From Tricholomella constricta (Eukaryota > Basidiomycota > Agaricomycetes > Agaricales > Lyophyllaceae): a stretch of 64,000 nt of DNA. This document shows, in pieces, positions 1-64,000 of the stretch. The stretch spans positions 62,001-126,000 of the forward strand of contig JAACJP010000027.1 of the NCBI GenBank assembly GCA_013368375.1. Reading direction: 5' to 3'. The notes under the pieces were generated by a model. It saw only the letters and a list, made by a program, of their open reading frames with translations. It did not search any database and was not told where the DNA came from. Position 1 is the first letter of the stretch. Each line of letters starts with the position of its first letter. A program made the position numbers and the translations under genes.

Positions 1-2
1 TG

Positions 3-3000
3 GCGTGTCTCCGACTGACGGACCGCTGCGCCGAAATTTTAATTGCGATACACGAGGAGATTTCTCGTGTCGGCGACACCGTTGCCAAAGTCTTGAGTGG
101 GCCTCTCGAAGATCTCGAGCAGTGAGTGACCCAGTGCTTGTACAGAATCTGCTGATCTTAAAGGTCATCTATCGTTCCTCAGTGCATTCGGGCGAATTCA
201 TCAAATGCTCCAAGACCTGATCAACCAATCGCTGTTTATACGATACCTGAAGCGCGATGACGTTTTGAGAGACATCGCGGATTGCAACACTATGCTTCAG
301 GACTGCCTGGGCCACTTCGACGTATGTAGCTGCCGACTTTACGATTGCATTATCTTACTTGATCTTTACAGCGTTCGATCCAACTTCGTATCCTCAAATA
401 TGTGACAGCGACATCGGAGAGCCCTGGCGAACATAAACTCCCCTCGCCTGATACCGACCTGGACGACATCGACTTGGACATCAAGACATTACCGCCGTCC
501 AAGGAGGAGATTCACGAGAAAATACGCACAATTCAGGACCGCCAAAACGAACGAGACAGGTTCAACGACATTGTGGAATTTGAACGCATCTATGGCAAGG
601 CGGAAGACGACAGAGATGCATTGGAAATTCTTGGAGTGGAGAAGCCCGACATTCCGGATGCCATCAAAACGTTATTGCGAGCTCTGGAGCAGCTTCGAAT
701 ACATAACGTCGTTGATAAGCTCTCAACGTCCCTGCCCTCGCCGCGCAGGTCTTCGACGTGGCCAGTCGATCGTTTTGAGGCCCGCGAGCTTAGCCTTGTC
801 GACAGGGAGTTTATCGAGAGGGAACTCCAGGCCCTGAAAAGCGCGTACAAAGGACCACTGCCTACACTTCCGAGTTGGACTATCACGAAGTAAGGAGGTG
901 CCTACATGAACAACCACAATTGACACGACCCATAATCTTAGGTTCGAAGTCGACCTTGGCGAGCTCATTGGTCGCGGCTTCTTCTCAACTGTTTACAAGG
1001 GGTCGTGGAACCGGCGCTCCGTGGCGGTCAAGGTGCTCGACATTCACACTTCGAAGGAGTCGTTCATCAACGAGATCAATGTTTGGAAAGCCCTCAGTCA
1101 TCGGAACGTGCTGGAGCTGTACGGCGCGAGCAGTGCGGAAGGTCCCTTACCATGGTTCCTTGTCAGCCCCCTGATGAAGCATGGCAGCCTGACGGACTAT
1201 CTGAAGCGCGTGGATTGGGAAGCGCAGAGACATGTCGAATCTGGTGATGCGGCATCGGCGGCGATGCTTATCCACGAGAAGGTTGATTATCTTCGCAAGA
1301 TGCATGATATCGCGGAGGGAATGAGGTATCTACATGAACATGGTGTCTATCATGGAGATTTAAAGGTCAGTCTGCGTATCCATATTGAGCGAGTAAAATA
1401 TTCACGGTGTTGTATCACTTCCAGGCTGCGAATGTGCTTGTATCCGATGTTATACGGTGTGTCATTTCGGACTTTGGTCAAAGCAAGTGGAAATCCCATG
1501 TTATGCAGGGAAATTCACTGCCGAACCGTTCGTACTCCATCCGAGCTCTTCATCATAATCATCAATTCATCCATTACCCACAGATGCGATGAGGTGGCAG
1601 GCACCAGAATTAATGAGTGGCCATTCTCTACTCACAAAGAAAATTGACATCTATGCGTTCGCCATGTGTTGCGTCGAAGTCTTGACCATGGGTAGTATTC
1701 CTTGGCCAACGATGAATGACGAAGCTGTGAGACGACATGTCCTGGGTCAGTGTTTGAGTGACTTGTTTGAACAAGCAGTTCACGATGCCTTGCAGACGAA
1801 CAAGGTCGACCGCCGTTCCCCGATGGGCTGGTCCACGCACTCGGATTAGAACATCTCCTTCGCGCTGCTTGGCACCAGTCGCCCTCTGAGCGACCACCCT
1901 TTCGTGAGCTCGCTCCGTCTTTATTCACGCTGCGGAACGATTTCCATTCCCCGTCAACCCTCATCGGCACCCCTCGTATCGTTATTTCTCAACCAAATTC
2001 GTTCAGCAACCTTGCCGAATTCTCCCCAAGGTTCGAGGTTTCCAGTCCAGGTATGTTCCACACGTCACGTGTGGCTCGCTATCGTTCTTATTGGGACCTT
2101 AGATGGCGAAGGTTCTTTTGTTCCCCCTTCTTCACCTCGTCCAGAGTATTCCACGCCATATTTGACGGTTATTCCGAGCCCGAAGTCCGAAGACGAAACC
2201 ATCATCGATGCAGAATACAGTGGAGCGTCCATTCCTCTGCAAGACTCCCTGCTTCTTTCCTCGGGAGACATACGATCTCCAAGCACGGTTGACGACCGGG
2301 AGACTATTCAAGAGCCTTATCATCAAACTGCACAGGACCACCAGTTTGAGTTTACGTACCGCGTGTGCTTGTCTCATGAATTCCCTCCTTCACGTGAGTC
2401 ACCAATGAGCTGCGAGCGCCCATGCATATGCAATGTCTCTTACCATCCGATTGCAGTCAATCTGCCCCTGTGGACACCGGGAGATGCGATGCTGGGAGAC
2501 GTGGGGTACCTCGATGGCAGTGGACAATTTGTGAAGCTCCTCAACTCTCTCAGTCCTGAGTGGTCTTCCGGCGGTCGATTGCGGGACATACAAAGCATTA
2601 CTCATTTTGGCCGGATTACCCTTGCGCGCCGACAACAACGCGAAAAGAACGCTTGGAAGAAGTTGATAACATTCTCTTCTAAAACAAAGTCTCGAGCAGC
2701 ACTAACCCCGTACGTCTTTGACGAACCTTTGAAATGCCCGCAATCATTACTCTAACTGACACGCATCCTGAACAGGGATCAAGTCAAGAAGAGGCGCACT
2801 TTCTCACTTTCTGGTGGACGCGTGGCGTTCCTTTGTGCTGAAAAGACCGTCCATCATGCCATTGAGGATGTCGGGGCATGTAAGCAGTGGTTCTGTGTGT
2901 ACTGGGAGCATATTCTCCGTGCATTCGGACGTGAACACGAGCTGCAGAAGGAGGATCTGATGCTCAGTCAGTCCTTGCCTTCGTCAGAAGTTTATTCTTT

Positions 3001-3339
3001 GCTGACGCAGTTGTAGTTGTGGAAACTCTTACAGCGCAAGACTATGCACTGTTCGTGAATCATGGTCATGTGGACCAAGAGGTTGGTTATCGAGACTTGT
3101 TGCAGCAGGAGAAATTCTTCGTTGACACCCACACCCATCAGGCCCATTTCGATGTACAATCGCCTCCTCGGGACGGTGAACCCTGGGGCACGTTTGAGCT
3201 TCCCCAAGAAGAAGCCACTAGTCCTTCGCAGCGGCAATTTTTCAGCAAGGTGTCAACCTCAGGAGGCCCGAGCAAAACGATCCTCGTCGCCCGGCTTCGG
3301 TTTCAGCCTGACGTGAAGGAACCCACATTGCTTGCTTGA
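3..3339 (+). CDS. TKL-type protein kinase copy 1, four-helix N-terminus plus basidiomycete C-terminal domain (5' partial)
   Basis: The window opens inside the gene, so the first exons are missing. Twelve exons join in phase: 3-121, 183-321, 372-889, 942-1365, 1425-1527, 1584-1745, 1796-2050, 2103-2393, 2457-2709, 2776-2966, 3011-3081, 3106-3339. Exons 1-3 are helical and resemble the MLKL-type N-terminal bundle of fungal kinases. Exons 4-7 form the kinase: glycine loop GRGFFSTVYKG, VAVK lysine, HGDLK catalytic loop (HGD, not HRD) followed across an intron by AANVL, DFG and QAPE. All catalytic residues are present, so activity is expected. A Ser/Pro-rich linker follows. Exons 9-12 encode a conserved module with PLWTPGDAMLGDVGYL, DYALFV and VARLRFQPDV that I associate with basidiomycete proteins of unknown function. 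A cytoplasmic signalling role is inferred. Confidence 0.88.
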
Positions 3340-3890
3340 CGGTTGCACCAAGCCTGCCATCATTCCTTAAGTTGGATGGGATGCAAAAATGGGAATCCTT
3401 TGAGACCTGTGGCGCAGAAGCAATGCAACGAGGACAAGTGGGCCTAAGGGGCGGGGGGGAAAGCCGTCCATGTCTTGGTTTCTGCATGGGCTGCAGGCAG
3501 TGAGAAGGAAGTAATCATCTCAAAAAGCCTAATTCAGTTAAAAGTACTATAATCCATTCCAATAAATCTCAAACCTGCAAAGCATCTTCGCCGAACCATC
3601 ACCAATTCCTCGCAGCCTCGTCGCTCTTTTTAGAAGGCTTTACTATCACCAGTTTCCACCCATCACCCCTGATCAACGTCTTATGTGGCAGGAAAATCTG
3701 TAATCGAAATCATAGTAGACCTTTCCTGTGATTGTCGTCTGTCAACGGACTTGACCGGCCAAAGGATTCAGGGTTGGTACGGCCCGGATGGCATTCAACT
3801 TGCTAAACAACATTCGTGTAACCAACCCTCGAGAGGCTTATAGTCCAGAAAGGCCTGCTTCACTGTATAGCCATGCATGTTGTATAGACC
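3340..3890. repeat. 3' flank of kinase 1, shared in inverted orientation with the 3' flank of kinase 3
   Basis: This sequence recurs as its reverse complement at about 23580-24129, just downstream of kinase 3. Shared stretches include cttaagttggatgggatgca and, at the far end, matching runs around 3735-3880 and 23585-23740. It shows that the duplicated unit was larger than the coding region. A more decayed version follows kinase 2 at about 15580-15720. No gene is seen in it. Confidence 0.75.
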
Positions 3891-5336
3891 TCTCTGGGCG
3901 GACAGCACTCCAGTGAAACCGACGATGGAAATTGAGTCGACGTGAGCGGGTGAGGATCCTTTTCTCTTGTCACTGCATCCTGATCGCCATCCTCTTCAGG
4001 TTCATTTCGACCTCTGGCATCGTACTTCTTTCATGTCGTCCCGAGTCCGAGATCAACTTTTCGGAATAGCTGGGAGACTGAGTGTATGACGGAGACGGGG
4101 TGTGTCTGGTGCGCGATTATTCGTCGTCGGCGTGGGTCGCACCTTCACCGCCGACGTATATCGCTCTCTCCATCCTCCATCGAAGTTGATCCTGACCGAC
4201 CATGTATTCAGTCGATTTTCCTCAGAGCTGTGCGTCGCTGCGCATTGTTTTCTTTGTTTTATCTTCCTTGCCGAGTCGCTCTATACTCTGAATTCTTTCC
4301 AGTGGAGCTCGTTGACATGTATGAGGCATACCGTCAACGCGAAAACAACCTAACTTCTCTCCCCACCCACTGCCCATGCATTTTTCGCAGCCCTCCGAGT
4401 CGTTAAGGTCATTGCGCTGCACATGGAAGACAAAAATCTCGATCAGGTCTTCGGATCTCTTCATACGCTGCGTATGTCCACAGAGAACCAGCACCGTATC
4501 TTGGCAGTCTAGTACATCTGCCACAAAAACCTGGACCTACAGCGTGGCACTTGTGTGAACATTGTTTGTCCCCAAGGCATGACTCGCCTCACTCTGCGAA
4601 CACACCCGGCCGAACAGCCAAACTCACTCCGAGTCTATCTTTAAATTTGCCTTTGTGTACCCCACCGTCACATTCGAGCACCGTTGTTGAATGGAGCTTA
4701 CCGCTGACGCGTCGCGCAGCCACTGGACGTCGATCTGGGATCCCTGCCACCCCCTCGACTGCCCCGCCCCCACCCGCGCTCTAACCACAGCTTTTACTTT
4801 ACAAGCAATTTCGCCATTCGTAATTTTGTACAACGATGGATCTACATCTGAGTACGGGCGCACGCGGTGACGCGAGGAACGACGAACGAGGGAAGAGGAA
4901 GGGAGGGCGAAGGATTTGTATATTATCTTCCAGAGACGAGAAACGAGTGTGAAAGAGCAAAAGGGGGGGGGGAAGGGATTGAGAGGTTAAAAAAAAGCAT
5001 TATGATAATGTAATAGGTCAGTCGGAGCATGCGAAAGTCCCAGAGAACCAGAACCAACAACAACAACAACAACAACAAAAGAGCAACAAAATAAAAAATC
5101 GAATAAGAAAAAAAGTAAAGAGAGATAATAAAAAAAAAAGAGCAACGAAACACGAGAAGGAGAGTGAGTGCCAAAAACAACGCAAGAAAAAAATACGACA
5201 GCGACCAGATGGGAGCAGGGCGGGGCGGAAGGCGGAGCAAGGGGGCGGGGGGGCAAGCAATGATAGTAATAACAATAGACCGAAAGCACAGCAGGCAGCG
5301 ACACAGCATCACCTCCTCACTCCTCGACTCCACTCC
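3891..5336. other. Gene-poor stretch including the 3' flank of SET3
   Basis: No convincing gene was found. One 43-codon frame at about 4391-4512 (+) reads like an exon (ALHMEDKNLDQVFGSLHTLR) but has no flanking exons I can support and no family I recognise. Position 5056-5083 is a CAA-rich microsatellite, and 5085-5160 is A-rich, compatible with the 3' untranslated region of the minus-strand gene that ends at 5337. Confidence 0.5.
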
Positions 5337-8300
5337 TCACCTCCCCCACCCACTCCTCCCTACGTCCCCCCTTCCTCTTCCCCTTCCCCTCTCCCTCTCC
5401 CTCTCCCGTGCACAATCCACCTTCTCCCTCTCCCGCTCCCGGTCCGCAGACGGACCCCGCGGCAGAGACGCCAGCACAGGCCCAGGCCCAAGCCCAGGTC
5501 CAGGCGGACCCCCCCACATCCTCCGCCTCCTCACCCTTCCCCCTTCCCCTCCCCCACCCCCTCTTTCTCCCCCACTCCCACCATACTCATATTCATACTC
5601 ATACCCCCCAAACTCCTCCCCTGCCCCTGTTCCCGTTCCGGAGCCCTCACGCTCACGCTCACGCTCACGCTCGCCCCACTCCGCCGTGGCAGCAGCAGAC
5701 GGCGTCCCCGAGCCCTCCCGATCGCGGTCCCGATCCCGATCGCGGTGCGAGGCCGGCGCGCGCGGGGGGAACCCCCGCGGGGCCTGGGCCTGGGCCTGCT
5801 GGAAGGTACTGCCCGGCAGGCGGAGCGAGCGGGGCCCGGTGGGCGGGGCTCTGGTCAGCATCGTCGGCGTTGGCGTTGGCGCTTGCGTGGGGGCGGGGTT
5901 CGAGTTCGGGATATGATGTGGCGGCGGCCCCGCTGGATTTGGGATTGGGACGGGGACGGGGAGGGAGGGACGGCGGCGCGGTGGTTGTGGAGGGTGCTGT
6001 GACGCGAGGAGCGCGCGGGGTGCTTTAGGCGGGGTGTTGGGGTTCGGGATGTAAGGCGAGGCTGTGCGGGTGCGGGTGCGGGCCGACGGCGTCTGTCTCG
6101 TCGGCGGCGGTGGCGGCGGTGGTGGTCGTGGCTGTGGCGAGGGCGTGTCTTCGCCGAGACTGATCTCGCCGTCCTCTTGGGAGGGCTGGCGCTGGTATAG
6201 GCGCTGAAGGGGTGCGGGGCTGCGTGTCGGCGCGATCCGCTCTATGAAGGGTGGTGCAAGGTCATGGCCATGGTGGGGAGCTACCCCGTTGGCCTTCGGA
6301 AGCGGAAGCGGCTGCAAGGGTGTGGACGCCTCCGAGGGTGCTCTGCTGGGAACAGGCGGCTCGATGAGCTCCATCTTAGCTTGGCGCGAGAACGGCGGCG
6401 ACGAAACGACGACGGCGCTGGAGTTCGAGGGAGGCTGGGGCGAGGGCAGCCGATCAGGGGTCCCAGGCGGCTCGACGAGCTCCATCTTGGCTTGACGCGT
6501 GAGCAGAGGCGGGGAGACGACGACGGTGACGGGCTTCAAGGAAGGCGGCTGGGGCGAGGGCTGGGACGGCGGCTGTGGAAGCTCTGCTGGTATCGGTGTC
6601 GAAACAACGGGATCCGGCCACGACGACGGCGCGAGCCCACTACCATCCACTATCTCCATCTCCATCTCCATCTCCACATCCACATCCTCATTCTTAACAC
6701 CTGTAGCACCGCCCCTCTCCTCAGGCAGCACCTCCAGCCCCACAGTCGTCCCCCCAACAGGCGACACCTCCACACTGCTGCTGCTCCCCCCGCCACTCCC
6801 ACTCCCATTCCCACTTCCGCTCCCCAAAAACCCCGACGCCCGGTCCTCCTCCTCCTTCCGCTTCTTCCGCAACATATAATCCCGCAGGGACATCTTCACT
6901 TTTGGCTGCGGCTGCGGCTGCGGCGGGGGCGTCGGCGTGCGCACCTGTACCTGTACGTGTACGTGCTTGGGTGAGGGCGAGGGCGAGCGTGGAGGCGGTG
7001 TCGGTGGTGTGGGTGTGGGTGTGGGTGATGGTGATGGGGGCGGTGCAAGTGCAAGTGCAGGTGCAGGTGTAGGCGACAGCAGCACACGAGGAGGCCTCCC
7101 ATTCTTAATCTTACTCTCACTCTCGACAGCAGCAGGGGCAGCAGCCGCAGTGGGGGCGGGGGCAGAGGCGGTGGGGGCAGGCGGATTTGGTGCCTCTTCC
7201 CCCTCCTCCTTCATCTTCCCCTTCCCCTTTAGCGAAGACGACAAAGACGACGACGACGCCACGGGCAGGGACACGGGGACCTGCGGCAGGACGGGCGATA
7301 CCAGAGAGAGACGCGCGAAAGACGCAGAGGGCGAGGCTGTCGGCGGCGGGGGCGGCGGTGGTGCGGGTAGTGAGGAAAGTCGTTGGACAAGTGGTTGGGG
7401 AAGCTGTTGGGAAGGTGGTGGTGGTGGTGCGCCGTCCACACGCATGGGCACGGCTGGGTCTGGGTCTGGGTCTGGGTCTGGGTCTGGGTGGGGCTGCGGT
7501 GGGGCGGGGATCGTGCTGCCTACCGCTACCGCTGCCGCTGACGTCGTCGGGGTTGGCGACCTCGACCTCCTCCGTGGCGGTGGTGATGATGGTGGTGGTG
7601 GTAGCGATGGTGGAGGCGCTGCAGATGACAAGTTATCGTCAGCATTAGCACTAGCGAGAGAACGGAGACATAAAAAACGCACCCATCTCGTCCCCTTGCA
7701 CGATTTCCGGTCTTCGTGCCGGTGCCGGTGCGAATTCCAGTGCGGGTGGGGGCGGTGCGCCCCAAGCGGCAGCACCCACAGCCTCCTTGAGCATCTCCGC
7801 CTCGCGGTGGATCCAGCGCTTGCGCATCTTGGGCGGCATCCGATCTTCCGCCGTCTCCTTCTCCTTCTCCCTCTCCTTCTTTCTCTCCGTGTCCCTCTTC
7901 GTGTCCTTGTCCTTGTTTGAAAGTGTGGCTGCAACGGAACACGTCAATCCGGGGGAGTCAGACCCAGCAGAAATGAACGGGAGCACGAACCTCCTCCTCC
8001 TCCTCCTCCTCCTCCTCGACGACGCCGGATCGCCTCTTCATCCATCCACATCCCAATCGCGACCGTACGCTCATCCTCGCACTCATCCTCCGTCTCCTCC
8101 GGGTCCACATCCACATCCACGTCCATCATCTCCACATCCACATCCACATCCACATTCACATCCACCACTTCCCCACCCCGCTCCATATCCCCATCCCCAT
8201 CCCTAACAATCTCAACCCCACCCATCCCTCCAGACCCCACCACCCTCTCCCGCGTCCTAAACCCCCTCCGACAATGCGCGCCCACCAGCGGGCCAAAACC

Positions 8301-9837
8301 CTCCCCTTCCCCTCCCTTCCCTCCTTGCCCCAGTGTCTCCCCTTCCCTTCCCTCCCCGTTTCCTTCCCTTCCCTCAGGCCCCTCCCGCTGCGAATCGCCA
8401 TCGCCACCGCCACCGCCATCGACAAACCGCTCCATCTGGCGCAGCGCACAGTCGCGCGCACGGGCGCCACAGGCACAGGCAGGGAAGGTGGCGGCGAGGA
8501 GGTGCAGGATGTTGGCCAGCTGTGCGCGCAGGTGCGCTTTATGTGCCGGTCTGTGTCCGTGTCCCATCCGTCATGTCAGCCATTAAGAACCCAAAACCAA
8601 AACCAAAACCAACGAAGGAAGGAAGAAGGGAAAGGGATAGGGAAAGGAAAGAGAAGAGGAAGACTCACGGGAATAGAGCGGGGGTCTGGAGGAGCGCAGG
8701 GAGGGTGTGGATGGCGTGAGCGTCGTCCCATTCCCAGCCCAGCACGACCTCTTCGTGCGCTTTGAGGTCGCGCAGAGCGAACACGGCGAATGCGAGGGTC
8801 GTTCCGTCGTCCTCCTCTCCCTCTCCCTCTCCCTCTCCCTCTCCATCCAACTCAGGGGGCTTGGGCCGCGGTTTGTTGTTCAGTCTGTCCTCTTCTGGTT
8901 GTGGAGGGCGGGGACGGGGGCGGGGACACAAGACGGGGCGGAGCACGGCGTTAGGGCGGCACCCGCTCCTTACGAAGCGGGCGTGGTCACCTGCTATGCG
9001 AGCGTCGAGAGCGAGATCGAGGGGCGGGCCAAGGAGGTGCACGAACGGTTTTGGGAGGCCGAGGTGTGCGTATGCGTTGAGCGGGTCGGCGAGGTAGGCG
9101 GCGCTGGGAGTGATCGTGCTCGTGTAGGGTGCGATGAGTGCGGCGGAGGGGATGGGGGTGGTGGTGTGTACTGCGTAGGCCGGGGGGCGGACGCGGTGGG
9201 TGGGGGAGGGGGCTGTGGGGAGGGGGTGGACTGCTACTTTGGGCGGGGAGGAGGGCGGGTAGGGGGAGAGGGCGGTGATGCCGCGCCAGTCTTGGGCGTG
9301 CCGGCGGAGCTGCTCGCGGGTGGAGGGGGCGGGGACGATGTCGGATGAGATGGGGACGTAGGAGTGGGAGGAGGGGTCGTCGATGTCGACGACGAGGAGG
9401 ACGTCGGGGTCGTCGTCTGTTGCTGTTGTGGAGCGGGGAGGCGCGGGCGCTCGTGGGGGCACGGCGAAGGAGGCTCGGCGTTTGCGTCGGGAGGAAGGGT
9501 TGGAGCCGTCGATGGCGGGGGCGCTTGTTCTGCGGTGGCTGCGGTGTTGGTGGTGAGGGTGCCGCTGGCATTGCCAGCACTTCCATTCTTCGGGGACGTC
9601 GCCGCCTTGGACGATGCCGAAACAGGCGGCGTGGCACCATCTGGAACAGTCATCGCAGGCAATGCTGAAGCCATCGTCGACGGTGGAGCCGCATATGCAG
9701 CTGATGGCTTCGGGGTCTTGTTGTTGGACGGGGTTGGAGGACGACGAGGGGCGCCGGAGAGTGCTGTGCTTGCGTTTGAGAGGAACGAGGGAGGGCGGGG
9801 GCGGTAGATTGCTGGGAGATAGCAGACCGACGTTCAT
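5337..9837 (-). CDS. SET3: SET3-like PHD finger plus SET domain chromatin protein
   Basis: Four exons (9837-8669, 8550-7964, 7928-7683, 7618-5337) join in phase to 1427 residues; the third intron boundary pair leaves a 35 nt intron, short for the locus. The PHD finger sits near residues 45-95 (CICGSTVDDG, then CDDCSRWCHAACFG and CWQCQ). A SET-type segment follows near residues 270-370 (DARIAGDHARFVRSGCRPNA, then FAVFALRDLKAHEEV) with the histone-tail pattern of Set3/MLL5 proteins. A basic motif, MPPKMRKRWIHRE, lies beyond it. The last 800 residues are Pro/Ser-rich and full of dipeptide runs. Set3 family members scaffold a histone deacetylase complex and often lack methyltransferase activity. 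An in-frame upstream codon at 9909 could extend the protein; I prefer 9837. Confidence 0.83.
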
Positions 9838-10189
9838 GGTCGTACTCTGACAAAATTCAACTTTGATCCAAACATCCCTCCCATTTGTAACCCTAACCTC
9901 AGTGGACAAAATATATGGAGAGTAACTAGCAGTGAAGTGAAAATGGCAGTGTGCAGATCTAACAGAGGGCGGTGCACGGGTGTGCGGATACGCGGATGTA
10001 CGGGCGTAGGGTTATTGGAAATATAGACTGTGTAATGATAGTTACGCGGCGGCGGTGCTACACGGGGACCTACAATCCACTCAAGGACCACACGCTGCAA
10101 AGGCGTGTAAGGTGTGTAGAAGTAGAGCGCGCATACAAGGCTTTAAAAGTCGGAGGCAGGTAGATACAATATGGTCCAAGGAGAGCAGA
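9838..10189. promoter_or_regulatory. Bidirectional promoter interval between SET3 and the zinc-finger gene
   Basis: The two start codons (9837 on -, 10190 on +) are head to head, about 350 bp apart, with no gene between. The interval must hold both promoters and both 5' leaders. No specific binding site can be assigned from the sequence alone. Confidence 0.55.
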
Positions 10190-12543
10190 ATGACGGTCAT
10201 TATGAGATTCGGGTGAGTGCTGGATCGGGATCGTGCGCGTGACACGCCCTTGACCCACACCACAACAACAGCGACGGCGACGGCGACGAAGGCCCACCGC
10301 AAGCTGACTCTGCCGACGTCTGTGTACCAACCACTGACTTATCCATCGGCGCAGAATACGAGTGTGACGAGTTTGGGGGCACACCCGAGGCGCCGCACAA
10401 TTTCAATATTGGTCCCATCTTCGACCTCGCCAACATCTTTGACCGCTCCCCGTCTCCTCCTCTCATCATGATGAACGGCGCCGACGTACAAATGGCGCAC
10501 ACGGCACCACCCAGCCGCCGCACCTCGGACTACGACTACGACTACGATTACGCCTACGCCCCCACCCCGCGTCCGCGCCACACATCCACATCCACATCCC
10601 GCCACCACTCTCGGCCCTCCCCATACCCATACCCTACAGCCCGCCATCCGCGCACCCGCACCCGCACTCGCCGCACACGGCCCAGCCTAGCAGAAGAAGA
10701 CCTCGGCTCCTCCGACAGCGACTCCAACACCTCGGACTACTCCTCCTCCTCCTCCTCCTCCAACTCCGCCTCTGCCTCTGCATCCGCCTCCCCCTCCGCG
10801 TCCTCCGCTGATTCAAAAAAGGGCTTCGGCTTCTCAGCCGCTACATGGACCTCGACCTCGACCTCCGACGCCTCTGCATCTGTCTCTGCCTCTGCCCCAC
10901 GCCGCGAACGCGAAGGGCCCAGGCACTACGACTACGAGTACGAGTACGACTACCCGCCTACGTCGCATTACCCTCCTCGCTCCCATTACCCTTCTCACCC
11001 TCCTCACTTTCAATACCACACCCAACCCCAAACGCAAACGCAGACGCAGACGCACTACCAATCCCAATCCCAATCCCAAGCCCACACGTACCACTACCCC
11101 GAGCCACGGGTCGGGGCGCCCTACCACGGATACCGCGAGTTCGAATTCCGGCAGTACCGGGAAACTCTCCTCACCCTCACCACCACCACCTCCACCACCA
11201 CTACACCCACCACCACCAACACACAGCGCACACTCACACCCATCATCACCAGTACACCCAGCACCAATACCAGCACAATCACAAGCACGCGCGCGGCCCA
11301 GACCTCGCCCGTACGCGTATCGCCCGTCCCGGGCCCGCGGGCGTATCTGAGGCAGATCACGCCTACGCGGGTGCGTGTGAGGGCTGGTTCTGGGATTGGG
11401 ATTGGGTTTGAGTTTGAGGGGGGAGAGGAGAGGGACAAGGGGAAGGGGAAGGGGAAGGGGAAGGCCGGGGATGAGCGGGAGCAGGAGCAGGAGCAGGAGC
11501 AGGAGACCCAACATCGGTATTATCGCCCACATCAAGATGAGAGCCAGAGTCGGGGTCAGAGCCAGCGCAGGCCCCTCGCACCCGCCGCCTCCTCCTCTGC
11601 CTCCTCCTCCTCTTCCTCTTCTTCCGCCACCACTGCTACTGCCCGCACCCCCGCGCGCCAGCCTCCAAAAGGAAAAGGCCGGCGCGCGCCTTCCACCCGG
11701 GAGACTGCCCCACGAGATAGGGGTGGGAAGCGGGAGGAGGTGGAGGTGGAGGTGGAGTTGAAGATGCACCTTGACGAGGACGAGGACGAGGAGATGCAAT
11801 CGGACGAAGAAGAGGACGGAGATGAGGACGAGGACGAGGAGTACCGCCCACGACTCACCCCGCGTACGCCCGCTGGTACTGGTTCTGGTTCTGGTTCTGG
11901 TGGTGGTGGTGGTGGTGGAGGGTACAGGACAAAGCCGAAGCCGAAGCCGACGTTCACGCTGGCGGGGGGCGTGTCGACGCCCGTGGGGGATAATGGGACG
12001 ACGTCGAGCACGACTAGGTTTTTCGTTCCTGCCCCGCCGCGGCCGCGCGTTGGGACCAGCACCAGCACCGGTGTCAGTGCTAGTATCAGCACCTCCACCG
12101 CGACCTCCACCTCCACCGCGGCCTCTCCTGGCTCGGCTGCGCTCGCCTCCTCAAAGAGGCTACGCATCCCCTCCTTCAAACGCGGCGGCAAAACCCGGTT
12201 CGCCTGCCTTTTCGCCCCCGGGTGCGGGAAGGACTTTTCGAGGAAGAACGATGCGTGGCGGCATATGAGCAGGAAGCATAATGAGAGGAGGGCGGAGTTT
12301 GTGTGTGTTTGTGGGAGGGTGTTGAGTCGTGGGGATGCGCTTACGAGGCATGAGAGGACTTGTTCCGAGGGGGGGAGGGGCAAAGGGGGGAGGGAGGGGA
12401 AGAGGGGGAGGAGTAAAGGAGGGAAGGGGATGGGGATGGGGAGGAAGGGAGGGAGGGGAAGGGGGAAGGGGGAGGAGAGGGATGAGGATGAGGATGGGGA
12501 TGGGGATGAGGATGAGGATGTTTCGATGGAGGAGGGGGAGTAG
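10190..12543 (+). CDS. Low-complexity protein with C-terminal zinc finger
   Basis: Two exons, 10190-10212 and 10272-12543, give 764 residues. The start was chosen because ATG 10190 ends in phase 2 at a good gtgagt donor and restores the frame after acceptor 10271. The N-terminus has a conserved-looking acidic stretch (EYECDEFGGTPEAPHNFNIG). Most of the rest is dipeptide and homopolymer runs (DY, TQ, SQ, KG, EQ, ST, SA, DE). Near residues 645-705 a folded region appears: CLFAPGCGKDFSRKNDAWRH, then CVCGRVLSRGDALTRH, two C2H2-type fingers of the kind found in fungal transcription factors. The tail is Gly/Arg/Lys- then Asp/Glu-rich. Nuclear DNA binding is likely; targets are unknown. Confidence 0.75.
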
Positions 12544-12982
12544 GTACCCCCCGACGGCCTCACCACTCATGTATATACATACACCCACGCATGCGGACGT
12601 TCCATGTCGATATCGTGCTCAGACATTTATATGTAGTCATATACCAACCATCTCCCCCGGCCCCTTGTTTTATGTCTTTTGTTGTTTTGTTTTGGCTCGG
12701 CCACTACTACTACTGCTACTACTACTGCTACTGTTTGCTTACCCCGCGTATCCGTCCTCGGGTAAAGCCTTTTACGGCGTCGTGCCGCAGGACGCGTCAT
12801 GATCAGGATCGCAGCTACATACACGTGCTGGGAACAACACAGCCACGGAACGGCTGATCGTCCATCCGAACATCATCCTCAGCGCCGCCATCATCGACAT
12901 CGTCGCAGCGAAAAAAGTCTTGCTCCTCCCTTCCCTCCTTCCTTGACCCACTCCACTTTAGGCCTTATCGTTATCGCCCACC
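12544..12982. other. Intergenic spacer with CTA/CTG triplet run and DSK2 promoter
   Basis: No gene is seen. A run of CTACTACTACTGCTACTAC triplets lies at about 12703-12736. The 3' part immediately precedes the DSK2 start, which has a good CCCACCATG context. Confidence 0.55.
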
Positions 12983-14943
12983 ATGTCCGACGACGCACCT
13001 GCGCCGCAGATCCAGATCAACGTCAAGGGTGAGTGGCCCCGCCTCCCTTTGAGATGCAAGATGACTGGCCACTGATGTGTTTTTTGCAGGCCCCAGCGAA
13101 TTGAAGCTCCAAATCACGGTGACGACTGACAAGACCGTGCTTGAGCTCAAGCAGGCCATCGCTGAGCAGTCCGATGTCGAGGCTGCACGACAGCGCCTCA
13201 TCTACTCTGGTCTGTTCCCCCCCCCTCCTCTCTTATGCTTTTATGCTTTTATCGGCGCTACTGACACGTAGCGCTTGCACAGGCCGTGTCTTAAAAGTAC
13301 GCCCGCCCCCCGCTCCCTCGCTGTTGCTGACTTCCCGCCAGGACGACGACGCCCTATCGGTGTACAAGATCCAATCCGGGCACACCATCCACATGGTCAA
13401 AGGCGCTGCTGCGCGCGCCGGCGCCTCCTCCTCCTCTCCTTCAGCGCAACAGCAGCCGCAGCAGCTGCCGGCGATGCAGGCGGGGCAGAGCCCGCTCGAC
13501 CCCCTGACGCAGCTTAATAGCCACCGCGGGTACGGCGCCATGGCGGGGCTCAACCCCTTTGCGGATATGGGTGTGAATCCGAATGACCCCAATATGGTGC
13601 GTTTCTTTGTCCCCTTACCCCCCCCCTTCCCTTTGTTGTTGTTGCGATTGTGGTTGGGTTGGAGATGCTGACGCGCTTGGTGTTGGTGCTTGGTGGTGGG
13701 TTGCGGGATGATAGATGCAGACGATGATGAACTCGCCCGAGTTTTTGAACCAGATGTCGGCGATGATGTCGAACCCGCAGATCATGGACCAGATCATCGC
13801 TTCTAACCCCCAGCTCGCATCCATCGCCCCTCAGGTCCGCCAGGCCTTCCAGAGCGAGCAGTTTAGGCAGATGGTGTACGTCCTTTACCTTTCCTTCTCC
13901 TTCCCCTTCCCCTCCCCTTCTTCCCCTCCCCTGCTTCCCACCTCCCACCTCCCACTTCAAGCTCCGAGCTGACCCCTGCGTTAGCTCCGACCCCCACCGC
14001 CTCCAACAGATGCTCCAAATGGCCTCCCTCTTCAACCCCGGCGCAGGCGGAGGCGCAGGTCTAGGCGCGTTCCCAGCCCCAGGCGCCCCCACCTCCTCAT
14101 TCCCCGCCCCCGGATCTCCAACCACAACCACAAACACTCCTACACCCACATCAAACACGAATCCAGGCGCGAACCCGTTCAACCCCTTTGGCGCGGGTGC
14201 GGGTGCGGGTGCGGGTGCGCCGAACCCGTTCGGGATGGACCCGGCGTTCATGCAGCAGCTGCTTGCGGGGGGCGGGATGGGTGGGATGGGCGGGATGGGC
14301 GGGATGGGTGGGATGGGTGGATTGGGTGCTGGGATGGGTGGATTGGGTGCTGGGATGGGGGGAGGAGGTGTGCCGGCTGCGCCTGCGGATACGAGGCCGC
14401 CGGAGGAAAGGTTCCAGGTGCAGTTGCAGGTGTGTTTATTTTTATGTTTCCTTTTTCCTTTTCGTTTTCGTCGTCGTCGTGTATGGTGTGCGCCTGGGCC
14501 CGGGATTTCTTATTTCTGCCCCGCTCAAAGAGGTGGATGGGGATGGGGATGGGGCCGCGGTAGTGTTGTCCGTGTCCAGGGCGCCGTTGCCGTGTCTCCC
14601 CCGCACGCCTGTTTCTTGTGGTTTCCATCACCGTTCCCCCCCCCGCTCTGACCGACATCAATACCGATGAATGAATCCCATACTGACGCGCTCCCCCCCC
14701 CCCTCCGCTGTGTTTTATTCTTTGCTGTTCGCGCCGACCCCCGCCCCGACCCCTCCCCTCCCCTCGGCCTCCCCACCCGCCCCGACCCCCCCCACCCGCC
14801 CTTCCCGCCCGCCCTCCCCCACCCGCCAGCAACTGAACGACATGGGCTTCAGCAACGCGGCCCAGAACGTCCGCGCCCTCCTCGCGACGGGCGGGAACGT
14901 CCACTCTGCGATCGAGTATATCCTTGGCGGCGGCGGGCTGTGA
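12983..14943 (+). CDS. DSK2: Ubiquilin/DSK2, ubiquitin-proteasome shuttle protein
   Basis: Seven exons (12983-13028, 13090-13209, 13283-13296, 13342-13596, 13715-13875, 13985-14429, 14830-14943) join in phase to 384 residues. Exon 3 is only 14 nt. The N-terminus is a ubiquitin-like domain (LKLQITVTTDKTVLELKQAI, LIYSGRVLKDDDAL, IQSGHTIHMVKG). A STI1-like helical region follows (MNSPEFLNQMSAMMSNPQIM, then RQAFQSEQFRQMV, LQQMLQMASLF). The C-terminus is a UBA domain (LNDMGFSNAAQNVRALLATG, ending IEYILGGGGL). The layout matches yeast Dsk2, which carries ubiquitinated clients to the proteasome. A Gly/Met tandem tract (GMGG units, about residues 265-300) and GA repeats are expanded here. The last intron is unusually long, 400 bp and C-rich. 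Confidence 0.95.
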
Positions 14944-15797
14944 TTGGAAACGTGTGTGCGTGTGTGTGTGTGTAATGGACCGTGGTGGGGGTAGGGGGTA
15001 GGGGTAGTTGTAGAGGTTGTAGTTGGCGTGGTGTGTAGGACTACTGATCTGCGTTTTTGAACTTTCTTTTTCTTTTTCCTTTTCCTTTTCCTTTTTCTTT
15101 TTCTTGAGCGCGATCGTGAGCGCGGGCGCGGGCGTGGGCGGAAATGTTGACTGGGGTTCGTGTTTCGTGTTTTTTTTTTCGTGCGGTTGCGGGGTGCGGG
15201 TTTTAGGCAGCGGCGTATGATCAGTGCTATACCTTGTTGACACGGCCCACTGTTTTTTCAGAGCGCGGCACAGCGTGGGGGGGGGGGGGAGGCGTCCGGT
15301 CAAGGCCGCTCCCGGGCCATCCAACGCCAACGTCTGCGCTGCCATAAGCATAAGCGTAAAGCATAAGTTAACGTCCGCGGCTCGTTGACGCGTTCAAGAT
15401 CAAGATCAAGGTGCTGGGGGGGAAGGGGGGGTGGCTTCGGCTCCGCCCATGTCTGTGTGCTCCGCCTCAGAGGCGTTGAGGCGTTTCTCGATTACTTTGC
15501 CACAGTTCGAGTTCGTGTCGCCCCTTGTACATGCTTACTAGGCCCTCGGGGCCGACGACCACTGCTATAGCTACTGCTACTATGACTTCGATTACGGATT
15601 TTCCCTGCCAGATATGATGACGGTTGAGCAGGGGTGATGGGTGATGGGTGATGGGCGATAGTGGAGGGTAATGGAGATGCTTCGCAGGTGCTAAGATTTA
15701 TTTTCGAATGGTAACATGTAATGTAAATTACATAGGGCTTTAGGGATGAGATCTACTTTTTCTTCAATGAATCTGCAGCCTATGCAGATGCGACCCG
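14944..15797. other. Intergenic region with polypyrimidine tract
   Basis: No gene is supported. It contains a T-rich CTTTTT/CCTTTT tract at 15062-15108 (probably the DSK2 3' flank), G-runs near 15281-15291 and 15415-15430, and from about 15580 a degenerate copy of the kinase 3' flank also seen after kinases 1 and 3. Confidence 0.5.
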
Positions 15798-18700
15798 TCA
15801 AGCGAGCAATGTGGGTTCCTCCACGTCAGGTTGAAATCGAAGCCGGCCGACGAGAATCGTCTTGCTCGGGCTTCCCGAGGTTGACTTGGACACCTTGCTG
15901 AATAGTTGCCGCTGCGATGCACTCGTGGCTTCTTCTTGGGGAAGCTCAAACGTGCCCCAGGGCTCACGCTCACCTTCCCGAGGAGAGGATGGCACATCGA
16001 AATGCGCCTGATGGGTGTGTGGTCAATCAGCTGCAACCGAGTAACGACGCGACCAAGACGCGACAGACCTCTTGGTCAGCATGACCATGATGCACGAACA
16101 GTGCATAGTTTCGCGCCGTCAGTGTTTCCACAACTACAATTGTGTCAGCAAAGAACAATAAAAGGGAAGGACTCACTGAGCATCAGATCCTCTTTCTGCA
16201 GCTCGTGCTCGCGTCCAAATGCACGAAGAATGTGCTTCCAGTACACGCAGAACTACTGCTTACATGCCCCGACATCCTCAATGGCATGATGTACAGTCTT
16301 TTCAGCACAAAGGAACGCCACGCGTTCACCAGAAAGTGAGAAAGTGCGCCTCTTTGTGAATTCCCTGTCCAGAATGTGTGTGCGTGTCAGTGTGAAAGTA
16401 ACAATGGCGGGGCATTCTGAACGCTTTGTTGAAGACGTACGGGGTAAGTACTGCTTGAGATCTAGTTTTAGTAGATGAGAATGCTCTAAAGTTCTTCCAA
16501 GCGTTCCTTTCTCGTTCTTGTCGGCGCGCAAAGATGATCCGGCCAAAATCAGTGATACTCCGCAAGTCCTGCAATCGACCGCCGGAATACCACTCGGGGT
16601 TGAGAGAGTTGAGGAGTTTCACAAAGTTGTCCATTGCGATTGAGGTACCCCACGTCTCCCAGCATCGCATCTCCCGGTGTCCACAGAGGTAAATTGACTG
16701 CAATCGATGGTAAGAGACGATACAGATGCATGGTAGGCGCTCGCAGATCGGTGACTCACGTGAAGAAGGGTATCCATGTGACAAGCATACGCGGTATGTA
16801 AACTCAAACTGGTGGTCCTGCGCACTTTCATGGTCAGGCTCTTGGATAGTCTCCCCATCGTCGACCGGGCCTGGCTGCACGTCTCTCGGGACAAAAAGCA
16901 GAGAGTCCTGGAGAGCGATGGATGTTGCACTGTGTTCGTTATCGATGATGGTTTCGCCTTCGGACTTTGGGCTCGAAATGTCCGTGATAGATGGCGCGGA
17001 ATACTCTGGGCGAACCAAAGGAGGGGAAATGACCCTGATAGATGGCGTGGAATCTGGACGAGGTGAAGAAGGGGCAACAAGAGGACTTTCGCTTTCTAGG
17101 GCGCCAGTAAGAATGGTAGCAAGACACGCGCGACAAACGTACCTGGACTGCCGACAAGGTTGTTGAATGATTTCGGTTGAGAAATGGCGATGCGACGGGA
17201 TTCGATGGCGGTTAAAGGGGGACGCAATCCACTCCGCAGTGCTGCTAACGACGGAACGAGCTCACGAAAGGGTGGTCGCTCAGAGGGCGACTGGTGCCAA
17301 GCAGCGCGAAGGAGATGTTCTAATCCGAGTGCGTGGACCAGCCCATCGGGGAACGGTGGTCGACCTTGTTCATCTACAGGCAGAGTGAAGTAGACGTTCT
17401 GACAAGTCACTCAAACACTGACCAAGGACATGTCGTCTCACAGCTTCGTCAGGCATCGTTGGCCAAGGAACACTACCCATGGTCAAGACTTCGACGCAAC
17501 ACATGGCGAAGGCATAGATGTCAATCTTCTTTGTGAGTAGAGAATGGTTGCCCATCAATTCTGGTGCCTGCCACCTCATCGCATCTGTAGATAATGGATG
17601 AATCGGTGATTGTAATAAAGAGGTTGGATGGACCACGAACGGTTTGGCAGTGAATTTCCCTGCATAACATGGGATTTCCACTTGCTTTGGCCAAAGTCCG
17701 ATATGACACAGCGTACATCATCGGATACGAGCACATTCGCAGCCTGGAAGTATATAAAAGAGTTAATATCTTGCTCGCTCGACATGGATAGTCAGACTGA
17801 CCTTTAAATCTCCATGATAGACACCATGTTCATGGAGATACCTCATCCCCTCCGCGATATCATGCAGCACGCAAAGATGATCAACCTTCTCGTGGATGAT
17901 CCTTGCTGCCGATGCCTCATCACCAGATTCGGCATGTCTCTGCGCTTCCCAATCCACGCGCAGCAGATAGTCCGTCAGGCTACCGTGTTTCATCAAGGGG
18001 CTGACAAGGAACCAGGGCAAGGGACCTTCTGCACTGCTCGCGCCGTACAGCTCAAGCACGTTCCGATGGCTGAGGGCTTTCCAGACATTGATCTCGTTGA
18101 TGAACGACTCCCTTGAAGTGTGGATCTCGAGCACCTTGATCGCCACGGATCGCCGGTTCCACGACCCCTTGTAAACAGTTGAGAAGAAGCCGCGACCAAT
18201 GCGCTCCCCAAGGTCAATTTCGAACCTGGGTTTACGGGTCGTGTCAGTCCTGATTGTTTGATGTAGGCACCTCCTTACTTCGTAATAGTCAAACTCGGAA
18301 GTGTAGGCAGCGGCCCTCCATACGCGCTCTTCAGGGCCCGGAGTTCCCTCTCGATGAACTCCCTGTCGAGAAGATTGAGCTCGCGGAGCTCAGGACCATC
18401 GACTGGCCACGTTGAAGACCTGCGCTGCGATGGCAGCGACGTTGACAACTTATCAGCGACCTTGTGTAATCGAAGCTTCTCCAGAACTCGCAGCAACGTC
18501 TTGATAGCATCCGGAATGTCGGGCTTCTCCACTCCAAGGAATTCCAGCGCATCGTCCACTGCCTTGCTATAGATGCATTCAAAGTCCGCAGTGTCAGTGT
18601 TACTATCTCGTTTATTTTGGCGGTCCTGAATCGTGCGAATCCTCTCGTGAATTTCTTCGTTGGACGATGGTAATGTTTCGATTTTCAAGTCGATGTCGTC

Positions 18701-19772
18701 CAGATCGGCGTCAGGCGAGGGAAGTTTATGTTCGCCAGGGCTCTCCGATGACCCTGCCACATTTTCCAGGATGCGAAGTTGGATTGAACGCTGTCAAGGT
18801 CGAGTAAGAAAGTGCAATCGTAAAAATTGGCAACTACATACATTGAAGTGACCCAAGCAGTCCTGAAGCATAGTGTTGCAATCCGCGATGTCTATCAAAA
18901 TGTCGTAGCGCTTCAGGTATCGCGTCAACAGCGATTGACTTATCAAGTCCTGGACCATTTGATGAATTCGCGCGAATGCACTGTGACCGAAAGATGTCCT
19001 TCAATTCAGCAATCCGTGCATAAGCGTTGGGTCACTTACTGCTCGAGATCTGCGAGGGGTCCACTCAAGACTCTGGCAACGGTGTCGCCGACACGAGAAA
19101 TTTCTTCATGTATCGCGATCAGAATTTCGGCGCAGCGATGCGTTAGCCGGAGACACGCCAACCGATTTGTCTGTTGTACTCATCGTCAGCATAGTTACCG
19201 ACGCTGGTTATATATGTACACAAAGAACTCACTGCGACTTTTTGCAATGCATCCCAAATTCCCAATAAAAGTTTTACAGCACCTTCCAACCCCGGTATCG
19301 GTGCAAATTTCAGGAGCTCTGCACCGCCGATGAGGACCTCGTGTGCCACGTCGACTGTTATATCAATCATAGGGCTAACGGCGCGGGCAACGCCCTAAAT
19401 GCAACAGAATCAGGCAATTTCTGCCCAGGAAGGAATGTAACATAGACGTACCATCCGTGTATGATGCCATCGCTCTGTTTCCTCCTTGGGCAATGGTGTA
19501 AAGCTGGGGGGAGCGCTCGCCCATGATTTCGAAGTTGACTTTAGCTTATGGAGCAAGGAGTTCGAGGGAGCCGCCTTGGGTGACGATGAACGCGAGAGAG
19601 AAGGCCCGGCGTTGTTCTCCATGGATCGCGGACGCGAAATGGACCACCACTCTTCAGCGAGATAGCTGGCTGAAGACGAAGAGGGAGACTCTGTGGTGGA
19701 TGATAGGCTCGCAGTATCGCTTCTCGCCTGGTTTGGCATAGCGGACGAGATGCGGTGGCCGAAACCGGACAT
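15798..19772 (-). pseudogene. TKL-type kinase copy 2, frameshifted in its C-terminal domain
   Basis: Same architecture as copies 1 and 3, read on the minus strand: Ser-rich leader, four-helix region (MIDITVDVAHEVL and AELLKFAPIPGLEG), then a complete kinase domain with GRGFFSTVYKG, VAIK, HGDLK, DFG and QAPEL. In the C-terminal module the frame breaks after GDAMLGDVGYL. Copies 1 and 3 read cacaaattgtcc on the plus strand, whereas this copy has cacaaagttgtcc at about 16620-16632, one base longer. The codon aligned with the start Met of copy 3 (28259) is AGG here, so translation would begin at Met 19772 or in an unseen exon. The exon end near 16040 has also lost about 15 nt relative to copy 1. 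Splice changes might rescue it; otherwise a kinase without its C-terminal domain is made. Confidence 0.7.
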
Positions 19773-19841
19773 AAAGGACGGGTAGGACGAGAAACGTAAG
19801 TGCCTCTTCTCCTTGTATGGTAACAGATCCCTCTCATGCAC

Positions 19842-20700
19842 TCTGGTCGGTCAGCGATATTAATCAGCCATCTGAAGAAATCCGTACAGTGCAATTATGG
19901 GTGAGCTCTTCGGACAACTTTGGAGGCGTGATGACCTGTGGTCGAATTTGCCTAATGTTCTGGAGAAATTGCGGTGTGCGTCCTTCAGAGATTGATGGAG
20001 GAATCGCCGCTCGCTCTCTAAATAGCTGAGTGACGAGTGTGGGGCAGTTGCCGCAGCGCCGTAGCTCCCCTGTGGGAACGGAAGATCGGGAATGTTGATT
20101 AATTACCAGCCGTACGATCACCGTTTGGCTTCTACATCGGATTGGACAATTACAGATTGTCAGCTTTCAATTCACTCCCATACCCGGTACAGATATCGTC
20201 AAGTTATGAGTAGGCTCGCAATTCAGAACCCGCCATATAGTGTGTGTCGGTTGGCTAGGACAAGGCCTCTGCAGGAATAAGACAGCCCACAATCCATGGA
20301 ACGAAACCAGCTGGGCAATAATGGGTGTTTCGACGCGAGCGATGGAGTCGGAAGGAACATCTTGCCTCCAGTTCCAAGTTCCAATGCAATGATCTACGCG
20401 AAGCATGAACTGCTTTAGCTCGTAAGCCCTACTAAAAAGGGACGAAACAAGTACCAAGAATGTATGAAACGGAGAACAAGCGAGCCATCAGGTGAGACGA
20501 CCCATATAAGGCCCCCGTTGTTCGCGAGGAAGTACACAACCAAGTGACAACCAGACAGAAGATGTTGCATTCGTATAGCACATGGAGGGAGAATGACACG
20601 GCGAATTACAATGACGTTTTCGAGAGGGCATCAAGCGAGTGGATGCGGTTCCTGTGGGGCTATGCAACATCAGTGAAGTTTTGAAGCTTCAAGGAGCATG
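19842..20700. repeat. 5' flank of kinase 2, duplicated upstream of kinase 3
   Basis: The interval aligns with about 28262-29100 in the same orientation relative to the kinase. Shared pieces include gtcggtcagcgat, a match around 20089-20110 (gttgattaattaccag against gttaattaattatcag), and a 50 bp stretch near 20535-20585. Kinases 2 and 3 therefore arose as a tandem duplication that carried the promoter. No coding sequence is seen. Confidence 0.65.
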
Positions 20701-20878
20701 TCGCCGGATATCGTACCAGACTGCTAAGGAAAAGCATACTTAGGTCAGTCATGGGCTCTTTTCGAACAGACTTCCAGACATCAAGCGTCGCTCACATAAT
20801 GTGGTCTGTGCACGGGTGACCCGTCGGGTTTAATAGAATTCTGGTTTTACATAATCACGCTCTGCCACACCCCCAACG

Positions 20879-21133
20879 ATGACCGCGCTGAAAGCTGCGA
20901 CGTCGCAGCAAACGCCTCTCAAAAAATTTGCACTACACTCGACGTCTACATGCTCTGCACGAGCATCGGTGTACGGAAAATGTATCCTAGCCGGCTATAC
21001 AGATGTTAGAAAAGACATGTGCAAGGAGGAGTTCGCGCAGTTCGGTAAGTGCTTGCGCAAAGCTGTGAGTTATTTTCTTTGAACTGTTTTTGTTTCCTTA
21101 ATAACGCCCTCCTAGATGAAACGGAAGTGGTGA
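20879..21133 (+). CDS. Twin CX9C mitochondrial protein, NDUFAF8-like
   Basis: Two exons, 20879-21064 and 21116-21133, give 67 residues. Cysteines at 25, 35, 48 and 58 form two exact C-x9-C motifs (CSARASVYGKC and CKEEFAQFGKC), the hallmark of intermembrane-space proteins folded by the Mia40 pathway. Spacing, small size and the basic KRKW end fit the complex I assembly factor NDUFAF8 (human C17orf89) family better than Cox17/Cmc proteins. The second exon encodes only five residues plus the stop, so single-ORF scans miss the true end. The gene sits alone between kinase copies 2 and 3. Confidence 0.8.
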
Positions 21134-21327
21134 AGATAGGATGACCAAGTCGCACTTATTATCCAAATTAAAAATAAACTAGCATTACAAGACCTCTAGG
21201 AGAGCAGAGCAATAATTCAGAGGAGGAGGAGGAGGAGTATATTATACTGACAAGGTCCCTGAACAGGAACACTGGCCAGTCAAAATTTGAGTGATCCAAA
21301 GGGAATGAAACATCTCATTGGCTGCAC

Positions 21328-22070
21328 TTATGCGTCTCGTGCGGTTATACTATGTCCAGTGATTGCGAGCTCAGTCACCTCGTGGCCTTCGAGACCTTTC
21401 CTTATTGCATCCAGGAGAAGTGATTTGATGCCCTTATACAGAGCCCAAAACCCAGAGTGAGCGTAACCACGTTGAGATGGGTGACGGTGCTTCAGAGCAC
21501 GTAAGTCGTGCAAAGCAAGTTCCACACTAGAAGTTCCTGAGATCGCAACGACGAGCTGCTTGATCGACGGGCGGTAGACCACAAACGATGGCAGATGACC
21601 AACTGAGCCCTCGACAGAGGACACCAGGATGGCGTCTTGTAGAGTATGATAGCCTTCTAAGGGAAAGTCGCGTTCCAGGAGAGTGGTGATGTTTTGGAAT
21701 AGAAAATCCAAAGGTACCATGCTGTAGGCAACCTCTGCAAACTGGCCTACAAACAGTGATCACATATGAGACAAGACTTATAGAGGTTACACATATCGAC
21801 CGCACCGAGTTCAGCAAGTTCGGTTTCGATTTCAGGCGACACGCGATCTGCGCTTGTCAAGCCGTACGATGAGATGAGCGAGTGGCAAGGGCTTTGGAGA
21901 TCGACCGAAAATTGGTGAGTTTTTCCGAGGCGTACATCCGCCTTTGCTCCTCCGTCAGCGCATATTTCGGTTTCCAGAGCATTGGTAGTGAAGGCTTTCT
22001 GAGAGAGAAGAGATCTCATCACAGCAGCCTCTTCGCGCAGCATGAAAATGAACATCGCGATCCAGCACAT
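21328..22070 (-). pseudogene. Class-3 lipase fragment truncated at the nucleophile elbow
   Basis: Exon 1 (from ATG 22070) ends in ELGAVDM and splices in phase 1 to the exon starting CQFAEVAYSMVPLDF. The second exon carries the alpha/beta-hydrolase core of fungal class-3 lipases: YRPSIKQLVVAISGT, then HSGFWALYKG and ELAITGHS. A complete lipase continues GHSLGG and supplies Asp and His residues over about 100 more residues. Here the frame reads GHSITARDA and stops. The next 200 bp encode nothing lipase-like. The enzyme would lack two thirds of its catalytic triad and is presumably inactive. Confidence 0.75.
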
Positions 22071-22199
22071 GCATGGTGCACAGTATTAGGCCTTGTGGAG
22101 CTGAGGCTAGTGTCGATGCCGGGCTCCACTTGTAGTTTCAGCAAAGGAAACAAGGCAGTATATGGAGCTGAAGTGATAACCCTCTAACCCATAAGCAGC

Positions 22200-23579
22200 A
22201 AGTATGTGAAAGAGGAGAAGCTTAAGATGCATAACCTGCACCACTTATAAGGCAGCAAATACAAGAATAGAGCGTGGGACACCTGCCATTGGCGCGGGGC
22301 CGCTTAGGTCAGCGTGTCCTGTCCCGGTCACATCACGCCCCCGTGATGTGCACGATCATCGTGATCATGATCTCCCCCAGGACGCGAGACGCTGCTCGTC
22401 GTCTCGATCGACGAACCCCGCTGCCGGCTGCCCTCTGTGCGCGTGTCGCAGTCTATTCGTTCCCGCGTTGTTCCTCTGGCTCACTGCGTGGCTGTGTGTC
22501 TCGACTCTCGGTGGGATGGACGGCGATGTGGGGGGACAGGGACTTTACATCTGCGAGAGAGGAGGAGAGAGCGAGCGAGGGACATTATGAACATGACAGC
22601 CTGAGCCTGTGTATGTCCTTTTCTTTCTTACTGCACAACAATATCATCCTCTTCACTCTATCTTCTTATCTCTGTGAACACGGAACGAACACTCGCACAT
22701 GGCACAACCGATCGGACCGTCCCAGGCCCTCAGACGACGCTGCTTGCGCATCCTAACAACATCCCGAGTGACGACGACGACACCAACATTGCCAGTGCCA
22801 CCTGCCGACTTCATAGTAACGACCCTCGCCCATGCAAAAGGAGAACAGCTGAGACTGTCTGCGGATCGCTGAATACTGCAGCCTCGACCTTTCCTCACCT
22901 CCAGCGATTTCCGTCGCAGTCGGTCCTCCAACTCGCGACCTCGAAATTCAAAAGAGGCAATGGGCACATCTGCGAGTACTCGGAGAAGAGTGGAAGCAGT
23001 CTCCGGACTCTTTTCAGCTGTGCGACGATCCAAGTAAGCCCTCGACGCTCTTTTGTATGTGGTGTGTATTCCGTCTGATCCTCTTTGTCCTCTTCCCAAG
23101 GTCTTGCAGGAGCTACATCCCCGCCTGCGCCAGGAGCTACTCTCAGCATTCGCATCAGCTCCGTCGAGTGATACTGGCACCGTGATTGACTCCTGAAGCC
23201 TGTTGCGTTCACCCGTTGAGACGACCTGACAGGCTGAAACTATATGCACCCTGCTTCAAGCCACGAAAACCGGGGACTTAAATGCGCTTTCAGCGCTTTT
23301 TCGACTACAGGGTGTGGTTGAGCCAACGGTGAGTGCGGCGATCCAATCAAGAAGCGGATGCCGATGCGCGACATGTAGAGCGGTCGAGCCAGGCCTGGAG
23401 ATCGAGGCCGATGTTGCGCGCGTTCTGAACACGCTTCCACTCGAGGGCGCCCTGTGCGGTGGTGGTGACAGCGGGGTCACGCCGGCTCTTGATGGACAGG
23501 AAGCGGCAATTCTGGCAGATGAATTTCTGATTCTTCGTGGCCCTCCATCTCGGTTTCACCGGAGTGCTGTCCATCCAGA
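22200..23579. other. Gene-poor interval
   Basis: Several overlapping frames of 100-198 codons occur on both strands at 22270-23250. None has recognisable motifs, a convincing start or supporting introns. The interval is GC-moderate and free of obvious repeats. Nothing else can be supported. Confidence 0.45.
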
Positions 23580-24129
23580 AAGGTGTATACAACATTCATG
23601 GCTATACAGTGAAGCAGGCCTTTCTGCTGGAAGAAGCCAGCGAGGGTTGGTGTTACGAATGTTGTTTGGCAAGTCAAATGCCATTCGGGCCGCACGGACC
23701 CTGAATCCTTTGGCCGGTCAAACTAAGGACCACAGGAAATGTCTACTATGATTTCGATTACAGATTTTCTTGCCACATAAGACATTGATCAGGAACGATG
23801 GGTCGAAACCGGTGATAGTAAAGCCTTCTAAAAAGAGCTACGAGACTGCGAGGAATTGGTGATGGTTCGGCGAAGATGCTTTGCAGGTGCTGATGGCGTT
23901 TGAGACTTATTCGAATGGAATATACATAGTGCCTTTGACTGAAATAGGCTTTTTGACATGCTGACTTCTTTCTCACTGCCTCCAGCCCATGCAGAAACTA
24001 AGACATGGACGGCTTCCCCCCACTTCGGCCTACTTGTCCTCGTTGCACTTCTGCGCCACAGATCTCGAATGATTCCGAATTTTTGCATCCCATCCAACTT
24101 AAGGGATGTTGGCAGGCTTGATGCAACCG
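23580..24129. repeat. 3' flank of kinase 3, inverted copy of 3340-3890
   Basis: Read on the minus strand it reproduces the sequence after kinase 1, including the run around the conserved cttaagttggatgggatgca (24085-24105 region). It marks the outer edge of the inverted kinase duplication that encloses the SET3-DSK2 block. Confidence 0.75.
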
Positions 24130-27100
24130 TCAAGCAAGCAATGTGGGTTCCTCCACGTCAGGCTGAAACCGAAGCCGGGCAACGAGGATCGTTTTGCTCG
24201 GGCCTCCCGAGTTTGACACCTTGCTGGAAAGTTGCCGCTGCGATGGACTGGCGGCTTTTTCTTGGGGAATCTCAAACGTGCCCCAGGGTTCACCGTCCCG
24301 AGGAGACGGTTTTACATCGAAATGGGCCTGATGGGTGTATTTGTCAACGAGGAATTTCTCCTGCTGCAATGAGTCACGACGCGACGGACCTCTTGGCCTG
24401 CATGACCAGAACTCACAAACAGTGCATAGTCTTGCGCCGTAAGGGTTTCCACGACTACGATTGCGTCAGCAAAGAACAATAAAAGGGAAGGACTCACTGA
24501 GCATCAGATCCTCTTTCTGCAGCTCGTGCTCACGTCCGAATGCACGAAGAATATGCTCCCAGTACGCACGAAGCCACTGCTTACATGCCCTGACATCCTT
24601 AATGGCATGATGTACGGTCTTTTTAGCACAAAGGAACGCCACGCGTTGACCGGAAAGTGAGAAAGTGCGCCTTTTCTCGACTTGTTCCCTGTTCAGCATG
24701 CGTGTCAGTATAAGTAACAATTGCGGGCATTGCAAAGCTTCATCAAAGACATACGGGGTTAGTGCTGCTCGAGACTTAGTTTTGGAAGAGAATGCTTTGA
24801 ACTTCTTCCAGGCGTTCTTTTCGCGTTGTTGTCGGCGCGCAAGTGTAATCCGGCCAAAATGAGTAACGCTTTGTATTTCCTGTAATCGCCCGCCGGAAGA
24901 AAGCTCGGGATGGAGACAGTTGAGGAGCTTCACAAATTGTCCACTGTCATCGAGGTACCCCACGTCTCCCAGCATCGCATCTCCCGGTGTCCACAGGGGC
25001 AGATTGACTGCAATCGGATGGTAAGAGACAATGCATATGCATGGGCGCTCGCAGCTCACTGGTGACTCACGTGAAGGAGGGAATTCATGAGACAAGCATA
25101 CGCGGTACGTAAACTCAGACTGGTCCTGCGGACTTTGACGATGAGACTCTTGAATAGTCTCCCCATTGTCGAGCGTGCCTGGAGATTGTATGTTCCCTGA
25201 GGAAAGAAGTAGGGAGTCTTGGATAGATATGGACGCTGCACTTTGTTCTGTATCGATAATGATTTCGTCTTCGGACTTCGGGCTCGGAATAACCGTCAAA
25301 TATGGCGTGGAATACTCTGGACCAGGTGAAGAAGGCGGAACAAGAGGGCTTTCATCGACGCCGGTTTCGTCTTCAAACTTCGGGCTCGGGATAACCGTCA
25401 AAGACGGCGTGGAATACTCTGGACGAGGCGAAGAAGGGGGAACAAGAGGACTTCCGCTATCTAAGGTCCCGATGAGAATGATAGCAAGCCACACATACAG
25501 AACATACCTGGACTGGAGACCTCAAACCCTGGGGAGAATTCAACAAGGTTGCTGAACGATTTTGGTTGAGAAATGACGATATGAGGGGTGTCCATGATTG
25601 TTGACGGGGAATGGACATCATTCCGCAGTGTTACTAGAGACGGAACGAGCTCACGAAAGGGTGGTCGCTCAGAGGGCGACTGGTGCCAAGCAGCGCGAAG
25701 GAGTTGTTCTAATCCGAGCGCGTGAACCAGCCCATCGGGAAACGGTGGTCGACCTTGTTCGTCTACAAGGCAGCGTGAACTAGTCATCCTGACAAGTCAC
25801 TTAAACACTTACCAAGAACATGTTGCCTCACAGCTTCGTCATTCATTGCCGGCCAAGGAATACTACCCATTGTCAAGACTTCGATGCAACACATGGCGAA
25901 GGCATAGATGTCAATTTTCTTCGTGAGTAAAGAATGGCCGCCCAACAATTCTGGCGCCTGCCACCTTATCGCATCTATGGGTAACGGATTTATAGATAAT
26001 TACGATAAAGAGGTGGGATGGAGCACGAACGGTTCGGCAGTGCATTTCCTTGCATAACATGGGATTTCCACTTGCTTTGACCAAAGTCCGAAATGACACA
26101 CCGTATATCATCGGATACAAGCACATTCGCAGCCTGGAAGTGATAGAATACTGTGAATATCTTGCTCGCTCGATACGGATAGGCAGGCTAACTTTTAAAT
26201 CTCCATGATAAACACCATGTTCATGTAGATACCTCATCCCCTCCGCGATATCATGCATCTTGCGAAGATAATCAACCTTCTCGTGGATAATCATTGCCGC
26301 CGATGCCGCATCACCAGATTCAAAATGTCTATGCGCTTCCCAATCCACGCGCTTCAGATAGTCCGTCAGGCTGCCGTGCTTCAGCAGGGGGCTGACAAGG
26401 AACCAGGGTAAGGGACCTTCCGCACTGCTCGCGCCGTACAGCTCCAGCACATTCCGATGACTGAGGGCTTTCCAGACATTGATCTCGTTGATGAACGACT
26501 CCTTTGAAGTGTGGATCTCGAGTATCTTGACCGCCACGGAGCGCCGATTCCACGACCCCTTGTAAACAGTAGAGAAGAAGCCGCGACCAATGAGCTCTCC
26601 AAGTTCAACTTCGAACCTAGGTTTACGGGTCGTGTCAGTTGTGATTGTTAATGTAGGCACCTTCTTACTTCGTGATAGTCCAACTTGGAAGTGTAGGCAA
26701 TGGTCCTTTGTACGCGCTTTTCAGGGCCTGGAGTTCCCTCTCGATGAATTCCCTGTCGACAAGGCTGAGCTCGCGGGCCTCAAAACGATCGACTGGCCAC
26801 GTCGAAGACCTGCGCGGCGATGGCAGGGACGTTGACAGCTTATCAACGACGTTATGTATTCGAAGCTGCTCCAGAGCTCGTAATAACGTCTTGATGGCAT
26901 CTGGAATGTCGGGCTTCTCCACTCCAAGAATTTCCAACGCATCTCTGTCGTCTTCCGCCTCGCCATAGATGCGTTCAAATTCCCCCATGTCACTGAACCT
27001 GTCTCGTTCGTTTTGGCGGTCCTGAATCGTGCGTATTTTCTCGTGAATGTCCTCCTTGGACGGCGGTAATGTCGTGATGTCCAAGTCGATGTCGTCCAGG

Positions 27101-28259
27101 TCAACGTCAGTGGAGGGAAATTTATATTCGATAGGGCTCTCCGATGTCGCTGTCACGTATTTGAGGATACGAAGTTGAATTGAACGCTGTAAAGATCAAG
27201 TAAGAGAATGCAATCGTAAAACTGGCAGCTAATTACATCGAAGTGGCCCAGGCAGTCCTGAAGCATAGTGTTGCAATCCGCGATATCTCTCAAAATGTCA
27301 TCTCGCTTCAGGTATCGTATAAACAGCGATTGGTTGATCAAGTCTTGGAGCATTTGATGAATTCGCCCGAATGCACTGAGGAACGATAGATGACCTTTAA
27401 GACCAGCAGATTCTGCACAAGCACTGGGTCACTCACTGCTCGAGATCTTCGAGAGGCCCACTCAAGACTTTGGCAACGGTGTCGCCGACACGAGAAATCT
27501 CCTCATGTATCGCGATTAAAATTTCGGCGCAGCGATCCGTCAGTCGGAGACACGCCAATCTATTTGTCTGTTGTACTCATCGTCAGCCTGTCTACCGACG
27601 CTAATCATAGATGTACACAAGGGACTCACCGTGACTCTTTGCAAGGCATCCCAAATGCCGAGCAAAAGTTTCGCAGCACCCTCCAACCCCGGTATCGGTG
27701 AAAACTTCAGGAGCTCAGCACCGTTGGCGAGAACCTCGTGTGCCACATCGACTGTTATATCAATCATAGGGCTAACGGCGCGCGCAACGCGCTAGATGCA
27801 ATAGAATTAGGCAGATTTCGCCCAGGAAGGAATGTAACATAGACGTACCACCCGCGTATGGTGCCATCGCTCTGTTTGCTCCTTTGGCAATGGTGAAGAT
27901 CTTTGGGGTGAGCTCGCCCACGGTCTCGAAGTCGACTTTAGCTTATGGAGCAAGGATTTCGAGGGAGTTGCCTTGGGTGACGATGGAGGCAAGAAAGAGG
28001 GCCCGACGATGTGCTCCAAGGAAGGCGGGCCCCATATGGACTTCCCCTGTTTGGTGATATGGCTGTGGGAATAGCCTGGGGAAGACGAAGGGGTGAAGCC
28101 CGGGCTGGATTGTGGGGTGGATGGGTGACTCGCAGTATCGCTCCTCGCGTTTCGGTTTGACATAGCGGACGAGATGTGGTGGCCGAAGCTGGACATGATC
28201 AACGACGGGTAGGATGAGGAGCGGAAGTGCTTCGTCTCCTTGTACGAGAATGGATCCAT
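24130..28259 (-). CDS. TKL-type protein kinase copy 3, complete
   Basis: This is the one full-length intact copy in the window. ATG 28259 opens MDPFSYKETK and a Ser/Pro-rich disordered leader. The four-helix region follows (MIDITVDVAHEVL, AELLKFSPIPGLEG, then YLKRDDILRDIADCNTMLQD). The kinase is at about 26620-25790 with GRGFFSTVYKG, VAVK, HGDLK, AANVL, DFG and RWQAPEL. The linker contains a local tandem duplication absent from copy 1 (two blocks of the type VPPSSP-PEYSTP-LTVIPSPK). The C-terminal module runs from PLWTPGDAMLGDVGYL to VARLRFQPDVEEPTLLA at the stop. Introns sit at the same places as in copy 1; one donor is a weaker GTTAGC. The layout echoes metazoan MLKL (helical bundle plus kinase fold), but the link is structural analogy only. 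Confidence 0.88.
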
Positions 28260-28261
28260 CT

Positions 28262-29100
28262 TGTGCACTATTGAGTCGGTCAGCGATAACGATCAGCGTT
28301 TTGAAGGGACCCGTACAGTGCAGTGGTGGTTAAATTCTCCGAACACGCTTTGAGGTGTGATGACCCGTAGTCGAGCTTGCGTGTTGTTCTGGAAAGATAC
28401 CGAGACGTGCGTGTTTCAAGGACGAGTGAAGAAGGGATCGCTGTTCACTTCAAAGAGCTGAGTGAGCGTGGGCAGTTGCAAGGCGCCATTACTCCCCTGT
28501 GGGAACGGAGGAATCGGAGGCAGATAGTGTTAATTAATTATCAGTCATATGCTCATCGTTAAGGTCATGGCTGCTAACATCAGATGGAGAGTTACAGATT
28601 GACAGCTTTCAATTCACTCCCAGTTACGGGTGCACTGCGGGATGATGCCGAGAGCCTTTTTGACAATAACCACCAGTCAAGTTACGAGGAGGACGACGAT
28701 TCAAAATCGGAACAACAGGTCGTAGTTGCCGATTGGCTAGGACATGGTTGAGAACAAGATGGCCCGTCATAGAGAATCCAGGGAACGGAACCAGCTGATC
28801 AGTGGTGAATGGGATGCAAGCGAGCTCGTAGTCGGTTCTTCTTCGCCACGAGCATCCACCCTTTAGCACGTGACTAACACAACGATTCAGTCCATAGACT
28901 AAGACCTACATTAACGGTAATGAAGATGGACGAAACAAGTTCCCAAATTTTCCGTAATGGGGACGGACATCAGGTGAGATGACCCCGTATACAGCCCTCG
29001 TTGATGTCAGTCGTTCGCGAGGAGGTACACAATCAAATGACTACTGGACAGAATATGTCGCGTTCGCATAGCTCATAGAGGCAGAACAACAGGCAAACTA
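28262..29100. repeat. 5' flank of kinase 3, duplicate of the kinase 2 flank
   Basis: It is the counterpart of 19842-20700, with recognisable but diverged identity. It presumably contains the kinase 3 promoter. No coding sequence is seen here or in the following stretch to 29940, apart from short frames without motifs. Confidence 0.6.
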
Positions 29101-29940
29101 GATCAACTTCATGAAGCCGCCGGACGCGAAGGTTGGCATGGCAAAGACAGAGAAAAGGTCGAGAGATGGACTTGTACCACTCGATGAATTGCTTCAAGGC
29201 ACCTTTGTCCATTTGCGTTAGCATTCGAGCACACTAGCCCACGGAATGGGTTCCCGCACAACATGCTTATCATGGGCCCAATGTTATCGAACTTGCAGGG
29301 ACCGAGCAAGCAGACGCGCCGGAGATCCTGCTTCGAAGCGACCCGTGACATCAGTGAGCTTCAGGGCAGCATTTCGCGCTAGGACAGGGCTGATCCCCTC
29401 GTCGTCGACAAGAACGAAGCACAGAAGCAGGAAACGAAAGGACCCAGGCACAGAGTAAAAGCGGGGACATGAAACGTGGAAAAGACGAAGACAGCGATGC
29501 TTACAGTGGTAGACATGCAGAGATGTCAGCTGAGTCGCCCAAGGCAACGTCCAGTGCTCTTAAAGGGAGAAGCGATGACTAGTAAAGATTTGAGGAAGCG
29601 AAAGGGCCTGCGTGCGATGCTTCAGATCCAAGGTCGGGTGTGGAAGATGAACAACATCTACGTTAGTAGTAGGCAAGCGCCTAGCACTATCATGATTTAG
29701 TTTGCGACTATCCATGCTGGTCACCCAGAGGACCACTGTATTCGATTGCTTCCGAAAGGGCTTGCGAGACACGGATAAGTTTTGGGAGTTGGGCAGAAGC
29801 AATGATGGTTGATCGTGATCCCTCTGAGATCGGAGATCAATTTACCATCTTATCTTCCAACTCTCACCGGGTCTCCAGCTGTCGTCGGCCTCTCCCATGT
29901 TCAACTTGAACTCCATACTTCTCCTTGTGATTGCACTGAC

Positions 29941-30066
29941 ATGTCGAACGAATCCTCAAATGAGCTGAAGACCACGCTCCAAGCAGCACGCTACGGCAAA
30001 GACAAGGTGCGAGTCGTTCGTGTTGTCCGGAGGGCGCGTGGCATCACGTCGTCGAGTACGAAGAAT
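29941..30066 (+). pseudogene. Uricase N-terminal relic
   Basis: From ATG 29941 the frame gives a leader and then AARYGKDKVRVVRVVR, the signature start of urate oxidase. A second block typical of the next uricase segment, WHHVVEYE, lies at about 30038-30063 but in another frame. The shift maps near 30028-30031 and is explained by one missing base. Both frames soon end in stops (30064-30066 in the second). No later uricase exon is found downstream. It is the decayed 5' end of a purine-catabolism gene, or a fragment left by rearrangement. Confidence 0.75.
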
Positions 30067-30099
30067 GATACGTACGCAGATTCGAAGTCGCCATCCAAG

Positions 30100-31663
30100 C
30101 CCCTAGTTCTTCTTTAAATACGTGAGGTCAAAATTCGTCAAAGATTTCCACTGGTCAGGCTGTGACCGCAATCAGTATGCATATATGCAGGATTTGACAA
30201 ACCTACGCCCATGGTTAAGCCAAAAACAAACGGTGGGAGACGGCGAGGGACAAGAAAAGTCATCCGGCGGAAATGTCTTGGTTGAAAAACAATATACATA
30301 CCGTGTGTCTCCTCATCCCTTGCAACACAACCCTTACGACCATGCTCCTACAGAGGTCGTCCATGACAGCTGACCGGCGTGCATTGTGTGTGAGAACCCG
30401 AACGATATAAAGAAAGTTGCACCGGTTTGACCAACTGGGATGGCGGAGGAACAATCAAAAGGCGACGAAACTGATGCCATCTCCAAAGCATCCTTGCTAA
30501 TCCCAGGTTCCTGCGAATGAGCTACTTTACAAGTCAACCTTGGCCGATCATCCGCCCAAAAGCAGCAGAGCACTATCTATGGCAGGTCCAAGCGGATGCG
30601 GGGAGTTCGACGGTAAGGGTGTCTCAAGGAGGGAAGGTGATGGGCTGAAAGCATGACAAAGCTCCTTAGGAGGGATTGCGATCAGTAGGATTCGACGATA
30701 GCAACATACTTGAGAATTATCTCGTGCCCCGGCCATTTGCATCATGTCTATAGAGGCATTAAAATGCGATATCTTCCCTTCGAGTTGGTAAAGGAAAAGC
30801 GTCCCGGGACTCGGAAGAAATGAACGGCTTTTCAATTTGATCTTATCTTATCTGGTCGGTCTGGATCCGCCAACGATGCGGCTTCGAACGGATTCCTCCC
30901 ATCTTCCTCTCACCGCATGCACGTATCGCCCACATGTCCACATCACAACAGTTGCACCAGTATGCATAAGGAGGGGAACAGAAATAGGTAGAAGTAGTTC
31001 GTACTTCCTTGTGCCACCTGTGCTCTGATACCTGTCATTATCATGAAGGTGATGTCTGCTATCCTTCACGCGAGCGGCCCGAAGCAATGCACTTGCTACT
31101 CTGACTCATCTGACTGCAGCGAGATTCCCATGACTTTGATATCTTCCATGGGGTATTCTGTTACTTGCTCTCCGACTCAAATTGGAGAGGTTTGTATACT
31201 ACTCTTGCTTCTAAAGCACTCTTCACTGACAATAGTCGATTACAGCTATAAATTATAAAGCTTCGCAGCGTATGCTTCATCCTTAGCAATTGTTCTGGTG
31301 TCGCCTCGTGGCCCCGAACCCCCCAATGTAGTTTTCTTCGGCCAGGGTATCGCGCTCTGCACGACAGCTCTGAAGGACCTTCTGCTCAACGGGCACCTTT
31401 CAAGTCGTCATCTGACGCCATTTCAAACAAAGACCCAAGAGCGCCTCACGGGCACCTGCATTGTACTGTCAAATATAACGCAGACGTCAGAATAAATCCT
31501 TGCTTCTCAACTTCCCAAATTTTTCCTCTATTCTCCTACTATTCACGCCAAACCATCTTGAATTGGAACCTGCAGTGTCAAGACTTTGTCCCAAGGACGC
31601 AACGTCGCTTCCAACACTATAAAGAGCGTCGAGGAATAGGGGTACGTTAGTATCTTCTTCACG
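30100..31663. other. Gene-poor interval before the esterase gene
   Basis: Only short unsupported frames are present. The last 150 bp before 31664 must contain the esterase promoter; a tataaag box lies near 31619-31625, about 40 bp upstream of the start codon. Confidence 0.45.
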
Positions 31664-32977
31664 ATGTGGAAATCCTTTCTCATTATATTTCCAGTCCTCT
31701 CTGCGTCCGTCGGCGCGCTTTATACCCCTCTTGCATCCAGGGATGACAACGACGGTATTCACCTCGCTGTTAGTCCGCGCTGTGGAGCTTTGAACGGCAC
31801 CACTGCCGATGTCAACGCAGGGCTGCGTCCTCGCCAATTCAAGACCATTGTGTCCTTCGGAGTATGTGATGGCTTATATACACGATAATAAGAACATCCT
31901 CAAATGCTTTCGCAGGACAGCTACACGGACGGAGGACATGACGACGGTGGTCCATTGGACCCCCCCATCGTGGTTCCACCCAGTCCGCTGGCGGGAGGGC
32001 GATCCGTCAATGGCTTGACCTGGGTTGAGTTTGTCGCAAACGACATCGGCGCTACGCTGAAGGATTATGCTGTGGGTCATATTTTTTATCCTGTTATCCA
32101 TTGCTCACTTATACTTCTCAGCAATCTGCTGCATGCATCGACCTCTCTCTTTGGCCCAGCAATCCCCGTCAAGTGGATTTCATCCATCAAGGTCGTATCA
32201 ACCTTCTTCTCTTCCTTCTCGTCCTCAACTCACAGAGCACAACAGTGCAAACATTTTTGAATCAAGGCAACAAGCTGGACCCCGACACGACATTGTACAG
32301 CATATTCTTCGGCATCAAGTACGTTGATCGCCCATCCAATAACCCTTACCCCTCACTAATCTCTTGTACAGCGATTACCTCGCTTCTCTGAGTGCGTATT
32401 TCTCATCCTTTTCGCAATAGCATGCTGACTGTGACACCTTCTCTGCTCCAGTCGACGGTGACCACATGCAAGCCGCCGCTCACGCCCTTCTTAACCAGAT
32501 CGAGCTTCTCTCCAGTCCCCCCACCAACGCGCGCTCCTTCATGGTTCTCGACGTCTACGGCCGCGGCACCACCGCCCCCTCTGGCGAAGCATACAAGCAA
32601 ACCGTCTTCAGCGGCCTCCATGATTTCCACACCCGGAAAAACGGGCCCAAACTGGACGTCTCCTACGTCGACTTCTCCACCATCTGGAACGGCGTCTTAG
32701 GCTCTGACCCCGGATTCAAGGCATTTGGCTATGTGAGCGCGGACTCGTGCACGCAATGTACGCCGGAGAATGGGTGCTCGACGATTGGCGCGTGCGATGA
32801 TCCAGAGCATTACTTTTACTGGATACCGGGGTAAGTGGGCTCGTGTGCTTCGTGTTTTTGAATTATTGTGTCGGTGACTGACGATGTCCTTGAATTCGTA
32901 GGCATCCATCGAAGGAGACGGATCGCATCATGGCCGACTATGTTGCCGAGGTTTGGAGTAATTGCGAAGTTGCCTGA
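31664..32977 (+). CDS. Secreted GDSL/SGNH esterase, CE16-like acetylesterase
   Basis: Seven exons (31664-31861, 31916-32071, 32122-32191, 32246-32318, 32372-32391, 32452-32830, 32902-32977) join in phase to 323 residues. A signal peptide is evident (MWKSFLIIFPVLSASVGA). Block I is split by the first intron and reads SFGDSYTDGG, giving the serine nucleophile. FFGINDY supplies the block III Asn. The end, HYFYWIPGHPSKETDRIMAD, holds the catalytic His and the usual C-terminal helix. The set matches fungal family-16 carbohydrate esterases, which remove acetyl groups from hemicellulose oligosaccharides outside the cell. Acceptor 32245 was chosen because it alone restores the VQTFLNQG frame. Confidence 0.87.
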
Positions 32978-33913
32978 GTTCACTGGATGTTCATCTTGCG
33001 GATAAATTATGTGCCTTTCAACTTACTTGTCCAATGATGGTTTCTTTTAGCATCGCCAATTTTTATCTTGAACAGAGAAATTCTTTTGAAATGCATCTAA
33101 ATTCGCGCTCAGGTCCACGATGTCATTCCTTCCCTGTATACGCCTCGGAATTCAAAGATCTCCTGTAATCGAATCGCACGATTCATCTTGTCCTTCACGC
33201 CACCACTACTCGCCGTCTGCAACTTTGTTCGCGTCGGCTGCTAGTCACTTTGGCGCTACACACTGTCTTTCTTCGAGGAATTTATCGAGACATCAACGAA
33301 AGCGCCATCTGTCGACACTATCCCTAAAAGTCCATCCTTTTGTCTTTGAATTCATAAACCCTGACCAGGAGATTAGCCGCCATTCTATCAGATTTTCTAT
33401 CGTTTCAAGATATCCAGCTCGGGGACCGTTCTTCGCAACAACGGTAGCTTTGACGTCATTTCCGTCGATTCCACACTTGGCAGGCTCGTGGCGGACTGAC
33501 AGCATTCAGGAAACCCTGACAGGGTCCCATATCACTGTGAGTGGAGCGATATAAAACTTTACTCGGCAGTGTTTCAGATGGCTCATGATTGCGCCCTCTG
33601 CATTATGCAGACAGGCTGAAATCGCACAATTTAAAAGCCTGCGAACATTCTACAACTTCGACTTATAGGTCTAGGATAGAAATTACGGGTAGAATCCGTC
33701 TGGAAGCAAGATAAGGCAAAGGGTAGTTCGGCTCATCATCGTCATTTCCGAACTTGCATTGATTGCTTAGCACCCTTGGATCATCGGCGAGCGCTTTGCC
33801 CGACGTGCACACCCGAAAAGTACTGAACCGAACGTAAATTTTACAGGCTTTTAACAGGATGCCTCGCTGCGTGAACTTTGCAACCTCGACCCCCAATCTT
33901 CAGCTGCAATTAC
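32978..33913. other. Intergenic region
   Basis: No gene is supported on either strand; frames are short and lack motifs. The sequence is AT-moderate and no repeat shared with other parts of the window was recognised. Confidence 0.45.
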
Positions 33914-34579
33914 ATGGACTTGAACGACCTTTCTCGCGATCCTCAGGATGGGGCTTACCACTGTCCGATTTGCAATGCGCCCTTCACAAGAAGGTCTAAC
34001 CTGCGACGGCATTTTATCATCCGTAAGTCCGACGTGGCTACTTGGATATCCTGCGCACCGGTGCTGACTACAGATCACGAAAGACACGCGCGGCACCCCA
34101 CACCAACACCCACACAAATGCACCGCCTGTGAAAAACGCTTTGCGCAAATGTAGGTGTTTGTCTTGACACTGTATCCGGTGTTCCTGCCTGACAAAACCT
34201 TGCTCGATACAGTGCTGAACTTCAATACCATTCGCTGATTTGTGCAGAGACTAAGTGGAACGACTTGTACTCAGCGGGATCATTCCTGGAAGCGTTTCCA
34301 GACCTCGTACCCAGTATGGCTTGCGACAGCCTGTCTGCAGATTATCCTGGATCTCTTCCTCAAGGATTTGATCCTTTCAGCCCTTCATCCTCGGCCTCTT
34401 CGTCCGCTCAAGAAACAGAAACAGAACAACCTTTCGCAGACTTCCAATCATTTGTGTCTTCCCCGGCTGGAACTTCACCTGAACCACCTCCCAACCCAAT
34501 CAGTACCTTCGATGAACGAAGAACGTCACCAACGGTGCGTGTGGTGCCTCTTCCCTCTTCCACTATCCCGAAGCACTGA
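33914..34579 (+). CDS. Small C2H2-type zinc-finger protein
   Basis: Three exons (33914-34022, 34084-34150, 34213-34579) give 180 residues. Finger 1 is YHCPICNAPFTRRSNLRRH, completed as HFIIH across the first intron. Finger 2 is HKCTACEKRFAQ followed by a second intron and LQYHSLIC, a C2HC variant. Acceptor 34083 was preferred to the obvious 34073 because it preserves both fingers in one frame. The C-terminal half is Ser/Pro-rich with acidic patches, typical of an activation region. A sequence-specific transcription factor is likely. The targets are not inferable. Confidence 0.78.
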
Positions 34580-35445
34580 TGCCCGTGTTGTTCGTAGCGC
34601 TGGGCCGTGATCGATTCGGTCCCAACATATCAATGCCGACCCCGGGCTTGCGCGCAACCTCGACGGGCAATCCACCCATATCACAGCATAAACAGGCATC
34701 GAAAGGCCAAGGAAAAGGCGATATACACCCAGCGCCAGGTCGACGATATGCTGCACGCAGTATCTACTTATTTCGCAGGGACAATGGTAAGGTGTTCCTT
34801 CCGCACTAGGTTCCGTTCGCTCAATTCACGTCGGGCTGTCCAGGAGCAAATTCTGCGGAGCTGCAATGTGCAGGACAAAAGGGCGGTGCAGATGCGGAAC
34901 GACGATGTCGGGATTGCTTCGGGGCTCTGACGCATAGCTGCATAAGCTCGAGTCGGACCTTCTCAGCGGTCTCCGTACCCTCCCTGAAGATTAAGATGGA
35001 CTGCGCAGAACGACCGATGCCTTTAGGATGTGGCATGCGCATCAGGTATCCAGCATTCCGGGAGAGAAATAGTCTTTCGAGGACGATCGCCAAGAAGCCA
35101 TGGGATCATGCGGCACACCATAATAGTTCGTCCATTTTGGGTCATTGTTGGTTGCGTCGAGTGTACTCCAAGATAGCGATTCGGTTCCCGTCGTGTCGTA
35201 TTGTTCACCACGGAAGGCTGTTGAATGACGAAAAGCATGATTCGGGTTTGCCAGACATAAGAAGGACAGAACAGGCCATTCCATCCTTTAGCTGAAGGGG
35301 ATGAAGAAGTCGGTTTCGCACAAACAAGCTGAAATCGAGATGACTGGCAAACCAGAAAGACTGGGGACGATGATTTGCGGTAAGTCCTGAATCGAAAATA
35401 CACCGATAAAGGCGGTGGGCGGTGTCGTCAAATAACGGGTGCAAT
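34580..35445. other. Gene-poor region with a fragment of the duplicated unit
   Basis: The stretch 35281-35445 (starting gctgaaggggatgaagaagt) recurs at about 50288-50560 and 53048-53320, so it is a fragment of the same segmental duplication as the secreted-protein array. No coding gene is supported. Confidence 0.5.
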
Positions 35446-36588
35446 AGGCCTTTGGTTCATTACAACTTTCGTTCGTATTCCATTATAAGTCTTGAGTTCT
35501 CAGATCTCAGATCTCCGAGTCAGCAGTATTGACCTTAAAAATCACCGAGAATAATGACTGTAATCTCTAAGTTAGGCAGAGGGTGATACATAGAGATTCG
35601 CGTCAACACCAATATTTTCCTATCTATCCCGCTCATTAACCCAGATCAATCAGCCACTTGTTCAGTACCGGCAGCCTTTAGATTCGCCACCCATGAAATC
35701 CGGCCATCAAATATAGCACCACCCAATTTTGACCGGGCTCGCCTTATTGGGAATCTTACATCTCCCAGTCCTCCTGTCGATGACTGGTTCGAAGCCGTAG
35801 TTTGGTCGAAACGCGCAGGCTACCTCTGATAACGGGTAGGGTTTACCTCGAGTACACCTACGACATATATTGGCGTAAGCTTGTGTTTCTGGAGCGAAAA
35901 AAGGATGATTCTCACTCGGCATAGTTATTACGCCCAGCTAGGATTTCATATTCGTCCATGCCGGGTACGGATCGTCCATACACGTCGGTCGTCACGGGAT
36001 GAGCGGAGGTGAATGGGATTGAGGGAAGGACGATGGCCAGCATGGCGAGGGCAGTATAAATCAATCGTGAAGGTGACATGCTGAAGTTCTTTTTCTGGAG
36101 GGAAGTCTTTGTGTGGATTCGATGGTTTGTTTTTAGGCGGAGGTTAGGAGACCAGCTCTTGTTCCTACTGAGTGCAGAATGGCTGCTTTTATGTCTCCTC
36201 ATATTCGGTGAGCGTCAATCATGCACAGCTCCTGTATCTTTTTTTTTTTTTCTTTTTTTCCTTCATAGTGGATCAAATGCACTGCTATCCAGAGTCAACG
36301 GCTCATGCCCCACTAAGCGTCGTCCAGAACCTCTAGGCTAGGTGTTGATTGATTCCCTTTTTTTGCTACATGTCCAATGTTTGATCTACTATTCGCTCGA
36401 AGTGTGGATCCACAATAGATCCTTGTCCAAGGGTCTCGAAAGGCTTTCACCAGAGCTTTCTTGTCCGGGCTCGATCAATAGCGGTCGTTTGCTATGTGAT
36501 CATCATGACAGCTGGATTCCTCAATTGATAGATGAAGTTCTGTTGATCTGGTCAGCACAACAGCTGGACCTTCAGCGGTTCCTATCAC
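35446..36588. repeat. Segmental duplicate A, interrupted by the KDZ element
   Basis: This unit carries secreted-protein gene A and its upstream region. It matches 51500-52660 and 60870-61930 along its length. At 36588 it is broken by the transposon and resumes at 49939-50340, where the order of sequence again follows the other two units. Confidence 0.85.
35707..36079 (-). CDS. Small secreted four-cysteine protein, copy A
   Basis: Two exons (36079-35916 and 35857-35707) encode 104 residues. A clear signal peptide (LIYTALAMLAIVLPSIPFTSA) precedes a mature part of about 78 residues. All four cysteines are in exon 2, spaced C-x12-C-x18-C-x14-C and ending WCYI. It matches no family I recognise. 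Size, secretion signal and cysteine pattern fit a fungal effector-like or signalling peptide. The promoter side has a cataaaag TATA-like box near 36190-36200 conserved in all three copies. A 13.3 kb transposon sits about 510 bp upstream of this start codon. Confidence 0.8.
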
Positions 36589-36595
36589 AATCGAC
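36589..36595. repeat. Left target-site duplication of the KDZ element
   Basis: The heptamer aatcgac precedes the element and recurs at 49939-49945 directly after it. The next base is c on both sides, so the duplication is 7 or 8 bp; 8 bp is the size reported for Zisupton-type elements. Confidence 0.8.
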
Positions 36596-37140
36596 CACAT
36601 ACAGGCACTACAATGTAGCGTGTCCTACTGTCCAGCGGGGCAATACATTGTACCGTACTTGACGGCACCAGCGGGGCCACTGGAATGTCAGCGGGGCCCC
36701 TACATGTAGCCGTTTGGCACGATGCCAGCGGGGCCCCTACATGTAGCCGTGTGGCACTGTACCAGCGGGCCCGCTGCAGCACCAGCGGGCCTATACAGTG
36801 CTGTGGGGGGCAGGGTGGGGGCTAGCAGAGGATCTGCGGACCTCCGCGGGTCGTCGTCCGTGGGCACACCCAGCACTGCAGCGGGCCTAGCAGTGGGGGA
36901 TTGCCCACCCCTGCGGACCTCCGCGGTTCGTTGTTTTGGGGCACACCCAGCACCCTAGCAGCGGGGGGTTGCCCACCCCTGCGGACCTCCGCGGGTCGTT
37001 GTCCGTGGGCACACCCCTGCGGACCTCCGCGGGTCGTTGTTTTGGGGCACACCCAGCACCCTAGCAGCGGGGGGTTGCCCACCCCTGCGGACCTCCGCGG
37101 GTCGTTGTTTTGGGGCACACCCAGCACTGCAGCGGGCCTA
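36596..37140. repeat. Left inverted terminal repeat with subterminal tandem units
   Basis: It matches the reverse complement of 49395-49938. Long internal parts are identical, but the outermost 30 bp differ at several positions (cacatacaggcac against caggtaggggcat). It contains ctacatgtag palindromes (36699-36708 and 36739-36748) and, from about 36830, tandem units of roughly 68 bp, each with gcggacctccgcgg. Confidence 0.9.
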
Positions 37141-38488
37141 GCAGCGGGGGATTGCCCACCCATGCGGACCTCCGCGGGTCGTTGTTTTGGGGCACACCCG
37201 GCACTGCAGCGGGCGGTGTCCATGTCCGCGGGCCAACGCACATCCTCAATTGGCATAGCGGAATGTGCTGTTTCGAGGCTAGCAGGGAGCTTTATGCATG
37301 TCCGCGGACATAGTCATTAATTTGTGGGGTGTCCACAAAATTATGTTTCTTCGATTGCAAATGCATTACAAACATATTGGAAAGGTTTGTGCATGTTTGC
37401 GGGGTTATCGATAAAGATCTTTCAGCAGCACATTGCCTTCGCTTCTCCAGTCATAGTGTTTCTCAAAAAGGTGCTTGATCAAAGCATGCCCGCGGGCATG
37501 CGCAGCCGCGGCCGCGCGACATGCCTATTTAATTTCAAATGTATCTTGTGAATGTCTGTAGAGCTTGGTTTCTCATTGTAAATGCTCCGTTCAAAATGTG
37601 AATGTCCGCGGGGCTATCTGCGCAGCATGCAAAACATAAATTGCAAACAACTATGTAAACACTTCCTATTCATCACCCTCCTGAGGACCGTCAATCTCAT
37701 CGCGCATAGTGCGGAATGCACTCAGAGCAGTTTGCTCAGCCTCAAGTTTTCCGACCTCCACCAGGAAAAGCTGACGAGCCGCGGAGGCATATGACACATT
37801 GTAGAGTTTTTGAAATGCTTTAACCTCCGCGTGGAGACCAAGGATCTCTCGCTCAGTCAACGGCTAATAAATGACTGTTAGGTTTGTTGAAAGGTTGTGA
37901 GTAAAGAAAGCATTTACAGGGTCCGCGGGGATCATGACTAACCCGGAGGCTAGAGCATGGAAACCCCCATCCTTGTGCTTATGTGGCTGATCAATTAGGT
38001 AAGCCATGAAATACAATAATCTGAAACTGCTCCACTTACCCCCGGGGCTTCCTTGGCCTTGTTCAACTCCTTCTCCTTGAGTGCCTCAGTGAGCAGCTTT
38101 TGCTCCGTAGAAGCAGCCAAAACCTGGGGCACAAGGTACTCATGGCCGCCAGACTTGATTGCAACATGTCCGCGGAGCGGAGCGGGCTGCCTGACCGCGG
38201 CCCCCGCGGCCTTCTTACTTCGAGTGTTCATTTCTTTGAGTGTTTGGGTGGTGTCTGGACAAGGCCTGGGACAAGGCCTGGAAAAGTCTGTGATCTTAAG
38301 AACATTTCGAGCACGCAATAGGAACCTGGCGGAACAATGGGGAACGATTCATAAGGAATAGGATTATATTTAGCCATGTCACGTGATCATGTTGACCTAT
38401 AAAAAAAATCCTTCAACTCTCTTCCGCTCTTCCACATCCGCCGCCGCGCCAATAGCCTTTTCCTCTACACCTCGGACCTCCGCGCATC
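37141..38488. other. Left spacer of the KDZ element
   Basis: No gene of the element is supported here. One more tandem unit extends to about 37200. Single CCGCGG sites are scattered at intervals of 30-300 bp, for example near 37229, 37303, 37487, 37508, 37606, 37780, 37923, 38171, 38196 and 38207. Short minus-strand frames at 37666-37860 and 37995-38318 could be exons of a further small gene, but a joined model was not established. Confidence 0.5.
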
Positions 38489-40438
38489 ATGTCAGTCCCC
38501 CTCACCCACATTGATCAAGACATCGTTCAAGCTGTCAGTATCGGGGACCTGGGGGCCTTTGAGGATCTGTACCAGAGAGCAGTAATTTTTTTTTTGGCTT
38601 GCTTACAATTAAATATGTAATATTAATTTTTCATTATAGAAACTAGTCTGGCGGGTTGCCAAAGCCAGCACCAACCCGGAGGTCATCAGAGCGCGGCAGG
38701 CGTCCCTCCTCGCCGCCACCATTCTGAACATTCAGGCCATCCGGCACAAGCCCCCCAACAGCGACGAGCTCCTCAAGGAGCTTCGAAAGGCTGCCCGGGG
38801 ACACCAGCAAGGGCAATCCTCAACGCCCGCGGACGAGGCCGACCCGGCCGCGGAGGTGGCGAGGGAAAGGGAGGCGGCAAGGGAAAGGGCGGCAGCAAGG
38901 GAGAGGGCCGCGGAGGTCTCAAGGAGAGCGGCGGTAGAATTGGAGAGGCAGTTGGCGGAGAAGGCCGCGGTTCAGGCCGCAGAGCAGAAGAAGGCAAGGC
39001 AGGAGAAGAGGGCGAAGACCGCGGAGGAAAAGCGGGCCAAGGTCATGGAGGAAGCGCGGGCCAGGGCAGCAGAGGAAGCGCGGTTAAAGGCCGCGGAGGA
39101 AGCGCGGGCAGCGAGGGAGCTGATCCGGTCTCAGAAGAAGGCGCAGAGGGAGGAGAAGGCTGAGAAGGAGAGGAAGGAGCAGGAGAGGGCCGAGAGGGAT
39201 AGGCAGGAGAAGGAACGGGCGAAGGCCGCGGGGAAGCGCACAGGGGAGGTGGGGCAGGAGAAGGAGAAGGAGAGGCGGCGGAAGGAGAAAGCGAAGAGAG
39301 CGACGGTCGGTGGGCCCGCGGAGTTGGGGAAGAAGAAGGAGAGGACGATGGGTGAGCCCGCGGCGGGCCCCGCGGTCCCTAGTGAGTTCTTTCTCTTTCT
39401 ATTCGTTGTAATTTCCACTAACAATTGTCACAGAAATCACTGCCGCGGGGCCTTTGAAGAAGGGGGGGCCCTCCTTTGTGGACCTGGACGAGGCCGACGC
39501 CAGTGACGTAGAGGTCACGGAACCCGTACCTGCAGGGCACAACCCTGCCCACCACTACCCCCGCTGTGCTCGCTGCGAGTTCAGAAACCTGGCCTGCGAG
39601 CGACAGGGGGGCAGGGGTGTAACCTGCCTCGCATGCAAACATGCAAAGCAAAGTTGCATGTTTGCCATCCGATCGGACCTCCCCGCGGCACTGCCCAAGT
39701 CCAAGCCCAAGGTGAAGGACACCCCCGTGGTCCCCTCAAGTGAAGAGGCCATTGCGGGGCCCTCAAGTAAGTTTTCTTCCTTTTCGTTCATTGGTTTTGT
39801 TGATGAATTAAATCTTTGAAGCCCCCCGCGTCGCCCCTACCGCCCCTACCACCTCCGCGGGCGCCGCGGCGACTCTGTCCGGCTTGGTTGCCGACAACGC
39901 AAGCTTGATGCAATCCGTTGCTGCCATTGAGATCACCCTGAGGGACATGCTCCGGCGGGAACGGATTAGGGCTGCAGAGGAGAAGAAGCGGGAGCAGGAG
40001 ATGCGGGAGCTGAAGGAGGCATATGAGGCGCGCATCACCTTGCTGGAGGGGAGGCTGGAGGCGCCGAGGGGACTGTCGTCCGCGCCCGTGATGTCCGCGG
40101 ACGACCTGGACCTGTTGCTGATGGACTTGGATGAGACGCCCCTCCTCCCATCTCTGGCAGCGGAACCCGCCCCCAACCCCGCGGGCGCGTCCCCAACTCC
40201 AACAACGCCGGCGCAAACCCCGCCTGCCCAGACCCCGCCCCCCCAAACCCCGCCTGCCCAGACCCCCCAAACCCCGCGGCACGAAGAAACCCTGCACACC
40301 CCACACTGGAGCCCCACTGGCCCCCCACCAGAGGACGATGATGAGGGTGAGGATGAGGAAGATCCTCAAAGGCTGAAGCGCAAGGCCGCGGAGGATGCTG
40401 ATGGGGAGGGCCCATCCAAGCGGCATCATGCTGACTAG
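38489..40438 (+). CDS. Element-encoded coiled-coil protein with Zn2Cys6 cluster
   Basis: Four exons (38489-38581, 38640-39381, 39434-39766, 39822-40438) join in phase to 594 residues. The N-terminal 75 residues are helical. Residues about 110-270 form a long Arg/Glu/Ala/Lys coiled coil. Residues 323-353 fit the binuclear zinc cluster exactly: C-x2-C-x6-C-x9-C-x2-C-x6-C, as in Gal4-type DNA-binding proteins. A second coiled coil (EEKKREQEMRELKEAYEAR), Pro/Thr-rich repeats and a basic end (RLKRKAAEDADG, SKRHH) follow. Zn2Cys6 proteins bind CGG half-sites, and the surrounding DNA is saturated with CCGCGG. I infer that it binds element DNA; regulation, anti-silencing or transposition targeting are all open. 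Confidence 0.82.
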
Positions 40439-40643
40439 GTGACGGGGGTTCTTTTAGTTTTGGACATCGCCCCGCGGACATTTATTTTGCTCAGACCGCG
40501 GACATATTTTTTTGCACCACATATCATATCATAGCAAGGACATCTGTATATACCCTACTTAGAATTCAAAAGTATATACATCAATCTAAAATTGTACCAT
40601 TTGTCATTGTGTGAAGCTACAAAATGTGAAGCTACAAAATAAA
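40439..40643. terminator. Convergent 3' ends of the Zn2Cys6 gene and the minus-strand gene
   Basis: This 205 bp AT-rich spacer separates two convergent genes. It contains aataaa-like sequence near 40637-40642 on the plus strand and two adjacent copies of gtgaagctacaaaat (about 40610-40640). It presumably holds both polyadenylation regions. Confidence 0.45.
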
Positions 40644-42890
40644 TTAGCGGCGCCTTGGCTTTGTTTTGTTGCCAACGCCCGCGGACTTTGATGTTGTGGC
40701 TCGAGTTGCGGCCCCAGTGCGTGTGCGGCTGCCCCTGGTATTGGCACTGGCACCAAAGTCCGCGGCCTCCGCAAGCAGTAAATCCTGCCTTGATTTCTTT
40801 CGCTTGGTCTGTCCTTCAACCTGCTTGCGCTTGCGTGTAACCGGAGGTGGGGGCGGAGTTGGTGTACCCGGCGGAGAGGGAGTAGGATTGTCAGGCGGCG
40901 GAGTTAACTTGTTGAGGAGCTGCATTGCAGTTGCCGGCACCATATACAGTGGCAGCCCTTCGCCAGGCCCATTGATGGGTGCCTGTGTCGGAAGTCCGCG
41001 GGCATTTAAGTGGTGCATGGTGGTTTCATCAACGGTGACCAGGCCTCCATTGGTCGTGGGGTCTGGCTCAGGACTCTGTCTCCCATGTCCGCGGGTGGAG
41101 TTCGGTGGCCCGCGGGGCTGATTCATTGATCTGTTATTTGGCGATGGACTCTGTTGGTCATTGGATTGGAGTTGATTTACTAGCCCGCGGGGTTCTTGGC
41201 ATTCGTTATCTGCAGCATCATCGTCTTGAAGTTCATTGTGATGGGTATGATTTTCCTGTCCGCGGGGTTCGCTCTCTGGTGACGGACAAGGGTGGTTTTG
41301 ATTTTCGTTTGATGGTGGATGACCGCCTTCTAGGTCGGGCATTGAAATAAGGTCTTCTAAGGGGTCTGGAGCTGGTGCTTTGTTTTTGCCCTTCTTCCGC
41401 CTTGCTTTCTTTGCTGCTGCCGCGGCAGCCAAAGCTTCCTGGTCCTTTCGCAGCCCATAGACCGCCTCCATTCTCTCCTTTTTCTTGGTCAAGTAACTGG
41501 ACCAGCGAAAGGCCTCTGAGGGTCCAAGCCTTTTCTGGCGAGAGCGCCAGAAGTCGAGCAACTCCTGGAGTTCAGTTAGTCGGAGGTTCCGTGGGTCTTG
41601 CATTCGGATGTCCGCGGGTATGTACTCCGCGGAGATGAACATTCCATTGTCCGCCTTTATGGAAGTGAATGGAGGCGACGAGTAGAGGTGTCCGGATGCT
41701 AGTTCTGTAAGGAAATTAGGATAGGCCTGATAAGATATCAAAGGATTATCACGTACTGTAATGCTGTTTCAGGAATGCGCGGACCAGAAGTTCAAGGTCA
41801 TCTTTGCTCTGTTGCACACCTTCTACCAACTCCGGTAGAATTGGAAAACCATCATTTTGTTGATCCAGCTGTAGATCTGGACGTGGCTTGACTACTGGAT
41901 TAGTCCGATGCAGGGGGTCTGGTGCAATGGATTCTTGGAGTGAAAGGACATAGTCCATAAGCTTTCTTTTGATGTCCTTCACTATGTGCGGAAAGTTATC
42001 AACGAAAGTTTTACTGATCGCTCCTGCATTTGCAGCAATCTTGTCATGACTGCTCCGCGGCGGACATCAGTGCAAGTCCGCGGAGTCGATGAACAACTCA
42101 CGCCCGGATTTTCAGTTGCCCATCTTGCGCTTTCCATGCCACAAATGTAAGGGACAGCATGCCCATCTCTCGCCACCTGTTTGCATCCTCATTCTCCACT
42201 CGTTGAAAGCCCCGCTTATCTGCATTCCTGAGATAAGAAGGTATCAGTTCCGTAATGTCCGCGGGCCCGCGGAGCTACTCACTTGCGCTGCTCCTCAGGA
42301 GGATAGCCCTTGGTGCTCCACTCACGGGCAGTGTCCTCTGCCTCCCGGAGTTGTTGCGGAGTGAGTTTGTTCATCACCCGTGCCAAAGCCTTGGTGCGTT
42401 GCTGGAAGGCCGCGGGGGACGATTCATCGACCTCTTCAAGCTCCAGTATCTCTTTCAACTCTTCAGTAATCAAGCCGCGCATTGTCCGATTGACTACCTG
42501 GCGCGCAGTAACCTTCAATTTACCCGATGACTGGTTGACCGTCGGGTAGGGCCTCCAGTTGTTCCTTACATAGTCTGCCAGTTTCTGTGTGCTGATCAGC
42601 GTGATGACTCAGGGATACTCCCTAACCTGACAGACCGTGGTAGCCGACGCGGACTGCTTGTCAGTCTTCGGTTCTGTTCCCTTTGCCTTCCAATAGTTGA
42701 ATATATCAACAAGGACTTTGTCCTTGAAGATGGCTGCCCTTTTGTCCTTGTCCGACTCTGATCGGTACTCCTCTCGGTACTTGTTGAGGACCGCGCGCTC
42801 GTCAGCCGGGTACTGGGGCTGCTTGCTTGTCTTCTTCAGGGCCGCGGGGGCATGTGGGACTGTTTCCGGTGTGAAAATATTTTCGGACAT
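40644..42890 (-). CDS. Element-encoded protein of unknown function
   Basis: The gene starts at ATG 42890 (MSENIFTPETVPHAP) and ends at 40644 (NKTKPRRR). Several exons are needed: about 42890-42630, 42550-42285, 42260-42115, 42030-41760 and 41735-40644, giving roughly 650 residues; junctions were not all fixed. Recognisable pieces are a Lys/Glu-rich helical N-terminus (DKRAAIFKDKVLVDIFNYWK), a segment with RQVVNRTMRGLITEELKE, a motif around SIKADNGMFISAEYIPADIR, and an Ala/Lys-rich then Pro-rich, very basic tail. I recognise no domain. Similar accessory proteins accompany KDZ transposases in Agaricomycetes as far as I recall. A nuclear protein assisting transposition is a guess. Confidence 0.65.
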
Positions 42891-43144
42891 GGTGGAGCTC
42901 CGTTAAAAATTTCCTATTTGGGTCACAAAGGGTTGAACTCCATGTTTGACAGTTGTCCCACAGTATCCGCATTTGGCAAGGAAGTTTCCAGTTTGAGTAA
43001 TATGAGGCACGGGTGCATCGATGGCCCCGATTGTGAGTGCAGCTGACCTTGCACAACCATGAGGACATGTCCGTGAGTAATCAGTGACCCATCAGTAGAC
43101 AGGTTCTGGTTTTTCCACCTTATCAGATCTCACCCGTACCCACC

Positions 43145-46100
43145 ATGTTGCGTGCAGTAAAGCGCACACGTCGCAAGAAGGATGAAGTCTATGAGGAAAG
43201 TTCTCACTCACATGCCATGGATGTCGAGACAACAGTCAGGCATACCCGGAGGGGTGACATCTTGGAATCCAGGAGTGTCCCTTTGCGCAATAGGTCACCG
43301 GACCCTGCTACATCTGTCCGTCGGGGTGTGCAGGCCCGTGTCCAACCCTTTGAACATTCGGACATTCACTCAACAGAGCTGAATGACACCACTGATGAGG
43401 TGGCCCCCAAACAAAGCAAGGTGAATTGTTCTTTGAAGTAGTGTGTACATGTAATTGAATCACAGCACAGACACAAGGTGATTACCTTCAAGAATTTGTG
43501 GACCATGTTCCAGAACTGTTGGAGGGACTGCTTGGGAGAGAGCACATTGAAAATCATACTCAATGTTCTGATTGTCCCAAGGGCAACTTAGGACGTTGGC
43601 GTTGTCGAGACTGTCTCAGTGACAGGATACTCTGCCGGGGTTGCATGCGGACAACTCACAGGGACAATCCTCTCCATCGCATTGAGTTCTGGACAGGTCA
43701 CTACTTCCAGGCAGCTCAGCTGCACGAGGTTGGTACCTACTTGCTGGTCCCTCACTCCTCCGGGAAAGCACTCTGTGATACGCTGCAGCTGCAACAGGAG
43801 CAGTTGGAGAATTACCAGGTGAAATATGACGATGAAGAACAGAAGAACCACCGCACAGAGCAACGAAACGAGCCCGCGGGTCAACAGGCTAACTCCGCGG
43901 ACGCCGCGGACATGCCGGAACAGCCTTCCTATGATGCGGAGGACGATGATTATATGGCGCGCTTGAGCCGCGCTTATGGTCTACAGCCAGAATTTCATCC
44001 AATTGCTGAGGCAGGATCGACTCTGGACACAGTTGAAGTCGAAGTGGACGAGGAAGATGACGATGACACTGGTCTCGATGATGACCTTCCGGCAAGAATG
44101 CCACGGCACGACGCCTTCAAGAATTGTTATGTGCGCATTGTACATGTCAATGGAATTCACTACATTCCACTTGTCTTCTGTTCATGCCGCGGAGTCAGCA
44201 AGGTCAATACAGACCTGATGCACAAACGATTGGTGCCGGCTAGCTTCACACGATACAATACGCTCTTCACCACTGCAGTCCTCGATGATTATCGCCTTGC
44301 GAACCTGGAATGCAAGGCATCTGCATTTCAGTATTGGCACAAACTCAGCCGGACTACCGCTGCAGCAACGAGCTCCGCGGACATCGACAACTTTTATCGC
44401 GAACTCCGCCGGCTCTCGCGTTCATGGAGATGGCTCAAGAAGCTCAAATGGGGTGGATTTGGCAGCAATAACAGAGATCCAATGCAGACCACCGCAGGGG
44501 AGCTCGCCATTTTTTGCCCCACATGTCCGCAGCCAGGTGTGAATCTACCCGCGGGATGGGCCGCGGACCCGAATAAGTGAGTGCATTTGGTGACCATTGA
44601 TCATTGTTATTGACATTATATGCAGAAAAGTATACATGAGGTCTTTTGTGGCAGATGGCAATTTCAAAGCGGATCATGTTCGCCAAAAGAACAGTGCAAT
44701 GGATGTTTGGCTGTCGGAAGGGTCAGGCATGATGGCTAACCGTGCCAATTATAACGAGTTTTTGAAGGAGGCATTCAACGTGATGACAGTGAGTCAAGTC
44801 GATTATCTCCGCGGCGTAGGCCGCGGTGTTCCACCACCGCCGCGGAGTTCTCTGCTAACGTCCACTTTAGAAAGCCCCTTGCGAGAATCAGTTCCGCGCT
44901 GTTGAGCAGGCAATGCTTGTGTCCAAGGCCTGTGATGTTAAAGGAATTGTGGCCATTGCATGTGCGCGGCATGGCTGTTTTGCCCCCAACAGCCTGTCGG
45001 ACCTCCACGCGGGGGAGCAGCAAAAGAATGTTGACTGGGCATTCCTCCAGGCGCTTAAAACAACAAATGTGGAAAAAATCGACGAGGTGTTGTTGATCTA
45101 CGATATTGCCTGCCAATACATGGTACACTTCCTAAAGCGCATTGGTCACCTACTCCCCCCAGGAATGACTATCGCTCAGGCCATCGGACTACTCCATGTT
45201 CACGGTCACAAAGCTGATTGCTTTAACCGCTTTGCAACTTCTTTCATTCCAGGCGCTGCTATAGTTGCGGGTGAAATTCTGGAGAGTTTGTGGGCCGTAT
45301 TGAACACTGTGTCACCAATGACCAGAACTGCAACATTGGCACACCGAGCGGAGATCCTGGACGATCATATGAATGATTCTAACTGGAAGAAACTCCTGCA
45401 GATGCGTTAGTAAAATTTCATCCATTCCGTTACGATAACTGACAATGTCCGCGGCCGCGGAGTAGCGGTCACATTGTGTCGGACATACGAAAAGGCGACG
45501 GAGACGTTGGAGACTGCTGAAGAATATTTCAAAGGTGTCGCTTCAGGCATAAGCCGCACACACACTGCAAGGTGGGAGGCGGAGATCCAGGAGGCCGAGC
45601 GGAGGAGGGTTCATGATGTGAAGGCCATGGACATCCTCAAAGCGCGGACCGCGGACATCGGGCAGCCGGGAGATTCTGGACCTGTGGAGCACTCAACAGC
45701 TGAAGAGGAGTGGATACAATCAGGCCTTGATCTTGAGGAGCGCCAGTAAGACATTTTATCTCTATGTCTTCCAGAGCTGAACAGTTTCTATCCAGAATTG
45801 GCCTTCAAGACAAAGTCCGCCAACTTGCGCGCGAGCCGCGGGAAGATGTCCGCAAGGCCGTCGAAACTGAAAGACAAAGCCTACGTTCACAAATTGATGT
45901 GTTCACATCAAAACAGCTGAGCATAAACTTCATTCCTTCGGCCTCCGCGGAGGATGTGCCAGGGAACGTCGAAGCCTTTGACAACCTAGACGAGAACCCC
46001 GCGGACCTGCCACCCGGAGATGCCGCGGCGCCGGCCCAAACACGCTCCCGTCCTGCGCCTGTCAGTGCAACAGACGGACCCCTACCACCAGAGCAGACAC

Positions 46101-46919
46101 CTATTTGCCTGCCATCCGCGGCTGGGGAAACTGAGACACATCTGGCTAAACTCGAGCTTGCATTGCGCAAGGTTCAAGCGGAGCGCCATCTGCAGAACCT
46201 CCGAAATGCAATTGCGGAGAAATCATTTTTGTACTCACACGTCATCCGAGTTGCTCCGCGGAAGGGTGTGGTGACGCGCGCGCGGGGGAACATCACCACC
46301 CTCAATTACACAATCACCACCCTTTGTCGGGTGTATGACAAATGCAGAGCAAAGCTCGTCTGTCTGGGTGCGGATGAAGGCACACTGGAACGGTACAAAA
46401 TTCTCGACAAGAAGCATGTGAAATCGAGCACCGCCATACTGGATCCCAACACTCCGGGCTCAACTGATATCCGAACTACCAGTCTTTCCTGGATTTGGCA
46501 AATACCTGGTCAAGCGACAGATAGTCCAGAGGCTTTGCTGGAGTGTATGTGTCCTTTGGCGTCAACCCCGCGGAGTTGTTACTGACATGATATCAATAGT
46601 CCAACGTATTCATTTCTTGAGGGCAAGGGCACAAAAGGATCGATGGACAGAAGAATTCACTCTTGTTCAATATGAAATGACTTGGACCACCCGATATTTC
46701 CTTCATCAGGCCCAGAGCTGGGTAGAGCGCGGTGCGGAGGCCGCGGCTGCAGCACAACCGGGCCCGACAGCATATGCACGGCGGAAGACCGCCATGTGGA
46801 GGGAACTTGCTTGGTTGGCGGAGCAACGATTTAAAGAGGTAAATCGATCATATGTAGCATTGCTTCCATAGAATCGAATAATCATCAATGCCACGCTGTG
46901 TACAATGGTCAGCAGGTAA
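43145..46919 (+). CDS. KDZ transposase with CxC2 cysteine cluster
   Basis: Eight exons (43145-43420, 43471-44576, 44626-44788, 44871-45405, 45466-45745, 45775-46544, 46600-46838, 46872-46919) join in phase to 1138 residues; the CACCATG start is strong. Near residues 115-160 lies the CxC2-type zinc cluster (CSDCPKGNLGRWRCRDC, CRGCMRTTHRDNPLH). The KDZ catalytic core follows: VADGNFKADHV (first Asp), a CARHGCFAPN block, LLIYDIACQY (second Asp) and GEILESLWAVLN (Glu), with HGHKADCFNRF between. The C-terminal half is helical and ends with the RIHFLRARAQKDRW block typical of the family. All three acidic residues are present, so the enzyme may be active. It would cut and paste the element through its inverted repeats. 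Confidence 0.9.
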
Positions 46920-47239
46920 TGGCCGCGGACATGGTTATCCGTGCTGTATGCATCGATAATCAATCATCAGTGAGCATTGTAGGTCAGATCCGCGGACATC
47001 GTTGGCCCCGCGGCATGCCCCGATCACATGAAAGCAACCTTTTCCCTCAATCATGTCACCATGGATGGTATAGAATGCAGTGAACTGCTTGCAACAATGT
47101 CCGCGGGGGTCAGCCTTTGGCCGCAGGCAGACATCACGATACTCCCACCACATGACTGTGTGAAACCACTGACCAATCATGTGGCCGGTTTTTTTCTCTC
47201 ATTATCTGATTCTTATCAAACTCTCATCTACAAGCAAGA

Positions 47240-49019
47240 ATGGCCTTCTCCGCACTCCATCCCATAGAAACCGAAAGCTTCTTGCCTCCGACACTCGGTG
47301 CCTCCGCAGTTCACCTCCAAGAGGTTCTATATTACTGTGAATCCCGCTTCCGGGTTGCCCTGGCCAAGTATGCCGGTATCAAGGATATGGAGGTCCAAGC
47401 TTCCATGCACGCGCGCTTGGCCGCGGAGCTTGTATGTATTATTAGCCCTTGAATCTCCGACCTCGACTCAGTTTTCCCACAATAGGATTTTGTATTAGCA
47501 TTTGTTGGGGCTGCCACGAGCATGATGACCGCGTGCGAGGTCCCAAATTTACTCCGCCTTCTCGGTTCCCACTTTTATGGGCAGCCCGAACCCCGCGGCC
47601 CACTTGTGCTTTCTAATGCACTGATTCTTGCGCTGGACGCCTCAATGCCGCTTGAGCATCCCGCGGCCATTGTAGCCGAGTATGCCTGTGATTGGTGGCT
47701 GGAGCATGAAGACCAGGAGCTCCGTGAGCCACTGAGCCACGCCACATTGGAGAGTTGCCTTGTGCTCCACCGTCAGCAACGACGCGCACCGGCCCTCCGG
47801 GTTCCGCGGATCAACGGCACTCCGGAAATCCTCCACCACCGGACTCGAGCTCAAGGTTTTTCAACAATTTATGAAGCCACGATAGCGCAGAGGGCCCGCC
47901 GTGCAGGGGGCTTCCACACCATGTTTGAGGCTGCGACCCAAGCCGCGGGGCCCGCGGGGCGCGACAAAGATTTGAGCCCCGCCGCGCTCTTGAAAATATT
48001 TAACCCGGAGGCGACGGTGGGACCGCTGGCGTCGGACTTTGGGGGGGACCTTCCATCCGGAGACGAGACGGGGTCATATTCAGAATCAGACAATGAGTTG
48101 GGGGCAGGCTCTGACAGCCCAAGGTATGAGTCACTGGCAAACGATGTTATTGAGCCCAGGGAGCTGCATCCCGAGGAGTTCCCGGACCACTTCCGCCAGC
48201 CGCCACTTCGATCCGTTGATCTGGAGTACCAGAGTTACTACCAGCAGACGTCCAAAGGGTCCGACGAGAATGCCGCGGGCGCCGCGGGCATGGAAGGTAA
48301 GAAGAAATCTTTTCATCTCCTGACTTATATCCATCCCTTCAATGTCCCCAGATTATGTTCCATCCGCTGGCGGCGACCCGAATGTGCTATTCTCTGACGA
48401 CGACCAGCCCGCGGAGCTGGGAAGGCATGACACCGCTGACGATGACCAGCCCGCGGCGCCGGGAGGGCATGACCCTGATGTACTGTTTTCGGATGACGAT
48501 GGTTCGGATGATGGGAGGCCCGCGGAGCTGGAACAGCATGACCCCGACGTTATGTTTTCAGATGACGATGACAGGCCCGCGGCGCCAGCGCAACATGACC
48601 CAGATGTTGAATTCTCGGATGACGATGACGGGCCCGCGGCGCCAGCGCAACACGACCCAGATGTGGAATTCTCGGATGACGATGGCGGGCCCGCGGAGCC
48701 GGCGCAACACGACCCAGATGTTGAATTCTCCGATGACAATCATGGGCCCGCGGAGTCGTCGCAATCCGACCCTGATTTTGAGTTTTCAGACGACTCAACT
48801 GTCTCGGAAGTTTTGTCGCTTTCTGATACCTCAGGTGAGGAAGAGTTCAGAGTCAGGCCCCGACGCCGACCTGTTAGAGGACCTCCCTTTGAGATGCTTG
48901 AAGGCTTATTACAATTTTCAGACAATGAGATCAATCAGGAGCTTGCAGTTCAAGTACCCCACGGCCCTTACACTCCAGCCTCCTTTGCACATATACCATC
49001 AAATATTCTAGATGACTAG
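47240..49019 (+). CDS. Element-encoded protein with acidic tandem repeats
   Basis: Three exons (47240-47431, 47486-48296, 48352-49019) join in phase to 556 residues. The N-terminal 260 residues are mixed helical (YCESRFRVALAKYAG, LVLSNALILALDASM) and match nothing I recognise. Residues about 365-490 carry imperfect tandem repeats of 19-24 residues with the core HDPDVEFSDDD followed by GPA-PAQ. The tail is conserved-looking (RPVRGPPFEMLEGLLQFSD). Each repeat codes GPA through a cccgcgg stretch, so every unit contributes one CCGCGG site. The acidic repeats could bind histones or basic proteins; this is inference. Confidence 0.75.
48400..48790 (+). repeat. Coding tandem repeat with one CCGCGG per unit
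   Basis: Six to seven imperfect units of about 57-70 bp follow the pattern gatgttgaattctcngatga, a GAC-rich run, then gggcccgcggagcc. They encode the acidic repeats of the last element gene. Copies 4-6 are the most alike, which suggests recent expansion. Confidence 0.8.
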
Positions 49020-49239
49020 TATACAGGCTTGTCTTTGAACCTATTTTTGGGCCCCGTGGACATAAAATTTTTTATACATCTGTAATTCTGAAAAGTCCGG
49101 GGATGTCCATTACAGATCCACTGGAATGTGGGACACGCAAAATGTAGTGTGCTGTGATTGTGGCTGGAAATGTCCGCGGCAAGTAGGACATGAAACCCCC
49201 GCCCTGGACAGCCCATATAGCACATGTACTGACCTGCCC

Positions 49240-49938
49240 AAAACAACGACCCGCGGAGGTCCGCAGGGGTGGGCAATCCCCCACTGCTAGGCCAGCTGCA
49301 GTGCTGGGTGTGCCCACGGACAACGACCCGCGGAGGTCCGCAGGGGTGGGCAACCCCCCGCTGCTAGGGTGCTGGGTGTGCCCCAAAACGCAGCAGGCCC
49401 GCTGCAGTGCTGGGTGTGCCCCAAAACAACGACCCGCGGAGGTCCGCAGGGGTGGGCAACCCCCCGCTGCTAGGGTGCTGGGTGTGCCCCAAAACAACGA
49501 CCCGCGGAGGTCCGCAGGGGTGTGCCCACGGACAACGACCCGCGGAGGTCCGCAGGGGTGGGCAACCCCCCGCTGCTAGGGTGCTGGGTGTGCCCCAAAA
49601 CAACGAACCGCGGAGGTCCGCAGGGGTGGGCAATCCCCCACTGCTAGGCCCGCTGCAGTGCTGGGTGTGCCCACGGACGACGACCCGCGGAGGTCCGCAG
49701 ATCCTCTGCTAGCCCCCACCCTGCCCCCCACAGCACTGTATAGGCCCGCTGGTGCTGCAGCGGGCCCGCTGGTACAGTGCCACACGGCTACATGTAGGGG
49801 CCCCGCTGGCATCGTGCCAAACGGCTACATGTAGGGGCCCCGCTGACATTCCAGCGGCCCCGCTGGTGCCGTCAAGTACGGTACAATGTATTGCCCCGCT
49901 GGACAGTAGGACACGGTACATTGTAATGCCCCTACCTG
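49240..49938. repeat. Right subterminal tandem repeats and inverted terminal repeat
   Basis: The segment 49395-49938 is the inverted counterpart of 36596-37140. Two further repeat units extend inward to about 49240. Every unit has ccgcggaggtccgc, itself able to pair with its neighbour sequence. The antisense frame across it encodes the same 78 residues as the left copy, which shows near identity. Confidence 0.9.
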
Positions 49939-49945
49939 AATCGAC
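49939..49945. repeat. Right target-site duplication of the KDZ element
   Basis: The heptamer aatcgac directly follows the right end and equals 36589-36595. The sequence then continues ctgtactgagatcac, matching the uninterrupted units at about 52660 and 61945. Confidence 0.8.
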
Positions 49946-50859
49946 CTGTACTGAGATCACGGCGGTTGATCCCTCCTTTTCTCTCGACCAGCATGAAGTA
50001 GCGAAATCAAAGTTACACTGCTTTTCGCTACTTTTCAACCTTCATAAGCGAATCGCTCAAGAAACCTGTCCTGAAATCCTTACACATCCGTATCATGCGA
50101 ACCTCTGGATACGTTCATTACCGTGGTCGTCCTCGTCACGTCGATGGGATCTTGGTCCTCAACGACCGCTCAAGTGCCGTACCCGGGTCACTGAGACGAT
50201 TCCTTGACACCCTCACAGAACAATCACCGCTGTTTTTGTCAAGTAAAAATGATGTCTACTAGCTCTTTGGTAGCACAAGGGATGCAAGCTGAAGGGGATG
50301 AAGAAGTTGGCTTCGCAGACTGTCGCACAGTGGCTGAGACATTCAGAGGCTTACCCTGAAGATTGTCGAGTCGAGCCCCTTTGGACAGCCGGAATACACA
50401 AGCTCAGATAGGTAGGTAGCCCTTAGATCAGCAAGGAGAGGAATGCAAACCCGAACAAGTTGCATCGAGAGAACCAAAAGAGAAAGGCGCGGACAACGAC
50501 TGGGAACGATGATCTGCTGCAAGGTCTGAATGAAAGAAAAATCAAGGCCGTGGGCAAGGAACGGTAGACGCAAGGTGGACGCCTCAAGTTTGCGTAATAT
50601 CTCTACGTATACTTGACAGGCGAGAAAATCTCCGCACGGCCATTTCGTGCTTTGGACACGACGGCCCATCGAAGATAACATCCTAGCGCCTGTACCATGT
50701 CTTTAAATTCAGTGTCTTATTGTGACCCTCCTGGGGTGAGTACCTTCGAGAACGTCGTCGTATGTGTTACCAGACCGTGTTGAATGTTTCAAGGTACCTG
50801 CGGCTGCCTCAGAGTTGCCTTAGTCGAATCCCTCCGCAAACTTTTCCAAGGTCAAGGCC

Positions 50860-51440
50860 GTCAGCTCGCCCTTTTTTTCTCCCTTGTCAAGAAATCGGAA
50901 AAAGGCTCATTGTGGGCACCGTATTCCTGCACCACGAACCGCGCACCATCATGATATCTGCAGATATCTTCCGCAAAGCTAAAGATCTCATCGCGGAGGC
51001 ATTCGGCGTCGCCAGCTGAGACGAGTACGCCCTCAACGACGCTCTTGAGCTCCTTGAACCAATCATCAAGCGCGTGCAGCGCCTCAGAGTAAAAACGCTG
51101 GGCATCAGTTACGCCCTGGAGGACGACGCGGCCCCAGTATTTCAGGGAGCCGACACCGATAACGTCACGTCCGTCGTTTGTGATCATTGAACCCGTTTCG
51201 CCCGTGACCGAGACCCAAGGGTGACGTAGACACCGAGGAAGGGGGTAGAAAGAGTGAGGCGTGGGACACGGGGGACGGGGTGCAGGATGTGGGAGAAGAG
51301 CGTGAGCGCGAGATTGCCACCTGCAGAGTCCCCAGCAATCCAGATGTCTTATGGTTGAAAGCCGTTGGAAAGGAGATGCTGCACAGCCAAAATGGGTTTT
51401 TCAAGCTGCTTGGGGAATGCGGCAGGCAGGTGCAGTTACA
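50860..51440 (-). pseudogene. Decayed alpha/beta-hydrolase, copy of the gene at 53609-54886
   Basis: It retains pieces of the nucleophile region (IAGDSAGGNLAL, visible around 51305-51345), SLKYWGRVVLQGVTDAQ and SAGDAECLRDE, but in different frames. A deletion of about four bases near 51223, compared with the intact copy near 54030, shifts the frame just after PFLGVY. The N-terminal half is absent beyond about 51440. It belongs to duplicate unit A, downstream of the transposon. Confidence 0.75.
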
Positions 51441-51499
51441 GTGAAAAGTCTCTAAGAGCCGAATCGTGGCGCGGGCGGGGTCACGTTTACTTTGTTTCT

Positions 51500-53060
51500 G
51501 TTTAGATTTCAAACCTCACGACTTACTACTGTATATCCATGATTCATTGCAACGTTCATTCGTACTCTCTTTGAAGTCGTGAGTTCTCAGATCTTAGCAT
51601 TATTGATCTTGAAAGCAGAGAAAAACGATTATAATCTCTGACAGCAGAGGTTGGTACGTAGAGATTCGCGTCAACACCGATATTATCCTGTCTCTCCCGC
51701 TCATCAACCAAAGTTAACCAGCCACTTGTGTTCAGTACTGTGATCAACAACCTTTAGATTCGCCCCCGCTCGTCCTCACGGAAATCCGGCCATCAGATAT
51801 AACACCACCCAATGCTGACCGCGCTCGCCTTATTGGGAATCTTACATCTTCCAGGTCTCCCGTCCATAATTGGTTCGAAACCGTAGTTTGGTCGAAACGC
51901 GCAGGCTACCTCTGACAATGGGTAGGCTTTACCTCGAGTACATCTACGACGAGTCATTGGCGTAAGCTTGTGTATCTGGAGCGAAAAAAGGGATGATTCT
52001 CACTCGGCATAGTTATTACGCGCAGCTAGGATTTCATATTCGTCCATGCCGGGTACGGATCGTCCATACACGTCGGTCGTCACGGGATGAGCGGAGGTGA
52101 ATGGGATTGAGGGAAGGACGATGGCCAGCATGGCGAGGGCAGTATAAATCAATCGTGAAGGTGACATGCTGAAGTTCTTTTTCTTGGAGGGAAGTGTTTG
52201 TGTTGAATCGGTGATTTGCTTTTGGGCGGAGGTTAGGAGACCAGCTCTTGTTCCAACTGAGTGCAGAATGGCTGCTTTTTATGTCTCCTCATATTCGGTG
52301 AGCATCAATCATGCACAGCTTCTCTATCTTTTTTTTTTCCATGCATTATGAATCAATACTGCTTTACAGAGCCAACGATTCATGCCCCACGAAGTATCGT
52401 CCAAACTATGCGCCTATGTTTCGATTGAACCCCTTTTTGCTGCATCTTTGATGTCTGATCCACTTTTCACTCGAAGTGTGGATCCACAATAGATCCTTGC
52501 CTGAGGGTCCTGAAAGGCGTTCAGGCTTCAGCAGAGCTTTCTTGCCCGGGCTCAATCAATGGTGGTTGTTTGCTAGTATGTGATCATCATGACAGCTGGA
52601 TTCGCCAATTGATAGATGAATTCTGTTGATCAGGTTAGCACGACAGCTATCACGATCGACCTGTATTATGATCACGACGGTTAGTCCCTAGTCCCCTGCT
52701 CACTCCCTGTGTTTCTCTCGAAATGATCAATGATGATGATCCCTCAAGCAGCGGAATCAGAGTCACACTGCTTTTCGCTACTTCTCAACACTGGGGGGCT
52801 TGATAAGCGAATCGCTTGAGAAACCTGTCCTAAAATCCTTACACATCCATATCATGCGAACCTCTGAATGTGTTCATTACGCCGTGGTCGTCCTCGTCAC
52901 GTCGATGGGATCTTGGTCCTCAGCAACCGTTCAAGTGCCGTACCCGGGTCACTGAGACGACACTCTCGACACCCTGACAGAACAATCACCGCTGTTTTTG
53001 TCAAGTAAAAATGATGTCTGGCTCTTTGATAGCACGAGGGATGCAAGCTGAAAGGGATGA
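51500..53060. repeat. Segmental duplicate B
   Basis: It holds secreted-protein gene B and the full upstream region, uninterrupted. Its run through 52640-52690 shows the empty version of the transposon target. It is continuous with the intact hydrolase unit that follows. Confidence 0.8.
51793..52167 (-). CDS. Small secreted four-cysteine protein, copy B
   Basis: Exons 52167-52004 and 51943-51793 have exactly the same lengths as in copy A (164 and 151 nt) and give 104 residues. The signal peptide is the same and all four cysteines are kept. Exon 2 has several substitutions (for example VIDRRTGR of copy A is IMDGRPGR here), making it the most diverged mature domain of the three. It is still fully open. 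Confidence 0.8.
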
Positions 53061-53608
53061 GGAAGTTCGTATTGAATTGTTCGAAGGTCTAGCCTGGTAC
53101 TTGTCTGATCGAGCTTTGGACAACCGGAATTCACAGAAATTCAGAAGCTCAAACAGGAAGTAGCCTTAGACCAGCGAGGAGAACGCAAACCTGAACAATT
53201 TGAAGTCAAGGGAGCCGAACCAGAAAGGCGCCGACAACAACTGGGGACGATGATCTGCGGTAAGATCTGGATCGAAAATACACCAGTAAAGGTAGTGGGT
53301 GTGGTCAACGAATGGGTAGCTGCAAGGTGGACGACTCAAGGTTTGCGTAGCATCCCAATCCTACTCGAAGTATACTTGGCGTGCGAGTTTGGGAAAAGAG
53401 AAAAGTTCCGCACGGCCACAGAACCGACATAGTGCTGTGGATGCGACGACGAGAGCCGCGTTGTTATACGCATAAAGTCGAAGACACCATCCTAGCCTCT
53501 ATGATCTGTCTTGTTATGAACCCCTGGGATGAGTACCTTCGAGCATGTCGTCGTACGTGCTATCAAATCGCGTTGAATGTTTCAAGGTATATGTCAGTCG
53601 CTCCCGCC

Positions 53609-54886
53609 TCAGAGTTGCCCCAGAGAACTAATCGAACCCTCCGCAAACCATTCCAAGATCAAGGGCGTCAGCTCGCCCTTTTTCTTCTCCCTCGTCAAGA
53701 AATCGGAAAAAGGGTCATTGTGGACACCGTATTTCTGCAGCACGAACCGCGCACCATCATGATGTTTGCAAATATTTTCCGCAAAGCTAACGATCTCGTC
53801 GCGGAGGCATTCGGCGTCGCCCGCTGTGACGAGAACGCGCTCAACGACGGTCTTGAGCTCCTTGAACCAATCATCAGGCGCGTGCAGCGCCTCAAGGTAC
53901 CGGCGCTGTGCATCAGTTAAGCCTTGGAGGACGACGCGGCCCCAGTACTTCAGGGAGTCGATCCCGATAACGTCATGTCCGTCGTTGGTGATCATTGATC
54001 CCGTTTCGCCTGTGAGCGAGACCCAAGGGGACATGAGGTAGACACCACGGAAGGGGGCAGAAAGAGTGAGGCGGGGGACATCGGGGACAGGGTGCAGGAT
54101 GTGGGAGAAGAGCATGAGCGCGAGATTGCCGCCTGCAGAGTCCCCAGCGATCTGGATGTCTTGTAGTTGGATGCCGGTGGAAAGGAGATGCTGCACGGCC
54201 AAAACAGCTTGTTTAAGCTGTGTAGGGAACGTCGCAGGCAGAAGAGCTGCAGTTATATCAGTCGAAAGTCGTCAGCGGTCATTCGGGGACGTACAATATT
54301 GCAGGATCGCAACACCAGATTCCTGTTCCCTACCCTTCAGATCGTCCATCACATACTTCCAAAAATCAGCGACGTAATCCGCCATCGGGAGGAAGTATGC
54401 TCCACCTGTGCATACATGTATCGATCAAATACGCGGAGAATGGATGACGAGATCGTTGGACATACCATGGAAGTAGAGAATCACTCGGTCTGTCCGAGAT
54501 GGACCAATCCAAAGGAGTCGCGCATTCTCGCCCAGCTCATCAACGACCATAGGAAGCTTTTGACCTTTCATCCAGGCCTCATACATCTCCCGAGTGCCGC
54601 CTGTTGCCCATTTTAGCTGATTGATGTTCGCATGTCGGGATACATGGTAGAACGTTTTATCTGCAAGTACTCTCTTCCAGCTCTTACGACGGTTGACGAG
54701 ATGGAATGGTGAGGTCAGGAGAGTCCATCCTAGTACAAACGCTGCCATACAGGGATGAGCATGGAACAGTGGTGTGGACGTATGTGTTTACTCACGCAAT
54801 CGAAAGACCACAATCGCAACCAGCCCTGCCTTCTCGAAAAAAGTCGCATTTTCAAGTGCATCCTGTGTCGTATGTGTCGAAACCAT
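53609..54886 (-). CDS. Alpha/beta-hydrolase fold-3 protein, steryl-acetyl-hydrolase-like
   Basis: The start was placed at ATG 54886 (MVSTHTTQDALENATFFEKA), followed by a hydrophobic stretch that may anchor the protein in a membrane. Exons then give FHLVNRRKSWKRVLAD, LLWIGPSRTDRVILYFHG joining GAYFLPMADY (oxyanion HGG-type motif), LQDIQIAGDSAGGNLAL (nucleophile Ser), and late VTAGDAECLRDE (Asp) and YGVHNDPFSDFL (His). This is the pattern of basidiomycete hydrolases related to yeast Say1 and hormone-sensitive lipase. The substrate is likely an acetylated lipid or sterol, by family knowledge only. Four or five exons are needed; the first junctions are approximate. Confidence 0.78.
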
Positions 54887-55752
54887 TCTGCAAGGCTGAG
54901 CGTTCAAGGAGGGAACGTTACACCCTGCAAGCGCTGAGAATGACGGCTTTATCACCTGGTATATTTCTCTGGTTCCCAATTCGGGCAAGAACAATAAGTA
55001 ATCCACAGAAGTGAAATCGTGTTATGTTGCGTCGGAGCAATGATATCCTGACGACGCAACCTGGCGGATGGCTGAAGACGCTCAATACAAGATGAGGTAT
55101 GCCTTCAAATGCCTTGTCTGGAGTGTCGATCTAATTAATGCTTGTAATCAGTCCACAGCGCGAACGGTCAGATTCGTACAGTGCCTGCAAATATCTTGTG
55201 CAAGGAGAAGTTTGGCGTGATTGCCGCGATGCCGGCCTTCATGGGGCAAGCACCAGCAAACACCGGGAAGGCGCGTTGATTCGGCGCCTCTGTATGTAAC
55301 CGTTGAAACGTTGAAGCTTGAACAGGCTTTTTTCCCGCTCGAATCACACGGAACGGCAAATAGGCTATATATGCTTTGATGCGACTATATTCCGCCTTAA
55401 CCGGAGACAACGACACTCAAGTTCAACCCGATCGGCCGCACAACCAAGGCTCGAACTCAATTTCGACGCGTCAGTCTAATTTAGAGTCGTCACCTGCCTC
55501 TCACATTAAACAGGTTGTGGCATTGATATGTTCACTTCTACCAAAAAAAATAGAAATATCTCATTGTTATAGACAATGAGACCTCAGAGACACTCGCTGA
55601 CGACGATATCATGAAGAAAGCCGAAGAATGGGCTGCTATACTACGGTATCAGGTCGCATGCACTACTTAAAATGCGAGAGGGATGAGGGATGAGCCCCTC
55701 CAAGAGGGGCACGCGAAAGACAGGTCTCTCCGCTCTTTGCTCATGCTGGGGG
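54887..55752. other. Intergenic region
   Basis: No gene is supported. The short frames on both strands have no motif and no splice context. Confidence 0.45.
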
Positions 55753-57794
55753 TTAAAAAGTTGTCAAAAAGCGATGAAGAACAAACTGCGGCGAAAAACA
55801 CTGACCGAGTATCGACATCCTCGACATCCGACATTCCTGTTTCTGCAGCGAAACATTTCTGTTTCGGAAAGTTTACTACAGGCCAGGAAGGATAAAAGCA
55901 GAGAACTCACCTGGAATAGCTCCCAGTCTTTTTCGAACAGTGACACGGATGTCGTCGCATCGAAGAGACCGAAGAACGTGGCATCCGCGCCCACGTTTGA
56001 ATCAAGACCAACGCCAGCCGTTACGCATCCGTTGACGCCGGCGCTTGCATCGCCAGTGATTTCACCCGTGCGGGTTTCGATCGAGCCACCCGCCTTGCCC
56101 GTGGCGTTAAGGTCTAATCTTACGGACGCGTGGGCGTCGAGATTTATAAAGACGGAGGCCTTAGCGATGCCGCCAAGCGCGGTGACGCCGAGGTCTATGC
56201 GCGGTATGATGTGCGCTACAGCGGTGGTGGTGGACGTTATATCGCCGCTCACTGATAGTTTGAGAGCTGGTGATCCATAGATAAGCCTCGTGAGACGGGT
56301 ATGCAGAAAGGAATAACATACGCGCTGTGACAGGGTTGAAGAAACCTGTTGACGTGGTGTCGGGGATCGGAGGGAAGATGATCTTTGCGCCAGAGACTGT
56401 GTACGAAAGGTCGACCTTCATGTCAACGCCTACGTCGACATCAGCTGTGGCCTGCCCCAAAATTTTGAACGTCGGCCCGACTGTGAGCAGGCTTCGTACC
56501 GATATATCATAAGCTTTCCTTCAACACCGATAATAAATGCAGCGGAGTATACATACCCGGGGAAGTCGAGACCGGGAAGGCCAATCTGGTATAATGTAAT
56601 CTGACCAGTGTCAGCCCTACCAGCGACGTTCCCAAGGAGCGAAAGAGTGGCCTGAAGTTGAGCGTCTAGACCTACAAAGGCGGCGAACTCTGTCAGCTCA
56701 GGAGGGACGAGAGTCCCGACTGCAGCGAGACCAAGAGAGATATCAGCGTGGGCATTGACGTTGGCATCGGCCCTGAGAGCGGCGTCAAACGCTGGCGGTC
56801 CAGGACAAGAGAGGGATTGAGAAAAGATTGGGAAGTCTTGGGAAATATCAAGGGGTGGGAGTTTTGTAGTGATGGATTCGTCAAAGTTGTTAAACTCTAC
56901 GAAAGGAAAAGTAAGCTAGCTGATGTTGTATGAGCGGAAAAGGGACTCGCTCTCCCAAGCGTCTTTGATCCAAGGGAAGACCCCTTTTCGGAGTTCACCA
57001 GCTCCAGCTGTGGGAGTGGGAGGGGTGACTGTGAGATTTCCCTCCATACCCGGAATCGTGGATCCTGAAATGGCGATAGAAACTGGACCGGTTCTAAAGC
57101 AGTGAGGTCAGTAGATGATCGCATGTCATTGGCAGATAGAGGATCGGACGGCTTACACAGCGGAATCCATTGCAGCAAAGTTGGTGTCCAGTGTGAGTGC
57201 CATGACTAGAGGCTGGACACCAGAACGGCGCACTATCCGTCGTGCAACGTCGGCCGGAAGCGACTGGTCTTTTGGCACCCATGCTCTCGCAACGCGTGCA
57301 AATGCGCTCTTACCACACTGAAAGACGATAAAACTGACGTGTTAGATACTGGTAAAAAAAAGAAAAAGAGAAAAAAAAATGGAAGCGTACATTTTCGGGC
57401 AAGCGCACCAGTTTCCCAGTAGCGCCGAGACTTCGGTAGAGATGGTTGCAGCGCGCCTCGTCGGCCTCGCTGTTACAAACGAGGCGAATATCCTGCATAA
57501 GGGCGCCCGGAGAACAGCCGATGAGAGTCCAACCAGCAGCAGACGTGATATCTGAGATTGCATTTGGGGATCCCCACTGTCAGGTCATCAGCTTTATTTG
57601 GGCGGCGGAGAAAGGACGGGACATACGATTTTTAGGGACCCATAGCCTCGCCTTCCGGTGTCAGGGAGATCGTAGAAGCATTCGCCTTTGAAGCAGGGCT
57701 TTTTCCAATCGTTGAGCCTGCGGCGGCCTCTCGGACGTGCGTCCGCTATGGGCGATAAAAGCAGCAGAGAAAAAAGGAACGTAAGGAGCATCAT
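55753..57794 (-). CDS. Large secreted basidiomycete protein of unknown function
   Basis: ATG 57794 opens a signal peptide (MMLLTFLFSLLLLSPIADA). The mature protein has KPCFKGECFYDLPDT, then WGSPNAISDITSAAGWTLIG, IRLVCNSEADEARCNHLY, KLVRLPENCGKSAFARVARA and WVPKDQSLPADVARRIVRR. The second half is repetitive in Gly/Ala/Asp with beta-rich segments (DVGVDMKVDLSYTV, TGEITGDASAGVNG) and ends near TSVSLFEKDWELFQ, followed by a short last exon with two cysteines. I recognise this as a family common in Agaricomycetes with no assigned function. Six or more exons are needed; several internal junctions are approximate, including the one near 57110. Confidence 0.72.
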
Positions 57795-59437
57795 GAGTCT
57801 CGATGTACTCAATCAGCGGTCAGTTGGGGTATCCAAAAAAAACGAGCGAGGATTATAGTATCGCTATGGCAAGCCATTACTTATAATTTCCTGGTTGATG
57901 CAAGAACGATGTAGAATCTGAAGATTGTTCCAAGGATGCAGCCTGCATATAACGATATCAGAGAGTGACGCATGGCACTGCGGTAATTACAGTAATAGGA
58001 AGAAGGCGACGTTGACGATGGAGAAGCGAATGTTTATCCGTTGCAAAGCTGTCATTTGACTAGTGATTCTGCGTGAACGGTGTGGACAATCCAACGTTCA
58101 TGTTGGGCATAATCATGCGCAACTGTATTGGCGATGCCTGATCTAACGATCTAACTTCAAAAGGTCAGAAGTGAGATCAAACCGTTCAAACCATCCAGTA
58201 CAATACAAGCACCGTCTACGATTTGAAGAAAGTTCAAAAAGTGAATTAGCATGGACTACGATGAACGCACCATAGATAGTGATCCTTGTCGTGGGCATCC
58301 CCATGCTGGTGTCAAAAGGCGGGGGAGGGGTTTTCGTGCACGTGGTATTTAGCACAGCCACCAATGGCCGCCGCGAAAAAGAGGCGCGGTGCACATCCAA
58401 TGATGGCCGATGCTTAAGAGACTGTGATTAAGCAATGCCAAGTGAGATCCGTCAATTGCTTCCCTGATGCATTAATCAAGTATCCGCCCAGTCTTCCAAG
58501 CAAAAATCAAGCTTGAACACCAGTTGTGGACGCGACAATGACAAGATTTCGTTAATTCGTCGCGTCAATGTTCGCAAGGCATCTCAAAGTCGCCCTTTCG
58601 ACTCATTTGCCGAACATTCGATGCCTTTCACGGTCACGGTTGACTAGCGTTAAATCGGCTTTAACTTGATCGGGAGCAGCCGGCGGGAGGATGAGCGCGG
58701 CTAAGGTCGGAGTAAAGATCGCTAAGTTGTATGACATCATCCAGGCTTGGTGGCTCTTAGTGGCTCTGCGATAAGGATGGATGGATGGATGGATGGATGT
58801 ATTACCCGCAGCGGTCCCAAAAAAGAACAAGCGGGGATGGTTTGCGTTGCCTTGCGTTGCTCAATGCCAAATAATTCAATATACATACGATCTTCCAATG
58901 TGGCTCATTCGCATGGCAACAAGCAGCATCCTTATTTCCAATCCTTGGGCACGGAATTTGAAAAGTCACTGGCGGGGGAGCTAGGGATGCGCATTGGATT
59001 ATTTTAGATACGAACCCTGATACCGTATGGCCTTCCGCTCGATATTCGTTGTCGAGATCTCTGCGAAACCTACTCTCCTCATGAAGGAGCTCTTACAAAA
59101 TCTAGCCCGAGCCCACGCGGTACGTATATCGCACTCTGTCATCGACGTTCTACCAAGTGCGAAAAAGCTCCTGACGCTTCATGCTCGCTCATCGAGTATA
59201 TAATTGATCCATTTCAGACATGCCGCAAAAACTTTCCAGATGGCCAATCGTCAATACCGTTTACATACTGGCTATAATACACAACCCTCCCGAAAGGTTT
59301 ACAAGTTCGCAATATTTATGATCACAATGGATAATGTCCGTATCATAACTAATTGTCCATAACCTCAGACTTCAAGATACCACTGCATTTATATGACCGC
59401 CCATGTGCTAGACGAGGAAATGTCCGTCGGCGCAGTA
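57795..59437. other. Intergenic region with GGAT microsatellite
   Basis: No gene is supported. A clean run of ggat units lies at 58775-58799. The rest has only short frames on both strands. Confidence 0.5.
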
Positions 59438-60125
59438 TCAAACCATCCAGAACTGGTAGTTCTGGTTCTGGGCACCGTTGCAAGTTGCTAGTTGCAGCAA
59501 GAACGAGGGAGCCGAATGTGCGCGGGTCGCGGAGGTGATGACCTGAGCGCAGAGGCCAAGGTTCACGGACCTGATGGTGCAGCCACTTGCGAAGACGCCG
59601 TGAACGGACCAGGCGTTCGTGCCGCAAGTGTTGCAAGAGATGTCCCAAGTTTGATTTCTAAGGCATGCAAAGACGAGGTCAGAGAAGAGTATGAGCAGAG
59701 AATGCTAGCTTACGCGTCGTTGGGGTTCAAATACTCGATGTCGAGGTACTGGTTGTTGCTTCCGACGCTGACAACCTGGTTGTTGGCGGGAACACCTAGC
59801 TTCCTATAAGGGGAGGGTGTGAGTTGGAATTCAAAAATACAACAAAGGCGTCGACTTACTTCGCAATATAGCTGGTAACCGAAGAACCGGTTTGCTCGAA
59901 ACGAAATTCGGCTGCCTCATTGTACTCGTTGATGCTGGTGGTGACGTTGGCACCGACCGTACCAGGGACCCATTCGCGAGTACTGAAAGGTTCTTGCATC
60001 CAAACGACCGAAACACCAACACCTTCAAAATTGGGGTGACATTCCGTTTGGCGTGCTTCCAAAGGTGAAGTGCCGACCAAGGTGGAAGCGAAAGCAAGAC
60101 TGGCGAGGAAGAGGGCAAGTTGCAT
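59438..60125 (-). CDS. Small secreted protein with ricin-B-like Q-x-W motifs
   Basis: Three exons (60125-59860, 59803-59714, 59657-59438) join in phase to 191 residues. MQLALFLASLAFASTLVG is a signal peptide; the mature start is near TECHPNFEGVGVSVVWMQEP. The body has NNQYLDIEYLNPNDA, NQTWDISCNTC and NQNYQFWMV at the end, with Q-x-W elements and Leu/Ile/Cys spacing like beta-trefoil ricin-B lectins. Only about one trefoil's worth of sequence is present, so the match is tentative. It would be an extracellular carbohydrate-binding protein. Nothing suggests a toxic A-chain. Confidence 0.7.
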
Positions 60126-60869
60126 AGTCCGTTGGCTGGGAGTGACAAGGAGGGAGAAATCCACTCAAGTACTTAATCGTTCTCCAAGTCTTTTATACGC
60201 ACCCGGGAACGCACTCATATAGGTAGACTAATACCGATGTCTTTGGAGAGGCGCTGTATGCCAGAGAAAGTTTTCGGGGTGACCTGGCCGGGGAACCTTA
60301 ATCAATGGGACGTCGGTGCCTCCCGCCAAGATAATCGACGTATCGAAGTCTATAGGTACTCACGTACAACTCAATGGTGTCAGCATTATGGAGCGTATCC
60401 GCGGAGTAGACTAGTGTTAAACTGCTCAAGAAACACATTTCATACGGTACCTTATCGAGCAAACAATTTTATTTACAGCCTCGTCCAGCGCTTGGAGAGG
60501 TACTGTAAGCATTCACAGGCATTTCGTTTGAGGTCGCATAATTAGGAAATCCGAGCCACAGAATGCCTGTCATGAGTCCAACCAGCCCTGAGGACAACAA
60601 TCCAGGAACTTACAGAAATGAATTGGTGGTAATGATCTAACCAGAAAGTAATATACGCGCGACGGTATGCCCTTGCCGTGACACTGACGGTCATTTCCCA
60701 GGCTCTGGGCAAAGGGGTGAACGTTTCATAGCGAGCGACGGAGGATGGAGCCAGCAGCTGGAATGATTTCAAACGCGATTAGAGCCGAATGGGGTTCGAA
60801 CGCGGACGAACACAGCCGCCTCGCCATTATAGTTTGGCTCTGTTTGGATTCTCTCACTTCACTTTTCGT
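60126..60869. other. Intergenic region
   Basis: It contains the promoter of the minus-strand lectin-like gene in its first part (a ttttatac TATA-like stretch, minus strand, near 60190-60198). No further gene is supported. Confidence 0.45.
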
Positions 60870-62300
60870 AGGGCGTTTGATTCATTGCAACATTCGTTCG
60901 CACTCCTTCATAGTAAGTCGTAAGTTCTCAGCATCAATGACCCTGAATCATCGAGAATAACGATTGTAATCTCTGATAGCAGAGGTTCATACGTAGAAAT
61001 TCGCGTTAACACCAATATTATCCTGTCGATCCCCCGGTAGTAGTCCTCATGGAAATCCGGCCATCAGATATAACACCACCCAACCTTGGCCGGGCTCGCC
61101 TTATTGGGAATCTTACATCTCCCAGTCCTCCTGTCGATGACTGGTTCGAAGCCGTAGTTTGGTCGAAACGCGCAGGCTACCTCTGATAACGGGTAGGGTT
61201 TACCTCGAGTACACCTACGACGCATTATTGGCGTAAACTTGTGTTTCTGGAGCGGAAAAAGGATGATTCTCACTCGGCATAGTTATTACGCGCAGCTAGG
61301 ATTTCATATTCGTCCATGCGGGGTATGGATCGTCCATACACGTCGGTCGCCACGGGATGAGCGGAGGTGAATGGAATTGAGGGAAGGACAATGGCCAGCA
61401 TGGCGAGGGCGGTATAAATCAATCGTGAAGGTGACATGCTGAAGTTCTTTTTTTTTGGAGGGAAGGGTTCGTGTCGATTAACGGTGATTTGTTTTTAGGC
61501 GGGGTTGAGGAGACCAGCTCTTGTTCCGACTGAACGCAGAATGGCTGCTTTTATGTCTTGTCATATTCGGTGAGCGTCAATCATGCACAGCTCCTCTATC
61601 TTTTTTTTTCTTTTTTCATAATGGATCAATGCACTGCTATCTAGAGCCAATGACTCATGCCCCACGAAGCGTCGTCCAAAATCTCTAGGCTAGGCGTTGA
61701 TTGATTCCCCTTTTTTGCTACATGTCTAACGTTTGATCTACTATTCGCTCGAAGTGTGGATCCACAATAGGTCCTTGCCCGAGGGTCCTGAAAGGCTTTT
61801 ACCAGAGCTTCCTTGTCCGGGCTCGATCAATAGTGGTCGTTTGCTATGTGATCATCATGACAGTTGGATTCGCAATTGATAGATGAATTATGTTGATCAG
61901 GTCGGCACGACAGCTGGATCTTCGGCTTTGTTTATCACGATCGACCTGTATTGAGATCATGACGGTTGGTCCCCGCTTTTCTCTCGAACAGATCCATGAA
62001 AATGATCCTTCAGATAACGGAACCAATGTTACACTGCTTTTTGCTGATTTTCAACACAGTCTTCAAGCTTCATAAGCGAATCGCTTGATAAACCTGTCCT
62101 GAAGTCCTTACACATCCATATCATGCGAAATTCTGAATGCGTTCATTACGCCGTGGTCGTCCTCGTCACGTCGATGGGATCTTAGCCCTGGACATAAGCG
62201 TTCAATTGCCGTTTCCGGGATACTGAGGGACTCCCTCGACACCCCTCACAGAACAATCATCACTGTCTTCGTCCTGCAACAATGATATCTAACTCGCCGG
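60870..62300. repeat. Segmental duplicate C
   Basis: It carries secreted-protein gene C and the matching upstream region. Through 61930-61960 it reads tatcacgatcgacctgtatt without interruption, giving a second empty version of the transposon target. The hydrolase part of the unit is not present here. Confidence 0.8.
61064..61437 (-). CDS. Small secreted four-cysteine protein, copy C
   Basis: Exons 61437-61274 and 61214-61064 again measure 164 and 151 nt. The mature domain differs from copy A at only two visible positions near the end (PAKVGWCYI against PVKIGWCYI), so A and C are closest relatives although they lie about 25 kb apart. All cysteines and the signal peptide are intact. Confidence 0.8.
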
Positions 62301-62861
62301 TAGCACGAGGGATGCACGTTGAGGACCAGATTGAACTTGCCAGAAACTCAAAGAGTTTGATTGGCTCTATTGTTCGGCGCGTTCAGTTTTTAACACAACC
62401 TTTTTGGACTAGGATATCATTTAGCTTCGGCCTTGAAGCTTGATCATGCACATGCTTCGACCTTCAACCGACAGATCTTTTCAACAGGTGCGCTAGGTTA
62501 AGTGTAACTTGATTGCTAAATTTTGAACTGAGCTGATCAAAAACATACAGGCCGTGCGTCCCCATCATGATCTCTTCAAAGGAAGCGCCTCAATGTTACA
62601 TTGCGACCCTACGGTCGATGATCCGAGTAACGTTCAATCAATGAGCACGGACCACTTAATCCCGGCCTTCTGTCGTCTGCTGAAGTCAACAGTAATCTAG
62701 TTAATGGCCCCACACAAGAAAACAATTTACTATTTTCACTGATTTCGATCTAATCACGGATAACAAAACGTTGTACGTAACAGTCGTTGTTTAGGCGAGG
62801 CACCGATTGTAATTTGCCAGCGTGAAGAATCCTCACTCTGTACTTGAGCCACCACGGTAAG

Positions 62862-63882
62862 ATGGTGTCCAAGCCCAGTGAGCTCTCTGCAAGTCAGTAT
62901 GCGACGCGCCGGAAGGAACTCCTTACGCTTTTGAAGCAACTACGCGCGACCGGGTCTGATTTTTCTCTTTGTCCATTCACGTCGTTCCATTTCACTGACA
63001 ATGGACTACAAGATCCCAGGCTGAACTCGACCTCCCCAGGATCACGGTCATCGGAAATCAGAGCGCTGGTAGGCTTGCGTCTCTTTGTCAAACATGATGA
63101 CGCTTATGATGACGCTTATGGGGTTATAAGGCAAGTCAAGCGTCGTGGAAGCGATATCGGGAGTAAGCGACCAATCGCTTCGACGGATATGTCCGTCCGA
63201 CTGATTACCATGCTAGATAACTGTGCCCCGCGACGCTGGCACATGTACACGTTGTCCAATGGAGTGCCGACTCTCCTCGACGACGGGCAGCTGGACTTGT
63301 CATATATCCATTCGCCGCGAATACGACGCGTCTGGGAATATTATGGAGAAGGTCTCGGAGGCTCCTTTCGGACGGGTCATTACTGATAAGAAGGACGTCG
63401 AACTTGCACTTCGTCGCGCTCAAGTCGCTGTGCTGAATCCTCACCTCAACCCCTCTGATATCCTCAGAGCGTCCACTGAACAGCTCACCAAGCCCCCTTT
63501 TTTGTCGCAGCAAACACTGGACTTCTCTCGCGACACTATCTGTATTGATCTTGAAGGTCCTGAGTTGACCGACTTATCGTTCATCGACCTTCCTGGTATG
63601 AGATATCCTGCATACGTCACGATTTTTACGCGAATAACGCTATCTCTTAGGTCTGATTCAGAATGCGGAACCCAGAACGGTCAAGTTGGTCGAGGACATG
63701 GTGGTATCGCATATCAAGGGAAATTGCCTCATCCTTGTCGCACTACCGATGACTGGTCGGTCGCATCCTCATACTACTTGATTGCCATTAACGCTTCCTC
63801 AGACGATATCGAAAACCAGAAGGCTCTCCGGTTGGCTCGTCAGGAAGATCCAGACGGTCGTCGTATGGTGCAGTTCACCTAG
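62862..63882 (+). pseudogene. Dynamin-like GTPase ending at the G4 motif
   Basis: Six exons (62862-62953, 63013-63068, 63131-63162, 63217-63595, 63651 to about 63745, then from about 63793) splice in phase. The G domain reads DLPRITVIGNQSAG joined across an intron to KSSVVEAISG (P-loop G1), ITVPRDAGTCTRCPMECRL (switch, G2), FIDLPG (G3), then HIKGNCLILVALPMT and DDIENQKALRLARQEDPDG. Where family members continue into the T-K-x-D G4 motif, the frame gives MVQFT and stops at 63880-63882, the stop falling at the lysine position. Downstream to 64000 no stalk domain is seen. It is probably a broken Mx/dynamin-like gene; an alternative splice beyond the window end cannot be excluded. Confidence 0.72.
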
Positions 63883-64000
63883 TCACCGCAAAGTGAGAAC
63901 AAGCGCAAAATCAGCCGGCGGGGCGCAAAAATTTGAGATTTACCGGATGTCGAGCTTGGTACATAGCTCAAAAATGTACTCAAAGATATATACGTAATAT

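Follow-up and report, generated by a model that had tools for sequence, protein, structure and literature searches.

Known systems

VANC/VANDAL of Arabidopsis is an anti-silencing system (PMC5735166, PMC10398659). In it, a transposon-encoded accessory protein is matched by a short, mainly noncoding motif dense in its own family, related families have another motif and another protein, and tandem repeats are one source of sites. The transposon proteins Spm TnpA and MuDR MURA are also linked with methylation loss on their own element (PMC10398659). TET/JBP-carrying Kyakuja transposons of mushrooms have been proposed to counter methylation; Kyakuja elements are described as having CA..TG termini and duplicating a 7-bp target, and two Laccaria families of them as lacking terminal inverted repeats (PMC12730594). 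In yeast, Pdr1/Pdr3 recognise CCGCGG, two opposed CGG triplets (PMC3091778).

Here, we describe a fungal KDZ transposon with a dense CCGCGG motif and a candidate zinc-cluster protein. It lies in the window, by which we mean the whole 64,000-nucleotide stretch analysed.

Structure of the element

The gene models below are approximate, the exon limits being long-ORF stretches picked by eye.

36596..49938, plus strand: KDZ transposon (Kyakuja-like), 13,343 bp, termini CA..TG, 100 CCGCGG
36589..36595, no strand: left 7-bp target site duplication AATCGAC
49939..49945, no strand: right 7-bp target site duplication AATCGAC
36604..37139, plus strand: left long inverted repeat, tandem units with CCGCGG
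49395..49930, minus strand: right copy of the long inverted repeat, complementary to its left counterpart at 99%
38640..39380, plus strand: putative zinc-cluster gene, upstream exon, Ala/Glu/Lys-rich, 10 CCGCGG, limits approximate
39442..39768, plus strand: putative zinc-cluster gene, six-cysteine exon, limits approximate
39565..39657, plus strand: C-x2-C-x6-C-x9-C-x2-C-x6-C cluster, CARCEFRNLACERQGGRGVTCLACKHAKQSC
39830..40438, plus strand: putative zinc-cluster gene, final exon; its translation has, by eye, a basic tail, a candidate coiled coil and proline-rich and acidic stretches
40647..42896, minus strand: accessory gene, several exons (by eye), 10 CCGCGG in 40647-41768
43459..44580, plus strand: transposase gene, CxC2 cysteine cluster exon, Pfam PF18803, E 4.3e-18
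44871..45410, plus strand: transposase gene, KDZ domain exon, Pfam PF18758, E 7.3e-36, zero CCGCGG
45737..46582, plus strand: long ORF 3' of the KDZ exon, probably part of the transposase gene, 7 CCGCGG
47486..48394, plus strand: long open reading frame, 7 CCGCGG in 47486-48290
48324..49019, plus strand: acidic repeat ORF, 57-bp and 42-bp tandem repeats, most units with one CCGCGG

Both the KDZ transposase domain and the KDZ-associated CxC2 cysteine cluster scored above their Pfam cut-offs. The same search returned no family above its cut-off for the accessory gene, and no match for the upstream zinc-cluster exon or for the two ORFs at 47486..48394 and 48324..49019.

The element shares the KDZ transposase, the 7-bp duplication (AATCGAC on both sides) and the CA..TG termini (CACATACAGG...CTACCTG) with the TET/JBP-carrying Kyakuja transposons; an 8-bp duplication, AATCGACC, fits as well if the start of the element is moved in by one base. 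Unlike them, it has 536-nt inverted repeats, and it carries a zinc cluster and a motif instead of TET/JBP (no TET/JBP match on contig C27, 98-112 kb). Because of the inverted repeats, we filed it as KDZ, Kyakuja-like, and not as Kyakuja.

CCGCGG excess and distribution

The sequence-only reading had estimated about 100 CCGCGG in 13.3 kb against 3-5 expected by chance, and the count agrees: 100 sites in 36596-49938, compared with 11 in the remaining 50.7 kb of the window and a mean of 4.5 (maximum 12) in dinucleotide shuffles of the element (n=300). With the terminal repeats excluded, 86 sites stand against 3.6 in the shuffles. The flanking 34 kb, credited earlier with one site, contain two (32561 and 60399), and the 5-15 kb block, for which fewer than ten were claimed, has 8, where composition predicts 7.4. 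The density in the element is 27 times that of the genome. Genome-wide, 12,158 copies in 44.09 Mb against 12,474 of the reversed control hexamer indicate that CCGCGG is not in general excess, and a genome-wide excess was thus rejected as the cause. General GC richness was rejected too, since, as the earlier reading had judged by eye, other GC-only palindromes are not comparably common: GGGCCC, the second palindromic hexamer of the element, occurs 19 times and the rest 2-8 times. The remark that many sites extend to TGTCCGCGGA was overstated, the full form being found only 6 times.

As first noted, the sites are spread over the element: 56 lie in the nine long-ORF stretches taken as exons, the terminal repeats hold 14, and the remaining 30 fall outside both. 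Per successive kilobase, there are 10, 6, 11, 9, 8, 7, 1, 7, 5, 8, 7, 10, 9 and 2, or about one site per 130 bp. In the KDZ-domain exon (44871-45410), which has none, codon shuffles never produced one either. While the VANC motif is mainly noncoding, here exons are as dense as the rest (8.3 per kb against 6.7 elsewhere). The known sites of Spm TnpA and MuDR MURA lie only at the ends or in terminal repeats, whereas CCGCGG covers the whole element.

This distribution bears on two other possible roles of the zinc-cluster protein. It could be a transposition cofactor that compacts or synapses the element via CCGCGG, like TnpA on CACTA subterminal repeats. The tandem CCGCGG units in the terminal repeats would suit such a role, and TnpA is reported to bind subterminal repeats (PMC8195511). 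However, the terminal repeats hold only 14 of the 100 sites, and along the body, in its exons too, the density is about the same, which end synapsis would not call for; we regard this role as unlikely. The protein could also be an ordinary activator of the element's genes, with the sites as an overgrown enhancer. Zinc-cluster proteins are mostly transcription factors, and a candidate coiled coil and an acidic stretch can be made out by eye in the last exon, but the sites also fill the exons and the 3' part of the element, which makes this reading slightly more unlikely still.

The exon sites also exceed what codon usage yields, 56 against 12.5 in codon shuffles (n=500, maximum 21), which further speaks against the activator reading and rejects codon bias as the cause. 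Tandem repeats were likewise rejected as the whole cause, with 89 of the 100 sites in distinct 16-bp contexts. Both results bear out the earlier statement that neither explains the sites.

Candidate zinc-cluster protein

The Zn2Cys6 pattern is C-x2-C-x6-C-x(5-12)-C-x2-C-x(6-8)-C. Six cysteines with this spacing are invariant in 10/10 aligned members of the family, which had been found partly by such a cysteine pattern. The window member reaches 9.8 bits with Pfam Zn_clus, below the cut-off of 21, and with E allowed up to 10 there are matches for 8/10 members, the best at E 0.0011. Because the cut-off is not reached, we call the protein divergent and of Zn2Cys6 type, and not a certified member. 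The cluster also has 10 PDB sequence matches and 17 Foldseek matches, all weak, to what we take to be zinc-cluster proteins. In the protein collection, none of 1,948 candidate homologues stood at E<=0.01, and the comparison is thus within one genome.

CCGCGG is an everted CGG pair without a spacer, and zinc-cluster proteins are a class that binds CGG pairs. Pdr1/Pdr3 are host regulators and not mobile; the candidate is likened to them by its six-cysteine class only. A literature search, covering mostly titles and the beginnings of abstracts, with most subscription journals outside it, returned no fungal-transposon zinc cluster with a saturating motif and no publication treating KDZ together with Zn2Cys6.

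Sister copies

In a predictive test, all three regions chosen for a related zinc-cluster gene (72, 44 and 30% identity) proved rich in CCGCGG, with 22 in 3.5, 22 in 3.5 and 24 in 3.0 kb. The third region (F14) has its 24 sites although blastn could align none of the 3 kb with the window element. The CCGCGG excess outlives both codon shuffling and the loss of alignability among sisters.

In eight A/F14 elements or regions, CCGCGG was enriched x9-26 and ATCCGG stood at x0-1.1. The four B copies, which have a distinct zinc cluster, showed no CCGCGG excess (x0.8-1.2) and were enriched in ATCCGG (x2.3-6.4), TCCGGA and CCGN3CCG. A tree of ten zinc clusters split A/F14 from B as the motif does (99/95). 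Motif and zinc cluster therefore vary together between sister groups, in one motif switch within one genome. Related KDZ elements without a CCGCGG excess, which the sequence-only reading had named as counter-evidence, do exist, but they carry another CGG-based motif. The comparison with VANC is strengthened by this pairing and by the candidate element-encoded protein.

Triple clusters of CCGCGG numbered 123 in the genome against 12 for the reversed control hexamer. Among the 50 listed (contigs C1-C14), several of which overlap within one array, 48 were near related zinc-cluster genes. Near here means between -3 and +12 kb from a zinc cluster, or no more than 9 kb from a KDZ paired with one; such pairs lie within 25 kb of each other. 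On contig C7, the neighbourhood was widened to 25 kb to allow for a copy of 21 kb, and the comparison of these neighbourhoods with 2% of the genome is approximate. The F12 copies (C7, C53, C65) were rejected as a different transposase lineage at 95-98% identity, and because of this identity their motif is not independent evidence.

The genome has 111 KDZ places after second fragments of copies were removed by hand. Around 30 KDZ domains outside the clade (30 of 66 places, many of them near-copies), we counted 17 CCGCGG in 108.8 kb and at most 3 per locus, whereas the corresponding stretch of the window element has 21; the view that KDZ transposons in general carry the motif is thus unsupported. 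In a KDZ of 30% identity (C6:403543), a weaker motif, CCCGAC, was seen.

The zinc cluster was undetected in 9 of the 45 clade copies, one of which bears the B motif. This would fit a case in which the motif is read by a host factor or by another protein of the clade, such as the minus-strand accessory gene or the CxC2 domain, the zinc cluster being a passenger. However, no other protein of the element is of a class known to bind CGG pairs, and a silencing host reader is not expected to favour site gain, so that we find this improbable. Separately, a clade copy without a detected zinc cluster (C32:222726), outside the eight A/F14 rows, contains 12 CCGCGG (x4.7).

CpG decay and TET/JBP-like genes

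Outside the motif, the CpG o/e of the element is 0.69 against 0.99-1.06 in the flanks, with TpG/CpA in excess. CpGs inside the motif were better retained than other CpGs in 8 of 12 comparisons (for example, 55/60 against 178/246, p=7e-4). Spread without function, by a mutational process such as repeat expansion or biased conversion, would accord with the terminal repeats and the acidic ORF repeats, which did multiply sites, and with the sister copies, which lose sites mostly through CpG transitions and gain few. Nevertheless, the better retention, the distinct contexts, the persistence in the unalignable F14 region and the excess under codon shuffling all stand against it, and we consider it very improbable. 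That a DNA-binding site has been under selection over the full length of the element, as first proposed, is well supported.

TET/JBP-like matches were found within 15 kb of a KDZ copy in 15 cases, 14 of them beside copies outside the zinc-cluster clade, and 0/15 reached the Pfam cut-off.

Proposed role and meaning

We suggest that the element's own zinc-cluster protein probably binds CCGCGG and coats the element, most likely against silencing as VANC does. The Zn2Cys6-type protein would bind its site probably as a dimer, and with CCGCGG accumulated at about one per 130 bp it would cover the whole element. The bound protein would most likely hold the element open against host cytosine methylation and heterochromatin and thereby keep its genes expressible, and sequence specificity would confine the effect to the element and spare the host genome, much as VANC does in plants. 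The likeness to VANC that we propose is in the manner of working and not in family membership, binding and demethylation being presumed here; the fungal KDZ transposon, the zinc cluster as candidate reader and the palindromic motif set the present case apart.

More tentatively, and at somewhat less than even confidence, we propose that KDZ transposons of fungi acquired, independently of plants, sequence-specific self-recognition and anti-silencing by a zinc-cluster protein of their own and a motif of paired CGG triplets that runs through coding and noncoding sequence alike. Protein and motif would differ together between sister lineages (CCGCGG versus ATCCGG/TCCGGA/CCGN3CCG), in place of the TET/JBP-like gene of some other KDZ lineages in this genome; this reading is weakened because the KDZ-linked TET/JBP matches fall below Pfam's cut-off.

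If true, motif-reading anti-silencing of transposons arose in plants and fungi with different proteins, and one transposon superfamily would hold a second candidate anti-silencing route beside TET/JBP. It would be a compact example of a protein and its site shifting specificity in step. A transposon's dominant short word could then reveal which site its own DNA-binding protein recognises, and for the F14 protein this site would be GCCGCGGC.

The element and its CCGCGG sites

Introns and KDZ content suggest that the window comes from a basidiomycete fungus. A single complete KDZ transposon lies in it, with the following features:

36596–49938, complete element; target site duplication of 7 bp (AATCGAC) with termini CA..TG; an 8-bp reading fits too
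At each end, a long inverted repeat (536 nt), the two being 99% complementary
A transposase that has both a CxC2 and a KDZ domain

In the relevant section of Kojima 2025 (PMC12730594), two Kyakuja families are described with 7-bp duplications and CA..TG termini, without terminal inverted repeats. Since the window element has such repeats, we refer to it as "KDZ, Kyakuja-like".

The sequence-only reading had estimated about 100 copies of CCGCGG in the element and a chance level of 3–5. The exact count is 100, with 11 in the remaining window, and dinucleotide shuffles of the element give 4.5 (maximum 12, n = 300); without the terminal repeats, 86 sites stand against 3.6 in shuffles. The density is 7.5 per kb in the element versus 0.28 per kb genome-wide, and the whole genome (44.09 Mb) has no surplus (12,158 CCGCGG versus 12,474 of the reversed hexamer). 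Fewer than ten copies had been noticed in the GC-rich 5–15 kb part of the window, where 8 were counted and composition predicts 7.4. Positions 5000–16000 form a block of 57–65% GC (2-kb steps), dense in short tandem repeats. A 102-bp tandem repeat (roughly two copies, 89% matches) was found off the transposon at 25263–25453.

Codon usage does not account for the excess: under the codon-shuffled control which that reading had proposed, exons, taken as long-ORF stretches assumed to be exons, hold 56 sites versus 12.5 (maximum 21, n = 500 synonymous shuffles). These occur in all three reading frames (44, 7 and 5), the commonest of which places GCG as an alanine codon; 14 further sites lie in the terminal repeats and 30 in other parts. 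Distinct 16-bp contexts surround 89 of the 100 sites. The impression that many sites extend to TGTCCGCGGA was not borne out, as only 6 occurrences were counted. Within an acidic ORF, 42- and 57-bp tandem repeats (48395–48791) carry one CCGCGG in most units; these are coding repeats that multiply the site.

Association of the site with a zinc cluster

A gene of the element encodes a putative, divergent Zn2Cys6-type domain (zinc cluster), the candidate reader of CCGCGG. A KDZ search of the genome gave 151 matches, or 111 places once second fragments were removed by hand. With the window KDZ exon as the query, 45 places form a clade at 64–100% identity; the other 66, short fragments aside, are at most 33% identical or absent from the listed matches. 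Related zinc clusters, located by searching with two of them, often lie 5–7 kb upstream of KDZ on the same strand. One was present within 25 kb of KDZ in 36 of the 45 clade copies versus 1 of the 66 others, and none was detected within this distance in 9 clade copies. The zinc cluster and the clade therefore go together, and from one genome alone the two are inseparable.

Triple CCGCGG with short gaps occurred 123 times genome-wide versus 12 for the reversed control. Among the 50 such places listed, several of which share one array, 48 were near a zinc cluster or its KDZ, a neighbourhood roughly estimated at 2% of the genome.

The comparison took in ten further copies (named by contig), nine clade members and one non-member (C6:403543, 30%), with distinct contexts also counted. 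CCGCGG reached 9–17 times the shuffled expectation in the relatives C64, C23, C15 and C16, and 4.7 times in C32:222726, where no zinc cluster was detected. The check proposed earlier, whether other KDZ copies have the same or a different dominant motif, gave a different one for the B copies (C12, C59, C20 and C5; KDZ 76–78% identical to that of the window), sister copies with a distinct zinc cluster, although none was detected for C5. Their CCGCGG is at just 0.8–1.2 times expectation, with ATCCGG at 2.3–6.4, TCCGGA at 2.3–7.1 and CCGN3CCG at 3.1–9.5 times, a signal that comes partly from arrays ((CCGCAC)n in C20, terminal arrays in C59). In CCGCGG carriers, ATCCGG is at 0–1.1 and TCCGGA at 0–2.2 times; CCGN3CCG, at 1.4–3.5 times, is poorer at telling the classes apart. 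The C20 array (about 190 bp, L049 1092–1280) is possibly a young site array. In C59 (L047–L048, C59:85000–99299), 109-bp-spaced repeats in both terminal regions bear the words CTGACCCGAGA and GGACCCGG, which may represent a third type of motif.

Three regions were then picked for the presence of a zinc cluster (72, 44 and 30% identical to that of the window), and all three were rich in CCGCGG: 22 in 3.5 kb, 22 in 3.5 kb and 24 in 3.0 kb. In the first (F12), the 2.2 kb that aligns to the window holds all its CCGCGG, and 14 of the 22 coincide with a window site. For the second, 15 were counted within 2.2 kb of non-aligning sequence, and the third (F14) does not align to the window element anywhere; its KDZ is 79% identical to that of the window, about the distance of B. 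The counts in non-aligning parts of C23, C15 and C16 are 12 in 2.9 kb, 13 in 2.8 kb and 13 in 4.5 kb, respectively; the 2.0 kb 3′ of the C16 core has no surplus (1 versus 1.3 expected).

In a tree of ten zinc clusters, one branch parts CCGCGG from CCGG carriers (support 99/95), the F14 branch being long and its placement unsure. The motif switch is therefore read as a single event, with a flank change in addition: the base after CCGCGG is C in 70% for F14 versus A in 25–56% in the seven rows of the CCGCGG-rich class (A). Between cysteines 3 and 4, the loop has 9–10 residues in the CCGCGG class and 8 in the CCGG class.

CpG decay and retention of the site

Outside the motif, the CpG observed/expected ratio of the element is 0.69 versus 0.99 and 1.06 in the flanks, with TpG and CpA in excess, as methylation and deamination would give. 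For the DNA methylase family, 5 matches were found in the genome. Over a 5.5 kb core, motif CpGs were kept better than others, both from the window to C16 (55/60 versus 178/246, p = 7e-4) and from C16 to the window (52/52 versus 181/219, p = 1.5e-4). Of 12 directed, interdependent comparisons, 8 favoured the motif at p < 0.05; the remaining 4 gave p of 0.13–0.95, C23 to C15 being reversed in direction. Whole CCGCGG was kept at 26/30 (C16), 19/30 (C23) and 18/30 (C15), and other hexamers with two CpGs at 101/160, 77/160 and 75/160. Losses of CCGCGG were chiefly CpG transitions.

TET/JBP-like matches and the proposed mechanism

The genome has 23 TET/JBP matches, 6 of which pass Pfam's cut-off. 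Fifteen have a KDZ copy within 15 kb, and every one of these is under the cut-off (E 2e-6 to 6e-4); 14 adjoin copies outside the zinc-cluster clade, and the weakest adjoins a clade copy (Fisher p = 0.004, near-copies counted as separate). Therefore, a TET/JBP-like gene seems to be present in some other KDZ lineages of the genome, where the clade of the window element has the zinc cluster and motif. For most of the 66 non-clade copies, neither a zinc cluster nor a TET/JBP match was found, and sampled loci of KDZ copies near TET/JBP-like matches had no CCGCGG surplus. At several places such a match, under the cut-off, is about 2.5 kb from KDZ (e.g., C27:160456 and KDZ C27:162970, on the window's contig).

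We suggest the following mechanism. The zinc-cluster protein would be produced from the element itself and would bind everted CGG pairs, thereby coating the element, which the site density would make its chief target. The candidate binding is proposed from the protein class and its co-variation with the motif. By analogy, the protein may act against silencing, as in the parallel with VANC of plant VANDAL transposons, reported to counter silencing via a short motif (PMC5735166, PMC10398659). Given this parallel, the TET/JBP-like genes in other lineages and the CpG decay, shielding from methylation-based silencing would be the likeliest use of the coating.
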